A stretch of DNA of 64,000 bases. Origin: Asanoa siamensis (lineage in GTDB: Bacteria; Actinomycetota; Actinomycetes; Mycobacteriales; Micromonosporaceae). The position numbers and the translations under genes were made by a program. The notes under the pieces are model-generated. The model did no database searches. It worked only from the letters and a program-made list of their open reading frames with translations, and was not told the DNA's origin. The stretch lies in assembly GCF_016862555.1 (NCBI RefSeq), contig NZ_BONE01000012.1:62001-126000 (forward strand), read 5' to 3'. Below, piece by piece: positions 1 through 64,000 of this stretch. Every line of letters begins with the position of its first letter. Position 1 is the first letter of the stretch.

Positions 1-894
1 AGCGCAGGCGACGGCCAGGACGCCGTCCCGGGCCTGGTAACCCCGGTTGGCGTACGTCCAGGTGATCACATCACCGAGCCCGGTGAACTGTTCAAGGAAC
101 GGCATCCCGTAGCTGTCGAGGTCCTGGAGCAGGAGGTCGCTGCCCGCGTCCACCTCGTCCTCCGAGTGGATCACACATCGGGTCAACGACGCGAGAGAGA
201 TGCCGTCGGCGTACAGCAGATCCTGCAGCCCGGCGGCCGTCCCGACAGCAGCCGCCAGCCCGTCCCGCGGCCGAAGGCCCAGGAACCCCTCGAAGAGCCG
301 GCCCAACTCCAGGTGACCGGCCCCGACGACGGGGTTGAAGGTGGTGCCCCGGGAACCGATCGACGGGTTCAGGCTGACGGAGAACACCAGGCCGCCCGGC
401 TGAGGCTGAGCGAAGGCCGGATCGGTGCGGGACGGTCGCGTCGTCTTCCATCCACGACTCAGCATCGAGCTGGTCAGCCGCCGCACGGCGGCATCCCGCA
501 CCGCGCGCCTGTCGGGCACGGGCTCCGGCGACCCGACCGGCAGACGCAGTCGGTTGATCTGCGGGTCGTAGCAGTTCAGACCGTGGAGGCCGGCGAGTTG
601 AGCGGCCCACGCCGAGACCTCGTCGGCCCAACCCAGCACCATGGGGACATACAGCAGTGGCCCGCGGGCCTCGCCCAGCAGCGGGCCGGTCGACCAGGGG
701 CTGTCCTCGCCGGCCTCGGTGTCGATGTCCGGGAAGCGATCGAGCAATGCGGCCAGGTACGCGCAGATCCGCGCGGTGGGCTCGACAGGCGTGACAGACC
801 CCAGGTAGCGGTCGCACAGCCGCCGGAACTCCGCCGCCGCGGCACCGTCGTTCGCCGGCCGGTCACCCTCCCAGACCGCAAGATCGTATGACAC
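1..894 (-). CDS. Conserved actinobacterial protein of unknown function, C-terminus outside window
   Basis: The product opens with MSYDLAVWEG, the hallmark of a widespread actinomycete family of unknown function, and keeps its later signature around SPWSTGPLLGEARGP and the CYDPQ segment (about residues 65-115). After about residue 120 it continues for at least 180 residues that I do not recognise, so this looks like the family domain plus an extra C-terminal domain. Start chosen: the GTG at 894-892, which gives exactly the family's N-terminus, although no clear Shine-Dalgarno sequence precedes it. There is no signal peptide or membrane segment, so it is probably cytoplasmic. The reading frame is open to the window edge. 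The function is unknown. Confidence 0.75.
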   Translation of the reverse strand, partial: MSYDLAVWEGDRPANDGAAAAEFRRLCDRYLGSVTPVEPTARICAYLAALLDRFPDIDTEAGEDSPWSTGPLLGEARGPLLYVPMVLGWADEVSAWAAQLAGLHGLNCYDPQINRLRLPVGSPEPVPDRRAVRDAAVRRLTSSMLSRGWKTTRPSRTDPAFAQPQPGGLVFSVSLNPSIGSRGTTFNPVVGAGHLELGRLFEGFLGLRPRDGLAAAVGTAAGLQDLLYADGISLASLTRCVIHSEDEVDAGSDLLLQDLDSYGMPFLEQFTGLGDVITWTYANRGYQARDGVLAVACA

Positions 895-941
895 AGGGCA
901 TTCTGGCCTATGCCACGGCCGCGGCGCAGGCCCGGCCGCCG

Positions 942-1006
942 TCACCGATCGCCGCCTTCCGGGGTGACGAGGCCGTCGAGCATGACGGCGATGGCCTTCG
1001 CGCGGC
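942..1006 (-). pseudogene. Remnant of a TetR-type regulator C-terminus
   Basis: The minus strand reads RRAKAIAVMLDGLVTPEGG followed by DR and a TGA stop at 942-944. This resembles the last residues of a TetR-family repressor. Upstream of it (higher coordinates) the sequence switches abruptly into the middle of an MFS exporter on the other strand. A TetR gene divergent from a drug exporter is a standard arrangement, so this stub fits the surviving end of the exporter's own regulator after a deletion. The fragment is short and the family call is inference. Confidence 0.4.
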
Positions 1007-1993
1007 GTGACGGCGCTTCACCGCTTCGACCTCGTCGGCTCCGCGACGTCGGTGGTCGCCGTGGTCGCGCTCATCTCCGTGCTGCACAAAGGTCCGATCC
1101 ACGGCTGGACCTCACCTGTCGTCCAGGCCGGCCTGCTCGTCGGCGTCGTCGCCGCCGCCGGGTTCGTGGCCTGGGAACTGCGCCGGGCGGCACCCCTGCT
1201 CGACGTGCGGCTGTTCCGCGACCGGCGCCTCGCCGTCGGCTCGCTGGCGCTGCTGACCCTGTTCGGTGTCCAGGCCGGGATCTTCGTCGTCCTGTTCCCG
1301 TACTTCCAGGCCGTCCTCGGCTGGTCCGGACTGCGCTCCACCCTCGCGCTCATGCCCATGGCGGCGACGATGATGCTGCTGCTGGCCTCCGGACTCGCCC
1401 CCCGCGTGGCCGCCCTCGCCGGGGCCCGCGCCACGATGGCGGCCGGGATCCTGCTCGGCGGCGCCGGCCTGGCCCTGATGGCGGTCCTCGTCTCCGTCGA
1501 CGGCGGCTACCCGGCGATCCTGCCCGGCATGCTCGCCATGGGACTCGGCATGGGCCTGACGCAGACCCCCGCCACCGAAGCCATCACCTCCGCCCTGCCC
1601 CGCGAACGTCAAGGCGTCGCGTCCGCGCTCAACAACGTCACCCGCGAGTTCGGCACCGCCCTCGGCGTGGCCCTGCTCGGCGCGGTCCTGACCGCCGGCT
1701 ACCGCCACGCCATCGACCCGCGCCTCGACACGGTCCCCGGCGACACCGCCGACACCGCCCGCGAGGGCATCGCCAACGCCATCGACGCCGCGGGCAGCGC
1801 CGGCGGCCAGGCGACCGCCCTCGTCCGGGCCGCCCAGGAGTCGTTCGTGGACGGCTGGCAACAGGCCATGTGGGCCGGGGTCGCCGTCATGGCGATCCTC
1901 TTCGTCTACGTCCTGGCCCGAGGTCCGAGCCTCACCCGAGTTTCGTCCAGCGACCTTCCGAGACCACCTCGACGGAGCCGTCGACGACCGTGA
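1007..1993 (+). pseudogene. Truncated DHA2-family MFS drug exporter (C-terminal half)
   Basis: The frame enters directly at HRFDLVGSATSVV, a segment that normally lies near the middle of 14-helix DHA2 (EmrB/QacA) exporters. It continues with GPIHGW, LLDVRLFR, FPYFQAVLGWSG, the GLGMGLTQTPATEAI segment and SALNNVTREFGTALG, all typical of the second half. About 200 N-terminal residues with the first helices are missing, and the GTG at the frame start has no ribosome-binding site. The frame also runs about 60 bases into the convergent peptidase gene. The product cannot be a working transporter. The TetR stub just upstream suggests that one deletion removed the 5' parts of both divergent genes. 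Confidence 0.75.
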
Positions 1994-2584
1994 TGGCCGT
2001 CTGCTCGTCGATCGCGTAGGCCGGCACACCGAGGTCGGCCGCCCACCGCTGCGCGTCCGCGAGGGTGTTGTCCGGGAAGGCGTCCAGGTGCGGGAAGATC
2101 GAGAAGTCGACCACCCCCAGGGTGCCGTCGCCCGGCGCGCCCGGCCACTGGACGAAGTCCGCGCCGATCCGGGGTGTCATCACCATGCTTCCCGCGCTCA
2201 CACCGACCCAGACCATGTCGGGCAGCGAATCCAGGCGGCCAGACCTGACTCGCGCATCCAATGGCAGAGGTACGTCGCGTCGCCGCCGTCGACCAGGAGC
2301 ACGTCGGCCTCCCGGACCCACGGGATCCACCGGTCCGCGCCGATGGTCGGCAGTGCGGTGAGCTCCAGCAGGCCCACCGACTTCCATCCCAGGTCGCACA
2401 TGGGCGACGGGCTCCGGCCGGCGACGAAACGCCAGGCCGAGGCGGGCGTGCACATGGGATGTCCGTACTCCGCCGTCGGAACGCACAGCGCGTTCGCGTC
2501 GCCGATCGGCTTGCCGAGCAACCGCACGAGCGCCGCGCGGATGCTGGCATTCGTGATGCCACCCGAGGTGAGCAGGAGCTTCAC
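1932..2584 (-). pseudogene. pepE: Peptidase E (S51 dipeptidase), frameshifted
   Basis: Two frames together make a complete S51 family protein of about 217 residues. The first starts at the GTG at 2584 (GGAGG seven bases upstream) with KLLLTSGGITNASI, then VLLVDGGDATYLCHWMRES. The second carries MVWVGVSAGSMVMTPRIG with the nucleophile serine of SAGS, and ends EGRWTKLG at 1932. The frame changes near 2222-2232: restoring one base after GLAA gives a continuous LDSLPDMVWVG. Family members hydrolyse dipeptides with N-terminal aspartate in the cytoplasm. As written, the gene stops just after the break and lacks the catalytic serine. It is a pseudogene or a sequencing error. Confidence 0.8.
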
Positions 2585-2663
2585 GGGCGCCTCCGGAACT
2601 GGATGCCGAGACCAGGCAGAATAGCGTGGACGGATGGGTGTCGACCCGGTGGCACCCACCGAG

Positions 2664-2689
2664 GTGGGCCCCGGATGTCCGGGGCCCAC
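2664..2689 (-). terminator. Stem-loop after the copper-radical oxidase gene
   Basis: GTGGGCCCCGGA and TCCGGGGCCCAC form a perfect 12-bp GC-rich stem around TG, 13 bases past the stop codon of the oxidase gene. There is no T-run, as is usual in actinomycetes. Confidence 0.7.
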
Positions 2690-2701
2690 GTCGATCGTCG
2701 G

Positions 2702-5700
2702 CTAGCGGCGACCCGCGTACAGCTGCGTCACGTGCTCGGCGCTGAGCTCGTAGCCGTACAGGCGGAAGTCGTCGAGCAGCCCGTCGAACCGCGGGTCTCC
2801 CCAACTCGTCCCACCGAGGAAGTTGGCCGTGGTGGCTCCGCCCACGCCCACGTTGCCGATGCCGATCGGGAAATCGGAGCGGGTGGCCTGCAGGACCCCG
2901 TTGAAGTAGATCTTCGCCGTCGAGCCGCTCATCGTGAACACCACGTGGGTCCACTGGCCGAGCGGCAGGTCCCGGCCTGCCCCGAGGGTGAGCCGCTCCT
3001 GCGCCGGCACTCCCGCGGCCTTGAAGGTGGCCCCGAACCCGGTGGTCCCGCTGTTCGTGGCCGACTGGAGCAGGAAGAACGTGTCGGTGCTGCTGCCGAT
3101 CTGCAGCAGCGGCACCCAGTTCGGCAGCGTGTCCGGACGAGCCCAGAAGGACACGGTGAACTGGTTGGTCAGTCCGGATTGGATGTTGTTGGGCAGCCGG
3201 ACCTCGTTGCCCGAGGTCGCGGCGCCGCCCGGCAGGTTCACCGCGCTGCCGATCCGGCCGGCGGCCCAGGACACGGTGGCCGGCAGCGTCGCCGCACCGA
3301 GAGACGTCCTGGTGCCCGAGTTCCCGGCCGAGGTGCCGGTGTTCTCGTCGAAGGTGTAACGCACGGCGTTACCCTCGTTGAACATCGCCGCCACCTCCGG
3401 CGCGGTCAATGTGGACGTGTACACCCGTACGTCGTCGATCAGACCGTCGAACGCGGCGTCGGGGTATCCGTTGCGGCCCAGCCAGTTGTTGGCCGTCGGG
3501 CCGACGGCGGTCATGTCGACCGTCAGGTCGGCCCGGCTCGCGATCGCCACGCCGTTGAGATAAAGCGTGCCGATCGAGCCTTGGCGCGTGAACGCCACGT
3601 GGTTCCACTGGTTGGCGACGACGTCCTGGGCCGGGCTGGCGTACACCCTTTCCTCGGGGCCGGTCTTGGCCTTGAAGGTCGCGGCCAGGCCGGTGCTCCC
3701 GGACGCCTGGGTCTGCATCTGGATCTGGAAGTAGCTTCCGGCCGAGCCGAGCCCGTCGCCGATGTGGAACAGGCCGGTCCAGTTGCTCTTGGTGTCGGGA
3801 CGCACCCAGAACCCGGTCGTGAAGTTCGCCGCGTTCTGCAGCAGGTTGTCCGGCAGGTCCACCGCGTTGGCGGTGCTGCCGCCCGGCAGGTTGACCGCCT
3901 TGCCGATGACACCGTTGGTGGACCAGCCCGTGGTGCCGGTCAGGATCGCGGCGCCCGGCCCACCAGAGCCACCGGTGTTGGCGGCCGAGGTGCCCTGGCC
4001 CTCCTCGAACTCGTAGCGGACCGGGACACCGACGGGTGTCGGCGGCGGATCGTCGCCCACGACCACCAGGTCGTCGATCATCAGACCGGCGCCCGTGCCC
4101 GGACCCCGCAGGGTGAGCGTCTGCGTGGCCGTCGCCGCCGTGAACGTGCCGACGTACGTGCCGTAGTTGGCCGTCGAGGGCAGGCTCGTCGGCGCGGTGA
4201 TGGTGGCGTTCAGGTTGCCGACCGTCAGGCTGGCGCTCGCCGAACCGGTTCCGGAGACCCGGCTGTCACGTGCGTAGCGCAAGGACACCCGATAGGTGGT
4301 CCCGGGCGTCAGCGAGCTGAGCGTGCGTCTGATGTTGCCCGCGTTGCCCAGGCTGAGCTGGTATCCGGTGAGCCCGAGGCCACCCTGACCGGAAACGGTG
4401 CCGCGGACGAGCTGGACCTGGCTGTCGACCGTCCACGGCGACATCCGGGTGTTGCCGGCGGGGACGTCGACGGTGGCCGGCGGGTTGGCGGTGCGCCACT
4501 CCGCGGGCAGGCGCGGGTACTCGAACTGGTCGACGACCCGCGGGTTGAGCTGGCTCAGCTTGACCGCCGGGTCGACCTTCACGATCTTCGCGACCGACGG
4601 CGTGCCGGCCGCGTCCCAGACGAACAGCATGTACGACCCGGGAGGCGCGTACGTGCCGTTGACCGGCGCGTTGACGGTGACCGTGCCGCCGGACTGGCTG
4701 AACGCCAGGTCCTGGAAGTTCTGGTCGTTGTTGAAGCCGTGGGTCACCGAGCCGTTGCGGACCAGCGTGACCCGCGAGACGGTGCCGGAGGCGGTGATGC
4801 CGAAGCTGCCGTTGTAGCCGATGGTGGCCGGCGCGGTGTTGATCACCGGGCGCGGGGCGGGCTGGTCGCCGTTGAACAGGTACGCCGGGGAGTAGTACTC
4901 GACGTCCGTGTAGTTGCGCGGGCCGGGCGTGCCGCCGCCGCCCATCATGACGCGACCGTCGGGCAGGAGCAGCGCCGCGGAGTGATAGAGCCGGGCATGC
5001 TCGTACGGCACGGCGACCTCGGTCCAGTTCCCGGAGTCGGGATCCCAGATCTCGGCGTTCGTGACGTACCCGCCGTTGCCGTTGTTCTCGCGGCCGCCAC
5101 CGGTGACGAGCACGTCGCCGTCGGGCAGCACCGTCGAGGTCGCCCAGTGGCGCTGGTACTTCATCGGCCGGGTCGCCGTGACGACCGGGCTGGCCGTGCC
5201 GCCGGTGATGTCCACGGTGAAGCCGGCGCGCGCGCCGTCGGGGCCGCCGCCGTTGGCCCACCAGCCGCCGCCGACCTGCAGGATCTTGCCGGGGCGGTAC
5301 ATGGTGGCCGTGGAGGTGGCGCCGACCGGGTTGCCGTTCGCGCCCTGGTTGGCGATCGCGGCGGGCAGCGTGCCCCGCAACGTGACCTGTCCGGTGCCGC
5401 TGTTGCCCGCGGGGTTCAGCTCGTACATCTGGGTGCCGGTGATGTTGAACAGGGTCCCGCTGCCCGGGGCCACGAACGCCCGGGGGTACCACCAGCGGTT
5501 CTCGTCCTGACCGGCGTGGTCGGCACCGCCGTCGCCGTACGCGGCCGGGCTGCGGGCGCCGGTGAGCGTCTTCCAGCCCGAGCCGGACTGGGGCGTGTAG
5601 ATCTCCGGGGTGAGCACACCGGGGCCGCCCGGGCCGCCGCGGAGGCTGCCGCCCTGCACGACGATGTCGCCGTTGGGCATGGTGGTGCCGGTCGGGTACC

Positions 5701-6958
5701 ACCGGGGGTAGTTCATGGGCGCCTTGGTCTGCAGCCCGTTGTTGGTGGTGTAGCTGGTGACGCCGATGGCGGCGTCGTTGGGGCTGTTGCCGCCGAGTCC
5801 GTCGTCACCGCCGACCGTCATCGTCGAGTGGTCGTGCGGGTTCTGGACCTGCATGGCACAGAACAGGTCGGTGTACGTGGTGTTCGGCAGGATGCCCGCG
5901 CGGAGGTTGGTCAGGTTGCGCGGCTGGGCCGGGTCCCAGACGTCGACCTCCATCTGGCCGCCCTGGGTGACCGAGCTGTTGCCGGTCCAGTCGTACGGCG
6001 TGGTGTCGTTGCTCCAGCCCCCGACGCTGCCGAACGACTGCACCTTGCCGTCGGAGGTGAGCGACATGTTGATCGGCACCAGCGGCCACGGCGTGACACC
6101 GCTCCAGGCGCCGGCGCGGTCCTTCACGGGCGGTGAGCAGTCGGCGGGCAGCAGACCGGCGGCGTACGCGAGACCGTTCTTCATCTGGGCCCGCATGTAG
6201 GACTCGGCGTAGGCGGTGCCCTCGTGGCCCATCGAGGTGTACCAGGACCGCCCGGAGTCGATCTTCTGGCACCAGGTGACCGGGTGCGACGTGCCCTGCC
6301 GGCCGCCGCCGTACGACGCCTCGTCGGCCTCGATCAGGGTCCGCACGTACGGCGCCGGGTTGACCACCCAGTCGTACCACTCGTCGCTGCGGGTGAGCGA
6401 CGCCGTCACGCCCTGGGTGAGCGGGTGGGCGGTGTCCCGGACGAAGACCCGGCCCGGCCGGACGCCGGGGTCCTCCGGGTGTCCCTCGGAGGCGGCGCCG
6501 ACGAGGCGGGCGTAGAACGGGTTGACGTCGTGCTCGCTCTCGCCGACCGACCAGCCGGTGTAGTGCAGGCCCATGAAGCCGCCGCCACCGCGGATGTAGG
6601 ACTCCAGCGCGCTGCGCTGTGCCGCGTTGAACAGCACGCCACCGGTCTGCGCGAAGACCACGGTGTCCCGGGCGGCGAGGTTCGCGGTGTTGAAGACCGC
6701 GGGGTCGTCGGTCTCCTGGATCTCCACCGGCTGGTTGTACTGGGTGCCGAGCTGGGTGGCCAGGTCGCGCACCGCCTGCCGCGCCTGCACGTTCGAGGCG
6801 TGGAAGTTGGGCTTGTAGAACAGCAGGACGTTGAGCCGGCCGTCGTCGACCGCGGCGGCCCGGGCGGCGGCGTTGGCCACGGCCGGGACCGCCGACGCGA
6901 CGACGACGAGGATCAGGGCGAGGAGGGCGTGGGCAGACCTGCGGGGCACTTTCATCAT
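2702..6958 (-). CDS. Secreted ThuA / galactose-oxidase-like copper radical oxidase / double LamG protein
   Basis: A 1418-residue exported protein. It has a signal peptide (about residues 1-33, hydrophobic ALLALILVVVASAVPAV) and a ThuA-like domain (about 40-275). A galactose-oxidase kelch propeller with the C-terminal DUF1929 domain follows (about 285-830). All copper-site residues of this family can be placed: Cys367 in DLFCAM and Tyr421 in RWYPT (the Cys-Tyr cofactor), axial Tyr658 with His659 in RLYHS, and His740 in SVTHGF. After a jelly-roll-like linker come two tandem LamG-like domains (about 1010-1205 and 1210-1418). Such oxidases turn a C6 alcohol of galactose-type sugars or another primary alcohol into an aldehyde and H2O2 outside the cell. 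Start: tandem ATGs at 6958 and 6955, preceded by GAGGGGA. An IclR-type dyad lies upstream at 7082-7097. Confidence 0.85.
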   Translation of the reverse strand: MMKVPRRSAHALLALILVVVASAVPAVANAAARAAAVDDGRLNVLLFYKPNFHASNVQARQAVRDLATQLGTQYNQPVEIQETDDPAVFNTANLAARDTVVFAQTGGVLFNAAQRSALESYIRGGGGFMGLHYTGWSVGESEHDVNPFYARLVGAASEGHPEDPGVRPGRVFVRDTAHPLTQGVTASLTRSDEWYDWVVNPAPYVRTLIEADEASYGGGRQGTSHPVTWCQKIDSGRSWYTSMGHEGTAYAESYMRAQMKNGLAYAAGLLPADCSPPVKDRAGAWSGVTPWPLVPINMSLTSDGKVQSFGSVGGWSNDTTPYDWTGNSSVTQGGQMEVDVWDPAQPRNLTNLRAGILPNTTYTDLFCAMQVQNPHDHSTMTVGGDDGLGGNSPNDAAIGVTSYTTNNGLQTKAPMNYPRWYPTGTTMPNGDIVVQGGSLRGGPGGPGVLTPEIYTPQSGSGWKTLTGARSPAAYGDGGADHAGQDENRWWYPRAFVAPGSGTLFNITGTQMYELNPAGNSGTGQVTLRGTLPAAIANQGANGNPVGATSTATMYRPGKILQVGGGWWANGGGPDGARAGFTVDITGGTASPVVTATRPMKYQRHWATSTVLPDGDVLVTGGGRENNGNGGYVTNAEIWDPDSGNWTEVAVPYEHARLYHSAALLLPDGRVMMGGGGTPGPRNYTDVEYYSPAYLFNGDQPAPRPVINTAPATIGYNGSFGITASGTVSRVTLVRNGSVTHGFNNDQNFQDLAFSQSGGTVTVNAPVNGTYAPPGSYMLFVWDAAGTPSVAKIVKVDPAVKLSQLNPRVVDQFEYPRLPAEWRTANPPATVDVPAGNTRMSPWTVDSQVQLVRGTVSGQGGLGLTGYQLSLGNAGNIRRTLSSLTPGTTYRVSLRYARDSRVSGTGSASASLTVGNLNATITAPTSLPSTANYGTYVGTFTAATATQTLTLRGPGTGAGLMIDDLVVVGDDPPPTPVGVPVRYEFEEGQGTSAANTGGSGGPGAAILTGTTGWSTNGVIGKAVNLPGGSTANAVDLPDNLLQNAANFTTGFWVRPDTKSNWTGLFHIGDGLGSAGSYFQIQMQTQASGSTGLAATFKAKTGPEERVYASPAQDVVANQWNHVAFTRQGSIGTLYLNGVAIASRADLTVDMTAVGPTANNWLGRNGYPDAAFDGLIDDVRVYTSTLTAPEVAAMFNEGNAVRYTFDENTGTSAGNSGTRTSLGAATLPATVSWAAGRIGSAVNLPGGAATSGNEVRLPNNIQSGLTNQFTVSFWARPDTLPNWVPLLQIGSSTDTFFLLQSATNSGTTGFGATFKAAGVPAQERLTLGAGRDLPLGQWTHVVFTMSGSTAKIYFNGVLQATRSDFPIGIGNVGVGGATTANFLGGTSWGDPRFDGLLDDFRLYGYELSAEHVTQLYAGRR

Positions 6959-7081
6959 GGGTCCCCTCGAGGTTCGGCTGACGTGACAGTGAGGACGGTC
7001 ACTGCCACCGGCCCGAAGGTATGACAACCACGAACTCATCGTCAAGAACTCTGTCTATATACCTGAACTTCCATGCCGTAG

Positions 7082-7097
7082 GTTCTCATATGTGAAC
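7082..7097. promoter_or_regulatory. IclR-type operator upstream of the oxidase gene
   Basis: GTTCTCATATGTGAAC is a dyad matching its own reverse complement at 14 of 16 positions. It shares the GTTC-N8-GAAC frame with sites at the kduI/iclR and tautomerase promoters. It sits between the aldehyde dehydrogenase stop and the oxidase start. Confidence 0.55.
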
Positions 7098-8579
7098 TCA
7101 GCGCAGCTCGGCGATGACCGTCTTGAGCTCGGTGTAGTCGTCCAGGCCGAACGAGCCGAGTTCGCGGCCCCAGCCCGACTGCTTGAAGCCACCACGCGGC
7201 AGCGTGACGTCGTCGGCGTGCCACGTGTTGAGCCACACCGTTCCGGCCCGCAGGCGGGCGCCGACGCGGTGGGCCGTGCCGATGTCGGTCGACCAGACAC
7301 CCGCGGCGAGGCCGTACACCGTGTTGTTCGCGGCCGCGACGACCTCGTCCTCGGTGTCGAACGGGATCGCGGTCACGACGGGGCCGAAGATCTCGTCGGT
7401 CTGCACCGCCATCCGCTCGTCGACGCCGGTGATCAGCGTCGGCTGCACGAAGTAGCCACGGTCACCGACCCGGTCGGCGCTGCCCGCCGTCAGCACGGCG
7501 CCGTCGCGGACGGCACCGCGGATGTAGCCCAGCACCTTCTCGTGCTGCTCCTGTGACACCAGCGGACCCATCTGCGCGGCGGGGTCGAAGCCGTCGCCCA
7601 CCGTGATCGCGGCCGCCGCGGCGGCGACCCCCTCGACGACCCGGTCGAAGACGCCGCGCTGCACGTACAGGCGCGAGCCGTTGACGCAGCACTGCCCCTC
7701 GTTGAAGTAGCCGCCCAGCACCGCGCCGGCGATGGCCGCATCGATGTCCGCGTCGGCGAAGATGATGTTGGGAGCCTTGCCGCCGAGCTCGAGGGAGACC
7801 TTCTTCAGGTTGCCGGCGGCCGCCGCGGCGATCTTCTTGCCGACCTCGGTGCTGCCGGTGAAGGCCACCTTGTCGACACCGTGGTGCGCGACCAGCGCGG
7901 CCCCGGTGTCGCCGAAGCCGGGCAGCACGTTCACGACGCCGGCCGGCACGCCGGCCTCGAGCAGCAGCTCGCCGAGGCGCAGCGCGGTCAGCGGCGTCTG
8001 CTCGGCCGGCTTGAGGATCACGGTGTTGCCCGCGGTGATCGCCGGGATGATCTTGAAGCAGGCCATCAGCAGCGGGAAGTTCCACGGCACGATGCCGGCG
8101 ACGACGCCGATCGGCTCGCGGCGCGTGTAGGCGTGGAACTCGCGACCCGGCACCGACATCGGGATGGTGGTGCCCTCCATCTTGGTCGCCCAGCCGGCGA
8201 AGTAGCGGAAGAGCTCCGCGGCGGTGGCGATGTCGCCGTCCCGGGCCGCCTCGACGCGCTTGCCGTTGTCGAGGGCCTCGAGCTGGGCGAGCTCGTCGGC
8301 GTGGGCCTCGATCAGGTCGCCGATGCGCCAGAGCAGGTGCGAGCGGTCGCGCGGGGTCATCCTCGACCAGGGCGAGCCGGACTCGAACGCCGCGCGCGCC
8401 GCCACGACCGCCCGGTCCACGTCGACGCTCGACGCGTACGCGACCTGGACCAGGTCCTCCTCGGTCGACGGGTTGACGGTGGCGAAGGTCCGCCCGTCCT
8501 TCGCGTCCACCCACTCACCGTCGATGAGCAGCTGCTTGGGCGACGACAGGAACGAGCGGACGGCGGGCAGGAGATTCAT
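7098..8579 (-). CDS. NAD(P)-dependent aldehyde dehydrogenase
   Basis: A 493-residue cytoplasmic ALDH-superfamily enzyme of normal length. It has the oxyanion asparagine in PWNFP (Asn167), cofactor-loop TGSTEVG, the general base Glu264 in LELGGK and the nucleophile Cys298 in EGQCCVNGSR. It oxidises an aldehyde to the carboxylic acid; the substrate is not readable from sequence, but residues resemble betaine/phenylacetaldehyde-type ALDHs. It is the last gene of the kdu-ABC operon, 12 bases behind the second permease. ATG start with AGGAAGG nearby. In this setting it may oxidise a sugar aldehyde or a semialdehyde from uronate breakdown (inference). Confidence 0.9.
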   Translation of the reverse strand: MNLLPAVRSFLSSPKQLLIDGEWVDAKDGRTFATVNPSTEEDLVQVAYASSVDVDRAVVAARAAFESGSPWSRMTPRDRSHLLWRIGDLIEAHADELAQLEALDNGKRVEAARDGDIATAAELFRYFAGWATKMEGTTIPMSVPGREFHAYTRREPIGVVAGIVPWNFPLLMACFKIIPAITAGNTVILKPAEQTPLTALRLGELLLEAGVPAGVVNVLPGFGDTGAALVAHHGVDKVAFTGSTEVGKKIAAAAAGNLKKVSLELGGKAPNIIFADADIDAAIAGAVLGGYFNEGQCCVNGSRLYVQRGVFDRVVEGVAAAAAAITVGDGFDPAAQMGPLVSQEQHEKVLGYIRGAVRDGAVLTAGSADRVGDRGYFVQPTLITGVDERMAVQTDEIFGPVVTAIPFDTEDEVVAAANNTVYGLAAGVWSTDIGTAHRVGARLRAGTVWLNTWHADDVTLPRGGFKQSGWGRELGSFGLDDYTELKTVIAELR

Positions 8580-8591
8580 GGTGGCCTTCCT

Positions 8592-9548
8592 TTATTTGAC
8601 GGTCGAGACTTTCGCACGGTCGAGGGTGAGCGCGACCGCGACGACGATGATCGCGCCGTACAGGATCTGCTCGTACGCGGAGGGCACGCCGACGATCGGC
8701 AGGCCCACCCGCAGGAGCGTCACGACGAGCGCGCCGGCGAAGCTGCGCCACACGCTGCCGTGGCCGCCGGTGATGGCGGTGCCGCCGACCACGATCGCCG
8801 CGACCGCCGGCAGGAGCAGATTGTCGGCCATCGTGGGGCCGCCGCTGAACTGCCGCGACACCAGCATGACCGCGGCGAGCCCGGCGCAGCCACCGGAGAC
8901 GCAGAACGCACCGATCTTGACCAGGTCGACCGGTGTGCCGGCGAGCCGCGCGGCCGACTCGGAGTAGCCGGTGGCCGCGATCCAGCTCCGCAGCGGGGTC
9001 ACCGTCAGGACCACGGCGATCAGGGCGACGACGAGGACCGCCATGGCGGCGGACATCGGCACGTAGCCGGCGAGATAGAGGTCGAGCCAGTGGATCGTCG
9101 AGTCGTCGACGACCCGTACCGTGCCGGCGCCCGAGATCACGAGGGCGACCGCGGACAGGATGGCCATGCCGCCCAGGGTGACGATGAACGACGGAATCCG
9201 CAGCAGCACGTGCGCGGCGCCCTGCGCCGCGCCGATCGCCGCCGCGACCAGGATCACGGCCGGTGTGGCGAGGCCGCCGAGTTCCGGCAGCCACAGGGCC
9301 AGGAAGACGGTCGACAGCGAGGCCAGCGCCGCGATGGACAGGTCGATGCCGCCGCAGAGCACGACCAGCGTCGCCCCCGCGGCCAGCACGATGAGCGGGG
9401 CGGCGGTCCGTGCCACCGCGATCAGGCTGCGCTGCGTCAGGAAGTCCGGGTCCGCGACGGTCAGGGCGGCGACCAGCGCCACCAGGGCGATGAGCGGCAT
9501 GAACCCGGTGAGCCGGTGGACCGGCTTCATGGCGACTGCGGTGCTCAT
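8592..9548 (-). CDS. Sugar ABC transporter permease (RbsC type), second
   Basis: A 318-residue polytopic membrane protein with 8-10 hydrophobic segments. It has the branched-chain/ribose permease signatures GGIDLSIAALASLS near residue 65 and IVVGGTAITGGHGSVWRS near residue 245. It belongs to the CUT2 permease family and forms the channel for the ATPase encoded just upstream. Its ATG overlaps the ATPase stop (ATGA), which shows translational coupling. The operon has two different permease genes, so the importer is probably a heterodimer. Confidence 0.9.
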   Translation of the reverse strand: MSTAVAMKPVHRLTGFMPLIALVALVAALTVADPDFLTQRSLIAVARTAAPLIVLAAGATLVVLCGGIDLSIAALASLSTVFLALWLPELGGLATPAVILVAAAIGAAQGAAHVLLRIPSFIVTLGGMAILSAVALVISGAGTVRVVDDSTIHWLDLYLAGYVPMSAAMAVLVVALIAVVLTVTPLRSWIAATGYSESAARLAGTPVDLVKIGAFCVSGGCAGLAAVMLVSRQFSGGPTMADNLLLPAVAAIVVGGTAITGGHGSVWRSFAGALVVTLLRVGLPIVGVPSAYEQILYGAIIVVAVALTLDRAKVSTVK

Positions 9549-11062
9549 ACCATCTCTTTCACGAGGTCCAGAGGGCTCGGCTTGCCGCCGTTGGGGCAGG
9601 CGACCTCGGTGGCGACCCGGCCGTCGGTCATGACCAGGATGCGGTCGGCCATGCCGATGGCCTCCTCGAGGCTGTCGCCCAGGAGCACGGTGGCGACGCC
9701 GGTCGCGGCGAGCTCGCGCATCAGCCGGTACACCTCCGAGCGGGCGCCGATGTCCAGGCCGCGCGTCGGATGGTCCAGCAGGAGCAGCCGGACGTCGCCG
9801 GCCACCAGCCAGCGGGCCAGGATCACCTTCTGCTGGTTGCCGCCGGACAGCCGCTGGATCGGGGTGTCCCGGCCCGGGGTCCGGATGGAGAGCCGGCGGA
9901 TCCACGAGTCGACCAGCGTGGCCTGCTTCCTGGGTGCCACGAACGGTCCCGCGAGGCGGGCCCGCTGCTTGGCCAGGGTCATGTTCTCGGCCACCGACAT
10001 CGGCCCGACCATGCCCTCGATCTTGCGTTCGGCCGGCACGTAGCCGATGCCGGCGGCGCAGGCGGCCCGGGTGCTGGGCAGCTCGATCGTCCGGCCGTCC
10101 ATCCGGATCTCGCCGGCGGTCGTCGGTTCGGCGCCGAACAGCGCGCGGCAGACGTCCTCGCGACCGGAGCCGTGCACGCCGACGATCGCCACGATCTCGC
10201 CGCGCGCGACGTCGAAGCTGATGTCCCGGAACGTCGCGCCCGACAGCCCGCGTACGGACAGCCGGGGCTCTTCGGAGACGACCGTGGTGGCGGCGTTCTC
10301 GTGGTAGTGGTCGTCGGATCCGGTGGAACCGATCATCATCCGGTGCAGCTCGCGTGGGACCGCGCCGGCCGTGGCGACCTCGCCGACCGACCGGCCGCCG
10401 CGCAGCACGGTCACCCGGTCGCAGACGTCGAGCACCTCGTCGAGCCGGTGCGAGACGAAGATGACCGTGGCGAACTCGCGCAGCCGGCGGATCTGCGCGA
10501 ACAGCGTGTCGATCTCCTTCGGCTCCAGGACCGAGGTCGGCTCGTCCAGGATGACGACCGGCGGATGCTGGGTACGCTCCTCGATGCGCAGCACCTTCGC
10601 GATCTCGACCATCTGCCGGTCGGCGAAGGAGAGCGAGTCGGTACGGGCGAGCGGGTCGATCCGCGAGCCGATCTTGTCGAGCTGCTCCTGGGCCAGGCGG
10701 CGCATGACCTCCCAGCGGTAGACGCCCCGGCGGACGGCGGGCCCCTCGCTGCCGAGCACGATGTTCTCCGCGGCGGTCAGGTTGGGCACCAGCGACTGTT
10801 CCTGGAACACCATCCCGATGCCGTGGTCGGCGGCGTCCACGACGCTGCGCAGCCGGACAGGCTCGCCGCGGACGTGTATCGAGCCGGCGTCCGGGGCGAC
10901 CAGGCCGACCAGCGCTTTGAGCAATGTGGACTTGCCGGCGCCGTTCTCCCCCGCCAGACCGAGCACCTCGTTGCGCCGTACGACCAGGTCGACCCCGTCG
11001 AGGGCCTTCACCCCGGGGTAGTGCTTGACGAGGCCGCGTACCTCCAATGCCGGGACGCTCAT
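9545..11062 (-). CDS. Sugar ABC transporter ATP-binding protein (RbsA type)
   Basis: A 505-residue protein with two tandem ABC domains, the CUT2 layout. The first has Walker [10 protein letters not shown] (near residue 37), the signature LSFADRQMVEIAK and Walker B VVILDEPTS. The second has the degenerate P-loop region VGVHGSGREDVCRALFG and the signature [15 protein letters not shown] with LLLLDHPTRGLDIG; the Walker B acidic residue is followed by His instead of Glu (DHPT). It drives uptake of a sugar or sugar acid with the flanking permeases. ATG start at 11062 overlaps the stop of the preceding permease (ATGA). Confidence 0.92.
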   Translation of the reverse strand: MSVPALEVRGLVKHYPGVKALDGVDLVVRRNEVLGLAGENGAGKSTLLKALVGLVAPDAGSIHVRGEPVRLRSVVDAADHGIGMVFQEQSLVPNLTAAENIVLGSEGPAVRRGVYRWEVMRRLAQEQLDKIGSRIDPLARTDSLSFADRQMVEIAKVLRIEERTQHPPVVILDEPTSVLEPKEIDTLFAQIRRLREFATVIFVSHRLDEVLDVCDRVTVLRGGRSVGEVATAGAVPRELHRMMIGSTGSDDHYHENAATTVVSEEPRLSVRGLSGATFRDISFDVARGEIVAIVGVHGSGREDVCRALFGAEPTTAGEIRMDGRTIELPSTRAACAAGIGYVPAERKIEGMVGPMSVAENMTLAKQRARLAGPFVAPRKQATLVDSWIRRLSIRTPGRDTPIQRLSGGNQQKVILARWLVAGDVRLLLLDHPTRGLDIGARSEVYRLMRELAATGVATVLLGDSLEEAIGMADRILVMTDGRVATEVACPNGGKPSPLDLVKEMV

Positions 11063-12054
11063 TTGACCACCTGGTTCCGTCGACGTTGCGGGATGACGGC
11101 GGCGGCGACCGCGGCCACCACGATGAGACCCTCGACGCCGCCCTGCCAGTACGGACTGACCCCGACCTGGACGAGACCGTTGGTGAGGACCATGACGAGC
11201 AGGACGCCGACGGCGGAGTGCCCGATGCCGCCGCGACCCCCGGTCAGCAGGGTGCCGCCGACGACGGCGGCGGTGATGGCCGAGAAGTCGTACCCGTCGC
11301 CGGCCTGGACGAGGCCGGCGCCGAGTTGGCTGGTCACCATCACGCCGGCCAGCCCGTAGAAGGCGCCGGCGAGGGTGAAGACCGCGACCTTGTACGGCTT
11401 CACCTTGACGCCCGAGAGCGCGAGCACCTCCTCGGCGCCGCCGATGGCGAAGGCGTAGCGACCCAGCCGGGTGTAGCGCTGGACGAGCCAGCCGACCAGG
11501 ACACACCCGGCGGCGATCCAGGTGAGGTACGAGAGCCCGAGGAACCGCTCGATCGCCAGCCCCTTGACCATGGTGTCGGAGATGTTGGGCTGCACGCCGG
11601 CGAACATCAGGGTCGCGACGCCGAGCCCGACGGCCGACATCCCCAGCGTCGCCATGAACGAGGGCACCTTCAGCAGCACCAGGGCGAGCCCGCTCAGGCA
11701 GCCGAACGCGCAGCCCAGCAGGACGGCGACCGCGATGCCGAGCAGCCCGAAGTCGTTGTCGTTGCGATTGTTGGCCACCAGCAGCGAGACGGTCAGCGCG
11801 GAAGCGCCCATCACGCCGGCGGCCGACAGGTCGATCGACCCCATCATCAGCACGAACGTGATTCCGCAGGTGACGACGGCGAGCACGGCGGCGGCGTCCA
11901 CGATGTTCGCGACGTTGTCGAGGCTGCGGAACTGCGGGCTCAGGGCCGCGAAGACCAGGAAGACGACGATCAGCGCGACCGGTGGGCCAGCATCTCGAAA
12001 CGACGCGCCTCGCCGGGACTGGCGGCGAGGCGCGTTGACGACCTCGGACGTCAT
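11059..12054 (-). CDS. Sugar ABC transporter permease (RbsC type), first
   Basis: A 331-residue membrane protein of the CUT2 permease family with about nine hydrophobic segments and the conserved MMGSIDLSAAGVMGAS and VVGGTLLTGGRGGIG loops. The ATG at 12054 lies two bases after the lipoprotein stop; a GTG at 12060 that overlaps that stop (GTGA) is an alternative start and would add two residues. It works with the ATPase that follows. The operon order lipoprotein-permease-ATPase-permease is less common than keeping both permeases together. Confidence 0.9.
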   Translation of the reverse strand: MTSEVVNAPRRQSRRGASFRDAGPPVALIVVFLVFAALSPQFRSLDNVANIVDAAAVLAVVTCGITFVLMMGSIDLSAAGVMGASALTVSLLVANNRNDNDFGLLGIAVAVLLGCAFGCLSGLALVLLKVPSFMATLGMSAVGLGVATLMFAGVQPNISDTMVKGLAIERFLGLSYLTWIAAGCVLVGWLVQRYTRLGRYAFAIGGAEEVLALSGVKVKPYKVAVFTLAGAFYGLAGVMVTSQLGAGLVQAGDGYDFSAITAAVVGGTLLTGGRGGIGHSAVGVLLVMVLTNGLVQVGVSPYWQGGVEGLIVVAAVAAAVIPQRRRNQVVK

Positions 12055-12056
12055 GG

Positions 12057-13148
12057 TCACGTCAGGGGCCCGGCCACACGGTTGAAGACGTTGCCGCACT
12101 CGAAGTCGGCCGGGTTCGTCTTCGGCGCGGCGAACTCGCCGGCGTTGTCCTTGGTGATGAGGAACTGCTCGGCGAAGAACGCCCGGTTGTCCTTGGCGAT
12201 CTCCTCCACCTTGAGCTTGCCGGTGGCGGCGCAGAAGCCGATCGCCAGGCCGACGCCGCCCTGCCACGAGCCGTCGCTGGAGACGGTGGCGGTCATCGTG
12301 CCGTTCTTCACGGCGGTGACGGCGTCCGGGACGGCGTCGATGCCCACGACCGCCACCTTGCCGGCGAGACCCGCCTGCTGCAGCGCCTCGAGAGCGCCCA
12401 GCGCCATGTCGTCGTTGGCCGCCCAGATGCCCTTGACCTTGTCGCCGTGCTTGGTCAGCAGCGTCTTGGTGACGGTGAGCGCCTCGGCCCGCGAGAAGTT
12501 GGCCGCCTGCTGGTCGAGGAGCTTGACGCCGGTGTTCTTCTCGAGCGACTTCTGCAGGCCGGCGAACCGGTCCTTGGCCGCCGCGGTGTCGAGCACACCC
12601 TGCAGCGCGATGATGCCGCCCGAGCCGCCGATCGCGGTGGCGAGCGCGTCACCGATCTGCTGGCCCGACTCGACGCCGTTGTAGGTGATGTGGCTGAGCC
12701 AGGTCTTGTAGTCGGCCGGCTTCAGGTCGGCCGGCTTGTTCCACTGCGTGACCAGGTACGCCCCGGCCTGGTCGGCACCCTTGACGATCGGCGCGGTGTC
12801 CGAGTCGCCGTTGGGGAGCACGTTCATGACCAGGCACTTGGTGTCGCCGGCGAGGATCTGGCTGATCTGCTCCTGCTGCTTGGTGGAGTCACCGTCGTAG
12901 GTGAGGCGCTCCTGGGTGAGACCGACGGACTTGGCGAAGGCGTCGCCACCGGCGAGCCACGAGGCCTCGTACGGGTTCGACTCGTTGCGGACCTGCCCCA
13001 CCAGCCGGACGGCGGACGGCTCGCAGGCGGCCTCGCCGCCGGCGGCGGTGTCGTTGCCTCCGGCGGCCTGCTCGCTGCAGCCGGAGAGGACGGCAGCGGC
13101 TAAGGACAGGCTCATGATGACGGCGGCGGGACGAAGGACGATATTCAT
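12057..13148 (-). CDS. Sugar-binding lipoprotein of ABC transporter
   Basis: A 363-residue periplasmic-binding-protein-like lipoprotein. A signal sequence ends in the lipobox LSGC (about residues 20-23), followed by a Gly/Ala-rich linker and a type I fold like RbsB (GIWAANDDMALGALEALQQ, then VAVVGIDAVPDAVTAV). It captures the substrate outside the membrane for the two permeases. Start: the ATG at 13148, seven bases after GAGG; a TTG two codons upstream is less likely. The substrate is unknown, but co-transcription with kduI and kduD suggests an unsaturated uronate-derived oligosaccharide, a uronate or an oxidised sugar. Confidence 0.88.
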   Translation of the reverse strand: MNIVLRPAAVIMSLSLAAAVLSGCSEQAAGGNDTAAGGEAACEPSAVRLVGQVRNESNPYEASWLAGGDAFAKSVGLTQERLTYDGDSTKQQEQISQILAGDTKCLVMNVLPNGDSDTAPIVKGADQAGAYLVTQWNKPADLKPADYKTWLSHITYNGVESGQQIGDALATAIGGSGGIIALQGVLDTAAAKDRFAGLQKSLEKNTGVKLLDQQAANFSRAEALTVTKTLLTKHGDKVKGIWAANDDMALGALEALQQAGLAGKVAVVGIDAVPDAVTAVKNGTMTATVSSDGSWQGGVGLAIGFCAATGKLKVEEIAKDNRAFFAEQFLITKDNAGEFAAPKTNPADFECGNVFNRVAGPLT

Positions 13149-13220
13149 GATCAATCCTCGATTTCTCGTTGCCGGGGACGGTGCGGTCTTGGTGCTGGCT
13201 TGCTGCGGTGGAGGCCGGGG

Positions 13221-13979
13221 TCAGCGGGCCATCCACCCTCCGTCGACGACCAGGACGTGGCCGTTGACGTAGTCGGCGGCGGCGGAGCTCAGGAAGACGG
13301 CCGCGCCGGCGACATCGGCGGCGTCCCCCCAGCGACCGGCCGGGATGCGCGCGAGGATCGCCCGGGACCGGTCGGGGTCGGCCCGCAGCGCGGTGGTGTT
13401 GTCGGTGGCCATGTAGCCGGGCGCGATGGCGTTGACCTGCACGCCGAGCGGACCCCACTCGTTGGCCAGGGCCTTGGTGATGCCGGCGACGCCGTGCTTG
13501 CTGGCGGTGTAGGCCGCGACACGGATGCCGCCCTGGAAGGAGAGCAGGCTGGCGACGCTGACGATCTTGCCGTGGCCGCGCGCGGCCATCGGGCGGCCGA
13601 ACTCCTGGCAGAGGAAGAACAGGCCGTTCAGGTTGACGTCCACCACCCGGTGCCAGGCCTGCCGGGTCACGTCTAGGGCGTCCGCGCGGTCGATGATGCC
13701 GGCGTTGTTGACCAGGATGTCCACCTGACGGCTGCCGGTCACCTCGGCCGCGACCCGTCCGACGGCCTCGTGGTCGCTGACGTCGAGGTCGACGATCTCG
13801 ACGTCGCGGCCGAGGTCGGCCACCTGGTCGCGGGTCTCCGTCTGGCTGCCCGACCGGCCGACCAGGACCAGATCGGCGCCGGCCCGGGCGAGCCCGAGCG
13901 CGATGCCCTGTCCGAGGCCACGGCCGGCGCCGGTGACGACGGCGCAGCGGCCGTGCAGGTCGAACGGCGAGCGGGTCAC
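13221..13979 (-). CDS. kduD: 2-dehydro-3-deoxy-D-gluconate 5-dehydrogenase (KduD-like SDR)
   Basis: A 252-residue short-chain dehydrogenase with the cofactor motif TGAGRGLGQG (about residue 15), the NNAG motif, the catalytic serine in SVASLLSFQGG and YTASK (Tyr/Lys). The C-terminus YVNGHVLVVDGGW is typical of KduD. Known KduD enzymes reduce 2,5-diketo-3-deoxygluconate to 2-keto-3-deoxygluconate with NADH in the cytoplasm. The GTG start at 13979 overlaps the kduI stop (GTGA), so kduI and kduD are coupled, as in pectin-degrading bacteria. Its place in the operon supports the name more than sequence alone, since SDR specificity is hard to read. Confidence 0.85.
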   Translation of the reverse strand: MTRSPFDLHGRCAVVTGAGRGLGQGIALGLARAGADLVLVGRSGSQTETRDQVADLGRDVEIVDLDVSDHEAVGRVAAEVTGSRQVDILVNNAGIIDRADALDVTRQAWHRVVDVNLNGLFFLCQEFGRPMAARGHGKIVSVASLLSFQGGIRVAAYTASKHGVAGITKALANEWGPLGVQVNAIAPGYMATDNTTALRADPDRSRAILARIPAGRWGDAADVAGAAVFLSSAAADYVNGHVLVVDGGWMAR

Positions 13980-14794
13980 AGCTCCTCCAGCGCCACCGGG
14001 GTCAGGTCGGTGTAGTCGTTGTTCTCGCCGCCCATCGCCCAGATGAAGGCGTACGAGCCGGTGCCGACACCCGAATGGATCGACCACGGCGGCGAGATGA
14101 CCGCCTCGCGGTTACGCACGACCAGGTGGCGGGCGGCGCCGGGCCGGCCCATGAGGTGGAAGACGCGCTCCTTCTCGTCGAGGTCGACGTAGAGGTAGAC
14201 CTCGGTGCGCCGGTCGTGCAGGTGCGGCGGGAGCGTGTTCCACACCGAGCCGTCGGCGATGACGGTGACGCCGAACTGCAGCACCGCGGTCTGGAGCTCC
14301 TGGCCCCACGCGTACCGGTAGAGGCTACGTTCGTTGGCACCCTGCGGGGTGCCGAGCCGGACCGGCTCGATCGACGCGTGGCTGAGCAGGGTCGTCGGGT
14401 AGGTCGCGTGCGCCGGAGCGCTGACGAAGTAGAACGCGGCGTCGGGGCCGGCGAAGGTGACCTCGTTGCCACGGCCGACGAAGAGTCCGTCGAGGTGGCG
14501 CAGCTCGAACTTCTCGTTGTTGACCAGCACGTGGCCCGGCTGGCCCACGTTGACGACGCCGAGCTCGCGGCGGGTCAGGTGGGACGGCGCGCCGAGCACG
14601 TCCCAGGCCGGCAGCTCGAGCTGATCGGTGCCGGGAACCGCCGCGCCGACGATCAGCCGGTCGTCGTGGGTGTAGACACCCCGGACCTCGCCGGTGCGGA
14701 ACAACTGCTCCACGAGGAAGTTCTTTCGCAGGTCGGCATTCGTCGCCGTCTCGACCTCTGACGGCGATGCGGAGTACCTAACTTCGATCAACAC
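13976..14794 (-). CDS. kduI: 5-keto 4-deoxyuronate isomerase KduI
   Basis: A 272-residue KduI/IolB cupin-family isomerase close to the length of known KduI. The zinc ligands are visible as His191 and His193 in PPHLHDRR, Glu198 in TEVYLY and His240 in WSIHSGVG. It converts 5-keto-4-deoxyuronate (from unsaturated uronates) to 2,5-diketo-3-deoxygluconate. KduI of E. coli is also reported to act on galacturonate and glucuronate. Start: GTG at 14794, with a TTG directly after it; GAGGAG precedes both, and the TTG has the better spacing. First gene of a seven-gene operon, divergent from the IclR regulator. Confidence 0.93.
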   Translation of the reverse strand: MLIEVRYSASPSEVETATNADLRKNFLVEQLFRTGEVRGVYTHDDRLIVGAAVPGTDQLELPAWDVLGAPSHLTRRELGVVNVGQPGHVLVNNEKFELRHLDGLFVGRGNEVTFAGPDAAFYFVSAPAHATYPTTLLSHASIEPVRLGTPQGANERSLYRYAWGQELQTAVLQFGVTVIADGSVWNTLPPHLHDRRTEVYLYVDLDEKERVFHLMGRPGAARHLVVRNREAVISPPWSIHSGVGTGSYAFIWAMGGENNDYTDLTPVALEEL

Positions 14795-14807
14795 TCGCTC
14801 CTCGTTT

Positions 14808-14832
14808 GTGAACCGCGTTCAGCTACGTGAAC
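14808..14832. promoter_or_regulatory. IclR-type operator cluster in the kduI/iclR intergenic region
   Basis: The half-site GTGAAC (14808-14813) is followed by the dyad GTTCAGCTACGTGAAC (14817-14832). The dyad fits the GTTC-N8-GAAC pattern and lies just upstream of kduI. Confidence 0.55.
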
Positions 14833-14883
14833 CGAGCCGAACGATACCTATGGCTCCGATCACAGGTCAAGAGCTTGAAGTTG

Positions 14884-14899
14884 GTCCCTCTATGTGAAC
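14884..14899. promoter_or_regulatory. Second IclR-type operator, upstream of iclR
   Basis: GTCCCTCTATGTGAAC matches the oxidase-promoter site at 12 of 16 positions, with one arm (ATGTGAAC) intact. It is 57 bases upstream of the chosen iclR start, consistent with autoregulation. Confidence 0.45.
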
Positions 14900-14955
14900 T
14901 GTGGTTGAGTCTGGTGGCATGCTTGAGGCGCGTCATCGTCGATGAGGAGGTCTGG

Positions 14956-15729
14956 GTGGACACGGACAAGACGGCCAACGGCGGCTCCGCCACCTCGCAG
15001 GTCAAGTCGGCCGCGCGCGTCCTCGACCTCCTGGACGACATCGCCGCGAACGGCCCCGGCACCCAGCTGCAACTGGCCACCCGCCTCGGCATCCCCAAGA
15101 GCAGCCTGCACGCGCTCCTGCGCACCATGTGCGCCCGCGGCTGGCTGGACACCGACCAGACCGGCAGCGTCTACCGGCTCGGCGTGCACACGCTGACGGT
15201 CAGCTCCGCCTATCTGGACGGTGACCCGGTGCTGTCGCGCGCCCGGTCCGTGATGGACGAGATCGCGGCGGCCACCGAGGAGACCGTGCACCTGGGCCGC
15301 CTCGAGGGTGCCGAGATCATCTACACCGCCAAGCGCGAATCCAAGCACCCGTTGCGGATGTACTCGGCCGTCGGGCGCCGCCTGCCCGCGTACATGACGG
15401 CGCTCGGCCGGGCGATGCTCGCCGAGCTGCCCGAGGACGTCCGCGACCCGCTCATCCCCCACCAGATCAAGCCGGTCACCACGCAGACGATCACCGACCG
15501 GGACGCGTTGCTGGCGATCATCGACAAGGCCGGCCAGCTCGGCTACGCGGAGGAGAGCGAGGAGTCCTGCCTGGGCGTCCGCTGCTTCGGCGTCGCGCTG
15601 CCCTTCTCGCACCGCTCGCAGGACGCGGTGAGCGTCGCGGTCCCGGTCAGCCGCCTCGACCAGGGTCGCGAGGACTTCATCATCGAGACCCTGCTGAGCG
15701 TGAAGGCCCGCCTGTCGGCGATGCGTTAG
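14956..15729 (+). CDS. IclR-family transcriptional regulator
   Basis: A 257-residue regulator with an N-terminal winged helix (SAARVLDLLDDIAANGPG, then LATRLGIPKSSLHALLRTM) and the C-terminal IclR effector domain. That domain has the typical LGRAMLAELP, YAEESEESCLGVRCFGVAL and VSVAVPVSRL segments. Start: the GTG at 14956, five bases after GAGGAGG; the frame extends upstream without support. It is divergent from kduI, the usual position for the regulator of a kdu operon (compare KdgR). The repeated GTTC-N8-GAAC dyads are its probable binding sites. The inducer is probably a keto-deoxy sugar acid (inference). Confidence 0.9.
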   Translation: MDTDKTANGGSATSQVKSAARVLDLLDDIAANGPGTQLQLATRLGIPKSSLHALLRTMCARGWLDTDQTGSVYRLGVHTLTVSSAYLDGDPVLSRARSVMDEIAAATEETVHLGRLEGAEIIYTAKRESKHPLRMYSAVGRRLPAYMTALGRAMLAELPEDVRDPLIPHQIKPVTTQTITDRDALLAIIDKAGQLGYAEESEESCLGVRCFGVALPFSHRSQDAVSVAVPVSRLDQGREDFIIETLLSVKARLSAMR

Positions 15730-15950
15730 CTCTTCTCGAACGCCGCCACCACGCCGGCGCGGCTCGGGTCCTCGCTGGCGAGCACGCCGCCGTTGGCCAC
15801 GATGTCCGGGGTGATCTCGTTGAACACCATCCGGACGTCCTGGGGGCGGGCACCGAGGATCTCGACCGCGTGCGCGGTCACGGCCTGGGCGAAGGCCCGC
15901 CGCTGCTCCAGGGACCGACCCGCGAGCAGCTCAACGGTGATGTTAGGCAT
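15726..15950 (-). CDS. 4-oxalocrotonate-tautomerase-family protein
   Basis: A 74-residue protein beginning MPNITVELLAGRS. After removal of Met, Pro1 is the catalytic base of the tautomerase superfamily, and the segment RSLEQRRAFAQAVTAHAV is typical. Such enzymes interconvert keto and enol forms of small acids and act as small oligomers in the cytoplasm. Its stop overlaps the iclR stop by a few bases in convergent orientation. A clean GTTCAC/GTGAAC dyad 38 bases upstream of its start suggests that it belongs to the same regulon as kduI. The substrate is unknown. Confidence 0.85.
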   Translation of the reverse strand: MPNITVELLAGRSLEQRRAFAQAVTAHAVEILGARPQDVRMVFNEITPDIVANGGVLASEDPSRAGVVAAFEKS

Positions 15951-15987
15951 GGCGCCCCTCTCCCGTACATCCAGACTATGGACCTGA

Positions 15988-16003
15988 GTTCACCAACGTG
16001 AAC
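15988..16003. promoter_or_regulatory. IclR-type operator upstream of the tautomerase gene
   Basis: GTTCACCAACGTGAAC has perfect 6-bp arms (GTTCAC and GTGAAC) around CAAC. It is the cleanest of the shared dyads and sits directly upstream of the tautomerase start. Confidence 0.55.
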
Positions 16004-16129
16004 GCACGCTACCGTGAGGGCCGTGGACCCGCAATCGAGGGGAGGGTCGCGTTCACATCCTTGACATCGATTCGGCCTGTTGCTCCAATCAGGTGCAATG
16101 AACGAGGCCCGCACGCGGTGACGGCTAGG

Positions 16130-16917
16130 CTATGGACCGGGTTGTGGCCACCACGTGGTCTCGTCCGCGGTCGACCCTGTGAGGTCCGCGTCATCGAGCA
16201 CCGCGTCCGTGAAGTCGGTGCCCCGCAGGTCCGCGTCGCGCAGGTTCGCGCCGGCCAGGTTGGCGCCTGTGAACCGGATGTGCCACAGCACCCCACCCGA
16301 CATGTTTCCCTGCCGCAGATCGGTTCCACTGAGGTCGGCGGTCAACCACTCCGAAGGGTTGAGGCCGGCGATGTTCCAGCGGCACAGCACAGTCAGCGCC
16401 GCCTGGGCGTCGGGTCTGCGTACCCGCAGCGGCGTATCGACGGACGACGGGTGCTCGTCGGGAGGCGGCCACGGCGAGGTCGACCGCACGTAGGCGGCAA
16501 GAACGTTGACGATGCTCAGGCGGTCCTCAGCCGACTCGCGGGCGATGCGATCGAGTGCGTAGATGCCGCCGATCCGCACCGTGGGTCGTCATTGGCCAGC
16601 TGTTCGACGGCTTTCGTGTACCGGTCTGTCAGCTGACCCTCACGCTGCACCGTCAACTGCTCACGGGTGGCCGCCGCCGACTGCTGCAACTGCCGCCACG
16701 CCAGGACCGCGCCGGACAGCACGGCCGCGGCCGCCAGCGCCTGGAGGAACTGCCCGCGGATCGCGTTGATGCTCGACGCCCGCTCGACCGGGGACATGGC
16801 CGCGACCTTGGCCGCGCCGACATCGACCGAGAGAAGCCATCCCGGGAGCACGGCGATGAGCACGACCGCGCCGAGGACGGCGAGTCCGGCACCCACGGCA
16901 CGCCGGCGAGCAGCCAA
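16130..16917 (-). pseudogene. Membrane-anchored pentapeptide-repeat protein, frameshifted
   Basis: The first frame starts at TTG 16917 behind GGAG and gives two membrane segments (about residues 8-30 and 58-78), then REGQLTDRYTKAVEQLANDDP. The second frame continues with VRIGGIYALDRIARES and ends in A(D/N)LXX pentapeptide repeats (GANLAGANLRDADLRGTDF). In intact relatives these parts are continuous (…TDRYTKAVEQL…VRIGGIYALERIA…). A single missing G near 16580 explains the break. The family's role is unclear; it is probably a membrane protein facing the cytoplasm. It is either a pseudogene or a sequencing error. Confidence 0.75.
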
Positions 16918-16970
16918 GGACGCGTCTCCTCTCCCACTGAGCCCACCGTATCGACCTGAGCAAGCCCCGT

Positions 16971-17004
16971 GGAGGCCGCACCGGCGATGGGCGGTGCGGC
17001 CTCC
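16971..17004 (-). terminator. Stem-loop after the X-Pro hydrolase gene
   Basis: GGAGGCCGCACC and GGTGCGGCCTCC pair perfectly over 12 bp with a 10-base loop, 10 bases past the stop codon of the hydrolase. Confidence 0.75.
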
Positions 17005-17014
17005 GGGCGTTTCG

Positions 17015-18811
17015 TCAGTGCTTCTTCGACACGCGCAGCGGGAACGTCGGTGCGCCGATCGTCTCGAGCGTCAGCGTGTTCGCCGCGATATACCTGTCCA
17101 GGTACGGCGAGCGGTCACCCTGCGTCGGCCGGTCGAAGCGCGGGTCCTGCACCTCCATGCCCAACCGCGCGTCGTGAACGGTGACTGTCTGGCCCGACGG
17201 CACCGGCCGCCAGCCGCGGGAGATGATCGTTCCTATCTGGACACCCAACCGGTGGCCCTGCTCGAAGGTCCAGTCGTTCGCCTTCAGCGGGAACGACGTC
17301 GAGCCGTCGTCGTCCAGGGCCGCCACCATCTCGTTGAACATCGTCGACGTGCCGTCCGGGGCGACGTCCCACAGCCGTACCCAGACGTTGCCGTCGCCCC
17401 TCGTCCTGAGCGACACGTCCGGCGTGCCCGTGAGCCGCACCTGCGCGGACGCCGGCGTCGAGAACGTCCAGTAGCTGTTGCCGGGCGCGTCCGCGTTCAG
17501 CACCGCCGTGGGTCCGGCGACCGGCGCATTCTCGATGTCCCAGCCCGCCGCCGTCGTCCGCTCCAGAGCCGCCGGGGCGGCCTGGCCACCGTCGTCCACA
17601 TAGGAGCCGCGCGACAACCGCGCCGTGTACGTGTCGTGCGTCACCGGCCATGTCGGCTGTGCGCGCCAGTTGCCGAGGCTGTCCTCGATCGAGAACGCCG
17701 GGTCCTCGACCGACGGCCGGATGCCGCGCAGGTGCTCGTCGTAGAAGCGCATCACCTCGTCGAACCAGCCCGCCCGGCCCATCTTGAGCCGGCCCTCGCT
17801 GTCGGTCTCGTTGCCGCGGACGTGCTCCCACTGGCCCAGCCACCCGCGCTCCTCGCCGCGGTGGTTGGCCAGGTACTGCTGCATGTCCTCGGGCTTCGTG
17901 TTGTCCTCGATGAAGCCCGACGTGACGAACAGGGGTGTACGCGAGCCGGCGGCGCGGGACGCGAAGTCGCGGGCGCGCCAGAACGCCGAGTTCGGGTCAG
18001 GGTCCTGGGTGTCCGTGCTGTTGTTGATCTGGCACTCGGGGTGGCTCTTCTCGTAGTCCGCGTTCGCCAGGTAGCGCGCGCTGTCGCCCGTGAGCTGCGG
18101 CATCGTCGCGATCGAGTAGTAGCTGCGCGGGCTGCTCGTCGCGTTGGACCGCGGCACACCGTTGCTGAACAGGTAGTTGTACCTGTTCCACGTCGGCTCC
18201 TGGGCGACGATCGCCTTCAACGGCTTCAGCCGCAGCACGTTGGCCGCCAGCCCGGTGTTGGCGTCGTACGACTTGCCGTACATGCCGACCTTGCCCGTCG
18301 ACCACGGCTGGCGCGCGGCCCATTCGACGGCCGCCTTGATGTCGGCCTGCTCGCCGGGCCCGAGGAAGTCCAGGCAGCCCGTGCTGCCGCCGAAGCCGCG
18401 CAGGTCGACCATCACGAACGTGTAGCCACGCTCCATGAGACCGGCGCCCTCGATCAGGTCGTTGAAGCGTCCCGACGGCCCGACCTGGTCGAACCCCCCG
18501 GGCGAGGTCTCCCCCGCGTGCGAGAAGTAGGGGCCGACGGACAGGATCACGGGCGTTCGCGTACGCGCGGACAGGTGCGCCGGGCGCAGGACGTCGGCGT
18601 GCAACTCGACGCCGCTGCCGTCCGACGACGGGAAGTACGCCTCCGTCCACGCCGCCCCTTCGGGAACCCGCGGGTTCTCCTCGTGGGTGACGCCGGTCGC
18701 GGTCGTCGGGGCGGCCTGCGCCGCCGAGGGTAGGCCCGTGGTGAGGCTCGCGATGATGGCCAGCGCGCCCGCCGCCGCGGCGGGCAAAGCCATCCTCCTC
18801 CGAACGGTCAT
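17015..18811 (-). CDS. Secreted CocE/NonD-type hydrolase (X-Pro dipeptidyl-peptidase family)
   Basis: A 598-residue protein with a signal peptide (about 1-33, ending AAQAA). The alpha/beta-hydrolase domain has FVMVDLRGFGGSTG, the nucleophile elbow GMYGKSYDAN, an acid candidate in FVTSGFIEDNTKPED and the catalytic His in GQWEHVRGNE. The C-terminal jelly-roll domain (from about residue 400) is typical of X-Pro dipeptidyl peptidases and CocE esterases. It acts outside the cell on proline-containing peptides or esters. ATG start with GGAGG upstream, and a strong terminator follows. The precise substrate is open. Confidence 0.88.
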   Translation of the reverse strand: MTVRRRMALPAAAAGALAIIASLTTGLPSAAQAAPTTATGVTHEENPRVPEGAAWTEAYFPSSDGSGVELHADVLRPAHLSARTRTPVILSVGPYFSHAGETSPGGFDQVGPSGRFNDLIEGAGLMERGYTFVMVDLRGFGGSTGCLDFLGPGEQADIKAAVEWAARQPWSTGKVGMYGKSYDANTGLAANVLRLKPLKAIVAQEPTWNRYNYLFSNGVPRSNATSSPRSYYSIATMPQLTGDSARYLANADYEKSHPECQINNSTDTQDPDPNSAFWRARDFASRAAGSRTPLFVTSGFIEDNTKPEDMQQYLANHRGEERGWLGQWEHVRGNETDSEGRLKMGRAGWFDEVMRFYDEHLRGIRPSVEDPAFSIEDSLGNWRAQPTWPVTHDTYTARLSRGSYVDDGGQAAPAALERTTAAGWDIENAPVAGPTAVLNADAPGNSYWTFSTPASAQVRLTGTPDVSLRTRGDGNVWVRLWDVAPDGTSTMFNEMVAALDDDGSTSFPLKANDWTFEQGHRLGVQIGTIISRGWRPVPSGQTVTVHDARLGMEVQDPRFDRPTQGDRSPYLDRYIAANTLTLETIGAPTFPLRVSKKH

Positions 18812-18923
18812 CCAACCTCCACCTAACTCCGGACGAGTTCGCCCGGTCGGACATTGATGCTAATGATCATTGGCTCATATGTATCCCACAGTTATCTCGC
18901 CGTGACCTCTGCCGCCAGGGCCG

Positions 18924-19703
18924 GTGTCGTTCGTAGACTTCGATGCCATGGGCGGCATCGGGTGGTACGGCGGGCTGGTCGCGGTGGAGTTCGGGCTCGC
19001 CGTCGTGACCGTTGTCGCTCTCTTGTGGATAAAGGCGCCGTACGGTCGCTACCAGCGGGTCGGCTGGGGCCCGACGGTGTCCGCCCGCGTCGGCTGGGTC
19101 GTGATGGAGTCGCCGGCGGTCCTGGTCTTCGTCGCGGTGTTCCTCGCCGGGGCCCACCGCACCGACCTCGTCGCGCTGGTGCTGCTGGCCATGTGGCTGT
19201 GCCACTACGTGTACCGGGCCTTCGTCTACCCGCTGCTGATGCGGCCCGGCAGCCGGATGCCGGTGCTGGTCGTGGCCCTCGCGATGGCGTTCAACGTGCT
19301 CAACGCCACCGTCAACGCCTGGTGGGTGGCCGAGATCGGCGGGTACGCCGACAGCTGGCTCACCGATCCGCGCTTCCTCGCGGGCGCGGTGCTCTTCTTC
19401 GCCGGGCTGGCCGTGCACGCCCGGTCCGACCGCACGCTGCGCCGGCTCCGCGCGCCGGGCGAGACCGGCTACCGCATCCCGTACGGCGGTGCCTTCCGCT
19501 GGGTGAGCAGCCCCAACTACAGCGGCGAGATCGCGCAGTGGTGTGGCTGGGCGCTGGCGACCTGGTCGCCGGCCGGCCTCGCGTTCGCCGTCTACACCGC
19601 CGCCAACCTGGTGCCGCGGGCGATCGACCACCACGCCTGGTACCGCGAGCGGTTCCCCGACTACCCGGCCGACCGCCGGGCGCTCGTACCCCATCTGCTG
19701 TAA
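18924..19703 (+). CDS. Steroid 5-alpha-reductase-like integral membrane protein
   Basis: A 259-residue membrane protein with about six hydrophobic segments. The C-terminal part has the 3-oxo-5-alpha-steroid 4-dehydrogenase family signature: GYRIPYGGAFRWVSSPNYSGEIAQWCGWALATW, written here as its segments YRIPYGGAF, VSSPNY and GEIAQWCGWA, ending in HAWYRERFPDYP. Family enzymes reduce an activated C=C bond of steroids or polyprenyl lipids using NADPH. The bacterial substrate is unknown. The start is uncertain: GTG 18924 or ATG 18948, neither with a good ribosome-binding site. Divergent from the secreted hydrolase; a 10-bp palindrome AATGATCATT lies at 18862-18871 between them. Confidence 0.8.
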   Translation: MSFVDFDAMGGIGWYGGLVAVEFGLAVVTVVALLWIKAPYGRYQRVGWGPTVSARVGWVVMESPAVLVFVAVFLAGAHRTDLVALVLLAMWLCHYVYRAFVYPLLMRPGSRMPVLVVALAMAFNVLNATVNAWWVAEIGGYADSWLTDPRFLAGAVLFFAGLAVHARSDRTLRRLRAPGETGYRIPYGGAFRWVSSPNYSGEIAQWCGWALATWSPAGLAFAVYTAANLVPRAIDHHAWYRERFPDYPADRRALVPHLL

Positions 19704-19718
19704 GGGTCAGCCCAGCCA

Positions 19719-22700
19719 TCACCGCGCGCGGCGGTCGGCGAAGTAGTCCGCCGCTTCGGTCAGCCACTCCGACCCGCCGGCGGTGAGGGTGGGGTCGGCG
19801 ACCAGGGCGTGCAGCGCCGTGCGGGCCGCCGCGGACCGGCACGGGTCGAGCATCAGCAGCAGGCGGGCCGCCTCGTCGCGCGTGGCGGGGCGGGTCGTGC
19901 GGTCCAGGGCCACCCGGGCGAGGCCGGCCACCGCGACGTCCGTCTCTCCCAGGGAGGCGATCTCGTAGAACAGCGTGACGGAGAGCTGCCGCTCGGCGGC
20001 CTTCTCGGCGATCGTGGCGAGGGTCCGGACGCCGGCGGCGCGCATGGACGAGAAGCGGGCCAGCTCGCGGGCCGCGAGCGCGCTCGTCCCGATCTCCGTC
20101 TGCGCCTGCGCGACCTGGACCAGGACCTTCGTGCGCCGCTCCTCGTCGCTCTCACCGAGTTGGACGAGCTCGCGGGCCGCCTGCAGGGCGTCGAAGCCGG
20201 TCAGGCGGTAGCACAGCGCCTCGACCGCGTCCTGCGCCACGCCCTGGAAGTCGAGTGCCCAGAGCGAGACCTCCCGGGCCAGATCGAGGCGGTCACGCAG
20301 GCGGAGGGTGTCGGTGGAGATCAGATCGGCGGTACGGCCCAGGGCTGTCCGGCGGGCGGCCGGGCCGAGCTGCGCCAGTGCCCGGATCGCCTCGCGGCGG
20401 CTCGGCAGCGGCAGGCTGTCGTCGTCGACGACGGCGGAGACGACGTCGAGAGCGGCCGGCCGGGAGTGTGGGTCGGCGGCGGCGAGGTCGCGCGCCAGGG
20501 CCAGCCGCTGGGCGGTGCCGCTCGCCTCCCGCAGCGCGGCGCGCAGAGCGGCGGCGAGCACCGGCCCGTGGTCGGGTCCGAGCTGCGCCAGGGCCCGGGC
20601 GGCGACCACGCGCTCGGCGGCGGGGACGGCGGGTTCCGCGACGATCCGGCGCAGGTCGGCCACGCCCTGCGCGTAGCCGGCTTCCCCGAGTTCGAGGAGG
20701 GCCTGGGCGGCACTCGTCCGGTCGTCGGCCGGCGCGGCCCCGGTCGCCATCCCGTGCAGCAGGCCGGCGGCCCGGTCGCGGTCACCCCCGAGGCTCGTGG
20801 CGACGAGCTGCGCGGCCGCGATCCACTCGCGGGGGCAGACGCCGAAGTCGGGTCCCGCGGCTTCGGTCAGGACGGTGACCGCCTCGTCCGCCGTGTCCGC
20901 CCGCAGGAACTCCTGGGTCAGGGCGACGGGCGACACCGCGCCCGATCCGATCAGCCGGGCGAGCGCCGTACGCGCCGATGGGACCTGTTCCGGTGTGAAG
21001 CTCTCCAGCAGTCGGAAGGCGTGCACCTGGAGGTTCGGCGCGACGCCCCAGCGGAGGACGAGGCGAAGGCGGTCGCCGGCCCGGCCCCGGAAGGCCGGGC
21101 CCTGCGCGGCGAACAGCGCGATGGTCGACGGTGCGGCGCCGGTGGCGAAGTTGGCGGACCGGTTCACGTACTCGTCGAAGAGCTTCAGGGTGATGTCGTC
21201 GAAGCGGGGGGCCTGGTCCTTCAGCGCCTCGAGCGCGTCGGCCGTGCTCAGCCGACGGTTGGCGATCAGCCGGTTGACCCGGACCTGGACGTAGCGGGTC
21301 TCCCGGGAGGTGGCCAGCGTACGCACGGCGCGCACCAGCAGGTCCCCGGTGATGTCCGGTGCGTCGAGCAGGGGGCGGAGCAGCTCCACGCCGCCGGGCG
21401 GGAGCGGGCGAACGGCCGCCATCGCCTCGCACCGGGCGAGCACCTCGGCCGGGGTGTCGGGGCGGGGCGCGGGTTCGGGCGGACGCCGCCGTGGCGACCG
21501 GGGTCGGGTTTCGGCCGCCGGCCGGCCGCGGGGCACACGGGTCAGGCCGCGTGCGGCGAGCCACGCGTCGTCGAAGCGCCACAGGTCGAGGTGGACGACG
21601 ACGCGCAACAGCCGGTGGACCACGGCGTCCCAGCTCGGCACGCGCCGGAGCCGTGGCCGCGGCGCGTCGTCGACGGGCGGCCGGGTCGCCGCCGGTCCCG
21701 CGGCGGGCGGCTCCGGGGTCGTCGGCCGCGGCGGGTCGGGCAGCACACGGCCGGCCCGGGCATGGAGCGCCCGTACCGTCGCCGTCTCGTACCCGCTCAG
21801 GCGCTTGTCGTCGCTCAGCGGGCCGAGCACCTCGATCGCGCTGCGCTGCCCGACCAGGCCGAGGTCGAGCAGCGCCTCCGCGGCCTGCAGCCGCTGCCGC
21901 GCCCTGACTCCCGGGTCGCCCGCGATGGCGTGCAGCGCCTGGGCACCGACCGCGGAGGACGTGCGGTACGAGACCAACGCCTCGGCCGCACCCAGCCGCA
22001 GCTCGGCGTCCGCCGTGCTGTCGCTCGCCACCTCCTGGAGCACGTCGACCACGTCGGGCTGCACGGGCAGGCTCGCCGCGAGCCGCACGGCGGCGAGGGC
22101 CCGGTCGGCGGTGTGCGACGCCCGGCGGGTGCGGCTGGTCCAGAACCGCAGCGCCTCGGCGAAGCGCGCGAACTGCCGCGGTTCGGCGGGAACCCCTTCC
22201 GCGAGCAGCCGGGCCGCGAGCATCTGGCTGTCCTCGTCGCCGCCGGCGAGCCAGTCGAGCAGCGCGGCCGTGGAGCCGTGCTGGAAGGCGTGGTGGGCCA
22301 GCACGGCCAGGGCCTCGCCGGTCGGGAAGCGGCGGGCCGCCGTGACGTAGTAGGCCCACAGCTCGTGGTCGGCGTCGAACTCGGCGGGCAGGCTCCGCGC
22401 CCGGCTGCTCGCGACCCGGTGCTCCGCGAACGTGTGGTGCACGAACTTGAGGTCCGTGCCGACGTGGGCGAGCAGCCCGGTGCTGGTCGCCACGCTCGCG
22501 ATGATCAGCTGCCAGTCCGGTGGGGCCGGGTCCGGACGGCGGCCCGCCTGGCGGATCCACTCCGCCGCCGCGGCCGACAGCCCGGCGCCGCGCAGCGCCG
22601 CCTCGGCCAGGTGGTCGACGAGGGCGAGCCGGTGGTCGGCCAGCCACCGCGCCAGCGCCGCGCCGTCCGGCCAGCCGCGCAGCCGCTCGGTGAGACCGTC

Positions 22701-23912
22701 CAGCGCGCTGGCGGCCCGGGACTCGTACATGAGCCCGAAGTACCGCTCGTAGAGCTCGTACCGGCTGTGCGGCAGGCCACGGGCCGGGTGGTCCTCGAAC
22801 ACCACGGCCGCGACGGTGGCCAGCAACGGCACCGCCATCAGCTCGCTGAGCCCGCTCTGGTCGGACTGGCGCAGGAACTCGGTGGCCTCGGCCGGCTCAC
22901 CGAACCAGGCGTGCGCGAACGTCTGCCGCTGGTCGCGGTTGAACAGGGCGATCTCGTACCGGCCGAAGCCCGCCGGCTCGTCGAGCCGGGCCAGCTCGTC
23001 GGAGGGCAGCGGACGGGTGGTGACGAGCAGCCGCAGTCCGTCGCCGGTCGCCCGCTCGCGCAACACCGAGAGCAGCCCTTCGCGGCGGGCACCGTCGACC
23101 ACCTCGTCGATGCCGTCGACGATCAGCAGCCACGGCACGCCCTGCCAGGGCCGCTGGAACAGCTCCGGCTCGAGCGGGCGGTCGAGCAGCGGCCCGACCT
23201 CGCTGACGACGGCGTCCCGGAGTGCCTGCCAGAACGTGTCGGCCTGGCCGCCGGCCAGCGCCATGGCTGAGACGCGGACCGGCACCAGGTTGGCGGCGGG
23301 TCCGGTCGGGTCGAGCACCGCGCGGGCGAGGTCCGCGGTGAGCTGGAAGGCCAGCGTCGACTTGCCGCAGCCGGCACCGCCGCTCACGAGCAGGTGGCGG
23401 TGCTGCTCCATCGCGGACTCGACCGACATCGTCGGCCCGACGGCCGCGGCGTCGGCCATCTGCTGCCGCACGTAGACCTCGGCGAGGACACGCCCGTGGG
23501 AGCCGAGCAGCCGGTACGGGAAGCTCTCCGACGCGGCGGCCTGGGCGCGCATCAGGGCCGCGACGCTGTCGGCGTCCGCCGCGGCGGGCGGGTCGTCGCC
23601 CGCGAGGACCTGGTCGAGCATGGCGAGGCCGGCCACGAGCAGGAGGGCCAGGCCGAAGGCGGGCAGGAGTACGACCGGGTCCGTGGTCCAGTCCCAGGAG
23701 GCGGGCAGCACGCCGTCGCCGGTCACGAGGTTGGTCAACACCGCGAGGACGGCGAGGGCGAGGGCGGCCGAGCCGGCGGTCAGCAACCGCCGCCGTCGTC
23801 GCGGGGTGCCGGTCACGACCCGCGCCGCTCCGGCGCCGGTTCCGGAGCCCGGGGGATCGCCGCCGCCATCCGCGGGACCGGCCACGGCCGTCTCATCCGC
23901 GACACCTTCCAC
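19719..23912 (-). CDS. Membrane-anchored NACHT NTPase with long helical-repeat tail
   Basis: A 1397-residue protein. A Gly/Pro-rich, basic N-terminus is followed by two membrane helices (about 45-62 and 80-98). The NACHT/STAND NTPase follows, with Walker A GGAGCGKST (178-186), Walker B LLIVDGIDE (262-270) and a TTRPLPSDEL sensor segment. About 1000 residues of HEAT/ARM-like alpha-helical repeats rich in Ala, Leu and Arg make up the rest, with a Pro-rich break near 740-830. STAND NTPases oligomerise on sensing a ligand through the repeat region, and several bacterial NACHT proteins are antiphage sensors. There is no recognisable effector enzyme; the membrane anchor may be the output. GTG start without a clear Shine-Dalgarno sequence. 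Divergent from a membrane protein/regulator pair that shares the intergenic dyads. Confidence 0.85.
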   Translation of the reverse strand: MEGVADETAVAGPADGGGDPPGSGTGAGAARVVTGTPRRRRRLLTAGSAALALAVLAVLTNLVTGDGVLPASWDWTTDPVVLLPAFGLALLLVAGLAMLDQVLAGDDPPAAADADSVAALMRAQAAASESFPYRLLGSHGRVLAEVYVRQQMADAAAVGPTMSVESAMEQHRHLLVSGGAGCGKSTLAFQLTADLARAVLDPTGPAANLVPVRVSAMALAGGQADTFWQALRDAVVSEVGPLLDRPLEPELFQRPWQGVPWLLIVDGIDEVVDGARREGLLSVLRERATGDGLRLLVTTRPLPSDELARLDEPAGFGRYEIALFNRDQRQTFAHAWFGEPAEATEFLRQSDQSGLSELMAVPLLATVAAVVFEDHPARGLPHSRYELYERYFGLMYESRAASALDGLTERLRGWPDGAALARWLADHRLALVDHLAEAALRGAGLSAAAAEWIRQAGRRPDPAPPDWQLIIASVATSTGLLAHVGTDLKFVHHTFAEHRVASSRARSLPAEFDADHELWAYYVTAARRFPTGEALAVLAHHAFQHGSTAALLDWLAGGDEDSQMLAARLLAEGVPAEPRQFARFAEALRFWTSRTRRASHTADRALAAVRLAASLPVQPDVVDVLQEVASDSTADAELRLGAAEALVSYRTSSAVGAQALHAIAGDPGVRARQRLQAAEALLDLGLVGQRSAIEVLGPLSDDKRLSGYETATVRALHARAGRVLPDPPRPTTPEPPAAGPAATRPPVDDAPRPRLRRVPSWDAVVHRLLRVVVHLDLWRFDDAWLAARGLTRVPRGRPAAETRPRSPRRRPPEPAPRPDTPAEVLARCEAMAAVRPLPPGGVELLRPLLDAPDITGDLLVRAVRTLATSRETRYVQVRVNRLIANRRLSTADALEALKDQAPRFDDITLKLFDEYVNRSANFATGAAPSTIALFAAQGPAFRGRAGDRLRLVLRWGVAPNLQVHAFRLLESFTPEQVPSARTALARLIGSGAVSPVALTQEFLRADTADEAVTVLTEAAGPDFGVCPREWIAAAQLVATSLGGDRDRAAGLLHGMATGAAPADDRTSAAQALLELGEAGYAQGVADLRRIVAEPAVPAAERVVAARALAQLGPDHGPVLAAALRAALREASGTAQRLALARDLAAADPHSRPAALDVVSAVVDDDSLPLPSRREAIRALAQLGPAARRTALGRTADLISTDTLRLRDRLDLAREVSLWALDFQGVAQDAVEALCYRLTGFDALQAARELVQLGESDEERRTKVLVQVAQAQTEIGTSALAARELARFSSMRAAGVRTLATIAEKAAERQLSVTLFYEIASLGETDVAVAGLARVALDRTTRPATRDEAARLLLMLDPCRSAAARTALHALVADPTLTAGGSEWLTEAADYFADRRAR

Positions 23913-23972
23913 CAGGGACTGCGGTCACGTCATTGCACCAGCCCGGACGCCACCGCCGCTACACGCGACGAG

Positions 23973-24000
23973 AACTTTCCACTTGCGGAAGTGGAAAGTT
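23973..24000. promoter_or_regulatory. Perfect 12-bp dyad between NACHT gene and regulator operon
   Basis: AACTTTCCACTT, spacer GCGG, AAGTGGAAAGTT: a perfect inverted repeat between divergent genes, directly upstream of the small membrane protein. It is a probable operator for the winged-helix regulator at 24480. Confidence 0.65.
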
Positions 24001-24008
24001 ATCGCGAT

Positions 24009-24027
24009 ACTTTCCGGCGTGGAAAGT
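24009..24027. promoter_or_regulatory. Second operator-like dyad overlapping the start codon
   Basis: ACTTTCC-GGCGT-GGAAAGT repeats the core of the neighbouring 28-bp dyad and overlaps the GTG start of the membrane-protein gene at 24019. It could let the repressor block transcription or translation start. Confidence 0.6.
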
Positions 24028-24483
24028 GGTGAGGTTCGGGAGCAACTGGCTGCCGCGGAGCGGGGGGCCGCCGCGCCCTACGTCGAATATCCGCCCACGC
24101 CGTGGTGGTATGCGCCCGTCGTGGGGCTGTGGGCCGCCGGCATGGTCGGGGCGTTCACCTGGTGGCGCGAGAGCGTCGCCCTGTTCCTCGGTTCGCTGGC
24201 CGTCCTGATCCTGCTGGAAGTGCTCTTCCTGACCTGGATGCGGCGCCGGCACGGGGCGTTGCCCATGCCGGGCAAGGGGACGCCGCCGCCGGAGATCGCC
24301 GTGTTGTGGCGGCGGTACTTCGGGTCGCTGGTCGTCGTCGTTCTGGTCGTGGCCGGCGGCTGGCTGCTGGGTGGCGTGCCCGTGGCCGCCGCGCTGGCGT
24401 TCGTGCTCGTCACCGCCGGGCTGGCCGTCTACGAGCGCCGGTACGCGAAGGCCGCGGCCGCCGTGCGGGCGCGACTCGCGTGA
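24019..24483 (+). CDS. Small membrane protein upstream of winged-helix regulator
   Basis: A 154-residue protein with an acidic N-terminus (ESGEVREQLAAAERG), then four hydrophobic segments in two pairs (about 35-50, 53-72, 98-115, 118-135) and a basic C-terminal tail (YERRYAKAAAAVRARLA). No family with known function is recognised. Start: GTG at 24019, placed inside an operator-like dyad; the upstream open frame has no support. Its stop overlaps the next gene's GTG (GTGA), so the two are translationally coupled and probably work together, for example as membrane signal and DNA-binding partner (inference). Confidence 0.7.
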   Translation: MESGEVREQLAAAERGAAAPYVEYPPTPWWYAPVVGLWAAGMVGAFTWWRESVALFLGSLAVLILLEVLFLTWMRRRHGALPMPGKGTPPPEIAVLWRRYFGSLVVVVLVVAGGWLLGGVPVAAALAFVLVTAGLAVYERRYAKAAAAVRARLA

Positions 24484-24788
24484 TCGACGGCCTGGATCCG
24501 ATCATCCACGTCCCCAAGCGCCTCGCCGCCATGGGCATCCTGGCCAACGCGCCGACGGTGTCGTTCCGGTTCTTGCGCGACCACCTGCGGCTCGGCGAGT
24601 CCGACCTGTCCAAGCAGATGTCCACGCTGGAATCCGCCGGGTACGTGACCGCGACCAAGGACGGGCGCGGCCGCGGCGCGAGCACCACCTACCGGATGAC
24701 CAGCGCCGGCCGCCAGGCCTACGAGGCGCACTGCGCGGCCCTGCGCGCGCTGCTGGACGGTACCGCCAGCCCGTCGGGACCGGTCTAA
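24480..24788 (+). CDS. Winged-helix transcriptional regulator (MarR/ArsR-like)
   Basis: A 102-residue single-domain DNA-binding protein: DPIIHVPKRLAAMGILANA, a recognition-helix region LGESDLSKQMSTLESAGYV, and a wing with TKDGRGRGASTTYRMTSAGRQ. This layout is typical of small one-domain winged-helix regulators that bind palindromes as dimers. It is co-transcribed with the membrane protein upstream (GTGA overlap). The ACTTTCC/GGAAAGT dyads upstream of the pair are its likely targets, giving autoregulation and perhaps control of the divergent NACHT gene. No effector domain is present. Confidence 0.85.
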   Translation: MIDGLDPIIHVPKRLAAMGILANAPTVSFRFLRDHLRLGESDLSKQMSTLESAGYVTATKDGRGRGASTTYRMTSAGRQAYEAHCAALRALLDGTASPSGPV

Positions 24789-24833
24789 CCTGGACCAGGA
24801 CCCCGGCCCGCGGAGCATCAGGAGGTACGAAAA

Positions 24834-25613
24834 ATGGACCCGTCCGCGTACGCGACGGCTGTCGTCGCACAGACGAGCACGTTCGCCGACTGGGTGCACG
24901 GCAAGGATCCGTCCACCCGCGTGCCCACCTGTCCCGAGTGGACGCTGGCCGACCTCGTCGACCATGTCGGCTCCACGCAGCGCATGATCGCCATGCTCGT
25001 CGGCGAGAAGATGACCGAGCCGAGCGCCGCGTTCGCCCGCTACGTGCCCGGCCCCACCGACTCCGAACAGTGGCGGGCCTGGCTGACCGAAGGCGCCGCC
25101 GAAGCCCAGCGGGCCTTCGACTCGGTCGACGCCGACACGCCCGTCTGGGATCCGTCCGGGGCCGCCGACGGCGTCGCGTTCTGGTCCCGTCGGCTGTTCG
25201 GCGAGGCGTCCGTGCACCGCGCCGACGCGGCCGCCGCGCTCGACGAGCGCTACGACCTCGCGCCCGAGCACGCCGTCGAGGCCGTCGAGGACTGGCTCGA
25301 CACGATGACCTCGCGCGGCTACTGGGAGAACAAGCCCGAGTTCGCCGCCGCGATGCGTGGCAACGGCCAGACCCTGCACTTCCACGCCACCGACGCGACC
25401 GGGGAATGGCTCGCCCGCCGGGAACCCGACATGGTCGCCCTGGAGCGCACGCACGCCACGGCCGACGTCACCGTCCGTGGGCCGGCCACCGACCTCCTGC
25501 TCGTGCTCAGCCGGCGCCAACCGCTGGCGGCCGCGTCGAGCCTGGAGATCGACGGTGACCGGGCGCTGCTCGACCGGTGGATCGACCACATGGACTGGGT
25601 CACCGGCGACTAG
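24834..25613 (+). CDS. DinB-like maleylpyruvate isomerase family protein
   Basis: A 259-residue protein of the mycothiol-dependent maleylpyruvate isomerase/DinB superfamily. The N-terminal four-helix bundle has metal-ligand candidates in LVDHVGST (His about 44) and FGEASVHRAD (Glu and His about 125-129), with the conserved VPTCPEWTLADLV opening. The C-terminal domain (about 180-255) has the usual TVRGPATDLLLVLSRR segment. Members use mycothiol or act on small thiol adducts in the cytoplasm; the substrate is unknown. ATG start behind AGGAGGT. Its end overlaps the convergent fusion gene by 14 bases. Confidence 0.87.
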   Translation: MDPSAYATAVVAQTSTFADWVHGKDPSTRVPTCPEWTLADLVDHVGSTQRMIAMLVGEKMTEPSAAFARYVPGPTDSEQWRAWLTEGAAEAQRAFDSVDADTPVWDPSGAADGVAFWSRRLFGEASVHRADAAAALDERYDLAPEHAVEAVEDWLDTMTSRGYWENKPEFAAAMRGNGQTLHFHATDATGEWLARREPDMVALERTHATADVTVRGPATDLLLVLSRRQPLAAASSLEIDGDRALLDRWIDHMDWVTGD

Positions 25614-27411
25614 GGCCCGGCTCGTACGCGAGCTGCTCGCGCATCCGGCGGCGGGTGAGGTCCAGGCGCGCCCGGCGGTCGTCGCGGGGGTCGGTGGTCG
25701 TCGGGTCGATCGGGTCGCCGATGACGAGCTCCATCCGCGGCCTGCGCCGGAAGAGCCGCGAGACACCCCGCGGCGCGACGAACCGGATCGACAGGGGTAC
25801 GACCGGCACGCGCGCCTGGGCGGCCAGGTGGAACGCGCCGCGCTTGAACTCGCGCAGGGTCGTGTCGTACGGCTCCAGCTCGCCCTCCGGGAAGAAGTGC
25901 ACGCCCCTCCCCCGGGCCAGGACCAGCTCCAGCTCGGAGAAGAAGCGGGGCAGCTGCGCGGCCGTCGGCGGGACCGCCACGGCGCCCAGGAGCCGGACGA
26001 TCCAGCCGTACCCCTGGTTCTGCAGGTTCATCGGCGCCGACGTGAAGACGAGCCGCCGCGGGAAGGCCGCCAACGCCACCAGGACGCTGTCGAGCGGGTG
26101 GACGTGGTTGCACACCGTCACGAACCCGCCCGTGCGCGGGAGGCGGGCACCCGACGTGCGGGCGCCGACGACGAGGCGGGTCCAGAGGTACATCGCCGGG
26201 ACGAAGACGCCGTAGTAGAAGGCGTTCGAGAACAGCCGGTACAGGCCGCCGGTGGCACCGATCGGCGGCTGGGGCGGGTCGTCGGCGCGCGCGTACACCC
26301 GCTCGATCGCCTTCGCGCTGCGGTCGACCGCGTAGAGGTCCGCGAGCCGGGCGTACGCCTGCGACGCCGTCGCCAGCGCCGCCGGGTCGTCGATCCAGCC
26401 GTCGATCCGCGCGGCCAGCGACGCGGCGTTGCCCGCCCGGAACAGGTTGGCGGGCCCGAGCGCGAACTGGCGCGTCGCGCTGCGCCGGCTGTCGGAGATG
26501 ACCGGCACGAGACCGCAGGCGAGCGCCTCCAGGCAGGACACCCCTTCGATCTCGACGTCGGACGCGTGCACGTACAGGTCGCAACTCCGGATGAGCGCGA
26601 TCAGGTCGGTCTGCGAGTAGTAGCCGAACCGCGCCGGCCGGGGCAGCTTCGACGCCAGCCGGCGCAACCGTTTCTCGCGGTGACCGGCGCCCGCGAAGTG
26701 CAGTTCGATGTCGGCGGCGTGGCGTGACCTCCGCACCGCGCGGATCAGCACCTCCTGCCGCTTCTCCGGCGAGAACCGACCGACCATCAGGATGCGGTAC
26801 GGCTCACCGGCGGCCCGTACACGTGGGGGTCCGGGCCGGAAGCTGCCGCTCACGCCGTTGGAGATCACGTGGAGCCGCGCCCGGTAGCCGTGGCGACGCA
26901 GCTGCGCCGCGATGAACGTCGACGGGCAGTGGATGTCGGCGAACCGCCCGTAGAAGAGCACGCGCAGCAGGAAGTAGACGAGCCGGGCGGCGGGCGGGAA
27001 CCGGCCCAGACCGAGGTTGTAGGTGATGTTCTCCGGCTGGATGTGGAACCCGGCGACCGCGGGCACGCCGATCTCGCGGGCGATCCGCTCCGCCGCGCGG
27101 CCCAGCGGCCACGGTTGGTAGATGTGGACGACGTCGGCGTCCTTGATCGCGGCGACCAGCGTCTCCCGGTCGGGCCGGCCGAACGCGGTGTGCTGGCGAT
27201 GCGCGAGCCGGGTGGCGACCGGCACCACCAGCTCCGGCACCCAGAACATCTCCGGGCCGCCGGGCAGCGGCGACACCGCGCCGGGCTCGCCGCACGCGAC
27301 GACGCGTACGGTGTGGCCGCGCGCGATCAGGTTCGCGGCGAACCGCATCGCCGACACGGTGATTCCGTTGTTGCCGACATCGAACGTGTCGGTGACCAAC
27401 GTTATGATCAT
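25600..27411 (-). CDS. Fusion of GT4 glycosyltransferase and PlsC-like acyltransferase
   Basis: A 603-residue bifunctional protein. Residues 1 to about 370 are a GT-B glycosyltransferase of family 4: the N-terminal loop TDTFDVGNNGI, ILMVGRFSPEKRQEVLIRA and the donor-site DVEIEGVSCLEALACGLVPV. Residues about 400-600 are a lysophosphatidate-acyltransferase-type domain with the catalytic NHVHPLD (HX4D) and the FFPEGE substrate motif. The first half resembles mannosyltransferases that make glycolipids, so both steps may act on one membrane lipid, adding sugar then acyl chain (inference, PIM-like). ATG at 27411; an upstream TTG at 27438 is less likely. Confidence 0.88.
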   Translation of the reverse strand: MIITLVTDTFDVGNNGITVSAMRFAANLIARGHTVRVVACGEPGAVSPLPGGPEMFWVPELVVPVATRLAHRQHTAFGRPDRETLVAAIKDADVVHIYQPWPLGRAAERIAREIGVPAVAGFHIQPENITYNLGLGRFPPAARLVYFLLRVLFYGRFADIHCPSTFIAAQLRRHGYRARLHVISNGVSGSFRPGPPRVRAAGEPYRILMVGRFSPEKRQEVLIRAVRRSRHAADIELHFAGAGHREKRLRRLASKLPRPARFGYYSQTDLIALIRSCDLYVHASDVEIEGVSCLEALACGLVPVISDSRRSATRQFALGPANLFRAGNAASLAARIDGWIDDPAALATASQAYARLADLYAVDRSAKAIERVYARADDPPQPPIGATGGLYRLFSNAFYYGVFVPAMYLWTRLVVGARTSGARLPRTGGFVTVCNHVHPLDSVLVALAAFPRRLVFTSAPMNLQNQGYGWIVRLLGAVAVPPTAAQLPRFFSELELVLARGRGVHFFPEGELEPYDTTLREFKRGAFHLAAQARVPVVPLSIRFVAPRGVSRLFRRRPRMELVIGDPIDPTTTDPRDDRRARLDLTRRRMREQLAYEPGPSRR

Positions 27412-27524
27412 TGCCGCCCCGCCCTGGGTGATCCTCAATCCCCCACCGAGGGATCTTGGCAGCTAGCGGCCCGCGGTGCCAGGGAAACGTGACGCGAACG
27501 GCAACGCGACGGCCAGCGGAACAC

Positions 27525-27560
27525 AAAGGTGCCGGCCCGCGACCGCGGACCGGCACCTTT
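27525..27560 (-). terminator. Stem-loop after the rhamnose-type ABC operon
   Basis: AAAGGTGCCGG and CCGGCACCTTT form a perfect 11-bp stem with a 14-base GC-rich loop, 10 bases past the binding-protein stop codon. Confidence 0.8.
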
Positions 27561-27569
27561 CACCCAGGA

Positions 27570-28637
27570 TCAGAAGTCGAACTGGTCGATGTTGGACGCC
27601 TCGAAGGTGAACGGGTCGCCGAGGACGATCTCGCCGTTCGCGCCTACCGTGTACTCGCCCAGCTTGCCCGCCGTGAACTTGTCGCCCTGCTTGCCCGTGA
27701 TGATGCCCGAGGCCAGCGCGCCGCCCGCGTACGCCGCCAGATAGCCCAGGTCCGCCGGGTTCCACAGCGCGAACGCCTTGCACGTGCCGTCCTTCACGAA
27801 CGCGCGCATCTGGTTCGGGGTGCCGAGGCCGGTCAACTGCACCTTGCCCTTGTACGAGGAGCCCGACAGGTACCGCGCGGCCGCGGCCACGCCCACCGTC
27901 GTCGGCGAGATGATGCCCTTGAGGTTCGGGTGCTTGGCCAGCAGGCCCTGCGCCTCCTGGAACGACTTCTCGTCCTGGTCGTCGCCGTAGACCGTGTCGA
28001 CCAGCTTCAGCTTCGCGTACTCCGGCTTGGCCAGCTCGGCCTTCATCATCTCGATCCAGGCGTTCTGGTTGGTCGCGTTCGCCGTCGCCGACAGGATCGC
28101 GATCTCACCGCCGTCCGCACCGATCGCGTCGGAGATCAGCTTGATCTGCGACTTCGCGATGCCGTCGGCGGTCGCCTGGTTGACGAACACGTCCCGGCAT
28201 TCCGGCTTGGTGTCCGAGTCGTACGTGACGACCTTCGCGCCCGCGGTCTTGGCCTCGGTCAGGGCGCCGCAGATCGCGTCCTTGTCGTTGGCCGACACCA
28301 CGATCACGTCGGTCTGCTGCTGCGAGAGCGTGTTGATGTAGGACACCTGCGCCGACGGGCTCGCCTCCGACGGGCCGGTCTGCGAGTAGGTGCCCTTGAA
28401 CTCCTCGACGGCCGACTTGCCGCCCTTGTTGTCCGAGGTCTCGAAGTAGGGGTTGTTGACCTGCTTGGGCAGGAAGGCGATCTTGAGGCCCTCCTTGATC
28501 GTGCCCGAAGAGTTGCCGGTGTCGCCGCTGCCCGTGCCGCTGCCGGCGTCGCCGCCGTCCTCGGCACACGCGCCGAGACCGAGCGTCAACGCCGCGAGGA
28601 CGGTCGCCGCGACGACGCGTACACCTGTGATCCTCAT
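27570..28637 (-). CDS. rhaS: Rhamnose-type ABC transporter binding lipoprotein
   Basis: A 355-residue lipoprotein with lipobox LGAC (about residues 21-24), then a Gly/Ser linker and the highly typical RhaS segment LPKQVNNPYFETSD and GPSEASPSAQVSYINTL, with VVSANDKDAICGALTEAK and the C-terminal NIDQFDF. Known RhaS proteins bind L-rhamnose outside the membrane for import. Its start overlaps the permease stop (ATGA). Last gene of a four-gene operon ATPase-permease-permease-binding protein, followed by a strong terminator. Rhamnose specificity is inferred from similarity; no catabolic rhamnose gene is in the window. Confidence 0.85.
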   Translation of the reverse strand: MRITGVRVVAATVLAALTLGLGACAEDGGDAGSGTGSGDTGNSSGTIKEGLKIAFLPKQVNNPYFETSDNKGGKSAVEEFKGTYSQTGPSEASPSAQVSYINTLSQQQTDVIVVSANDKDAICGALTEAKTAGAKVVTYDSDTKPECRDVFVNQATADGIAKSQIKLISDAIGADGGEIAILSATANATNQNAWIEMMKAELAKPEYAKLKLVDTVYGDDQDEKSFQEAQGLLAKHPNLKGIISPTTVGVAAAARYLSGSSYKGKVQLTGLGTPNQMRAFVKDGTCKAFALWNPADLGYLAAYAGGALASGIITGKQGDKFTAGKLGEYTVGANGEIVLGDPFTFEASNIDQFDF

Positions 28638-29674
28638 GGTTGGGTCCTTTCCTCAGGGGGTCGTCGCCGTCGCAGCCGTCCACGTGCCATCCGCACCACG
28701 TTGGGCCCGACGACGGAAGCGATGAGCAGCGTTCCGGTGACGATCGTCAACGCGTTGGCCGGGACGTCGGCCAGTTGCAACGCGTTGCGCAGAGTGCCGA
28801 GGAGCGCGACCGCGGCGACCACACCGAGCAGGCCGCCGCGACCGCCGAAGATGGACACGCCGCCCAGCAGCACCGCCGCCACCACCGACAGCTCGAGGCC
28901 GTTGGCGTTGTCGGCACGGGCAGACGCGAACCGGAACGTCCAGAAGACGCCCGCCAGAGCGGCGACCACACCCGTCGCCACGAACAACCAGAACTTCGTC
29001 TTCAGGACCGCGATCCCGGAGTACGCGGACGCTTCCGCGTTGTTGCCGATCGCGTAGAGCCCGCGACCGACCGGGGTCGCGTGCAGCAGCACCCCGAACA
29101 GCAGCGCCAGCACGGCGACCACGAGGACGAACCACGGGATCACCGTGCCGGGCAGCGGGGCGATCATGTCGCGGGCCCAGTCGACCGGGTAGTCGGCCAC
29201 GGCCCGGTCGCCGAGCACGACGTAGGCGAGGCCGCGGTAGAGCGCGAGCGTGCCGATCGTGACCGCGAGCGAGGGCAGGCCGAACACGGTGACGAAGACG
29301 CCGTTGACGGCGCCGAGCACCGCGCCCAGCGCCAGCGAGAGAGCGATCAGCAGCGGCAGCGAGGTGACGCCGGCCTGCCACAGCGCGCCCAGCACGCTGC
29401 AGGTCAGGCCCACGGTGCTGGCGACGCTCAGGTCGATCTCGCCGGTGATCACGACCAGCGTCATCGGCAGGGCGATCAGCGCGATCGGGATCGCCTCGAG
29501 GATCACGAACCGGTAGAAGCGGGGGTTGCCGACCCCGTCAACGGTCATCGAGCCGACGACGATCACGAGGACGAGGGCGACCAGCACGAGCACGTCCCAC
29601 GAGCCGAGCACGCCGCGGACCCCGCGTGGGCGCGGCGGCGTCACCGGCTCGCGGACGGGCGTGTCAACGGCCAC
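28634..29674 (-). CDS. Sugar ABC permease of the rhamnose-type operon (second)
   Basis: A 346-residue CUT2 permease with about nine membrane helices, TGEIDLSVASTVGLTCSV near residue 80 and VLLGGVSIFGGRGG near residue 260. GTG start with AGGAGG eight bases upstream, overlapping the end of the previous permease gene by 11 bases. It pairs with that permease to form the channel. It probably corresponds to RhaQ or RhaP of known rhamnose importers; which one is not clear. Confidence 0.88.
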   Translation of the reverse strand: MAVDTPVREPVTPPRPRGVRGVLGSWDVLVLVALVLVIVVGSMTVDGVGNPRFYRFVILEAIPIALIALPMTLVVITGEIDLSVASTVGLTCSVLGALWQAGVTSLPLLIALSLALGAVLGAVNGVFVTVFGLPSLAVTIGTLALYRGLAYVVLGDRAVADYPVDWARDMIAPLPGTVIPWFVLVVAVLALLFGVLLHATPVGRGLYAIGNNAEASAYSGIAVLKTKFWLFVATGVVAALAGVFWTFRFASARADNANGLELSVVAAVLLGGVSIFGGRGGLLGVVAAVALLGTLRNALQLADVPANALTIVTGTLLIASVVGPNVVRMARGRLRRRRPPEERTQP

Positions 29675-30704
29675 GGTCGGTGCCTCCTGCGAGTCGGCGG
29701 GCCAGCCGCACCGCGAGCGAGCGGTCCAGGCCGATGGCGGCGAGGATCAGCACGCCGACGGCGGCGCGTTGCCAGAACGGGTTGATGCCGAGCACCGGCA
29801 GGGCGCTGCCGATCGTGGTGAGCAGCACCGCGCCCAGCGCCGCGCCGTAGACCGAGCCGCTGCCGCCGAAGATGGCCACGCCGCCGACGACCACCGCGGC
29901 GACCACGTTGAGCTCCTGGCCGAGGCCGGCGTTGGCGTCGATCGTGCCGAACCGGGCGGCGTGCAGGACACCGGCGAGGCCGGCCAGCGCGCCGCTGGTG
30001 ACGAACGCCCAGAACACCCGGCGTCCGACGGGGATGCCGTAGAGGCGGGCGGCGTCCGGTTCGGAGCCGATCGCGTACAGCTCCCGGCCGCTGCGGTAGG
30101 AGCGCAGGAACAGGCCGGCACCGACGACGACCACGACGGCGAACAGCGCCAGCACGGGTACGCCGAGGATGCTGGCCGTGCCCAGGCGCAGGAAGCCGGG
30201 CGGCATGTCGGCCGCGTTGATCTGCTGGCCGGTGGCCCAGGTGTAGTCGAGGCCGCGGAACACGTACAGGGTGCCGAGCGTGACGACCAGCGCCGGCACG
30301 CGGGCCGCGGCGATCAGCCCGCCGTTGATCGCGCCGCAGACGGCGCCGAGCGCGATGCCGGCCAGCAGCGCGACGGGGATCGGCAGGCCCGGGTTGTCGA
30401 CGAACAGCGTGCCCGTGGCGAACGCGGCCAGGCCGAGGATCGAGCCGACCGACAGGTCGACGTTGCGGGTGATGATGACGATCGCCTGGCCGACCGCGAG
30501 GATCGCCAGGATCGTGGCGCCGAGCAGCAGGTCCTTGATGTTCTGGGCCGACAGGAACCGGGTGTTGACCGCGAAGGTGACCGCGACCAGCAGCACGAGG
30601 GCGAGCGCGATGCCGAGCTCACGGACCACGAACAGCCGGTGTACGGCGGAGGCCGGCGCGGCCCGCTCGGGGGCGGGGGCCGGCGTCGTGGCCGGTGCCG
30701 TCAC
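29664..30704 (-). CDS. Sugar ABC permease of the rhamnose-type operon (first)
   Basis: A 346-residue CUT2 permease with the conserved [16 protein letters not shown] and [17 protein letters not shown] loops and a Pro/Ala-rich cytoplasmic N-terminus of about 25 residues. The GTG start at 30704 overlaps the ATPase stop (GTGA). It forms the membrane channel with the next gene's product and is powered by the double-domain ATPase. Confidence 0.88.
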
Positions 30705-32206
30705 GGCTGCGCTCCCCTCGCGGCTCCCGGCGCGGCCCCCGTGGCCGCCACCATCACCGACTCCTCGTCGGCGGTCGCCCGCGGGATGTCGGCGACCAGC
30801 CGGCCCTCGTGCATCACCAGCACGCGGTCGGCCATGCCGAGCACCTCGGGCAGCTCACTGGAGACCATCAACACCGCCACTCCGTCGGCCGCCAACTCGG
30901 AGAGCAGGCGGTGCACCTCGGCCTTCGTGCCCACGTCGATGCCGCGGGTCGGCTCGTCGACGATCAGCACCCGCGGCCCGGTGGAGAGCCACTTGGCCAG
31001 CACCACCTTCTGCTGGTTGCCGCCCGAGAGCGTGCCGACCGGGTCGGTGGGGCGCGCGGCCTTGACCTGGAGGCGCTGGGTCCAGGTGGCGGCCGACCGC
31101 CGCTCGGCACCGCCGAACAGCAACCCGGCCCGGGCGAGGGCCCAGCGGCGGGGCAGTGTCGCGTTGCGCTCGACCGACAGCTCCATCACCAGCCCCTGCT
31201 GGCGGCGGTCCTCCGGCACCAGGGCGAGCCCGGCGGCGATGGCGGCGGGCGTGTCGCCGGGCGGCAGCCGCCGGCCCTCGACGAACACCTCGCCGGCGTC
31301 GGTCCGGTCGACCCCGAACACGGCGCGGACCACCTCGCTGCGGCCGGCGCCGACCAGCCCGGCCAGCGCGACGATCTCGCCGCCGCGGACGGTGAAGCTG
31401 ACGTCGCGGAAGAAGCCGTGCCGGGTCAGGCCGCGCACGTCGAGCCGGACGTCGCCGGGCGTGGTGTCGAGCTTCGGGAACAGCGTGGCGACGTCGCGGC
31501 CGACCATCTTGCGCACGACGGCGTCCACGGTCAGCGCGGAGGTCGGCGCGGTGTCGACCCAGCGGCCGTCGCGCATCACGGTGATCCGCTCGCACAGGTC
31601 GAAGACCTCGTCGAAGCGGTGCGAGATGAACAGCACGGCCGCGCCGTCGTCGCGCAGCGAGCGGGCGACCGCGAAGAGCCGCTCCACCTCCACACCGGAC
31701 AGTGCGGCCGTCGGCTCGTCCATCACGAGCAGCCGGGCGTTGGTGGACAGCGCCTTGGCGATCTCGACGAGCTGCTGGTCGGCGATCGAGAGGCCGCGGG
31801 CCGGGCGGTCGGGGTCGATGTGCACGCCGAGCCGGCCGAACAGCTCGCAGGCCCGCGCGCGCATCGCCGCGGTGTCGATCCGGCGGCCGGCGCGCAGCGG
31901 CTGCCGGCCCATGAAGATGTTCTCGGCGACGGAGAGGTCGGGGAAGAGCGTCGGCTCCTGGTAGATCACCGCGATGCCGGCGGCCCGCGCGTCGGCGGGC
32001 CCTCCGAAGGTCACCGGCTCACCGTCGAGCAGCATCGTGCCGGTGTCGGGCGGGTGCACGCCCGCGAGGATCCGCACGAGCGTCGACTTGCCCGCGCCGT
32101 TCTCGCCGACCAGCGCGTGCGTCTCGCCGGCCACGAGCTCGAGGTCGACGTCGCGCAGCGCCGCCACGGCGCCGAAGGACTTGCTCACCCCGCGCAGTGC
32201 CAGCAT
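30701..32206 (-). CDS. rhaT: Rhamnose-type ABC transporter ATP-binding protein
   Basis: A 501-residue double ABC protein. The first domain has Walker [10 protein letters not shown], the signature region [13 protein letters not shown] and Walker [12 protein letters not shown]. The second has [33 protein letters not shown] and [14 protein letters not shown]. It powers import by the two permeases that follow. ATG start four bases after GGGGAGG. First gene of the operon; a perfect 14-bp LacI-type palindrome lies 15 bases upstream of the start, so the operon is probably repressed by a LacI-family protein encoded elsewhere. Confidence 0.9.
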
Positions 32207-32220
32207 CGCACCTCCCCGCC

Positions 32221-32234
32221 ATGAAACGTTTCAT
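32221..32234. promoter_or_regulatory. LacI-family operator of the rhamnose-type operon
   Basis: ATGAAACGTTTCAT is a perfect palindrome with the TGAAACGTTTCA core typical of LacI-family sites. It sits 15 bases upstream of the ATPase start. Confidence 0.8.
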
Positions 32235-32277
32235 AGATTGCCGTGCCCAAGACACTAGGGATGCCGATCCATCACCG

Positions 32278-32952
32278 TCAAGGGCCGGTGTGGCCTTCTT
32301 CCTCGCCGTCGGCGGTGAAGGCGCCGGAGCCGTGCTCGGTCTCCAGGTAGACGTGCTGGTGGCCGAGACCCGCGTCCACATTGATCTGGTCGAGCTGGGC
32401 GGCGGCGACCGACCAGGCGGTCGCGGCGGAGGTGCGCGAGCGGTCGGCGATCGCGATCAGCGCGGCCCGCTGGGCCTCCGGCCCGGCGACCGCGGCCGCG
32501 TACAGGTCGATCGCCACCTGGAAGTCGCCGATCGCGTTGCGGACACCGCCGCGGGCGACGTTGGTCGCGGTCGTGCCGGACGGGCTGTCGGCGTGCGCGG
32601 CGACGAGGTCCTTGACGGTCTGCTGCCAGCCCGCGATCGTCGCGGTGTCGGCGGGCCGGCCACTGTCGACGGCGGCGTCGAACGCGGTGAGCACGGTCGT
32701 CAGCTTCTCCTGGGACGCGCGCGCGAGCGTGGTCAGCGCGCGGATCTGCTCGACGTCGCGCTTCGCCTCCTGCGCCTTGATCTCGTCGACCGCGCGGGTG
32801 GTCGCGTCGGGACGGCCGATCAGGAAGCCGGCGAGACCGGCGAGCAGCGCCGCGACGACGACGCCGACGACGAGAGCGGCGAGCGGCACGCGCTTCGCCC
32901 GCTCCTGTGCTGCCTTGTGGACGTAGGACGGCCGACCCGTCTTGCGCGACAT
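32278..32952 (-). CDS. Single-pass membrane protein of unknown function
   Basis: A 224-residue protein with a basic N-terminus (SRKTGRPSYVHKAAQERAKR), one membrane helix (about 23-46) and a helical extracellular domain. That domain is rich in Ala, Thr and Asp and ends in an acidic tail with GHQHVYLETEHG. The topology looks like type II, with the domain outside. I recognise no family. It follows the rhamnose operon promoter region on the same strand but is upstream of that operon, and it may be co-transcribed with the CGNR regulator gene located 12 bases before it. Confidence 0.75.
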   Translation of the reverse strand: MSRKTGRPSYVHKAAQERAKRVPLAALVVGVVVAALLAGLAGFLIGRPDATTRAVDEIKAQEAKRDVEQIRALTTLARASQEKLTTVLTAFDAAVDSGRPADTATIAGWQQTVKDLVAAHADSPSGTTATNVARGGVRNAIGDFQVAIDLYAAAVAGPEAQRAALIAIADRSRTSAATAWSVAAAQLDQINVDAGLGHQHVYLETEHGSGAFTADGEEEGHTGP

Positions 32953-32964
32953 CGATGAACGGTA

Positions 32965-33504
32965 TTACGGCTCCGGCGAGCGGATCAAGGCCGCCCGGCG
33001 CGCCCGGTAGGCGCTGACCGCCGCGCGGTTGCCGCAACCGCCGTCGCAGAACCGCTTCGAGCGGTTCCTGGACAGGTCGACCAGGACGTTGTCGCATCCC
33101 GGGTACGCGCAGCCGCGCAGCCGGTCCAGCGCCTCCGCCCGGACCACGTCGACCAGCGCCATCGCGGTCTCGACGGTCATCCGGACGGCGAGCGGGGCGT
33201 CGCGGGCGACCGCGTGCAGGTGGTAGCTCCAGCCGTCGTGGCGGACGAGCTGCGGCAGCGGGCGGCTCTCCCGCAGCAGCGCGTTGACCGTCTCGACCAG
33301 CTCGTCCTCGCCCAGCTCCCAGAACCGCCGGAACCGCGGGCGCAGCGCGCGCACCTCGTCGAGCTCGGCCCGCGTGCCGGTGCGGACGCCGGAGTCCGGG
33401 TGCGCGCGCATGAACGCGTCGAGCGCGGCGACGTCGTCGAGCGGCGTGTTGACGAGCGCGGCGGCCTGGACCAGCGCCGCCTCGGTGTCATGGGCGAAAA
33501 GCAT
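32965..33504 (-). CDS. CGNR zinc-finger regulator (ABATE domain)
   Basis: A 179-residue protein with an N-terminal ABATE domain (FAHDTEAALVQAAALVNT) and a C-terminal zinc finger: CAYPGCDNVLVDLSRN, then RFCDGGCGNRAAVSAYRARR, the CGNR motif. These are stress-type transcription regulators. Start: the ATG at 33504 has AGGGG at good spacing and gives the usual MLFAHDTEA start; GTG 33528 and ATG 33519 upstream are alternatives. It is divergent from an EamA exporter, a common pairing in actinomycetes, and probably controls it. Confidence 0.88.
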   Translation of the reverse strand: MLFAHDTEAALVQAAALVNTPLDDVAALDAFMRAHPDSGVRTGTRAELDEVRALRPRFRRFWELGEDELVETVNALLRESRPLPQLVRHDGWSYHLHAVARDAPLAVRMTVETAMALVDVVRAEALDRLRGCAYPGCDNVLVDLSRNRSKRFCDGGCGNRAAVSAYRARRAALIRSPEP

Positions 33505-33576
33505 CTTGACCCCTGTCATCACCGCCACCTAACGTCATCAGTGTAATCCGTCTTTGGTCATGACAGGGGAACGCCC

Positions 33577-34512
33577 ATGCCACCGGCCCGCTCGCTCGGC
33601 CTGCTGCTCGCGCTGCTGTCCGCGCTGACGTTCAGCACGTCCGGGCCGTTCGCGCACGCGCTGATGGACGCCGGCTGGACGGCGCCGGCTGCCGTCGCGA
33701 CCCGGGTCGGCGTCGCGGCGCTGGTGCTCGCCGTGCCCGCGGCGCTGCTGCTGCGCGGGCGGTGGGGCTCGGTGCGCCGCAACCTGACCGGCATCACGCT
33801 GTTCGGCATCCTCGGCGTCGGCGCGGCCCAGGTCGGCTACTTCAACGCGATCCGCTACCTGCCGGTCGGCGTGGCGCTGCTGCTGGAATACCTCGGCGTC
33901 GTGCTGGTCGTGTTCTGGATGTGGGCGGTGCACGGCCAGCGGCCGCGGGCCCTGACCGCCGCCGGCGCGGCCACCGCGATCGTCGGCCTCGTGCTCGTGC
34001 TCGACCTGAGCGGCGGCGCCGACCTGTCGCTGGTCGGCGTGGCCTGGGGCCTGTTCGCCGGCGTCGGCCTCGCGTCCTACTTCGTGCTCGGCGCCCGCGA
34101 CACCGGCGACGACGAGGTGCCGGCCCTCGCGCTGGCCACAGCCGGCATGGGCATCGGGGCGGTCGTCCTGCTGCTGCTCGGTGCCACCGGGCTGCTGCCG
34201 ATGCACGCGACGTTCGGCCAGGTCAGCCTCGGCGGCCAGCGGATGAGCTGGCTGCTGCCGGTGGCCGGGCTGTCGTTGGTCGCCGCGGTCGTCGCGTACG
34301 TCGCCGGCATCGCCGCGGCCCGCGCCCTCGGTGCCCGGCTCTCGTCGTTCGTCGGCCTCACCGAGGTGCTCTTCGCGGTGCTGATCGCCTGGCTGGTGCT
34401 CGACGAGCTGCCGACCACCGTCCAGCTCCTCGGCGGCGTGCTGATCATCGCGGGCGTCGCGCTGGTCCGCCTCGACGAGCGCCGGCCCGCGCAGGAGCTC
34501 GTCTCAGCGTGA
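33577..34512 (+). CDS. EamA/DMT-superfamily exporter
   Basis: A 311-residue membrane protein with ten predicted helices in two EamA repeats. The first (about 8-140) has TFSTSGPFAHALMDAGW and YLPVGVALLLEYLGVVLV. The second (about 150-290) has SSFVGLTEVLFAVLIAWLVLDE, the usual end of the EamA domain. Family members export metabolites or amino acids by proton exchange. ATG start behind AGGGGAA. The divergent CGNR gene is the likely regulator. Its 3' end overlaps the convergent Imm1-like gene by nine bases. Confidence 0.9.
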   Translation: MPPARSLGLLLALLSALTFSTSGPFAHALMDAGWTAPAAVATRVGVAALVLAVPAALLLRGRWGSVRRNLTGITLFGILGVGAAQVGYFNAIRYLPVGVALLLEYLGVVLVVFWMWAVHGQRPRALTAAGAATAIVGLVLVLDLSGGADLSLVGVAWGLFAGVGLASYFVLGARDTGDDEVPALALATAGMGIGAVVLLLLGATGLLPMHATFGQVSLGGQRMSWLLPVAGLSLVAAVVAYVAGIAAARALGARLSSFVGLTEVLFAVLIAWLVLDELPTTVQLLGGVLIIAGVALVRLDERRPAQELVSA

Positions 34513-34923
34513 CTCCCAGTGGAGTCCCGGGTCGGCGCTGCCGTCGACGGCGAAGGTCCGCACGGCCCGCAGCGCCGTCGCGAGATCGACGACGTCGCGC
34601 CGGGGCACCCGGCGGATCCGTCCGGCGGCGACGATCGCGACCTCGCCGGGCTCCGCGTCCGTGGCCCGCACGACGATGACGTCGTCGTGCTCGTCGGACC
34701 CGAGGTGCACCAGATAGCGGCCGGCGCCGCCCTCCACCGCGAGGTACTGACCGTCGTGGCCGGTCACCACGATCTCCGTGTGCCGGCGCTGGTCGAGGGC
34801 GCGCACCGCGGCCACGAGGTCACGCACCGTCGGCGACTCGGCGAGGAGGTGGTCGGCGCAACCGTCGTGCCAGCGGTCGCACTCGAGCCGCACCGGCTCA
34901 GCGACCGCGGGTGAAGGCGTCAT
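34504..34923 (-). CDS. Imm1-like immunity family protein
   Basis: A 139-residue protein. The core RHTEIVVTGHDGQYLAVEGGAGRYLVHL and the ending PRRDVVDLATALRAVRTFAVDG with a final LHWE fit the Imm1 immunity fold, where a helix near the end is followed by a conserved Trp. Imm1 members bind and neutralise deaminase or nuclease-type polymorphic toxins in the cytoplasm. No toxin gene is nearby. Its 5' end overlaps the SUKH gene by 26 bases, and the start is uncertain; a start further in would still leave the core. Similarity is moderate. Confidence 0.55.
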   Translation of the reverse strand: MTPSPAVAEPVRLECDRWHDGCADHLLAESPTVRDLVAAVRALDQRRHTEIVVTGHDGQYLAVEGGAGRYLVHLGSDEHDDVIVVRATDAEPGEVAIVAAGRIRRVPRRDVVDLATALRAVRTFAVDGSADPGLHWESR

Positions 34924-35449
34924 ACAGCTCGTCGTACCGGGCCTGGTCGGCGGAGAGACGGCCGTCGCCGCTCACCGTGAACCCACCGCTGCGGTAGCAC
35001 TCCACGAACAGCTCCACCATGGCCGGCAGGTCGGGGAACTCGATCCGGGTGGGCTCGCCGGCGCGGATCGCGACCACCCGCGGCTCGTTCGGGCCCGACC
35101 AGAGCGCCGCGTACAGGTCGCCGTCCTCCGAGGCGAGCAGCGGGAGCCAGCCGTCGCCGAGGGTCAGCACCGGATCGTCCTCGTACGCGTGGCGCAGCCC
35201 GACCGCCTCGGCGAGGGCCAGCGGCGCGTACCCCGGGATGACCTCGACGTCCTCCCGGTCCTGGCCGGGATCGCGGGTCACACCGTCGTGCCAGGCGAAC
35301 CACTCGCCGACCACGGGCGGCAGCGGGCCGTAGCGGCCGATCGCGTCGGCCGGCAGGCCGGGCACCAACAGGTCGACGACCGGGCGCCGCAGCACGCGCA
35401 GCCACCATTCCAGGTCGTCGAGGCGTTCGGTCAGGGACTCCTCCTCCAC
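34898..35449 (-). CDS. SMI1/KNR4 (SUKH) family protein
   Basis: About 183 residues. The SUKH pattern is visible: GPLPPVVGEWFAWHDGV, DVEVIPGYAPLALAEAVG, GDGWLPLLASEDGDLYAALW and PDLPAMVELFVECYRSG. SUKH proteins are often immunity proteins against contact-dependent or polymorphic toxins, though some have other roles. Start taken at the GTG at 35449 so that EEESLTERLDDLEWWL begins the protein; the frame is open further upstream. Transcribed with the Imm1-like gene (overlap), so two immunity-like proteins are made together with no toxin in sight. Confidence 0.75.
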   Translation of the reverse strand: MEEESLTERLDDLEWWLRVLRRPVVDLLVPGLPADAIGRYGPLPPVVGEWFAWHDGVTRDPGQDREDVEVIPGYAPLALAEAVGLRHAYEDDPVLTLGDGWLPLLASEDGDLYAALWSGPNEPRVVAIRAGEPTRIEFPDLPAMVELFVECYRSGGFTVSGDGRLSADQARYDELYDAFTRGR

Positions 35450-35581
35450 ACGACCACCAGCGCCGCGCGGCGTCCCGATGTCACACCTGTCGTCGGCGCG
35501 ACCCGGAAAGTTCCCGCTGTCTTCCGACACCCGCCCCGGTCCGCGCACCCGCTAGCGTGTCGGGAACACCCTGGAGGATCG

Positions 35582-36154
35582 ATGCGCCGTCCCGCCGCCG
35601 CCCTGGCCGCCCTGCTCGTCGGGCTGGTCGTGGTCGTCGCGCCCGCCACGCCCGCCGCGGCCCACACCAAGCTGGCCAAGGCCGTGCCGGCCGCGAAGTC
35701 GACCGTGACCGAGCCGGTCGCGCTGGTCGCGCTCACCTTCAGCGGGCTGATCAGGCAAAAGGGCACGAAGGTCGAGGTGCTCGGCCCCGACGGCGTGGAC
35801 TACCGCGAGGGCGATGCCAAGGCGCTCGACAAGACGATCACGGCGCCGGTGACGGCGCTGCCGGTCGGCAAGATCAAGGTGCGCTGGGAGACGGTGTCGT
35901 CCGACGGCCACACGATCAAGGGTGAATACCTTTTCGCCAACTCGGCGGTGCCGCCGCCGGTCGCGACGACTCCGCCCGCGACGCCGGCGCCGTCGGCCGC
36001 CGTGACGGCCAGTCCCACTCCCCTGGCGGTCGTCGTGCCGCTCCCGATCGAGGACAACGTCAACCTCGTGCCGGCCGCGATCGTGCTGGTCGTCCTCCTG
36101 GGCCTGCTGTTCGGGTTCTTCTGGTGGTGGCGGCGCGCCCGCGCGAGTCGGTGA
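35582..36154 (+). CDS. CopC-domain copper-binding protein with C-terminal membrane anchor
   Basis: A 190-residue exported protein. A signal peptide ends in AAA before His28, so the mature protein starts with His, the classic Cu(II) ligand. The CopC domain (28-123) ends with the second ligand pair in SSDGHTIKGEY. A Pro/Thr/Ala-rich linker and one membrane helix (about 160-182) follow, with a basic tail. It binds copper at the outer face of the membrane and may deliver it or protect from it. ATG start four bases after GGAGG. Copper enzymes in the window (multicopper oxidase, copper radical oxidase) make copper supply plausible, but there is no direct link. Confidence 0.9.
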   Translation: MRRPAAALAALLVGLVVVVAPATPAAAHTKLAKAVPAAKSTVTEPVALVALTFSGLIRQKGTKVEVLGPDGVDYREGDAKALDKTITAPVTALPVGKIKVRWETVSSDGHTIKGEYLFANSAVPPPVATTPPATPAPSAAVTASPTPLAVVVPLPIEDNVNLVPAAIVLVVLLGLLFGFFWWWRRARASR

Positions 36155-36221
36155 GGGCTTCTCCACAAACCGGGTACGCCGGGATGCGCGGGGTCGAAGG
36201 CCCCGATAGGGTCGCCTACCT

Positions 36222-37388
36222 ATGCCCGCCTCCCCCAGGGCTGCCGCCCCCCGCCTGCCGTCGCTGACCGGGTTGCGCTTCGCCGCCGCGCTCCTTGTGT
36301 TCGGCGTCCACGCCTACTCGTTCATCCCGGTCGGCGGTTTGGCGCACGACCTCGGGCACCTGTTGCTCGACCCCGGCGACCTCGGCGTCTCGTTCTTCTT
36401 CGTGCTGTCGGGCTTCGTGCTGACCTGGGCCGCCTGGGGCAGCGGCGGTCCGGCGCCCGGGCGCGGCCTCGGCCGGTTCTTCGCGGGCCGGTTCCTGCGG
36501 ATCTATCCCGCCTACGTCGTGGCGCTGGCCCTGGCGGTGGCGTCCAAGTGGGTCGGCGACCTGGCCGACCCCGTAGGCAACCGGATGAACCAGGTCAACG
36601 GCCACAACCTGAGCACCAGCCTGTTCCTGGTGCAGGCGTGGTACCCGGACGACGTGACCTATCTCGGCATCAACCCGGTCGCCTGGTCGCTGTCCTGCGA
36701 GATCGCCTTCTACGCCGCGTTCCCGCTGCTCTATCCGCTGCTGCGGCGGCTGGCGGGCCGGGCGCTGGCCGGCGCCGCGGTCGGGCTGGTCGCGCTCGGG
36801 CTGCTCGTGCCGCTGATCGCGCACCTCTGGGTGGATCCCGCCTACCAGCGCTGGTTCGTCTACATCCTGCCGGCGACCCGGGCGGTCGAGTTCGCGCTCG
36901 GCATCGCGTTGGCGTTGCTGGTCCGGTCCGGCGCCTGGCGCGGCCCGGGGCTGCCACTCGCGTCGGCGCTGTTCGCGGCCAACTACCTGGTCGTCAACCT
37001 GCTGCCGCACGAGGTGCGGGACACGGCGGCCGTGCTGGCGACGACGGCGCTGCTGATCCCGGCGGCGGCGACCACGGACCTGGCGGGCGCCCGGTCGGTC
37101 TGGCGGCATCCGTGGCTGGTCCGGCTGGGCGACGCGTCGTACGCCTTCTTCCTGGTCCATCTCACGATCATCACGACGACCATGACGATCCTGGGGCGGT
37201 CGCACGACTATCCCGCGTGGCAGGCGGTGCCGCTGGGCCTCGGGTTCCTGGTCGTCTCGTACGCGGTCGCCCTGCCTCTGCACCGCTATGTCGAAGTGCC
37301 CGCGATGCGCCTTCTGCGCCGCCGCGGCCCGCGCCCGACGATCCCCGCGCCGCGGACTCCACAACCGGAGCGGGCGAGCGTAGGCTAG
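36222..37388 (+). CDS. Acyltransferase family 3 (OafA/YrhL type)
   Basis: A 388-residue membrane protein with about ten helices. The family's opening is clear: LPSLTGLRFAAALLVFGVHA with the catalytic His, then GVSFFFVLSGFVLTWA and RFLRIYPAYVVAL. Later come NPVAWSLSCEIAFYAAFPLL and LGDASYAFFLVHLTI. Family members O-acylate sugars or lipids at the membrane. Start ATG 36222 has only a weak ribosome-binding site. Seven bases upstream of the DHFR-like gene on the same strand. Confidence 0.9.
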   Translation: MPASPRAAAPRLPSLTGLRFAAALLVFGVHAYSFIPVGGLAHDLGHLLLDPGDLGVSFFFVLSGFVLTWAAWGSGGPAPGRGLGRFFAGRFLRIYPAYVVALALAVASKWVGDLADPVGNRMNQVNGHNLSTSLFLVQAWYPDDVTYLGINPVAWSLSCEIAFYAAFPLLYPLLRRLAGRALAGAAVGLVALGLLVPLIAHLWVDPAYQRWFVYILPATRAVEFALGIALALLVRSGAWRGPGLPLASALFAANYLVVNLLPHEVRDTAAVLATTALLIPAAATTDLAGARSVWRHPWLVRLGDASYAFFLVHLTIITTTMTILGRSHDYPAWQAVPLGLGFLVVSYAVALPLHRYVEVPAMRLLRRRGPRPTIPAPRTPQPERASVG

Positions 37389-37394
37389 TCCGTT

Positions 37395-37997
37395 ATGGGG
37401 AAGGTTGTCGCAGACATCTCCATTTCGCTCGACGGGTTCGTGGCCGCCCCCGGCGCCGACCTGGAACACGGCCTCGGCCGCGGCGGCGAGGTGATCCACG
37501 GCTGGGTCTTCGCCGGCCACCCGATCGACTCCGAGGTGTTGTGCCGCGGCCTCGACGAGACCGGCGCGGTCGTGATGGGCCGCCGCCTGTTCGACTTCGT
37601 CGACGGCCCGCACGGCTGGACCGACGAGCTCGGCTACGGCGCCGGCACCGACCAGGCGACGGGCGGGCCGCCGGTGATCGTGGTGACCCACTCCCCACCG
37701 CCGGCGTGGCGGCTCGGCGACCGGTTCAGCTTCGCGGGCGACATCTGCGAGGCCGTGGCCCGGGCCCGCTCCGCCGCGTGCGACCGCACCGCGGTGGTCA
37801 TGGGCGGCGCCGACGTCGTGCGCCAGAGCGTGCTGCTGGGGCTCGCCGACGAGCTGCGGATCCACCTGTCGCCCTGCCTGGTGGGCGGCGGGACGGCGTT
37901 GTTCCCGCCGGGCGCGAGCCGGCAGCCCCGGCTGCGCCAGACCGACGTGGTGGTCTCACCGCACGTGACGCACCTGACCTACGAGGTGCTCACCTGA
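37395..37997 (+). CDS. Dihydrofolate-reductase-like (RibD C-terminal) family protein
   Basis: A 200-residue protein starting KVVADISISLDGFVAAPGADLEHG, the common opening of the RibD_C/DHFR-like family. It has AVVMGRRLFDF, VIVVTHSPPPAW and MGGADVVRQSVLLGLADEL, and the C-terminal LVGGGTALFP. Such proteins bind NADPH; most small stand-alone members have unknown substrates. Probably cytoplasmic. The C-terminus overlaps the convergent cyclodeaminase gene by 19 bases. Confidence 0.88.
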   Translation: MGKVVADISISLDGFVAAPGADLEHGLGRGGEVIHGWVFAGHPIDSEVLCRGLDETGAVVMGRRLFDFVDGPHGWTDELGYGAGTDQATGGPPVIVVTHSPPPAWRLGDRFSFAGDICEAVARARSAACDRTAVVMGGADVVRQSVLLGLADELRIHLSPCLVGGGTALFPPGASRQPRLRQTDVVVSPHVTHLTYEVLT

Positions 37998-38938
37998 CCG
38001 TTGGTCCGCCGATCCGTGATCGCGGTCAGGATCGCTTCCGCCGTGACCAGGTCCTGCCAGGACATGCCGACGCTCTTGAACAGGAGTGGGCGGTCGTGCG
38101 GTGGGCGGACGCGGCCCGTGACGATCTCGCGCATCGGCACCAGGTCCGCGGCCCGCAGCATCCTGTCCTGGATCGCCAGGCGGACGTCGCCGGCCTCCCG
38201 CAGCGCGGTGGCGACGTCCTCCACCACCACCGTCGCGGCGGCGCACAGCACGCCGGGGACCTCTCGGGCGTCCGGTTCGTGCGAGCCCACCGCGATCACG
38301 ACGGAGGTCTCCCGGACGAGGTTCCCGTCGAACAACGGCGTCCGGGCCGTCGTCGCGCAGACGACGACGTCCGCCGCCCGCAGCACGTCGGCCGCCTGCG
38401 GGCTGTCGGCCGCGACCACGTCGGCTCCCGGGACCGGCCGGACCGCGCGGAGCAGGTGGGTCACGGTCGAGAGCGGACGATCCGGCCCCAGCGCCGCCGC
38501 GAGCGTCGCGACGTGCCCGTGGGCCTGCGGGCCCGCGCCGAAGACCGCGAGCCGCACCGGGCCTGACCTGGCCAGCAGGTGCGGGCGCACCGCGGCCACG
38601 GACACCGCCGGCGTGCGCAGGGTCGTCAGCGCCGTGCCGTCCAGCACGGCGACCAGGCTCAGGGTCTCGGCGTCGAAGAGCAGGTAGGACGCCTGTACGC
38701 GGGGCCGGTCGTGGGCCGGGTTGTCCGGTGCCACCGTCGCCACCTTGATGCCCACGTGCCGTTCCGACCGCTCCGACGGCATCAGCAGCAGGTGGCCGGC
38801 GCGGACGGGGACAGCGTGGCGGGGCAGGTCGGTGGCAGGGTCCAGGCCGGAACGGAGCGCCTCGGTGATCGCCTCGACGGCCGCGCGGGGGCCTACGGCG
38901 GCGCGGACCGCGTCGCCGTCGAGGACGAGCGGCACCAT
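37979..38938 (-). CDS. Ornithine cyclodeaminase / mu-crystallin family protein
   Basis: A 319-residue enzyme. It has HVGIKVATVAPDN (substrate-site Lys), the NAD-binding AVFGAGPQAHGHV, VVCATTARTPLFDG and the C-terminal LFKSVGMSWQDLVTA. The family covers ornithine cyclodeaminase, ketimine reductases and amino-acid dehydrogenases; the Asp that marks true ornithine cyclodeaminase cannot be assigned with confidence, so the substrate is open. Cytoplasmic. It lies 13 bases downstream of the lsr2-like gene on the same strand. Confidence 0.88.
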   Translation of the reverse strand: MVPLVLDGDAVRAAVGPRAAVEAITEALRSGLDPATDLPRHAVPVRAGHLLLMPSERSERHVGIKVATVAPDNPAHDRPRVQASYLLFDAETLSLVAVLDGTALTTLRTPAVSVAAVRPHLLARSGPVRLAVFGAGPQAHGHVATLAAALGPDRPLSTVTHLLRAVRPVPGADVVAADSPQAADVLRAADVVVCATTARTPLFDGNLVRETSVVIAVGSHEPDAREVPGVLCAAATVVVEDVATALREAGDVRLAIQDRMLRAADLVPMREIVTGRVRPPHDRPLLFKSVGMSWQDLVTAEAILTAITDRRTNGQVSTS

Positions 38939-38951
38939 CCCCGCGGCCGGG

Positions 38952-39356
38952 CTACGAGCCCGGCGTCAGGAACGGGGACGCGAGGGCCGTGCGCGGGGCG
39001 CGGCCGTCGTGCTTCTCGTAGGCCTCGCGGACGCGCTGCGGGATCGCGCCACGGTCGCCGACCGGGTCGAGGCCGAGTTGCGGCCCGTACTTGTGGGCCC
39101 AGGCGCGGATCGCGCGGGTCTCCTCGCGCAGGCTGGCGCCCTGGGCGGAGATCACGCTGCGGGTGGGCCGGGCGCCGCCGGAGGTCAGCCTCGTGCCGGC
39201 CTCGACGTAGGGCTGGATCGCCCGCCGCAGCTTGTCGGCGTTCTCGTCGGACAGGTCGATCTCGAACGCGACGCCGTCGAGAGCGAACGTCACCGTTTCG
39301 TTCGCGGTGCTGCCGTCGATGTCGTCGACGAGCCTGACGATGGTCTCTTTGGCCAC
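38952..39356 (-). CDS. lsr2: Lsr2 nucleoid-associated protein, divergent DNA-binding loop
   Basis: A 134-residue Lsr2. The N-terminal dimerisation domain (AKETIVRLVDDIDGS, then VTFALDGVAFEIDLSDENADKL) matches well. The C-terminal DNA-binding domain has IRAWAHKYGPQLG and IPQRVREAYEKHD. The minor-groove loop, usually RGR before IP, reads RGA here, and there is extra sequence (GLDPVGD) before it. Lsr2 silences AT-rich, often foreign DNA. Start: GTG 39356 with AGGGA upstream, giving the usual VAKET start. Actinomycetes usually have a main Lsr2 elsewhere; this may be a second copy with changed binding. Confidence 0.88.
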   Translation of the reverse strand: MAKETIVRLVDDIDGSTANETVTFALDGVAFEIDLSDENADKLRRAIQPYVEAGTRLTSGGARPTRSVISAQGASLREETRAIRAWAHKYGPQLGLDPVGDRGAIPQRVREAYEKHDGRAPRTALASPFLTPGS

Positions 39357-39764
39357 GAGGCGGGTCCCTACCTGGACGAACGAGCGTTCTCGGTCGTTCC
39401 CCACGGTAGCTGATCAGTGATCGAATCGGTGCGCGCCCACCAGCGGCGCGAGGCCGGCGCGGCAAGGGCGGCGCCGCCGGCGTTGCGCCGGAGGTCGTCC
39501 ACGGAGGACACCCGGTCCAGGCGCACGACGAGCCGCGCCCGTCCGGCCCGCAGTCCAGCGGCGGCCGAACAATCCCGAACACCGGCGCGTTGACGCCGAG
39601 CCGAGCGGACTGACAGCATCCATATCGGAGATCATCACTCTGATCGCATTATTCATCGCTGCCACCTACGGCGTCGTTCGGTAGATATCCGGCCTGGTCG
39701 AAGCGCGCCCACGGACGCCTTTGAGGCCACGGCCGGAAATGGATATTGGAGCAAGGAGGCGTCG
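39357..39764. other. 408-bp stretch without a recognised gene
   Basis: No ORF here resembles a known family. A minus-strand frame with RLVVRLDRVSSVDDLRR (about 39480-39560) has coding-like composition but no start or homology I can name. The part from about 39610 to 39764 is clearly more AT-rich than its surroundings and probably holds the promoter of the Tat-exported amidohydrolase, which has GGAGG before its ATG. Confidence 0.4.
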
Positions 39765-41441
39765 ATGTCCGAAAAGGCGAAAAGTGGATTAACGCGTCGA
39801 CAGATGGTCGGCATGATGGGGGCGGCCGGTGCCGGCCTCGCGGTCGCCCCTGCCCTGGCCGGAGGCACGCCGGCCGCGGCGGCGCCCCTGGCCCAGGCCC
39901 CGGTCGCGGCGAAGGACCCGAAGTTGGAGGCCCTCAAGCAGGAGGCGATCCGGGCCGTCGAGAAGCGCGCCAAGCTCGTCCAGGAGATCGTCGACTCGCT
40001 GTTCAGCTTCTCCGAACTCGGTTTCCAGGAGTTCCAGACCAAGCGCTACCTGATTTCCATTCTGCGCAAGAACGGCTTCGCCATTCAGGAGGGCATCTCC
40101 GGCATTCCGACCGCCTGGCTGGCGACCTGGGGTTCCGGCGGTCCGGTGATCGCGATGGGCTCCGATATCGACGGCATTCCGCGGTCGAGCCAGAAGCCGG
40201 GCGTCATCGGTCGCGACCCGCTCGTCGAGCCGATGGGCCTCGACCACGCACCCGGCCACGGCGAGGGGCACAACTCCGGCATGGCGGCCGTGGTGGCCGG
40301 CGCGATCGTGCTCAAGGAACTGATGCAGCGCAACAACATCAAGGGCCGCCTGAAGGTGTGGCCGGGCGTGGCCGAGGAACTGCTGGGCTCGAAGGCCTAC
40401 TACGTGCGCGACGGCTACTTCGACGACGTGGACGTCACGCTCTTCTCGCACGTCTCGTCGGGGCTCACGACGGACTGGGGCGCGGCCTCCGGCAACGGCC
40501 TGCTCTCCATCGAGTACACGTTCAAGGGCTCGCCCGGCCACGGCGCCTCACCGCACCTGGGCCGCAGCGCGCTCGACGCCGTGCAACTGATGACCGCGGG
40601 GATGGAGTACCGCCGCGAGCACCTGCCCATCCAGCAGCGCACCCACTTCATCATCCCGTACGGCGGCGACCAGCCGAACGTCATCCCGGAGATCGCCAAG
40701 GTCTGGTACTACCTGCGCGAGGACACCGCCGACGAGATCCTCGCGCTGCGCGCCCTGGCCGAGAAGATCGCCAAGGCCGCCGCCGAGATGACCGACACGC
40801 AGCTCGTCGACATGCGGGTGCTGGGCGCGGCGTCGCCGCAGCACTTCAACAGGCCCGTCGCCGAGGCCGCCGCGGCGAACATGACGCTCGTCGGGATGCC
40901 CAACTGGAGCGAGGACGACCACACGTACGCCCGGGCGGTGCAGGAGGCCGCCGGCAGCACGCCGCGCGGGTTGTCGACGGAGGTCGGCGGGCTGTCGGGC
41001 CCCATTCCCAACCAGTACCGGCAGGGCGGCGGCTCCGACGACATCGGCGACATCTCCTGGAAGGTCCCGACGATCACGATCCGCTTCCCCGCCAACATCC
41101 CCGGCGGCGGGCCGAGCCACACGTGGTGGCAGGCGCTCTCGATGGCGACGCCGATCGCGCACAAGGGCACGACCACCTGCGCCAAGGTGTACGCGACGAC
41201 GGTGCTCGACCTGCTGCTGCGCCCGGAGCTCGTGCGGGACGCGAAGGCGTACTTCGAGGCGGAGCAGGCCGGCCGCTACAAGCCGTTGATCGGCCCGAAC
41301 GACAAGCCCTCGATCCACCTCAACAAGGAGCGGATGGAGCTGTGGCGCCCGCGCCTGGAGAAGGTCTACTACAACCCGGCGAGGTACGCGACCTATCTCG
41401 ACCAGCTCGGCATCGCCTACCCGGGCGGTAGGCAGCGCTAG
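39765..41441 (+). CDS. Tat-exported M20 amidohydrolase (AbgB-like)
   Basis: A 558-residue protein. A twin-arginine signal peptide (GLTRRQMVGMMGAAGAG, cleavage after about residue 40) is followed by an M20 peptidase of the AbgB type: SLFSFSELGFQEFQTKRYL, GSDIDGIP, APGHGEGHNSGMAAVVAGA and SPGHGASPHLGRSALDAV in the dimerisation domain. AbgB cleaves p-aminobenzoyl-glutamate in the cytoplasm. Export by Tat is unusual and suggests a folded metal enzyme outside the cell. The metal-site GHGCGH of many relatives is GHGEGH here. ATG start behind GGAGG. Stand-alone gene. Confidence 0.85.
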   Translation: MSEKAKSGLTRRQMVGMMGAAGAGLAVAPALAGGTPAAAAPLAQAPVAAKDPKLEALKQEAIRAVEKRAKLVQEIVDSLFSFSELGFQEFQTKRYLISILRKNGFAIQEGISGIPTAWLATWGSGGPVIAMGSDIDGIPRSSQKPGVIGRDPLVEPMGLDHAPGHGEGHNSGMAAVVAGAIVLKELMQRNNIKGRLKVWPGVAEELLGSKAYYVRDGYFDDVDVTLFSHVSSGLTTDWGAASGNGLLSIEYTFKGSPGHGASPHLGRSALDAVQLMTAGMEYRREHLPIQQRTHFIIPYGGDQPNVIPEIAKVWYYLREDTADEILALRALAEKIAKAAAEMTDTQLVDMRVLGAASPQHFNRPVAEAAAANMTLVGMPNWSEDDHTYARAVQEAAGSTPRGLSTEVGGLSGPIPNQYRQGGGSDDIGDISWKVPTITIRFPANIPGGGPSHTWWQALSMATPIAHKGTTTCAKVYATTVLDLLLRPELVRDAKAYFEAEQAGRYKPLIGPNDKPSIHLNKERMELWRPRLEKVYYNPARYATYLDQLGIAYPGGRQR

Positions 41442-41453
41442 CCGGACCGACGC

Positions 41454-41484
41454 GGGCGCGGGCGACCGTGGGTCGGTCGCGCCC
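41454..41484 (+). terminator. Imperfect stem-loop after the amidohydrolase gene
   Basis: GGGCGC and GACC pair with GGTC and GCGCCC, with a 4-base bulge and a 7-base loop, 12 bases past the stop. Confidence 0.45.
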
Positions 41485-41555
41485 GGACGGGACCACGAAG
41501 CCGCGACCGGACCGCTAGTATCCGCCGAGTCGACGGCCCGAGGGAGTACGAACAC

Positions 41556-41879
41556 ATGGCGTTTGTCGTGGGATCCGCCTACGAGGGCGGCTACGCGTCG
41601 GCCCAGATCTTCATGACACTGTGCTGCCTGTTGGTCGTCGCGCTCCTGGCCGGCGGCGCGATCTGGTTCTTCGTGGCCCGCTCGCGGAAGAAGGCGGCGC
41701 CGCCGCACCCGATGCAGCCGCCGTATCCGCACCAGGGCTACCCACCGCCACCGCCCCCGCAGCAGGGCTATCCGCAGCAGGGCTACCCGCAGCAGGGTTA
41801 CCCGCAGCAGGGTTACCCGCCGCCGCCGTACCCCCAGGACCCGCCTGCGCCGCCGCCCGGTGGTGGCGACCCGCGGTGA
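41556..41879 (+). CDS. Small membrane protein with Pro/Gln/Tyr repeat tail
   Basis: A 107-residue protein with one membrane helix (about 18-41) and a basic stop-transfer (ARSRKKAAPP). A disordered tail with four GYPQQ repeats and runs of proline follows. Tails of this kind are common on actinomycete membrane proteins and may phase-separate or bind partners. Start ATG behind GGGAG. Its function is unknown. Confidence 0.7.
   Translation: MAFVVGSAYEGGYASAQIFMTLCCLLVVALLAGGAIWFFVARSRKKAAPPHPMQPPYPHQGYPPPPPPQQGYPQQGYPQQGYPQQGYPPPPYPQDPPAPPPGGGDPR
41760..41819 (+). repeat. Four tandem 15-bp repeats coding GYPQQ
   Basis: The unit CAGCAGGGCTACCCG occurs four times with only C/T changes at two positions. 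It encodes QQGYP and can vary in copy number by slippage. Confidence 0.9.
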
Positions 41880-41899
41880 TCGCCTGACATGCTGGGTGG

Positions 41900-42193
41900 A
41901 TGTGTAGGAACATCCGGGTTCTGAGCAACTTCGAGCCGCCCGCCACCGAGGACGAGGTCCAGGCCGCCGCGCTGCAGTACGTGCGCAAGGTCAGCGGGAC
42001 CACCAAGCCCTCCACGGCCAACCAGGAGGCGTTCGACGCGGCCGTCGAGGCCGTCGCCGACGCGACCCGCGTGCTGCTGGCCGAGCTCGTGATCAAGGCG
42101 CCGCCGCGCGACCGGGAGACCGAGGCCGCCAAGGCCCGGGCCCGCGCCGCCGAGCGCTACGGGCCGCGGCCGGAGGCTCAGGTCGCGCCGTGA
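41900..42193 (+). CDS. DUF2277 family protein
   Basis: A 97-residue protein with the family's hallmark start MCRNIRVLSNFEPPAT, then ALQYVRKVSGTTKPS and a helical end. DUF2277 proteins are small, conserved in many bacteria and of unknown function; the invariant Cys2 could bind metal or be redox-active. Probably cytoplasmic. The 3' end overlaps the remnant of a CPBP protease gene on the other strand. Confidence 0.9.
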   Translation: MCRNIRVLSNFEPPATEDEVQAAALQYVRKVSGTTKPSTANQEAFDAAVEAVADATRVLLAELVIKAPPRDRETEAAKARARAAERYGPRPEAQVAP

Positions 42194-42386
42194 TAGAAGA
42201 GGTCGCCGAGGCCGATGGTGAAGGCGAGCACCCCGTAGAGGCTGTGCTCGAGCGACGCCACCAGTACGCCAGACCGGCGCACACCAGCAGCACCGGGATC
42301 GGACTCCCGGGACTGCCCAGCAACGCATATCCCCCGACGGCGCCGAAGAACAGCACGACGAACTCGACACCACGCGCGACCCGCAC
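42178..42386 (-). pseudogene. CPBP intramembrane protease remnant with internal deletion
   Basis: The 5' part (GTG 42386) reads RGVEFVVLFFGAVGGYALLG and PGSPIPVLLVCAGLAYWW, the first 40 or so residues of a CPBP-type membrane protease. In another frame the 3' part reads RRSGVLVASLEHSLYGVLAF and TIGLGDLFYHG before the TGA at 42178, the last 33 or so residues of the same family. The 130-odd residues between them, with the catalytic Glu-Glu and His motifs, are missing, and the joint near 42260 is out of frame. A deletion has removed the core. Confidence 0.65.
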
Positions 42387-42438
42387 GCGCCGCAGGCTAG
42401 CCCGGGCCGGGAAACGGCAGGCGTGGTACGACTGACGA

Positions 42439-42831
42439 ATGATCTACGAGTCGCTGCACGTGAGTGTCGCCATCGCACGGTCGGCCGCCGAGGTCTACGC
42501 GTTCGCCGGCAACCCCGCGAACCTGCCGCGCTGGGCGGCCGGGCTGACCGGGGCGATCGCCGAGGTCGACGGCCGCTGGCTCGGTGAGACGCCGGGCGGT
42601 CAGGTGGAGATCGTCTTCGCCCCGCCGAACCCGTTCGGGGTGCTCGACCACGACGTGACGTTCCCGTCCGGCGAGACCTTCTACAACCCCCTGCGGGTGT
42701 TCCCCAACGCCGACGGCAGCGAGATCGTCTTCACCGTCTACCGCCGCGCGGGCACCAGCGAGGAGGCGTTCGCCGCCGACGCCGCCGCGGTGCAGGCCGA
42801 CCTGCGTACGCTCAAGTCGCTTTTGGAATGA
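42439..42831 (+). CDS. SRPBCC (polyketide cyclase-like) family protein
   Basis: A 130-residue single-domain START/SRPBCC fold protein. It opens [20 protein letters not shown] and [14 protein letters not shown], then continues with alternating strands and a final helix ([14 protein letters not shown]). Such proteins hold a hydrophobic ligand in a cavity; most stand-alone members have no known function. The end overlaps the HIT gene by four bases (ATGA-type), suggesting co-transcription. Confidence 0.85.
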
Positions 42832-43241
42832 TGCCTCCCATGGCCTCCGTCTTCTCCCAGATCATCGCCGGCGACCTGCCCGGGCGGTTCGTGCACCGCG
42901 ACGACGACGTGGTCGCCTTCCTCAGCATCGCGCCGCTCACGCCCGGCCACACGCTGGTCGTGCCGCGCGCCGAGGTCGACGACTGGACCACGCTCGACCC
43001 GGCACTGTGGAGCCACGTCACGGCGGTGGCCGCCCGGATCGGCGCGGCGGTGCGGCGGGCGTTCGACGCGCCGCGCGCGGGCCTGGTGATCGCCGGCTTC
43101 GAGGTGCCGCACGCGCACGTGCACGTCTTCCCGGCGCGCGGGATGGCCGACTTCGACTTCGCCAACGTCCGCCACGACGTGCCCGCGGCGGAGCTCGACG
43201 ACGCCCAGGCGCGAATCCGGGCGGCGCTCGAGAAGGAGTGA
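42828..43241 (+). CDS. HIT-family nucleotide hydrolase
   Basis: A 137-residue HIT protein. It has [38 protein letters not shown] and the catalytic histidine triad [10 protein letters not shown] near residue 107. HIT enzymes cleave nucleotide phosphoramidates or dinucleoside polyphosphates in the cytoplasm. The start may be the ATG at 42828 or at 42840; neither has a good ribosome-binding site, so translation is probably coupled to the SRPBCC gene it overlaps. Confidence 0.9.
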
Positions 43242-43247
43242 CTCTGT

Positions 43248-44717
43248 GTGTCGCTGCCGGCACACAGCGCGTTGTCGGCGGAGACTCAGCGGGTGGAGCC
43301 GTCGATCGTCAGCAGACGCACCGTCATCGCGAGCGCGACCGCGGGGGTGGCCGCGCTCGTCACGGCCGGCGCCGACGCGGCGCTCGCCGCGCCCCGCGCC
43401 CCGGACCCGGCGCCGTTCACGGTCCGCATGCCCGTGCCACGCGTGCTGCGGCCCGAGTCGACCAGGGGCGACACCGACCTCTACGTGGTGACCGCCAAAA
43501 AGGCACGGGTCGAGATCCTGCCCGGTACGCGCACCGAGGTGCTGACATACGCGGGGATGTTCCCGGGACCGACGCTGCGGGTCCGGGCCGGGCGGACGGC
43601 GGTCGTGCGGCACACCAACGACCTCGACATGGGCACCGTGGTGCACGTGCACGGCGGCTGCACGCCGGCCGACAGCGACGGCTTCCCGACCGACACGCTC
43701 GCGCCCGGGCGGACCCGCGACTACACCTACCCGAACGAGCAGCGCGCCGCCACGCTCTGGTACCACGACCACGCCCACCACATGGAGGCCGAGCACGTCT
43801 ACCGCGGGCTCGCCGGCTTCTACCTGGTCGAGGATCCGGCGGAGGCCGGCCTGCGGCTGCCCGACGGCGACCACGACATCCCGATCATGCTGCGGGACGC
43901 CCGGTTCGACGCCAAGGCCCGGCTGGTCTTCGCGCTGGACGACTTCGCCAACCGCAGGACGATCCTCGCCAACGGCAAGGCGCGGCCGTACTTCCCGGTC
44001 GCCGCGCGGCGGTACCGGCTGCGCTTCGTCAACGCCGCGAACCTGCGGACGTTCACGCTGCGCCTGCGGCACGGTGGCAAGACCACCGAGGTCGCGCAGA
44101 TCGCGAGCGACGGTGGCCTGCTCGCGGCGCCCGCGGCCGTCCGGTCGTGGCGGATGACGCCGGGCGAGCGGGTCGAGGTCGTCGTCGACTTCGCCCGGTT
44201 CCCGGTGGGCAGCCAGGTGTTCCTCGAGGACGCGAGCGGCGGGCAGGTGCTGCGCTTCGACGTCACCCGCGGCGGCAAGGACACGAGCCGCGTACCGGAC
44301 CGCCTCGCCACGCTCCCCGCGTTGCCGAAGGCGACGGGCAGGCGGACGTTCGTGCTCGGGTACGACCGGGCCCGGCGCCGGTTCCTGATCAACGGGCGGC
44401 AGTTCGACGACGGCCGGGTCGACACCGAGATCAAGCGCGGCACCACGGAGATCTGGACGGTCACGAACGACGGTTCCAGTTCCGCGATCCCGCACAACTT
44501 CCACCCGCACCTGATCCAGTTCCGGATCCTCGACCGCAACGGCCGGCCGCCGGCACCGGGAGAGGCCGGCGTGAAGGACACGGTCTCCGTCGGCCGCGGC
44601 GAGACCGTCCGCCTGCAGGCGACCGTCGGCCCCTACACCGGACGGTACGTCCTGCACTGCCACATGATCGACCACGCGTCCAGCGGCATGATGGCGCAAC
44701 TGCGGGTCGTGCCCTGA
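43248..44717 (+). CDS. Exported multicopper oxidase
   Basis: A 489-residue protein with a Tat-like N-terminus (SRRTVIASATAGVAALV) and three cupredoxin domains. All four copper-ligand motifs are present: VHVHGG, LWYHDHAHH, HNFHPHLIQF, and HCHMIDHASSGMM with Cys, two His and an axial Met. It oxidises phenols, metals or similar substrates with reduction of O2 to water, at the cell surface. The SpoA/FtsP-like layout favours a laccase or bilirubin-oxidase type. GTG start at 43248, ten bases after GGAG. The CopC gene 7 kb upstream is not linked. Confidence 0.92.
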   Translation: MSLPAHSALSAETQRVEPSIVSRRTVIASATAGVAALVTAGADAALAAPRAPDPAPFTVRMPVPRVLRPESTRGDTDLYVVTAKKARVEILPGTRTEVLTYAGMFPGPTLRVRAGRTAVVRHTNDLDMGTVVHVHGGCTPADSDGFPTDTLAPGRTRDYTYPNEQRAATLWYHDHAHHMEAEHVYRGLAGFYLVEDPAEAGLRLPDGDHDIPIMLRDARFDAKARLVFALDDFANRRTILANGKARPYFPVAARRYRLRFVNAANLRTFTLRLRHGGKTTEVAQIASDGGLLAAPAAVRSWRMTPGERVEVVVDFARFPVGSQVFLEDASGGQVLRFDVTRGGKDTSRVPDRLATLPALPKATGRRTFVLGYDRARRRFLINGRQFDDGRVDTEIKRGTTEIWTVTNDGSSSAIPHNFHPHLIQFRILDRNGRPPAPGEAGVKDTVSVGRGETVRLQATVGPYTGRYVLHCHMIDHASSGMMAQLRVVP

Positions 44718-44748
44718 AACTCGGTGGCCGGGGGCGCCGACGGGTTGG

Positions 44749-45651
44749 TTGACTGCGTGCGTGATCGACGAGGTGGACCTCCGCGCGCGGCTGGCCCGGT
44801 CGTGGGGGCTGGCGGCCCCGCACGTCGAGGTGCACGACGGCGGCATGAACTCCGCGACCTGGTTCGTCGACCAGGGCGGTGAGCGGTGGGTCGCGAAGGC
44901 GGTCGTGCCCGGTGCGCGGCGGGCGTTCGCGGCCGGTCTCGCGGTCGCCACGGCGGTCGAGCGTGCGGGGATCCCGGCGGGGGCGCCGGTGCCGGCCCGG
45001 GAGGGCGGCGTCGTCGTCGACGTCGGCGGCGTCCCGCTGGCGTTGCTGACGTTCGTGCCGGGCGAGGAGCTGTCGGGCGCGGGCGACCAGCGGCTGCTCG
45101 GCGCGACGCTCGCCCGGACGCACCGGGCACTGCTCGACGTCTCGGTGCCCGGCATGGAGCGGTTCCACTGGGTCGACCCGCGCGGTGCGCATCTGGGCAT
45201 CCGGCCGTGGGTGCGCCCGGCCGTCGCGGCGGCGGTCGAAGCGTACGACCGCCTCGACCCCCGGACGTTGACGTGGGGCCTGCTGCACACCGATCCCGCG
45301 CCGGAGGCGTTCCGCCTCGATCGCGTACGCGGTGCCTGCGGGTTGATCGACTGGAGCACGGCCATGAGCGGGCCGCTGCTGTACGACCTCGCGTCGGCCG
45401 TCATGTACGTCGGCGGGCCGGACCGCGCCGGCGACCTCGTCGACGCGTACCTGGCCGAGGGTGTGCTGCCACCCGCCGAGGCGTTGCGGGCGCTGGGTGT
45501 GCTGCTGCGGTTCCGGCACGCCGTGCAGGCCGACTACTTCGCCCGCCGCATCGTCACCGGCGACCTCACCGGGATCGCCGCCGCCGCGGACAACGAGCGC
45601 GGCCTGGCGGACGCCCACGCCGCCCTCGATCTCTCCCCCGATCCCTCGTAG
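44749..45651 (+). CDS. Aminoglycoside-phosphotransferase-like kinase
   Basis: About 300 residues with the APH/choline-kinase fold: MNSATWFVDQGGERWVAKAV (nucleotide-binding Lys), LALLTFVPGEEL hinge, the catalytic loop LLHTDPAPEAFRLD and LIDWSTAMSGPLLYDLAS (the DxD/G-like Asp). The Brenner loop keeps the base Asp, but the metal-binding Asn (HGDxxxxN) is replaced, so catalysis may differ or be lost. Target unknown. The start is uncertain: TTG 44749 or GTG 44761, neither with a clear ribosome-binding site. Confidence 0.8.
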   Translation: MTACVIDEVDLRARLARSWGLAAPHVEVHDGGMNSATWFVDQGGERWVAKAVVPGARRAFAAGLAVATAVERAGIPAGAPVPAREGGVVVDVGGVPLALLTFVPGEELSGAGDQRLLGATLARTHRALLDVSVPGMERFHWVDPRGAHLGIRPWVRPAVAAAVEAYDRLDPRTLTWGLLHTDPAPEAFRLDRVRGACGLIDWSTAMSGPLLYDLASAVMYVGGPDRAGDLVDAYLAEGVLPPAEALRALGVLLRFRHAVQADYFARRIVTGDLTGIAAAADNERGLADAHAALDLSPDPS

Positions 45652-45669
45652 GGTCCGGGCAGGGTGCTC

Positions 45670-45702
45670 GGCGGCGCCGGCCCGCTCGAGGCCGGCGCCG
45701 CC
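45670..45702. terminator. Bidirectional stem-loop between convergent genes
   Basis: GGCGGCGCCGGCC and GGCCGGCGCCGCC pair perfectly over 13 bp with a 7-base loop. It lies 18 bases from both stop codons and can serve both genes. Confidence 0.8.
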
Positions 45703-45719
45703 CGACCAGCCGTGCGGAG

Positions 45720-46799
45720 TCAGACGGCCGTCCAGCGTTGGGCGCCCGTACCGTTGCAGGTGTAGAGCTGGACCTTCGTGCCGTTGGCGGTGCCGCTCGC
45801 GGTCACGTCCAGGCACTTGCCCGAGGCGGGCACGAGGATCGAGCCGTCGGCCCGGAACGTGAACCGCTGGGCGCCCGTACCGTTGCAGTCCCAGATCTGG
45901 ATCTTCGTGCCGTTGGCCGTGCCACTGCCGTTGACGTCCAGGCAACGGTTGCCGTAGACGCGGACCTCCCCCGCCGCCGTGCGGGTCCACTTCTGGTTGG
46001 CGCCGTTGTGGCAGTCCCAGATGTGCACCTGGGCACCCGCGGCGGTGCTCGCGCCGGAGACGTCCATGCACCGGGTCGACTGTGGATTGACCAGTGAGAC
46101 CGGCGTGGCCGCCGGCGCCTGCAGGCTCGCCGGCACCGACCGCAGCGCGGCGTACCAGGTCGCGGCCATCTTGTCGTAGCCCGCCTGGTTCGGGTGGACG
46201 CCGTCGGCCAGGTCGGCCGTCGTCAGCGGCGTGTGCATGTCGACGAGGTGCGTCTTCGCGCCCTTGCCGGCGACGATCCCGGGAATGGCGGCGTTGTACG
46301 CGCGTACCCGCTGCTCCAGCGTCGGATCGGTCTCGGGCGTGATCTGCGCGACGAACAACTCGACCTCGGGCGCCGTCGCTCTGATCCTGTCGATCAGCGC
46401 CGAGAGCCGCGCGGGCGCGTTGGCGACGTCGTAGTTCTGGTTCATGTCATTGGTGCCGATGTGCAGCAGGACCGTGCGCGGGTTGTAGGCACGCAACCAG
46501 CCGACCACGTTGGCGTCGATCTGGTCGATCCGCCAGCCGGAGTGGCCCTCGTGGTCGTGGTCGCCGAGGCTCGCCGGTCCGTTGAAGCCGGAGCCGACGA
46601 AGTCGACGGTGTAGCCACCGCCGACCAGCCGCTGCCACAGGTTGATCCGGTAGCCGCCGGGCACGTTGAACCCGTCGGTGATCGAGTCACCGAGCGGCAT
46701 CACCCGCACGCCGCCGTTGGACTCCGCGGACGCGGGCGCGGCCGGCACCGCGACGAGCGCGACCGCGACGGTCAGCGCGAGACCCAGTCTCCTCCACAT
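45720..46799 (-). CDS. Secreted SGNH/GDSL esterase with ricin-B (CBM13) domain
   Basis: A 359-residue protein with a signal peptide (about 1-25). The SGNH hydrolase domain (about 30-225) has MPLGDSITDGF (nucleophile Ser), LHIGTNDMNQN and the catalytic DGVHPN. A C-terminal ricin-type beta-trefoil (about 235-359) has three QxW-type motifs (NQKW, AQRF, AQRW) and disulfide-forming cysteines, and binds polysaccharide. It probably removes acetyl or other esters from plant polysaccharides outside the cell. ATG start behind GAGGA. Confidence 0.92.
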   Translation of the reverse strand: MWRRLGLALTVAVALVAVPAAPASAESNGGVRVMPLGDSITDGFNVPGGYRINLWQRLVGGGYTVDFVGSGFNGPASLGDHDHEGHSGWRIDQIDANVVGWLRAYNPRTVLLHIGTNDMNQNYDVANAPARLSALIDRIRATAPEVELFVAQITPETDPTLEQRVRAYNAAIPGIVAGKGAKTHLVDMHTPLTTADLADGVHPNQAGYDKMAATWYAALRSVPASLQAPAATPVSLVNPQSTRCMDVSGASTAAGAQVHIWDCHNGANQKWTRTAAGEVRVYGNRCLDVNGSGTANGTKIQIWDCNGTGAQRFTFRADGSILVPASGKCLDVTASGTANGTKVQLYTCNGTGAQRWTAV

Positions 46800-46977
46800 G
46801 GCACGTTCCTCTCCTCGGTGCCGCCCGGGACGGTGAGCGGCCGCACATCGAGGATCACCTATCGAACGCCGGACGGGCGGGTACGCGGCGCCGAACGCGG
46901 TGCCGGCTGCGCCGAACGGTCCGGCGACGCTGTGGCATCGACGGACTACGCTGCGGTGAGCGGGGAGGTGGTGCCCG

Positions 46978-47502
46978 GTGCGCACGGCCACCGAGGTGTT
47001 CCTGATGATCGGCGGTGCCGGTGCACTGCTGCTCGCCGTCTCGCTGATCAGCGACGGGTTCCTCCACTTCGTACACGTCGATCTGCCCGAGTTCTTCTCC
47101 GTCGAGGCGGTAGCGGGGTTCGTCGGCGCGTTCGGGTTCGCCGGCGCCATCACCAGCGAGGCCGTCGGCGCGTCGGGCGCGGGCGCCGTCGTCGCCGCCG
47201 CGGGCGTGGGCGTGCTCGCCGCGCTGCCGACCGCCTATCTCGCGGTCCGGCTGTCCCGGGCGGCGCGCGACATGCACACCGACGTCACCCCCACGCGGGC
47301 CGACCTGGTCGGCACCATCGGCGTGGTCGTCACGCCGATCGGCACCGCGGGCTACGGCGAGGTCCGGGTCCGGCTGCACGGCCAGCCGGTCAAGTTGTAC
47401 GCGAAGTCCGACCGGCCGCTGCCGGCGGGCGCGGAGATCTTCGTCATCGAGGCTTCCAGCGAGACGAGCGTCGTCGTCGAGCCGGTCCACCCCGTCATGT
47501 GA
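46978..47502 (+). CDS. NfeD-like membrane protein
   Basis: A 174-residue protein with two or three membrane segments (about 8-25, 42-60, 66-88) and a C-terminal OB-fold domain of the NfeD type (about 105-174): DLVGTIGVVVTPIGTAGYGEV, then VKLYAKSDRPLPAGAEIFVIE. NfeD proteins partner with flotillins to organise membrane microdomains. It is 13 bases upstream of the flotillin gene. GTG start nine bases behind GGGGAGG. Confidence 0.87.
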   Translation: MRTATEVFLMIGGAGALLLAVSLISDGFLHFVHVDLPEFFSVEAVAGFVGAFGFAGAITSEAVGASGAGAVVAAAGVGVLAALPTAYLAVRLSRAARDMHTDVTPTRADLVGTIGVVVTPIGTAGYGEVRVRLHGQPVKLYAKSDRPLPAGAEIFVIEASSETSVVVEPVHPVM

Positions 47503-47515
47503 AGGACGGTCCACC

Positions 47516-49018
47516 ATGCTGCTTCTCATCGCTCTCGGCGGCGCCGCGCTGCTCGTCCTGCTGCTGGTCATGTTCGTGCTCTCGCGGATCAAGGTGGCGG
47601 GCCCGAACGAGGCCTTCGTGGTCACCGGCCGCAAGGGGCGGGCCATCGAGGCGTCCGACGGCACCCGGCGCACCGACCTGTCGGGCCAGAAGGTCGTGAT
47701 GGGCGCCTCGGTGTTCGTCGTGCCCGTCGTCCAGAAGATCCAGTCGGTCGACCTGTCGAGCCGGCGGATCCACGTCGAGATCACCGGGGCGGTGACGAAG
47801 CAGGGCATCCGGGCCAAGCTGCACGGCGTCGCGATCGTCAAGGTCGGCGGCACCGAGGACTCCGTACGCGCCGCGGCACAGCGGTTCCTGCGCCAGCAGG
47901 CCGAGATCGACGAGTTCACCCGCGAGGTGCTGGCCGGCTCGCTGCGGGCGATCGTCGGCCGGCTCACCGTGGAGGAGATCATCCGGGACCGGGCCGCGTT
48001 CGCGTCGGCGGTCGCCGAGGAGGCCGAGCACTCGATGACCAACCAGGGTCTCGTGCTCGACACGTTCCAGCTCCAGGACATCGTCACCGAGGGCTCCTAC
48101 CTGCAGGACCTCGGCCGGCCCGAGGCCGCGCGGGTGCTCAAGGAGGCGTCCATCGCGGAGGCCCGGGCGCGGCAGGCCGCCGAGCAGGAGCGGCTGCTGG
48201 CCGAGGAGGCGATCGCGGTCGCCGAGCGGAACCTGGCGGTCAAGAAGGCCGAGATGCAGTCCGAGATCGACGCCGCCAAGGCCCGCTCGGCGGCGGCCGG
48301 CCCGCTCGCCCAGGCCGAGCGCGACCAGGCGATCCTGGCCGAGCAGCAGAAGGTCGCCGAGCGCAACGCGGAGCTCAAGCAACGGCAACTCGACACCGAG
48401 GTACGCAAGCCGGCCGACGCGGCGCGCTACAAGGTCGAGCAGGAGGCCGAGGCGTCCCGCAACGCGGTCGTCCTGAAGGCCGACGCCGACCGGCAGGCGA
48501 CCATCGCGGCCGCGCAGGCGTCGGCCGAGCAGGCCAAGCTGACGGGTGAGGGCGAGCGGGCGCGCCGCGCGGCGCTGGCGGAGGCCAACGCGATCGAGGG
48601 CGCGAAGCAGGGCGAGGCGGAACAGCGCCGCCGCACGGCGATCGCGGACGCGGTCGAGCGCGAGGGCACGGCGGAGGCGGCGGCCATCCTGGCCAAGGGC
48701 AACGCGGAGGCGGAGGCGATGTCCCGCAAGGCGGACGCCTTCGCCACCTACGGCGAGGCGGCGGTCCTGGACCTGCTGGTCCGGGTGCTGCCCGACGTGG
48801 TGGAGGCGGCCAGCCGCCCGATGAGCGCGATAGACAAGATGACGGTCATCTCGACGGACGGGGCGTCGTCGCTCGCCCGCTCGGTGGCCGGCAACGTGGC
48901 GCAGGGCCTCCAACTCGGCACGGACCTGACGGGTGTCGACCTCCCCAGCCTGCTGGCCCGCCTGGGCAACGTCGTCGAGAACGGCGAGGCGAAGGCGGTC
49001 GAGCCGAAGAAGAAGTGA
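47516..49018 (+). CDS. Flotillin-family (SPFH) protein
   Basis: A 500-residue protein with an N-terminal membrane hairpin (about 1-22), then the SPFH domain (about 30-190: GPNEAFVVTGRKGRAIE, then RQQAEIDEFTREVLAGSLRAI). A long coiled coil rich in Glu/Ala/Lys/Gln (about 200-420, including EA repeats typical of flotillins) and a C-terminal segment for oligomerisation follow. Flotillins scaffold membrane microdomains. ATG start behind AAGGA. Co-transcribed with the NfeD-like gene, the usual bacterial pair. Confidence 0.93.
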   Translation: MLLLIALGGAALLVLLLVMFVLSRIKVAGPNEAFVVTGRKGRAIEASDGTRRTDLSGQKVVMGASVFVVPVVQKIQSVDLSSRRIHVEITGAVTKQGIRAKLHGVAIVKVGGTEDSVRAAAQRFLRQQAEIDEFTREVLAGSLRAIVGRLTVEEIIRDRAAFASAVAEEAEHSMTNQGLVLDTFQLQDIVTEGSYLQDLGRPEAARVLKEASIAEARARQAAEQERLLAEEAIAVAERNLAVKKAEMQSEIDAAKARSAAAGPLAQAERDQAILAEQQKVAERNAELKQRQLDTEVRKPADAARYKVEQEAEASRNAVVLKADADRQATIAAAQASAEQAKLTGEGERARRAALAEANAIEGAKQGEAEQRRRTAIADAVEREGTAEAAAILAKGNAEAEAMSRKADAFATYGEAAVLDLLVRVLPDVVEAASRPMSAIDKMTVISTDGASSLARSVAGNVAQGLQLGTDLTGVDLPSLLARLGNVVENGEAKAVEPKKK

Positions 49019-49232
49019 GGGCTGCGGGTGCCATCGATTGACAGCGTCGTGCGGGCCAGAAACGTCACATCGAAACGCGGATAGGTTCGCATGTTGCCAA
49101 TCGATTGCCGGTTGGCGCGTCTGATCGGGTCATTCGTTCAGGATGGGCCGACCGGCAGCAGCGAATCGGCGTCGATGCATTGCCGTGTGTCCCGAACGTA
49201 AGCCTTCACTCGGACAGAAAGGGCACACCCCG

Positions 49233-51674
49233 ATGCCACACACCCTCGATCGGCGGTGGAGACGGCGGCTACCCGTTGCCACCCTCGCCGCCGTCTCCGC
49301 CGTGCTTCTCGTCGTGGGTCCGGCGACCGCCGCGCCCGGCGCGGGTTCACCGGCCGACGAACCCCCAGCTCCCGTCGTCCTCGAGCGTCTTCCCGGCGAG
49401 GAGGCGAGCGTCGTCGAGGTGCGGGTCTCCGGCACCGCGGAGATGGACCGCCTCGTCGCCACCGGCGTCGACCTCGACCACCACGTCGAACAGACCGAGA
49501 ACGGCATCGTGCTGCATGCCGTCGTCACACCCAACGAGGTCTCGGGCCTCGAGGCCGGCGGCTACGCGGTCGGAAACGTCCTGTTCGACCCGGCGGACTC
49601 CGCGGACCGGGTGGGCGAGCGCGAGGCGACGATCGCCGCACACGTCGCCGACAACAAGGCATTCACGGCAGACCTGGTCGACGACCCGACCACCAAGGAC
49701 ATCAAGATCATTCGGGCCGACTACTACACGTCGGGGACCAACCAGGTCCTGTCGGTCGAGGCGAAGTGGGCCCAGGGCCAGACGTCGACCAGCGCGCTGA
49801 CCGTGCAGCGGGACAGCGGGCCTGGCACGGCGATGGGCTCCGGCGGCTCGCAGAGCATCTCGCGGTTCGTGGACGCCGGGGTCTACCTCTACCACCGGGG
49901 CGCCTCGACGATCGCCACCCGCCCGGACCGGATCCAGATCACCAGCCCGACCGGGGACGTGGCCAACGTCCAGGTCAAGGAGTGGTTGCCGGTCCCGGCG
50001 GAGTCGCCGGAGGGTCCGGGATACCAGAAGGACTTCGTCACCAGCTACCTGACCCCGACCGAGCTCTACAACCGGATCAAGGCGCTCGCCGCCGAGTTCC
50101 CGCAGCTTGCCGAGATCGTCGAGCTGCCGAACAAGACCAACGGCTACCGCCGCAAGGCGCAGGCCGTGCTCGGCACCGCGAACGCCGGCCGGGTCGCCGT
50201 CGACTCGCGTGCCTGGGGTCACGAGGGCGGCAACGACATCTCCGTCGAGCTGGCCGACCCGGGCGCCGCCGACCAGCCGCTGTCCGTCAGCGTGACCGGC
50301 AACGACATCAGGGTGAGCCTGGCGACCGACGCCGGCGGCGCCGTGACCAGCACCGCCGCGCAGGTCGTCGCGGCCCTGAACGCCGGCGCCGGCTCCCTGA
50401 TCGTGGCGTACACCTATCGGGGCAACACCGGTGCCGGTGTGGTGGCGACCGCCGCCCGGACGCCGCTGACAGACGGGCTGCGGGCGCCGGCCAGCGTCTC
50501 CCGTGATCCGCAGCCGGTCTACGCGATCCGGATCGGCAAGACCCGGGACGGCTCGAAGACCGGTGTGCTGGCCTACGCCCAGGAGCACGCCCGGGAGTGG
50601 GTGCCGCCGCTGGTCACCATCGAGACCGCGGAGCGGCTGCTGCGCAACTACGCGCACGACGGCAGGACCAAGCAACTGCTGAACAACCTGGACATCTGGA
50701 TCGCCCCGTCGGTCAACCCGGACGGCGGTCACTACTCGTTCTACGACTTCAACTCGCAGCGGCGGAACATGACCAACCACTGCCCGCTGACCGGGTCCGC
50801 GGATGCCCTCGCCCGCAACTCCTGGGGCGTGGACAACAACCGCAACTACACCGAGTACAGCCTCTTCGACGGCTACTCGGGCGCGTCCGCGAGCTGCACG
50901 AGCGACACGTTCGCCGGGCCTAGCGAGCTTTCTGAACCGGAGAACAAGAACATCGACTGGCTGGCGTCCCGCCCGAACATCAAGTTCTCGATGAACCTGC
51001 ACTCGTCCGGCAACTACTTCATGTGGTCGCCGGGCGCGTACGCCACCCCGGGCCGGATCTCGGCGCCGCGGCCGACGCTGGCCGAGGAGTCGTTCTTCTG
51101 GGGTGCCTCGTCCCGGATCCTCACGGCGATCAAGCGCCACCGCAACATGGCGGTGACGCCGGCCCGCACCGGCCCGATCTCCGACGTGCTCTACTCGGCG
51201 GCGGGCAACTCGGGCGACATGCTCTGGTACAAGTACGGCATCTACGCCTGGAACTTCGAGGTGGGCACGTCGTTCCAGCCCACGTGGGCGTCGGCGCACG
51301 AGGAGACGATGGAGTTCTCCAACGGCCTGGTCGAGCTGCTGCGGGTCGCCCGTGACTACTCCACCGATCACCAGCGTCCGGAGAGCTCCCTGTCGGTGAC
51401 CCCGAGCGCGACCGAGGGCATGGTCAACGTCCGGTTCGACGTGACCGAGCCGGCCGCGGTCTTCTACACATTGGACAATGGAGCGCCGACCTACGCATCC
51501 ACGTTGTACGGTTCCGCGGGTGTCCGCGAGGGCGGCGAGATCCTGAACCTGCCCGTCGGGACCAGGATCAACTGGTTCTCGGTGGACGCCGCCGGCAACG
51601 TGGAGAAGAGCTACGTTCCGGACGGCAGAGGCAAGAACTTCAACAAGGGCCAGGCCGTCCTGCCCATCGGTTAG
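49233..51674 (+). CDS. Secreted zinc carboxypeptidase (M14) with inserted beta domain
   Basis: An 813-residue exported M14 peptidase. Signal peptide (about 1-35), an N-terminal region of about 300 residues, then the catalytic domain. That domain has TSYLTPTELYNRIKALAAEF, the Zn motif AQEHAREWVPP (His, Glu), SVNPDGGHYS, NMTNHCPL, SMNLHSSGNYF (third ligand His) and YAWNFEVGTSF (catalytic Glu). Between AQAVLGTANAGRVA and YAIRIGKTRD there is an inserted module (HEGGNDISVELADPG, SVSVTGNDIRVSLATD) with repeated Thr/Ser strands not found in plain M14 domains. An Ig-like tail ends the protein. The start at ATG 49233 gives a good signal peptide. Confidence 0.88.
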   Translation: MPHTLDRRWRRRLPVATLAAVSAVLLVVGPATAAPGAGSPADEPPAPVVLERLPGEEASVVEVRVSGTAEMDRLVATGVDLDHHVEQTENGIVLHAVVTPNEVSGLEAGGYAVGNVLFDPADSADRVGEREATIAAHVADNKAFTADLVDDPTTKDIKIIRADYYTSGTNQVLSVEAKWAQGQTSTSALTVQRDSGPGTAMGSGGSQSISRFVDAGVYLYHRGASTIATRPDRIQITSPTGDVANVQVKEWLPVPAESPEGPGYQKDFVTSYLTPTELYNRIKALAAEFPQLAEIVELPNKTNGYRRKAQAVLGTANAGRVAVDSRAWGHEGGNDISVELADPGAADQPLSVSVTGNDIRVSLATDAGGAVTSTAAQVVAALNAGAGSLIVAYTYRGNTGAGVVATAARTPLTDGLRAPASVSRDPQPVYAIRIGKTRDGSKTGVLAYAQEHAREWVPPLVTIETAERLLRNYAHDGRTKQLLNNLDIWIAPSVNPDGGHYSFYDFNSQRRNMTNHCPLTGSADALARNSWGVDNNRNYTEYSLFDGYSGASASCTSDTFAGPSELSEPENKNIDWLASRPNIKFSMNLHSSGNYFMWSPGAYATPGRISAPRPTLAEESFFWGASSRILTAIKRHRNMAVTPARTGPISDVLYSAAGNSGDMLWYKYGIYAWNFEVGTSFQPTWASAHEETMEFSNGLVELLRVARDYSTDHQRPESSLSVTPSATEGMVNVRFDVTEPAAVFYTLDNGAPTYASTLYGSAGVREGGEILNLPVGTRINWFSVDAAGNVEKSYVPDGRGKNFNKGQAVLPIG

Positions 51675-51681
51675 TCCTGGT

Positions 51682-51710
51682 GGCCGCGGCACCCATCGGG
51701 TGCCGCGGCC
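51682..51710 (+). terminator. Stem-loop after the M14 peptidase gene
   Basis: GGCCGCGGCACCC and GGGTGCCGCGGCC pair perfectly over 13 bp with a 3-base loop, eight bases past the stop. Confidence 0.8.
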
Positions 51711-51738
51711 GCTCTCTCCGAGCACCAGCGCGGGAGCG

Positions 51739-51767
51739 CGTCGATGTTATCGTCGATAGTCGTCGAT
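51739..51767. repeat. Three CGTCGAT direct repeats upstream of the haloperoxidase gene
   Basis: CGTCGAT occurs at 51739, 51751 and 51761, spaced 12 and 10 bases, about one helical turn, ending some 70 bases before the start codon. This fits a regulator that binds direct repeats. Confidence 0.4.
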
Positions 51768-51835
51768 GCCTCACTCGGGCAGCGTCGAAGGGAGCCCGCC
51801 GAGGCCACCACCGGCGACAGACCGAAAGGGAGACG

Positions 51836-53128
51836 ATGACAGCTCGGCCGTCGCCACGCCGTACGATCTGGTCCCGCACTCTTCCCGTAGCCGTCGCGCT
51901 CGGGTCACCGCTCGCGTCCACGATGGTCGGTCCAGCGCCGGCCGCGGCCTCCGGCGCCGACCCCGCCAATCCCGTTGTCACCTGGGACCTGAACGCGCAG
52001 ACGGCGATCTGGGACATCGCCGCCCAGCAGCCGAACGAGCAGGTGCGCAGCTTCGCGATGGTGAACGGCGCCGTCTACGACGCGGTGAACGCGATCGCCG
52101 GGACTCCGTACGAGCCGTACCTCGTCGCGCCGGCGGCCGGCGGGACCGAGTCGGTGGACGCGGCCGTGGCCACCGCCGCGCACGGGGTGCTCGCCAGCCT
52201 CTTCCCCGCCCAACAGTCGCGCCTGGCGGCACAGTACGACGCCGCGCTCGCCGCCATACCCGACGGGCGGTCGAAGCAGGGCGGCATCCGGGTCGGCAGC
52301 CGGGCCGCGGCCGCGATGCTCGCCGCCCGGCAGGACGACGGCGCGTTCGGGGACCAGCAGTGGGCCACCGGCACGCAGGCCGGTCAGTGGCGGCCGACAC
52401 CGCCGCTGTTCCTGTCCCAGGGCGCGTGGACCGGGCACATGCGGCCGTTCCTCCTCCACCGCGCCTCGGCGTTCCGCACACCCGGGCCGCCGGCGCTCAC
52501 CAGCGCCGCGTACGCCCGCGACCTGAACGAGGTCAAGCAGGTCGGCTCGGCTACGAGCACCGTACGCACCCAGGACCAGACCGAGGCCGCGCTCTGGTGG
52601 CACGACCGCCGATCCGTGAACTGGGAGATCAAGCGCCAGCTCGCAACGAGCCAGCGGCTGGACGTCCTGCAGACCGCCCGGTTCTTCGCGATGACCGACC
52701 TCGTCGTGGCCGACTCGGGTGTGGCCTGTTTCAGCCAGAAGGACGTCTGGAGCTACTGGCGCCCGGTCACGGCGATCCCGCTGGCCGACACGGATGGCAA
52801 CCCCCGCACCACGGCGGACCCGGGCTGGACGTCGCTTCTCGTCACGCCGCCCTTCCCCGAGTACCCCTCCGGCCACGCCTGCGGCACCGGCGCGCGGATG
52901 TCGCTGTACCGCTACTTCTTCGGCCGCGACGACGTCACGTTCAGCGGCCACAGCGCCGACTCGGGTACGACCCGGCGGTTCACCAGCTTCTCGCAGGCAC
53001 TCACCGAGCTCATCGGCGCCCGCGTCTGGGGCGGCGTCCACTTCCGCACCGCGGACGTCGACGGAGCGAAGCTGGGTGAGGACGTCTTCCGATACGCGGT
53101 GCGGCACCACTTCCGCCCCCGACCGTGA
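51836..53128 (+). CDS. Secreted vanadium-dependent haloperoxidase / PAP2-type protein
   Basis: A 430-residue exported protein with signal peptide (about 1-40). The vanadate/phosphate-binding residues are seen in KDVWSYWRPVTAI (Lys and Arg), PPFPEYPSGHACGTGA (Ser, Gly, His) and ARVWGGVHFRTADVDG (Arg and His), the pattern of vanadium chloroperoxidases and PAP2 phosphatases. It oxidises halides with H2O2 or hydrolyses phosphate esters outside the cell. ATG start behind GGGAG. A 16-bp stem-loop follows, shared with the convergent cellulase gene. Confidence 0.87.
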   Translation: MTARPSPRRTIWSRTLPVAVALGSPLASTMVGPAPAAASGADPANPVVTWDLNAQTAIWDIAAQQPNEQVRSFAMVNGAVYDAVNAIAGTPYEPYLVAPAAGGTESVDAAVATAAHGVLASLFPAQQSRLAAQYDAALAAIPDGRSKQGGIRVGSRAAAAMLAARQDDGAFGDQQWATGTQAGQWRPTPPLFLSQGAWTGHMRPFLLHRASAFRTPGPPALTSAAYARDLNEVKQVGSATSTVRTQDQTEAALWWHDRRSVNWEIKRQLATSQRLDVLQTARFFAMTDLVVADSGVACFSQKDVWSYWRPVTAIPLADTDGNPRTTADPGWTSLLVTPPFPEYPSGHACGTGARMSLYRYFFGRDDVTFSGHSADSGTTRRFTSFSQALTELIGARVWGGVHFRTADVDGAKLGEDVFRYAVRHHFRPRP

Positions 53129-53130
53129 GC

Positions 53131-53176
53131 CCTTGGACAGTTACCGCTCGTGCCGCGGAACGGTAACTGTCCAAGG
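53131..53176. terminator. Bidirectional stem-loop between haloperoxidase and cellulase genes
   Basis: CCTTGGACAGTTACCG and CGGTAACTGTCCAAGG form a perfect 16-bp stem with a 14-base loop. It lies between the stop codons of two convergent genes (2 and 13 bases away). Confidence 0.85.
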
Positions 53177-53189
53177 CTTCGACCACGAA

Positions 53190-56881
<3,692 letters not shown>

Positions 56882-56885
<4 letters not shown>

Positions 56886-58156
56886 CCGCTTCTCGCCGCC
56901 TTTCGAGGCGCGGTCTTCTTGGCCGCCTTTCGAGGCGCGGTCTTCTTGGCCGCCTTGGTCGCGGTCCCGGTCGACTTTCGAGGCGCGGTCTTCGTCGACT
57001 TTCGAGGCGCCGTCTTCTTCGCCGCCTTGGTCGCGGTCCCGGTCGACTTTCGAGGCGCGGTCTTCGCTGCCTTTCGAGGCGCGGTCTTCTTCGCCGCCTT
57101 GGTCGCGGTCTTCGTCGACTCTCGGGCCGCGGTCTTCTTAGCCACCTGGGTCGCGGTCCTGGTCGACTCCCGGGCCGCGGTTTTCTTCGCCACCTGGGTC
57201 GCTGTCCTGGTCGACTCCCGGGCCGCGGTCCTCTTCGCCACCTGGGTCGCGGTCCTGGTCGACTCCCGGGCCGCGGTCTCCTTCGCCACCTCGGTCGCGG
57301 TCCTCTTCGCCACCTGGGTCGCGGTCTTCGCCGACTGTCGGGCCGCGGTCTCCTTCGCCACCTCCGTCGCGGTCTCCTTCGCCACCTGGGTCGCGGTCCT
57401 CGTCGACTCCCGGGCCGCGGTCTTCTTCGCCACCTGGGTCGCGGTCTTCTCTGACTCCCGGGCCGCGGTCTCCCTTGCCACCTCGGTCGCGGTCCTGGCT
57501 GACTCTCGGGCCGCCGTCTCCTTCGCCACCTCGGTCGCGGTCCTGGCTGCCTCTCGAGCCGCCGTCTCCCTCGCCACCTGGGTCGCGGTCTTCGCCGACT
57601 CTCGCGCCGCCGTCTCCTTCGCCACCTCGGTCGCGGTCCTCGCCGACTCTCGCGCCGCGGTCTCCCTTGCCACCTCGGTCGCGGTCCTCGCCGACTCTCG
57701 CGCCGCCGTATCCCTTGCCACCTCGGTCGCGGTCCTGGTCAACTCCCGGGCCGCCGTCTCCTTCGCCACCTCGGTCGCGGTCCTGGCTGACTCCCGAGCC
57801 GCCGTCTCCTTCGCCACCTCGGTCGCGGTCCTGGTAGCCACCTTGGCTGATTCCTCGTCGGGCGACTCGTCCTCGTCGGTCCGGTCGTCCCGAGCCAGCT
57901 CGTTCTTGGCCTTCTCACCATTGGCCTGGCTGCCGTCTTCCGAACCGTGGCCTTCGGCGCCGCCCTCATTGACGGACTTCCTGCCATCGCGGGAACCGCC
58001 GTCGCCGTACTCGGTGAGTCTGTCCGTGAGTTCATCCATCCGCGCATTCACGATGGACGCAGCTTGGTCGGCGAGCGCGCCCACGAACTCCCGCAGGCCC
58101 GCGAACAACTTGCCGCCCGTTGAACCGTTTCCGTTACCGCTCGTACCCTGGCTCAC
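56882..58156 (-). CDS. Histone-H1-like repeat protein (Ala/Lys/Thr-rich)
   Basis: A 424-residue protein. Residues about 15-50 form a short helical region (LFAGLREFVGALADQAASI, then MDELTDRLTEY). An acidic linker (about 50-105) is followed by about 15 copies of a 16-residue unit (ESARTATEVAKETAAR and variants), which would form a long helix or coiled coil. The last 75 residues are a lysine-rich tail of KKTAPRKAAK and TAPRKSTGTATKA units like histone H1 or the tails of actinobacterial HupB. This suggests DNA or RNA binding by the tail with the repeats as a spacer. Start: GTG 58156, five bases after GGAGGGG. Codon-by-codon repetition is strong. The function is not known. Confidence 0.8.
57117..57845 (-). 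repeat. About 15 tandem 48-bp repeats within the histone-H1-like gene
   Basis: The plus strand repeats a unit such as gccacctcggtcgcggtc plus spacer with a 48-base period; copies differ at scattered positions. The region is prone to recombination and to assembly errors in copy number. Confidence 0.85.
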
Positions 58157-58348
58157 GTCGTCCCCTCCGGAACCCCGCATCGACGCCGCCCGTTCGGTGA
58201 GGCGGTCACGTGCCGGCGGCGCGCGCGAAGACGCCGATGAGGGGTCGCCCCGGCGGTTGCCGGCGCTCCTCGCGTCTACGGCCGCCTACCCGCGGTCGGC
58301 GCGGCGAAACGCGGCTCGTCGCCACTTCGGTCGTCAGGGCCGGGCGGG

Positions 58349-59209
58349 TCAGCGGGCCGCGACGATGTCGTCGGCATCGGTGCTGTAGGCGAGGTCGCGC
58401 TGCGCCCGCAGCGCGGCGAGGCGTTCCTCCAGCGTCGCGGCGATCTGCTCGTACGTGTTGGCGCCGAGGACGATCCGCTTCGGCGCCGGGGACACGTCGA
58501 CGGACTCGGCGACCGCCCGGGCCGCCTTCGCGGGGTCGCCCGTGATGAGCCGCCGCAGGACCTCGGGTTCGACGTCGGCGCCGAGCATGCCCCTTACCTG
58601 ACCGACGATCGTGTCGCGGTAGGCGTCGAGGGGCTCGGCCAGCGCCAGGTTCCGGTTGAAGTTCGTACGACTGCCGCCGGGCTCCACGAGGGTGACCTCG
58701 ATGCCGAACGGCGCCACCTCCAGGGCGAGGGACTCGTAGAAGCCCTCGACGCCGAACTTGGTGGCGTTGTACAGGCTCATCCCGGGGTCCGGCACCTGCC
58801 CGCCCGAGCTGGACATCTGGATGATCCGGCCGCCGCCCTGGGCGCGGAGCGGCGGTACGACGGCCCGGGCGAGTTGGATCGCGCTGACCAGATTGACGTC
58901 GAGTTGGCGGGCGAGCAGCTCGTCGGAGACTTCCTCGGCGGCGCCGAGCAGGCCGAAGCCTGCGTTGGAGACCACCACGTCGACGCGGCCGAGGGCGGTG
59001 AAGGCGTCGACGACGACGCGGCGCAGCGCCGGGGTGTCGGCCACGTCGAGCGTGGCGGCCCAGAGCCGGTCGCCATGCCGGTCGGCCAGCCCGGCCAGCG
59101 CCTCCGGGCGCCGCGCGGTGGCGGCCACGCGGTCACCACGGTCCAGCAGCAGGGTGGTCAACTCGTACCCGAATCCCGATCCGGCTCCGGTGATGAACCA
59201 GTTCTTCAT
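58349..59209 (-). CDS. Short-chain dehydrogenase/reductase
   Basis: A 286-residue SDR with the cofactor motif ITGAGSGFGYEL, the NAG motif (SNAGFG), the catalytic Ser in MSSSGGQ and YNATK (Tyr/Lys). The longer C-terminal part (to AALRAQRDLAYST) is typical of the classical SDR oxidoreductases of unknown substrate. ATG start after a weak ribosome-binding site. A nested dyad at 59228-59262 just upstream is its likely operator; the divergent TetR gene that should bind it is broken. Confidence 0.9.
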   Translation of the reverse strand: MKNWFITGAGSGFGYELTTLLLDRGDRVAATARRPEALAGLADRHGDRLWAATLDVADTPALRRVVVDAFTALGRVDVVVSNAGFGLLGAAEEVSDELLARQLDVNLVSAIQLARAVVPPLRAQGGGRIIQMSSSGGQVPDPGMSLYNATKFGVEGFYESLALEVAPFGIEVTLVEPGGSRTNFNRNLALAEPLDAYRDTIVGQVRGMLGADVEPEVLRRLITGDPAKAARAVAESVDVSPAPKRIVLGANTYEQIAATLEERLAALRAQRDLAYSTDADDIVAAR

Positions 59210-59227
59210 GATTGTCCGATTCCCTGA

Positions 59228-59262
59228 GGTTAATAGCTCTTACCAGGTAAGTGTCATTAACC
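59228..59262. promoter_or_regulatory. Nested 35-bp operator upstream of the SDR gene
   Basis: Outer arms GGTTAAT and ATTAACC and inner arms CTTACC and GGTAAG are both perfect inverted repeats around one central A, with 4-base spacers on each side. This is typical of a TetR-type site in a divergent promoter. Confidence 0.75.
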
Positions 59263-59346
59263 TTACTCGCGCGACCGAACCCGTCAAGCGCCCTCCTATC
59301 CATCACCACGGTGACCTGCGCGACGCCTTCGAGGCGGCCGCGCTGT
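59263..59346 (+). pseudogene. Remnant of a TetR regulator N-terminus
   Basis: After the operator the plus strand reads LTRATEPVKRPPIHHHGDLR and DAFEAAALSL, the usual start of TetR-family repressors (KRPPYHHGDLRRALLDAA). There is no start codon at its beginning (CTT where ATG is expected), and the family resemblance is lost after about 28 residues. It is the decayed partner of the nested operator and the SDR gene. Confidence 0.6.
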
Positions 59347-59543
59347 CCTTGACGCCATGTCCGGGCCGAGGGACTTCAGATCGCGCTACCCCCGCCTGGC
59401 CGAGGCCGGCACCGCGGTTCCGGCGGTCCTGACCGAGCCGGCCGGCCGGCTCCGCGACGGCTCGGCCGACGCGCTGGCCCGAAGGCTCTTGACCCGCGTG
59501 CGCACCGCGATCGCGGAGGCGGACCTACCGCCTACCCATGGGC

Positions 59544-59733
59544 TCGACGGCGAGGCGACGGACTACACGAAACGGGTCGTCGAGGCCAACGACGGCGTGC
59601 CGGTCGACATCGTCCTAGACTCGATCGGCGGCCGGGTGTTCACGGCGCCATCCTGTCGGACCGCAACGCGAGCGTGACGGGCCTCTGGTTGCGGCCGGCG
59701 TTGACCGTCCCGGGCACGTACGCGGAGCCGTTG
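59544..59733 (+). pseudogene. Decayed partial copy of the quinone oxidoreductase gene
   Basis: This segment reads DGEATDYTKRVVEANDGVPV, then VLDSIGGRVFTA, nearly identical in DNA to 63038-63309 on the other strand. It skips about 82 bases and resumes with LSDRNASVTG and RPALTVPGTYAEPL in another frame. It has no start, is frameshifted and is inverted relative to the intact gene: a partial, deleted duplication. Confidence 0.75.
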
Positions 59734-59943
59734 ATCTCGGGACACATCAGCAGTTCGACGCTTTTTGAAAGGGTCGGGAGGATCGGCGATCCAGTACGCG
59801 AGGCCGCCAAGCCCGCACGCGGCAACGACCAGGATCGTCTGCACAGCCATTCCGGTCTCGCCGTCAGCGGCGATCTGTGCAGCGATCGAACCGGCAACCG
59901 CCGCGGCACCGCACACCGCGATGGAACGAGAACGCCGAGCCAC
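59563..59943 (-). CDS. Possible small membrane protein with a replaced C-terminus
   Basis: The first 65 or so residues (GTG 59943) read as a small membrane protein: RRSRSIAVCGAAAVAGSIAA (helix 1), then MAVQTILVVAACGLGGLAYWI (helix 2), PPDPFKKRRTADV. From about residue 70 the frame runs antisense through the decayed oxidoreductase copy, so the original end has been lost or this was always a spurious frame. No ribosome-binding site is clear and no family is recognised. Confidence 0.35.
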   Translation of the reverse strand: MARRSRSIAVCGAAAVAGSIAAQIAADGETGMAVQTILVVAACGLGGLAYWIADPPDPFKKRRTADVSRDQRLRVRARDGQRRPQPEARHARVAVRQDGAVNTRPPIESRTMSTGTPSLASTTRFV

Positions 59944-60003
59944 GACGGAAATGCTAGCCGCCGCTCGCCACCCCCCGGACGTCCTGTCGCGAGGTCCGGG
60001 CGA

Positions 60004-60039
60004 CCGTGGGGTCCGAGGCCGGTGCCCCGGACCCCACGG
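60004..60039 (-). terminator. Stem-loop after the second M14 peptidase gene
   Basis: CCGTGGGGTCCG and CGGACCCCACGG pair perfectly over 12 bp with a 12-base loop, six bases past the stop codon. Confidence 0.8.
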
Positions 60040-60044
60040 GGGCG

Positions 60045-62633
60045 TCAGCCCTGACCGCCCAGGTACATCGCGTTGAACAGGAACCTGTACGTCCCGTGTG
60101 ACTGGGCGCGGTGCTGCGGCTTGAAGCCGATCATCACCACCTCGCCCTGGCCCAGCTTGGAGGTCACCACCGCCGGCTTCCCGCCGATGAGGTCCTCGCC
60201 CAGCAGGAACCCGCTCTTCAGGATGTTCGTCGTCGGCCAGGTCGCGGCCACGCTGACGCCCTGCGCGCCCTCGTTGACCTGGAACACCGGACTGTCCGAG
60301 ACGAACGCCGCCGTCGTCGGGGCGAAGCCCGAGGCGACCGGGTCGTTCGCGTCGGTGCCGAGGTTCAGGACCGAGCCGGGGATGTTGTACGTCGTCTCCT
60401 CGACACCCGCCGACACGTCCTTGACCGGCACGCCGAACGCCTGGATCGGCAGCTGCGCCGCCCGGTTCAGCGTGACGACCGTGCCGCCGGCCTCCACGAA
60501 CGTCTTCAGGTTGGCCACGCCCGCGTCGGTCATGCCGCCCGTGTACTCGGCCGGCAGCGAACCCGCCGCCCGGCCGTTGCGCATCGAGTTGTACGTCGCG
60601 TCCGGCAGCACGATCGTGTCGAACCTGGACTTCAGGTCGCCCGCGCGTACGCCCGCGTTGTCCAGCCTCTGGAAGCCGAACTTGAACTGCTCGAGCACGT
60701 AGCGGGTCCAGCCCTCGTCGTAGTTGTTGAACCCGTCGTACAGACCGATCCGGGGCGCCTTGAGCTCCGACAGACCGGTCGGCGCGGCGTCGACCGCCGC
60801 GATCGACAGGCCGAGTTGCCGGGCGAGCCCGGTCACCCGGTCGCCGGTGCCGCGGTCGGCCTTGACGAGGAACGTGCCGGCCGGCAGCTTGCCCGTCCGG
60901 GTGGTGACCTCGCCGCCGCTGCGCCAGACCTGCTCACCCGCGGCGAGCAGCGAGTTGACGGCGGTGGAGCTGTCGTTGACGCGCGGGTCCAGGGCGTACG
61001 AGTGCCTCGGCGCACCCGTGACCGTCCCCGCCGGCGCCTTCGGCCAGTCGACCGACGCGGTGTTGACCCGCACGGCCTGGTCGAGCTTGTCGACCGTGAC
61101 ACCCATCTGGAACGACAGCGTGTAACCCGTGATGTCGTACGGCGGTTCGAGCGGCCCGCCCGGGTAGAGCCGCCGATCCGGGTACACCTGCGGGTTGAGC
61201 AGGTCGAGCACGGCCGCCCGGTAGGGCTGGGCCTCCCGGACAACATAACTGCCGGCCGGGTACGTGCGACCGTCCACAGTGAACGAGGACAGCGCCCGCT
61301 CCACCTGGATGTTGTTCCACCGCAGCTTGTCGACGAGCTTGGTCGCGGTCGGGAAGTCGGCCTGGTCGGCGGGGATCACGTAGGTGGTGCTGCCACCGTT
61401 GCGAGCCCCGTCGCGGGCCATCTGGTACGCGCCGTACAGCCAGCCCTCGCGGTCGTCGCTGGCCTGCCGGAGCATCGCCCACGACGCCGAGACGATGTAG
61501 GCGCAGCTCTGCGACAGGTGCCACTCACCGCCCTTCCACGGGCTCGGGTAGAACACCGACGGCTGGCTCGTCGACGTGCCGTCGGCGAACGTGGCCGGGA
61601 AGTCCTTCGGGTCGTACACCCGCGGGGTCGCCGAGGCGTGCGCCGTCTCGGTCAGGATGCCGATCTGGTTGTGGTAGTACGGCGCCGTCCGCGCGCCACC
61701 GTTCCACCAGATGTCGTACGACTGGCGGGCCAGCGCGCCGACCTTGCCCTCGCGGTCGAGCCGCTGGCCCATCGCGTCACCGATCAGGTTCACACCGCGT
61801 ACGACCTGCGGGTTGATGTTGGGGTTCAGCGGGTCCTCGTACGGCGGGATGCTGATGCGGGCCGGGAAGACCGCCGTCTGGTGGACGTTGTGCATCATCT
61901 GCGGCAGCCACTCGTGGAAGAGCTGCCGGCCGACGTTCTGGGTCTCCCGCAGGTTGAACATGTACCAGTCGCGGTTGTTGTCGTGCCCCGCGTACTTCTG
62001 GTAGAGCTCGGGGAAGCCGGCGTCCTGGTACGGCCCCCCGAGATTCTTCCTGTACCAGTCGGCGACCTTCGTGCCGCCGTCCGGGTTGACGTTCGGCACC
62101 AGCAGCGTGACGACGTTGTCCCGAACCTCGCGCGCTTCCGGCGTCTCGCTGGTGACGAGGTCGTACGCGAACTGCGGCGCGGTCTGGTGCCCGGCCACCT
62201 CGGTCGAGTGGATCCCGAAGTCGACCCAGGCGATGGTCTTGCCCTCCTTGGCGAGGTTACGGGCGACCGAGTCGGGGAGCTTGTCACCCTGCGACAGGCG
62301 TACGGAGATGTCCTTGTACCGCCTGAGGTTCTTCTCCTGGAGGTTCTTCTCGGACGAGACGACCGCCATGAGCTGCGGGCGCCCCTCGGAGGTCCTGCCG
62401 ATCTCCATCAGCTTCATGCGGTCACTGGCGGCGTCGAGCTTGCGGTAGTACTCGGCGATCTGCTCGTACGTGGCCAGCTTGTAGTCGGTGCACGGCACGA
62501 ACCCGAGCGTCGACTCCGGCTTGGGGATCCGCGACGTACCGGTCGCCGAGGCCGACGCCGACGCCAACGCGGGGACGGCCAGCAACGCGAGAGCGATGGC
62601 GGCGGGCAGGGTCCTTGATCTTCTTCGATTCAC
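60045..62633 (-). CDS. Secreted M14-family peptidase with C-terminal domain
   Basis: An 862-residue exported protein. Signal peptide (about 1-31), then an M14 catalytic domain (about 45-360) with TYEQIAEYYRKLDAASDRMKL, the Zn ligands in FGIHSTEVAGHQ, LVPNVNPDGGTKV, HDNNRDWYMFNLRET and LTETAHAS (candidate Glu). The remaining 500 residues form domains with a glutamine-amidotransferase-like or Rossmann-type feel (VETGGTVVTLNR, GEVVMIGFKPQHRAQ). This is a different M14 subfamily from the peptidase at 49233. It acts outside the cell on proteins or peptidoglycan-like substrates. GTG start at 62633 behind GAGGG; a terminator follows. Confidence 0.87.
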   Translation of the reverse strand: MNRRRSRTLPAAIALALLAVPALASASASATGTSRIPKPESTLGFVPCTDYKLATYEQIAEYYRKLDAASDRMKLMEIGRTSEGRPQLMAVVSSEKNLQEKNLRRYKDISVRLSQGDKLPDSVARNLAKEGKTIAWVDFGIHSTEVAGHQTAPQFAYDLVTSETPEAREVRDNVVTLLVPNVNPDGGTKVADWYRKNLGGPYQDAGFPELYQKYAGHDNNRDWYMFNLRETQNVGRQLFHEWLPQMMHNVHQTAVFPARISIPPYEDPLNPNINPQVVRGVNLIGDAMGQRLDREGKVGALARQSYDIWWNGGARTAPYYHNQIGILTETAHASATPRVYDPKDFPATFADGTSTSQPSVFYPSPWKGGEWHLSQSCAYIVSASWAMLRQASDDREGWLYGAYQMARDGARNGGSTTYVIPADQADFPTATKLVDKLRWNNIQVERALSSFTVDGRTYPAGSYVVREAQPYRAAVLDLLNPQVYPDRRLYPGGPLEPPYDITGYTLSFQMGVTVDKLDQAVRVNTASVDWPKAPAGTVTGAPRHSYALDPRVNDSSTAVNSLLAAGEQVWRSGGEVTTRTGKLPAGTFLVKADRGTGDRVTGLARQLGLSIAAVDAAPTGLSELKAPRIGLYDGFNNYDEGWTRYVLEQFKFGFQRLDNAGVRAGDLKSRFDTIVLPDATYNSMRNGRAAGSLPAEYTGGMTDAGVANLKTFVEAGGTVVTLNRAAQLPIQAFGVPVKDVSAGVEETTYNIPGSVLNLGTDANDPVASGFAPTTAAFVSDSPVFQVNEGAQGVSVAATWPTTNILKSGFLLGEDLIGGKPAVVTSKLGQGEVVMIGFKPQHRAQSHGTYRFLFNAMYLGGQG

Positions 62634-62899
62634 CAGAAACCCTCTGCTCTGTCGTTGAACAACGGGGTCCGGTAGGGCGGCCGCTCCACAGGATTCCTTC
62701 GATCTAAGGACGTGGAGCGACCACATTGACCATACAGACATCGACGTTGAGGAAAACTTGAGGATATCGATGGGTTGGTCGGGTCGCTGGAAGCCGCCGC
62801 CACGAGCCATGAGCCATGTGCAAGGGCATCACCGGGGTACGGCTACCGAGTCGCCTACGACCCGTCCGCGGTGTTTACGGTCGCGCGGCAAGAGGTCCG

Positions 62900-63850
62900 T
62901 TACGGGCGGAGGGTGATCTTGCCCGTGGTGCGGCGGGCCAGGAGGTCCGTGAACGCGCGTGACGCGTCCTCCAGCGGATACGACGCCGAGACCAGCGGCT
63001 TCAGGGCGCCCGCCGCGACCAGCGCGAACATCTCCCCCAACGGTTCCGCGTACGTGCCCGGGACGGTCAACGCCGGCCGCAACCAGAAGCCCGTCACGCT
63101 CGCGTTGCGGTCCGACAGGAGGTCCGGGTCGACCGGCGGCACCCCCTCCCGGGACGCGTTGCCGAACGTGACCAGCCGCCCGAACGGCGCCAGCGCCTCC
63201 AGGCCCGCCGTGAACACCCGGCCGCCGATCGAGTCCAGGACGACGTCGACCGGAACGCCGCCGTTGGCCTCGACGACCCGTTTCGTGTAGTCCGTCGCCT
63301 CGCCGTCGATCGCGACGTCCGCGCCGAGGCTGACCGCCAGCGCGCGCTTCTCCTCCGTCGACGCCGTCGCGATCACCCGGCCCGCGCGGAAGTGCCGGGC
63401 CAACTGCACCGCCAGCGAGCCCACACCGCCCGCGGCCGCGTTGACGACCACCGACTCGCCGGGGCGGATCCGCGCGCTGCTGCGCAGCACGTGCCAGGCG
63501 GTCAGGCCCTGGACGAGCAGCGCGAGCGCCTCCGTGTCACCCACCCCGGCCGGCACCGGCACCGCGTCGTCCGCGGCGACGACCGCCTTCTCCGCGAAGC
63601 CGCCACCGCCGAAGGTCGTCGCCAGCACCCGGCGGCCGTCGGCGAGCAGGCCGACCACCTCCGTGCCCGGCACGAACGGCAACGACGGCGTCGGCCCGTA
63701 CGTCCCCGCGACGCGGCTGGTGTCGGCGAAGTTGACCCCGGCCGCGCGCACGTCGACGAGCACCTGCCCGGCACCGGCGACGGGTGAGGGCACGGAGCGC
63801 AGGCGCAGGACCTCGGGCCCACCGAAACGCTCGCACACGACGGCTCGCAT
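62900..63850 (-). CDS. Zinc-independent quinone oxidoreductase (zeta-crystallin type)
   Basis: A 316-residue medium-chain dehydrogenase without the zinc-binding cysteines. It has RAVVCERFGGPEVLRLRSV, the cofactor segment VVNAAAGGVGSLAVQLARHF and LDSIGGRVF. It reduces quinones or enones with NADPH in the cytoplasm. A partial, inverted, deleted copy of its middle lies at 59544-59733. ATG start at 63850 with a weak ribosome-binding site. Confidence 0.9.
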   Translation of the reverse strand: MRAVVCERFGGPEVLRLRSVPSPVAGAGQVLVDVRAAGVNFADTSRVAGTYGPTPSLPFVPGTEVVGLLADGRRVLATTFGGGGFAEKAVVAADDAVPVPAGVGDTEALALLVQGLTAWHVLRSSARIRPGESVVVNAAAGGVGSLAVQLARHFRAGRVIATASTEEKRALAVSLGADVAIDGEATDYTKRVVEANGGVPVDVVLDSIGGRVFTAGLEALAPFGRLVTFGNASREGVPPVDPDLLSDRNASVTGFWLRPALTVPGTYAEPLGEMFALVAAGALKPLVSASYPLEDASRAFTDLLARRTTGKITLRP

Positions 63851-63883
63851 GGTTCCGCACCGTATCCCAGAACGGGCGACCCT

Positions 63884-64000
63884 TCAGCCCACGATCACCG
63901 TGAACGACACGGTGTACGCGTGGTCGAAGATCACCATCGCGTCGTCGCCGGGGCGCGCCGTGCGGCCGCCCTCCCCCACGTACCAGATCGTGTAGTCGTG
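63884..64000 (-). CDS. C-terminal end of an unknown gene, cut by the window edge
   Basis: The last 38 codons are visible: HDYTIWYVGEGG, then GDDAMVIFDHAYTVSFTVIVG and a TGA at 63884-63886. The alternating hydrophobic strands suggest a beta domain. No family is recognised. Same strand as the quinone oxidoreductase gene, 33 bases upstream of it. Confidence 0.5.
   Translation of the reverse strand, partial: HDYTIWYVGEGGRTARPGDDAMVIFDHAYTVSFTVIVG

Follow-up and report, generated by a model that had tools for sequence, protein, structure and literature searches.

Galactose oxidase and related AA5 copper radical oxidases (F. graminearum 1gof; Pseudarthrobacter 9g43) are secreted enzymes made of a Kelch propeller and an early-set domain, with a Cys-Tyr cofactor pair, an axial Tyr, and two His ligands. 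The best-studied bacterial copper radical oxidase, the secreted GlxA of Streptomyces (SCO2837, 4unm), acts in morphogenesis. No link between GlxA and kduI/kduD is known. The latter two genes belong to a branch of pectin and glycosaminoglycan degradation (Dickeya; isomerase-reductase clusters, PMC12838403), in which the kduI-kduD pair is found with an IclR-family regulator, a 2-keto-3-deoxygluconate (KDG) kinase, and a KDPG aldolase. In the ThuA/ThuB 3-keto-disaccharide pathway (thuEFGKAB), ThuA is paired with a sugar importer and with sugar oxidation, which takes place at C3 by an intracellular dehydrogenase.

We analyzed a 64,000-nucleotide stretch of the Asanoa siamensis genome (8.8 Mb; Micromonosporaceae), referred to below as the window. 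Its positions 2702-14794 hold a gene run on the minus strand consisting of kduI, kduD, four genes of an RbsABC-like importer, an aldehyde dehydrogenase (ALDH) gene, and a gene for a secreted ThuA::copper-radical-oxidase::LamG fusion. The nearest named loci are those of Asanoa ishikariensis and A. hainanensis. With the pectin/glycosaminoglycan branch, the cluster shares the kduI-kduD pair, the IclR-family regulator and, in many relatives, the KDG kinase and KDPG aldolase. In contrast to that branch, it has no lyase, GH88/105, or PL22 gene, adds the ALDH and the secreted oxidase, and has its own KduI clade. Unlike galactose oxidase and other AA5 enzymes, the oxidase core is flanked by an N-terminal ThuA domain and C-terminal LamG domains, and is encoded with a sugar catabolic operon. 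The likeness to thuEFGKAB is an analogy only; the ThuA of this cluster forms one protein with an extracellular copper oxidase.

The product of kduI (13976..14794, minus strand, as are all genes of the run), a cupin-type 5-keto-4-deoxyuronate isomerase, scored 356 bits with the NCBIfam model NF002091 (cut-off, 250) and matched PDB 1ywk with an E value of 1e-74. Its sequence contains the metal ligands H191, H193, E198, and H240 (HxH...E...H). The GTG start of kduD (13221..13979), assigned by its context, overlaps the kduI stop; the encoded SDR-type 2-dehydro-3-deoxygluconate 5-dehydrogenase reached 354 bits with TIGR01832 (cut-off, 339). The importer is RbsABC/AraG-like and comprises one sugar-binding lipoprotein (12057..13154; PF13407; closest solved relative 2RJO, E 5e-70), two permeases (11059..12054, start picked from sequence, and 8592..9548; both PF02653), and one AraG/RbsA-like double ATPase (9545..11062; two PF00005 domains; 454 bits with NF008442, below its cut-off). 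The ALDH (7098..8579; PF00171, 576 bits) resembles betaine and phenylacetaldehyde dehydrogenases. It stayed below every NCBIfam equivalog cut-off shown, so that its substrate is not readable from the family. The genes named in a previous sequence-only reading of this DNA are present at the coordinates given there, with KduI and KduD passing their cut-offs and the importer, ALDH, and oxidase matching profiles. Another sugar importer operon of the window, similar in type (27570-32206, minus strand; binding protein, two permeases, double ATPase) is unlinked to the kdu genes, and a 1397-amino-acid open reading frame with a NACHT domain (19719-23912, minus strand) may encode a defense or signaling NTPase.

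The last gene of the run (2702..6958) encodes the secreted fusion (PF06283, PF09118, PF13964, and two PF13385 matches). A TTG at 7045, opening a frame of 1447 amino acids, was rejected as the start codon, because this TTG forms the first bases of the promoter -35 element TTGACG (7040-7045). The likely start, judging by the sequence, is the ATG at 6958, which has a ribosome-binding site and is followed by a signal peptide; residue numbers of the oxidase nevertheless count from TTG 7045. Domain profiles placed a ThuA domain first (residues 72-295; 6161..6832; PF06283), the oxidase core in the middle (about residues 305-830; 4556..6133), and two LamG/ConA-like domains, probably glycan-binding, at the C terminus (2705..4528; PF13385). 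Neither ThuA nor LamG had been mentioned in the sequence-only reading.

Assignment of the core was based on phmmer alignments, on invariance among 67 homologues, and on the predicted fold. The oxidase passed the GO-like_E_set (PF09118) and Kelch_6 (PF13964) domain models, and residues 349-824 matched galactose oxidases in the PDB with an E value of 6e-39. When aligned to galactose oxidases, C396 and Y450 correspond to the Cys-Tyr pair, Y687 to the axial Tyr, and H688 and H769 to the His ligands. These five copper and radical residues were invariant in 67/67 homologues, some of which are as little as two thirds identical to the window oxidase. A predicted model of ThuA plus core (pLDDT 81, pTM 0.80) retrieved galactose oxidases as the first Foldseek hits, with about 22-26% identity by fold alignment, and Bacteroidales ThuA-like proteins further down the list. 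By sequence and fold, the core is an AA5-type oxidase, apparently with a single and conserved substrate. We also considered membership in the GlxA group and rejected it: the NCBIfam model NF052501 gave 128 bits (cut-off, 800) and aligned to the C-terminal third alone. No relatives of the oxidase were found in viral contigs.

According to the sequence-only reading, the substrate of the oxidase could be a galactose-type sugar. W290, R330, Y405/Q406, and F464 are the galactose-contact residues of the F. graminearum enzyme. In HMMER alignments, which are of low identity so that the exact columns are uncertain, W290 is replaced by L468, R330 by A511, Y405 by A597, and Q406 by N598, and F464 is likewise not conserved. 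A different motif, E515-NRWWYPR, is invariant among the oxidase homologues. The proposal of galactose is thereby weakened, and a hexose substrate remains a proposal.

To see the gene set in other genomes, we scanned 84,980 species genomes and obtained 68 loci, most of them 62-94% identical over the whole protein. The set compared likewise numbered 68 core-bearing loci, namely, the scan loci plus three congeners and minus three loci with ThuA with or without LamG only. The set is thus carried by many soil actinobacteria, and the loci span about eight families: Micromonosporaceae, Nocardioidaceae, Kribbellaceae, Promicromonosporaceae, Cellulomonadaceae, Streptosporangiaceae, Geodermatophilaceae, and Microbacteriaceae. 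Near the oxidase gene we found KduI in 65/68 loci, KduD in 66/68, the binding protein in 65/68, and the ALDH in 64/68. All seven upstream genes were present in one order and on one strand in 59 of the 68 loci, and several of the remaining 9 end at contig or flank edges. A PfkB kinase (37/68 loci), whose best solved relative is the KDG kinase 2afb (E 9e-46), and a KDPG aldolase (34/68), which passes the eda model cut-offs, were mostly placed between the ALDH and the oxidase; these two enzymes supply the steps still needed to take 5-keto-4-deoxyuronate to pyruvate and triose phosphate. In the Asanoa siamensis genome, an aldolase is encoded away from the cluster. Copper-handling families adjoin the cluster (CopC/CopD in 41/68 loci, YcnI/DUF1775 in 35/68), as expected for a copper enzyme.

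Among 151 genomes of the family, orthologous KduI (85-100% identity) and oxidase (82-100%) were found in the identical 14 genomes (Fisher test, 5e-20, kinship ignored), and the two congeners without the orthologues lack both. In a tree, the linked KduI proteins (n = 60) formed one supported clade (99/99). KduI of Blastococcus, Actinotalea, and Microbacterium fell outside this clade, while their oxidase is of the same kind. A second, independent oxidase-kdu linkage by separate recruitment is possible in these genera, although an unlinked KduI (L103) grouped with some of them on long branches. More distant oxidases from the family, with identities of about 30-40% (L128-L135), do not adjoin kduI in any instance, so the link to kduI is specific to this oxidase clade. 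Four loci (L056, L071, L072, and L098) show a second linkage type, in which the oxidase is followed by a divergent kduI-kduD cluster (KduI identity 50-57%) with its own IclR gene and, in 3/4 of them, a PfkB-like kinase. One genome without kduI (G014; L136, G014:C2:2072000-2091900) has an incomplete oxidase, matching at 77% over 212 residues with a stop in the match; fragments of ThuA and LamG accompany it, and a CopC/D homologue is adjacent.

A shared operator-like sequence was detected upstream of both parts of the cluster. In most loci reaching that far, the box GTTCACRTAGNNGAACNNNGTTCA is located about 40 bp 5' of kduI, and a second copy lies about 67 bp beyond the kduI-proximal one. In the window, the boxes correspond to GTTCACGTAGCTGAACGCGGTTCA just 5' of kduI (14809..14832, minus strand) and GTTCACATAGAGGGACCAACTTCA in the kduI/iclR intergenic region (14876..14899, minus strand). 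A third, GTTCAGGTATATAGACAGAGTTC (7046..7068, minus strand), abuts the -35 element of the oxidase promoter, and the sequence upstream of the oxidase contains a possible further half-box, GTTCACATATGAGAACCTACGGC (7075..7097, minus strand). The box was found at kduI in 43 loci and in a degenerate form upstream of the oxidase in 26, where mononucleotide shuffles gave an expectation of 0. Since a separate promoter, with operator-like boxes, precedes the oxidase, the cluster probably consists of two co-regulated transcription units. In most loci extending that far, an IclR-family gene is divergent from kduI (in the window, 14827..15729, plus strand; PF01614/PF09339). Its product scored equally as KdgR-like and BhcR-like (130 bits, below both cut-offs; NF011671, 275), and we infer that it binds the boxes. 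An operator search of 18 genomes revealed no convincing targets outside the locus. In some Micromonosporaceae loci, a weak operator-like match with 3 mismatches was seen beyond iclR (L040 454; window 15980).

The conserved order, the co-occurrence, and the shared operator agree with the earlier view that the oxidase, the importer, the ALDH, and KduI/KduD belong together, and it is likely that the oxidase and kdu genes are one catabolic system. The same data bear on a role of the oxidase in surface morphogenesis, as described for GlxA, the bacterial copper radical oxidase of known biology, or on a non-sugar alcohol or aldehyde, which would be in line with the diversity of AA5 substrates (PMC11267884); adjacency to kdu genes would then have some other reason. 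Co-occurrence in 14/14 genomes, an order kept across families, the common operator, the LamG domains, and the sugar importer all speak against such a role, as does, for morphogenesis, the alignment of the GlxA model to the last third of the protein only. We consider it very improbable.

Next to be weighed is the source of the KduI substrate. As previously noted, no lyase gene is located inside the cluster: every gene of the operon is accounted for, and none encodes a lyase or a GH88/105 enzyme. The family's remaining KduI loci likewise have no adjacent lyase among the 25 commonest families listed (one GH88 was seen). This absence is a weak mark, and host-wide counts were therefore used, based on 51 unique genomes after duplicates under two handles had been removed by hand. 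GH88/105 exceeded the cut-off in 5/51 hosts and was absent from 46/51. PL22 was found in 0 of 51, with a positive E. coli control, and PL1 was absent from 22/51, mostly Nocardioides. A PL8 search, run without a positive control, found nothing. In a comparison set of 18 family genomes with other KduI, GH88/105 was present in 12. Thus, most hosts do not possess the lyase-dependent Kdu gene set (lyase plus GH88/105 or PL22). A lyase gene accompanying the cluster in every case would have spoken against the sequence-only reading; this was not observed, and several host genomes have none of the lyase-type families tested.

These counts weigh on the view that the cluster is an ordinary Kdu operon, which imports 5-keto-4-deoxyuronate released from pectin or other uronates by the cell's own or its neighbors' lyases, with the oxidase in an accessory role, either altering the glycan or supplying H2O2. 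KduI and KduD are indeed canonical, and PL1 was found in 32/54 genome handles searched (duplicates included). The Asanoa siamensis genome has seven PL1 pectate-lyase matches and no GH88/105 or PL22, so that a lyase could feed KduI here. Six of the PL1 matches are in tandem (G000:C40:36459-44602), far from the cluster, and congeners have similar arrays. Lyase feeding, however, leaves the ALDH without a role and does not account for the oxidase as a constant partner; neither an oxidase nor an ALDH was found beside the family's other-type KduI loci in the 18-genome control. Together with the operon content and the many hosts without PL1, GH88/105, or PL22, this makes an ordinary lyase-fed operon unlikely.

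The sequence-only reading had proposed as a possible route that a galactose-type sugar is oxidized at C6 outside the cell, imported as the aldehyde, and converted by the ALDH to a uronate, which KduI and KduD would then use. Spelled out, a hexodialdose would become plain galacturonate or glucuronate, with KduI as hexuronate isomerase and KduD as reductase and no prior deoxygenation. This route draws on the same conserved gene set and on E. coli, where KduI facilitates the breakdown of galacturonate and glucuronate; the reactions of E. coli KduI with hexuronates are themselves only proposed, and the subsequent dehydratase is stated as unknown (PMC3578941). The aldonate product of such a route would need a dehydratase. 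None is encoded in the operon, and altronate dehydratase (PF04295) was absent in 22/23 hosts including Asanoa siamensis, with the control positive in 5 known genomes; the search covered the altronate-dehydratase family. For this reason, a deoxygenation at C4 before KduI fits better. With the galactose contacts not conserved either, the plain-uronate route appears improbable. What stands of the earlier proposal is the joining of the oxidase to uronate catabolism, while the identity of the sugar and the plain-uronate step have become weaker.

We favor a scheme that gives every gene a role, in which the cluster provides an oxidative, lyase-independent entry to the KDG pathway by C6 oxidation and beta-elimination; we would give it an even chance. 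Outside the cell, the fusion protein would bind a glycan, and its copper-tyrosyl radical center would oxidize the C6 primary alcohol of a hexose unit to an aldehyde, with release of H2O2. The aldehyde would make H5 acidic, and the O4 substituent would be lost by beta-elimination, either spontaneously or with the help of ThuA, yielding a 4-deoxy-4-ene (equivalently, 4-deoxy-5-keto) dialdose. This dialdose would be imported by the RbsABC-like transporter and then, in the presumed order, oxidized at C6 by the ALDH to 5-keto-4-deoxyuronate, the normal substrate of KduI. KduI and KduD would convert it to KDG, from which KDG kinase and KDPG aldolase, whose genes many relatives carry within this operon, would produce pyruvate and glyceraldehyde-3-phosphate. 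The IclR-type regulator would control both transcription units.

Chemical beta-elimination is known for the products of galactose oxidase, which under heat or alkali yield the alpha,beta-unsaturated 4-deoxy aldehyde (PMC3388858). Near neutral pH an enzyme would therefore be needed, and ThuA is the natural suspect, although this is a guess. A weak precedent is the occurrence of ThuA proteins beside sugar 3-oxidation (PMC4765114). It is conceivable, if rather doubtful, that the fusion acts as an "oxidative lyase," in which the oxidase makes the C6 aldehyde in the glycan and the fused ThuA eliminates (or hydrates), cutting the chain and freeing a 4-deoxy sugar. Through such an enzyme, neutral glycans would enter the KDG pathway used for pectin, with neither a polysaccharide lyase nor a uronic acid involved.

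In the literature searched, which mostly did not extend to subscription journals, there was no report joining these genes; the gene set suggests a so far unreported means of feeding the KDG route without the usual lyases. If C6 oxidation and elimination operate as proposed, a bacterial copper radical oxidase would serve nutrition as part of a complete and regulated pathway, the KDG pathway would be fed oxidatively from neutral sugars, and the presence of kduI and kduD need not imply lyases or uronates. Elimination would also become a testable function of ThuA domains.

ThuA domains are widespread and poorly understood. In the fused domain, H161, E222, and H274 do not vary within the clade and also occur in the Bacteroides ThuA-like protein 4jqs. 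Three ThuA-LamG proteins (L094, L095, and L044) are ~85% identical to the fusion and have no oxidase core. The species of L094 and L095 also carry the full fusion, and the core-less L044 protein directly precedes one. Judging by these proteins, the core seems to be a module that can be removed. The ThuA family is expanded in this genus: about a dozen more ThuA-domain matches were found per genome, genus-wide, many of them in proteins of >1100 amino acids.

Follow-up and report, generated by a model that had tools for sequence, protein, structure and literature searches.

The Locus and Its Product

The window analyzed here is a stretch of 64,000 nucleotides from the genome of Asanoa siamensis, in which the minus strand of positions 2702−6958 forms a single open reading frame of 1418 amino acids that starts with an ATG at 6958 and ends with a stop at 2702; the plus-strand reading of this segment is interrupted by a stop. 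The encoded protein has an N-terminus that appears signal-like by eye and is composed of a ThuA domain, a copper radical oxidase, a DUF642 domain and two LamG domains. The ThuA domain (residues 43−266, positions 6161−6832) was identified with Pfam (PF06283, 158 bits, cut-off 33.4) as well as by a fold match to 4jqs. Here, it is followed by the propeller of the oxidase (about residues 286−700, 4859−6103), which was found both with Pfam, including a Kelch_6 match at residues 604−654, and with AlphaFold2/Foldseek, and by a GO-like E-set domain (residues 703−795, 4574−4852; 80 bits, cut-off 25), i.e., the order of a Kelch propeller and then an E-set that is seen in AA5-like enzymes. In the AlphaFold2 model of the oxidase part (pLDDT 82), the top 27 PDB matches obtained with Foldseek are all copper radical oxidases. 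A profile match places DUF642 at about residues 829−956 (4091−4474; 30.3 bits, cut-off 27), followed by the first LamG domain (residues 1029−1190 as matched, 3389−3874) and the second (about residues 1199−1413, 2720−3364), with Laminin_G_3 matched in two stretches (Pfam, 183.5 bits, cut-off 27.6). The first-pass annotation had proposed, without naming a strand, that an exported ThuA domain is fused ahead of a copper radical oxidase with a full catalytic set, and that two LamG domains follow. The Pfam scores and the structure model bear out this architecture, and export is apparent from the N-terminus, but the DUF642 domain between the oxidase and LamG had been overlooked.

A Foldseek search with a model of the DUF642/LamG part ranked the arabinanase AbnA ahead of receptor-binding domains of clostridial neurotoxins. 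Pfam Toxin_R_bind_N falls below its cut-off, and the resemblance to neurotoxins is only that of a common lectin-like fold.

Active Site of the Oxidase

The catalytic residues are encoded on the minus strand at 5858−5860 (Cys367), 5696−5701 (Trp420-Tyr421, where the second-shell Trp adjoins the cross-link Tyr), 4982−4987 (Tyr658-His659) and 4739−4741 (His740). The five residues Cys367, Tyr421, Tyr658, His659 and His740, previously listed as a complete catalytic set, were located as claimed, are invariant in 64/64 sequences (the window's protein included) and line up with the corresponding residues of galactose oxidases of known structure. As judged from its ligand set and fold, the protein is an AA5-like copper radical oxidase, for which a copper/thioether cofactor is predicted.

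The second shell differs from that of galactose oxidase. Residues W290 and R330 are named in an excerpt of PMC11267884 as key indicators of galactose 6-oxidase (AA5_2), while the Trp290 site is occupied here by Leu439 (55 Leu, 4 Val, 3 Ser and 2 Ile across the 64 sequences), and the gapped alignment of the Arg330 region offers no clear Arg equivalent. Trp420 and Tyr421 are consecutive in all 64 sequences. Such a consecutive Trp-Tyr pair is described for the active site of glyoxal/aldehyde oxidases in a passage of PMC13094651, and the sequence of 4unm (GlxA) likewise has a Trp directly before the cross-link Tyr. The Trp-Tyr pair together with Leu439 is thus, at the level of sequence, a signature of a glyoxal/aldehyde oxidase rather than of a galactose oxidase, and the earlier likening to galactose oxidases misleads in this respect; with the second-shell swap at Leu439/Trp420, that label was dropped. 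The protein scores 30.1 bits with Glyoxal_oxid_N, under the Pfam cut-off of 37.5, and 128 bits with the GlxA family model, far under its cut-off of 800. Because of the aldehyde-oxidase signature, an initial idea in which galactose would be oxidized to the C6 aldehyde was broadened to a C6 alcohol or aldehyde as substrate.

The ThuA Domain

Among 230 ThuA positions, 67 are invariant in 64/64 sequences; these include six His residues and the DEWY motif (e.g., His132, DEWY 192−195, His225 and Gly244-His245). Most of the invariant residues are common to paralogues with other partner domains. The A. siamensis genome holds 15 ThuA matches in 13 places; among the seven other ThuA proteins that were scanned, four are joined to GSDH (a sugar-dehydrogenase propeller) and two to a 3-keto-disaccharide-hydrolase domain, and at least five of the seven have a clearly hydrophobic, signal-like N-terminus as judged by eye. 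The earlier description of ThuA as usually cytoplasmic does not match the pattern in this genome, where an apparently exported ThuA domain is ordinary. For ThuAB from Sinorhizobium meliloti, assimilation via 3-keto derivatives is reported, according to the title of one paper. To our knowledge, little is understood about what exported ThuA domains do in nature, and the same holds for bacterial copper radical oxidases apart from GlxA.

Gene Cluster and Distribution

The fusion gene is found at the end of a conserved cluster, which the first-pass annotation did not take into account and which is the most telling clue to function. On the minus strand, the cluster comprises an aldehyde dehydrogenase (7098−8579), a sugar ABC permease (8592−9584), a sugar ABC ATPase (9545−11095, start not settled), a second sugar ABC permease (11059−12063, start not settled, scanned in the longer frame), a sugar-binding protein (12057−13154) that is nearest to RbsB models but under their cut-offs, KduD (13221−13982; TIGR01832, 355 bits, cut-off 338.85) and KduI (13976−14794; NF002091, 356 bits, cut-off 250). 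A regulator of the IclR family (14827−15729, plus strand) is nearest to BhcR and KdgR models but under their cut-offs, and it is followed by a tautomerase (PF01361) frame on the minus strand (15729−15989; 87 residues from stop to stop).

This arrangement recurs. The ThuA domain and the oxidase are found in a single frame at 63 of 68 named loci, which rules out a one-off fusion. Since the patterns used to collect the 68 loci were drawn from ThuA, oxidase and LamG stretches, these loci are no measure of oxidases that lack ThuA, and a separate phylum sample was used for this purpose. This sample (33 genomes, at most three candidates scored per genome) delivered 30 loci of 48 matches, some with frames that overrun the fetched stretch, and none of the 29 other oxidase loci inspected showed ThuA. 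On these loci, the idea that ThuA belongs to the oxidase family at large is rejected; the refuting condition named in the first-pass annotation, ThuA as a known N-terminal part of this family, thus holds only by half, in that ThuA is constant within the clade. Searches of the open literature returned no paper that combines “ThuA domain” or “KduI” with “galactose oxidase”.

At 60 of the 68 named loci (59 of the 63 fusion loci), the same strand carries an aldehyde dehydrogenase upstream, and an aldehyde dehydrogenase or KduI is found within 6 kb in 62 of the 63. The flanks of these 63 loci also carry CopC-CopD (38), a tautomerase (41) and a PfkB kinase (32), the last of which was not found in the window's own cluster. 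In 22/22 genomes checked, KduI is located 1.3−9.3 kb from the fusion (within 9.4 kb), and each of 20 fusion genomes has a single KduI above the cut-off. In a sample of the window's family, KduI is present in 14/14 genomes with an intact fusion versus 17/136 others (Fisher p = 1.5 × 10−11, not corrected for ancestry, which inflates the co-occurrence); the 17 genomes with KduI and no fusion count against a role of the fusion in a kdu pathway. Many soil actinobacteria keep an apparently secreted ThuA-oxidase protein beside genes for the breakdown of an unusual sugar acid, which points to an undescribed oxidative route of sugar feeding.

Possible Function

What can be read from the sequence is an intact oxidase of the Trp-Tyr type joined to a ThuA domain with conserved residues behind a signal-like N-terminus, in a gene that is kept beside those for a sugar importer, an aldehyde dehydrogenase, KduI and KduD. 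That the oxidase serves the kdu cluster is probable. The more specific reading, in which the fusion protein would carry out, outside the cell, the oxidative step of a conserved sugar-acid pathway of the kdu type, is given roughly even odds (about 0.5).

In this pathway, the LamG and DUF642 domains would anchor the protein on a glycan, and the oxidase would act on an alcohol or aldehyde group at C6 of a sugar residue with production of H2O2. The new carbonyl would acidify the neighboring C−H, and the ThuA domain may exploit it to break the glycosidic bond, by elimination or hydrolysis, a role that ThuA may also play beside the sugar dehydrogenases in other fusions. A 4-deoxy unsaturated or 5-keto sugar thus freed would be taken up by the importer, the tautomerase and aldehyde dehydrogenase could convert it to 4-deoxy-5-keto-uronate, and KduI, KduD and a KdgK-like kinase would lead from there to KDG and KDPG. 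A two-enzyme “oxidative lyase”, where the oxidase acts on C6 of a neutral sugar in the polymer and ThuA cuts the chain by β-elimination via the new carbonyl, is nevertheless unlikely to be correct in this form, and the exact oxidation−elimination chemistry is only slightly less doubtful. β-Elimination of C6 aldehydes is known chemistry, but in the part of PMC3388858 that describes it the elimination is a chemical one that heat and alkali bring about and that mild conditions prevent, so that ThuA would have to catalyze the step in the proposed scheme. No literature source was found that establishes a ThuA-catalyzed elimination. Furthermore, the Trp-Tyr shell favors aldehydes over sugar alcohols, which argues against the scheme because the activity would overlap with that of the cytoplasmic aldehyde dehydrogenase. 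A 2024 paper is said to describe 3-keto elimination in gut bacteria.

KduI and KduD form the classical end of pectin breakdown, and the cluster may instead be a standard uronate operon fed by lyases, where the role of the oxidase would be limited to trimming or loosening of the cell wall (e.g., at side-chain sugars) and ThuA would serve in binding or as a structural unit. In line with this, the ThuA-like domain of PelA is discussed in PMC12022489 as a part for carbohydrate binding or interaction. PL1 pectate lyases are found in 14/14 tested genomes of the window's family, with seven matches in the window's own genome, so in this family KduI could be supplied by ordinary pectin breakdown. However, PL1, the one lyase family searched, is absent from 8/8 fusion genomes that lie outside this family, and 15 of 20 fusion genomes (A. 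siamensis among them) have no GH88/105, which would supply unsaturated uronides in a classical kdu pathway. Six fusion genomes lack both; KduI is near the fusion in all of these genomes. Two Asanoa genomes carry PL1 with neither the fusion nor KduI, and the classical kdu pathway, as far as we know, needs no aldehyde dehydrogenase. This explanation is considered somewhat improbable, although it is the strongest of the alternatives. A little less probable is a catalytically idle ThuA domain, kept as a scaffold that helps a multi-domain oxidase to fold or to be secreted: the oxidase could work by itself, and related oxidases such as L155−L157 lack ThuA, but the 67 invariant positions, most of them common to paralogues with other partners, speak against idleness. 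By far the least likely is a GlxA-like maker of peroxide or cell-wall enzyme, active in morphology or with a peroxidase partner, beside which the kdu genes would lie by chance or through co-regulation only. The Trp-Tyr second shell is common to both oxidases, and GlxA with CslA is reported to form a cellulose synthase complex (PMC11022532); on the other hand, the fusion gene is linked with those of the importer, the aldehyde dehydrogenase and KduI across many genera, the GlxA model score is far too low, and the lectin-like tail fits glycan binding.

Returning to an extracellular oxidative step of the kdu-type pathway, the cluster connects the oxidase with one defined metabolite, namely the substrate of KduI, which opens the roles of both the oxidase and the exported ThuA domain to growth and product tests. 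If the oxidation−elimination scheme were true, it would be a new way of opening polysaccharides, and an oxidative lyase would allow glycans without uronic acids to yield the 4-deoxy-5-keto-uronate of the kdu pathway; other exported ThuA fusions would then use the same trick, with a dehydrogenase replacing the oxidase.

Comparison with Known Systems

By sequence and fold, the best solved relatives of the fusion oxidase are the AA5_2 galactose oxidases from Pseudarthrobacter siccitolerans (9g43/9g8h) and Fusarium graminearum (1gof), with which it shares the propeller and E-set, the Cys-Tyr pair, the axial Tyr and two His residues. It differs from these enzymes in its identity of only about 21−24% (Foldseek), in the second-shell residues discussed above and in carrying ThuA in front and DUF642 and LamG behind. 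The consecutive active-site Trp-Tyr is instead that of the fungal AA5_1 enzyme FgrAldOx (9n3u) and the bacterial GlxA; in contrast to these, the fusion stays under the cut-offs of both family models and has different accessory domains and a different gene context.

In the same genome, the apparently exported proteins that join ThuA to GSDH or to a 3-keto-disaccharide-hydrolase domain have the same layout, with ThuA first, the sugar-active domain next and carbohydrate-binding domains last, and they share ThuA core residues with the fusion, but their partner is not a copper radical oxidase. Sinorhizobium meliloti ThuAB shares the ThuA family membership, but belongs to a rhizobial route for trehalose/maltitol. 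The KduI−KduD uronate pathway is matched by KduI and KduD above their cut-offs, the importer, the IclR regulator and, in 32 of 63 fusion loci, the PfkB kinase; unlike in that pathway, GH88/105 is missing in most of the hosts tested, and the cluster adds an apparently secreted oxidase, an aldehyde dehydrogenase and a tautomerase.

Domain architecture and distribution

The protein under study is a 1418-residue polypeptide encoded on the minus strand (ATG at 6958, stop at 2702), i.e., in the interval named by the first-pass annotation. Pfam places a ThuA domain at residues 43−266 and a galactose-oxidase-type E-set domain at residues 703−795 (the single match to that E-set in the genome), together with kelch motifs and two LamG stretches, while a scan of the gap added a DUF642 domain at about residues 829−956 with a score just above the cut-off. 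The N-terminus resembles an export signal, as judged by eye, and the oxidase region can be aligned with solved galactose oxidases. An AlphaFold2 model of residues 39−800, built on 57 sequences (mean pLDDT 82, pTM 0.83), retrieved copper radical oxidases as PDB hits 1−27, headed by a bacterial galactose oxidase (9g8h/9g43), and also matched the ThuA-like structure 4jqs (E 6.7e-11). The domain order read from the sequence at the outset, ThuA followed by a copper radical oxidase and two LamG domains, is borne out by Pfam and, for ThuA and oxidase, by the modeled fold, and the five catalytic residues named with it, Cys367, Tyr421, Tyr658, His659 and His740, were all found at those positions.

These five residues do not vary in an alignment of 64 sequences, that of the window included. 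The ThuA part has 67 invariant positions out of 230, among them His53, His132, His160, Asp192-Glu193-Trp194-Tyr195, His225 and His245 (His178 is variable, present in 58/64); conservation is far lower in the LamG part, where 9% and 0% of the positions are invariant.

Scanning named genomes yielded 68 loci. ThuA and oxidase share one frame in 63, from Asanoa, Actinoplanes, Catellatospora, Herbidospora, Nonomuraea, Dactylosporangium, Cellulomonas, Nocardioides, Promicromonospora, Kribbella, Blastococcus, Isoptericola, Myceligenerans and other genera; the remaining five are split copies (L090, L095), ThuA−LamG−LamG proteins (L091, L092) and a locus matched over ThuA only (L096). Sampling of the family Micromonosporaceae gave a match in 15 of 150 genomes (the fusion is intact in 14 and divided between two frames in G014), and sampling of the class gave a match at threshold in 10 of 394, i.e., the window's own genome, one with LamG only (G224) and eight further fusion genomes. 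Outside the family many fusions exceed the window protein in length, with about 1820 to 2290 residues from stop to stop (those of Herbidospora and Nonomuraea are exceptions), and scans of two long ones showed additional Ig- or cadherin-like domains. The architecture represents a stable variation on a known kind of enzyme and recurs in many actinobacterial genera. ThuA−LamG−LamG proteins without the oxidase, 75−85% like the window protein, occur at L023, L024, L091 and L092, and another (L041:4615−8157) lies directly before a second fusion copy.

ThuA within and beyond the oxidase clade

An oxidase-only profile run on 396 genomes of the phylum matched 48 places in 33 genomes. Thirty of these loci were examined with a ThuA profile made for this analysis, and the window's own was the sole match (0/29 others); in the nearest of the other loci, L155−L157, the oxidase is followed by an H-type lectin domain. 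ThuA is therefore a trait of the fusion clade: the possibility raised earlier, that it is a known N-terminal part of the oxidase family, holds within that clade, where the domain is constant, and not for the 29 other loci.

The genome of the window has 15 ThuA matches at 13 places, the fusion counted, with two pieces each at two places. Seven of the 12 other places were scanned: four encode ThuA−GSDH proteins with PKD and CBM6 domains, two contain, besides ThuA, a 3-keto-disaccharide-hydrolase domain as well as carbohydrate-binding domains, and one joins ThuA to part of DUF7910. The start is clearly signal-like, by eye, in at least five of the seven; an apparently exported ThuA is nothing unusual in this organism, where the description of the domain as usually cytoplasmic does not apply. 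The invariant ThuA residues named above recur in all seven paralogues, save Asp192 (5/7), which argues that ThuA has a similar job in all of them. The repeated fusion of ThuA to GSDH or 3-keto-disaccharide-hydrolase domains at L130−L135 of this genome deserves a study of its own.

Gene neighborhood

Upstream of the fusion, on the same strand, are genes for an aldehyde dehydrogenase, a sugar importer (two permeases, ATPase and binding protein), KduD (above the TIGR01832 cut-off) and KduI (above the NF002091 cut-off), followed past KduI by a divergent IclR-family gene, nearest to the BhcR and KdgR models, and a small tautomerase frame. Neighbors, with families named from scanned examples, were counted at the 63 named fusion loci within flanks of at most 6 kb, and this short reach explains part of the misses. 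The aldehyde dehydrogenase (75−95% identical) was found in 59/63, the permeases in 59/63 and 58/63 (the two match each other, so that these counts are not independent), the ATPase in 57/63, the binding protein in 26/63, the tautomerase in 41/63, CopC-CopD in 38/63 and a DUF1775 protein in 32/63. A PfkB kinase, putatively KdgK, is present in 32/63 and absent from the window's own cluster. The aldehyde dehydrogenase lies on the strand of the fusion in 60/68 named loci. Three fusion loci (two Blastococcus, one Actinotalea) have KduI in reach instead of the dehydrogenase, and the sole exception, L041, is a second fusion copy: in that genome the dehydrogenase accompanies the first copy, L033. In 20-kb surroundings from seven genomes, the binding protein and the regulator were each found in 7/7 and the aldehyde dehydrogenase and KduI were each called in 6/7; the seventh genome for KduI (G190) was positive in a separate search.

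The corresponding cluster of G005, a related Asanoa genome, has a PA14 / F5_8 type C / 3-keto-disaccharide-hydrolase protein (L140:10754−14227, minus strand) beyond its regulator and tautomerase. Just downstream of the window's fusion is a frame with a peptidase S51 match (1932−2624, minus strand), no relative of which was noted among the neighbors of the named loci. Other minus-strand frames of the window encode a 1397-residue protein with a NACHT domain (19719−23912; no NCBIfam match at 1e-5), possibly a STAND-type defense or regulatory protein, a GH9 cellulase with fn3, CBM2 and CBM3 matches (53190−56195) and a 921-residue protein with a zinc carboxypeptidase (M14) domain (60045−62810); three more (36216−37865, 42738−45404 and 49347−51725; 549, 888 and 792 residues) have no Pfam match at 1e-5.

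Proposed link to the kdu pathway

One KduI over the cut-off was found in 20/20 fusion genomes and in 0/2 Asanoa genomes without a fusion match. In the family sample KduI is present in 14/14 intact-fusion genomes versus 17/136 others (Fisher p 1.5e-11, a value inflated by shared ancestry), and its distance to the fusion is 1.3−9.3 kb in 22/22 genomes. G014 has no KduI; its split fusion copy (G014:C2:2080076−2082413; L022, L028) looks as if fusion and pathway had decayed together. From this gene linkage, the fusion probably belongs to the kdu pathway, and this tie is the unexpected part. The observation in the first-pass annotation is confirmed, and its interpretation was half right.

KduI is classically supplied with unsaturated uronides. 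GH88/105 is absent from 15/20 fusion genomes, that of the window among them, and PL1 pectate lyase is found in 14/14 tested genomes of the family (12 with and two without the fusion) and in 0/8 fusion genomes outside it. For the window's own genome, in which PL1 pectate lyases exist, the ordinary reading that these enzymes supply KduI stays open. Six fusion genomes have neither PL1 nor GH88/105, and this double absence favors the fusion, or a lyase family other than these two, as the supplier there.

The best reading is extracellular oxidation of a sugar by the fusion, with a product that would end as 4-deoxy-5-keto-uronate. A C6 aldehyde would acidify C5-H, elimination at C4 would give a 4,5-unsaturated dialdose, ring opening would yield a 5-keto-6-aldehyde, and the aldehyde dehydrogenase would convert the latter to the substrate of KduI. 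Such chemistry would account for every gene of the cluster. For galactose 6-aldehydes made with galactose oxidase, one paper (PMC3388858) documents chemical elimination with heat and alkali, avoided under mild conditions; an enzyme would therefore be needed, for which ThuA is the candidate. By analogy with its other partners, and given its invariant residues, ThuA may be a lyase. In the open literature searched, we found no paper that pairs galactose oxidase with a ThuA domain or with KduI.

Comparison with known copper radical oxidases

The likening to galactose oxidases made in the first-pass annotation does not extend to the second-shell tryptophan of the active site. Bacterial galactose oxidase has its stacking tryptophan within GGSWSGG, whereas the aligned motif of the fusion is GGSLRGG, with Leu439 at that site (55 L, 4 V, 3 S and 2 I among 64 sequences), and Trp420 immediately precedes the cross-link Tyr421 in 64/64. 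A tryptophan occupies the Trp420 site in 26 of 29 other oxidase loci (of the other three, two differ at this site and one, a fragment, has no residue there), the distant rows being less surely aligned. Because Trp420 and Tyr421 are consecutive, the fusion oxidase is classed, from sequence, as a putative copper radical oxidase of the glyoxal-oxidase type, which by score falls outside both the GlxA and Glyoxal_oxid_N models. The same consecutive arrangement, W509-Y510, is described for a fungal AA5_1 aldehyde oxidase in a 2026 paper (PMC13094651), where the second-shell tryptophan of GlxA, W288, is reported as flipped and a link to glyoxal-oxidase catalysis is suggested. The GlxA structure 4unm has a consecutive Trp-Tyr pair, as does the fusion.
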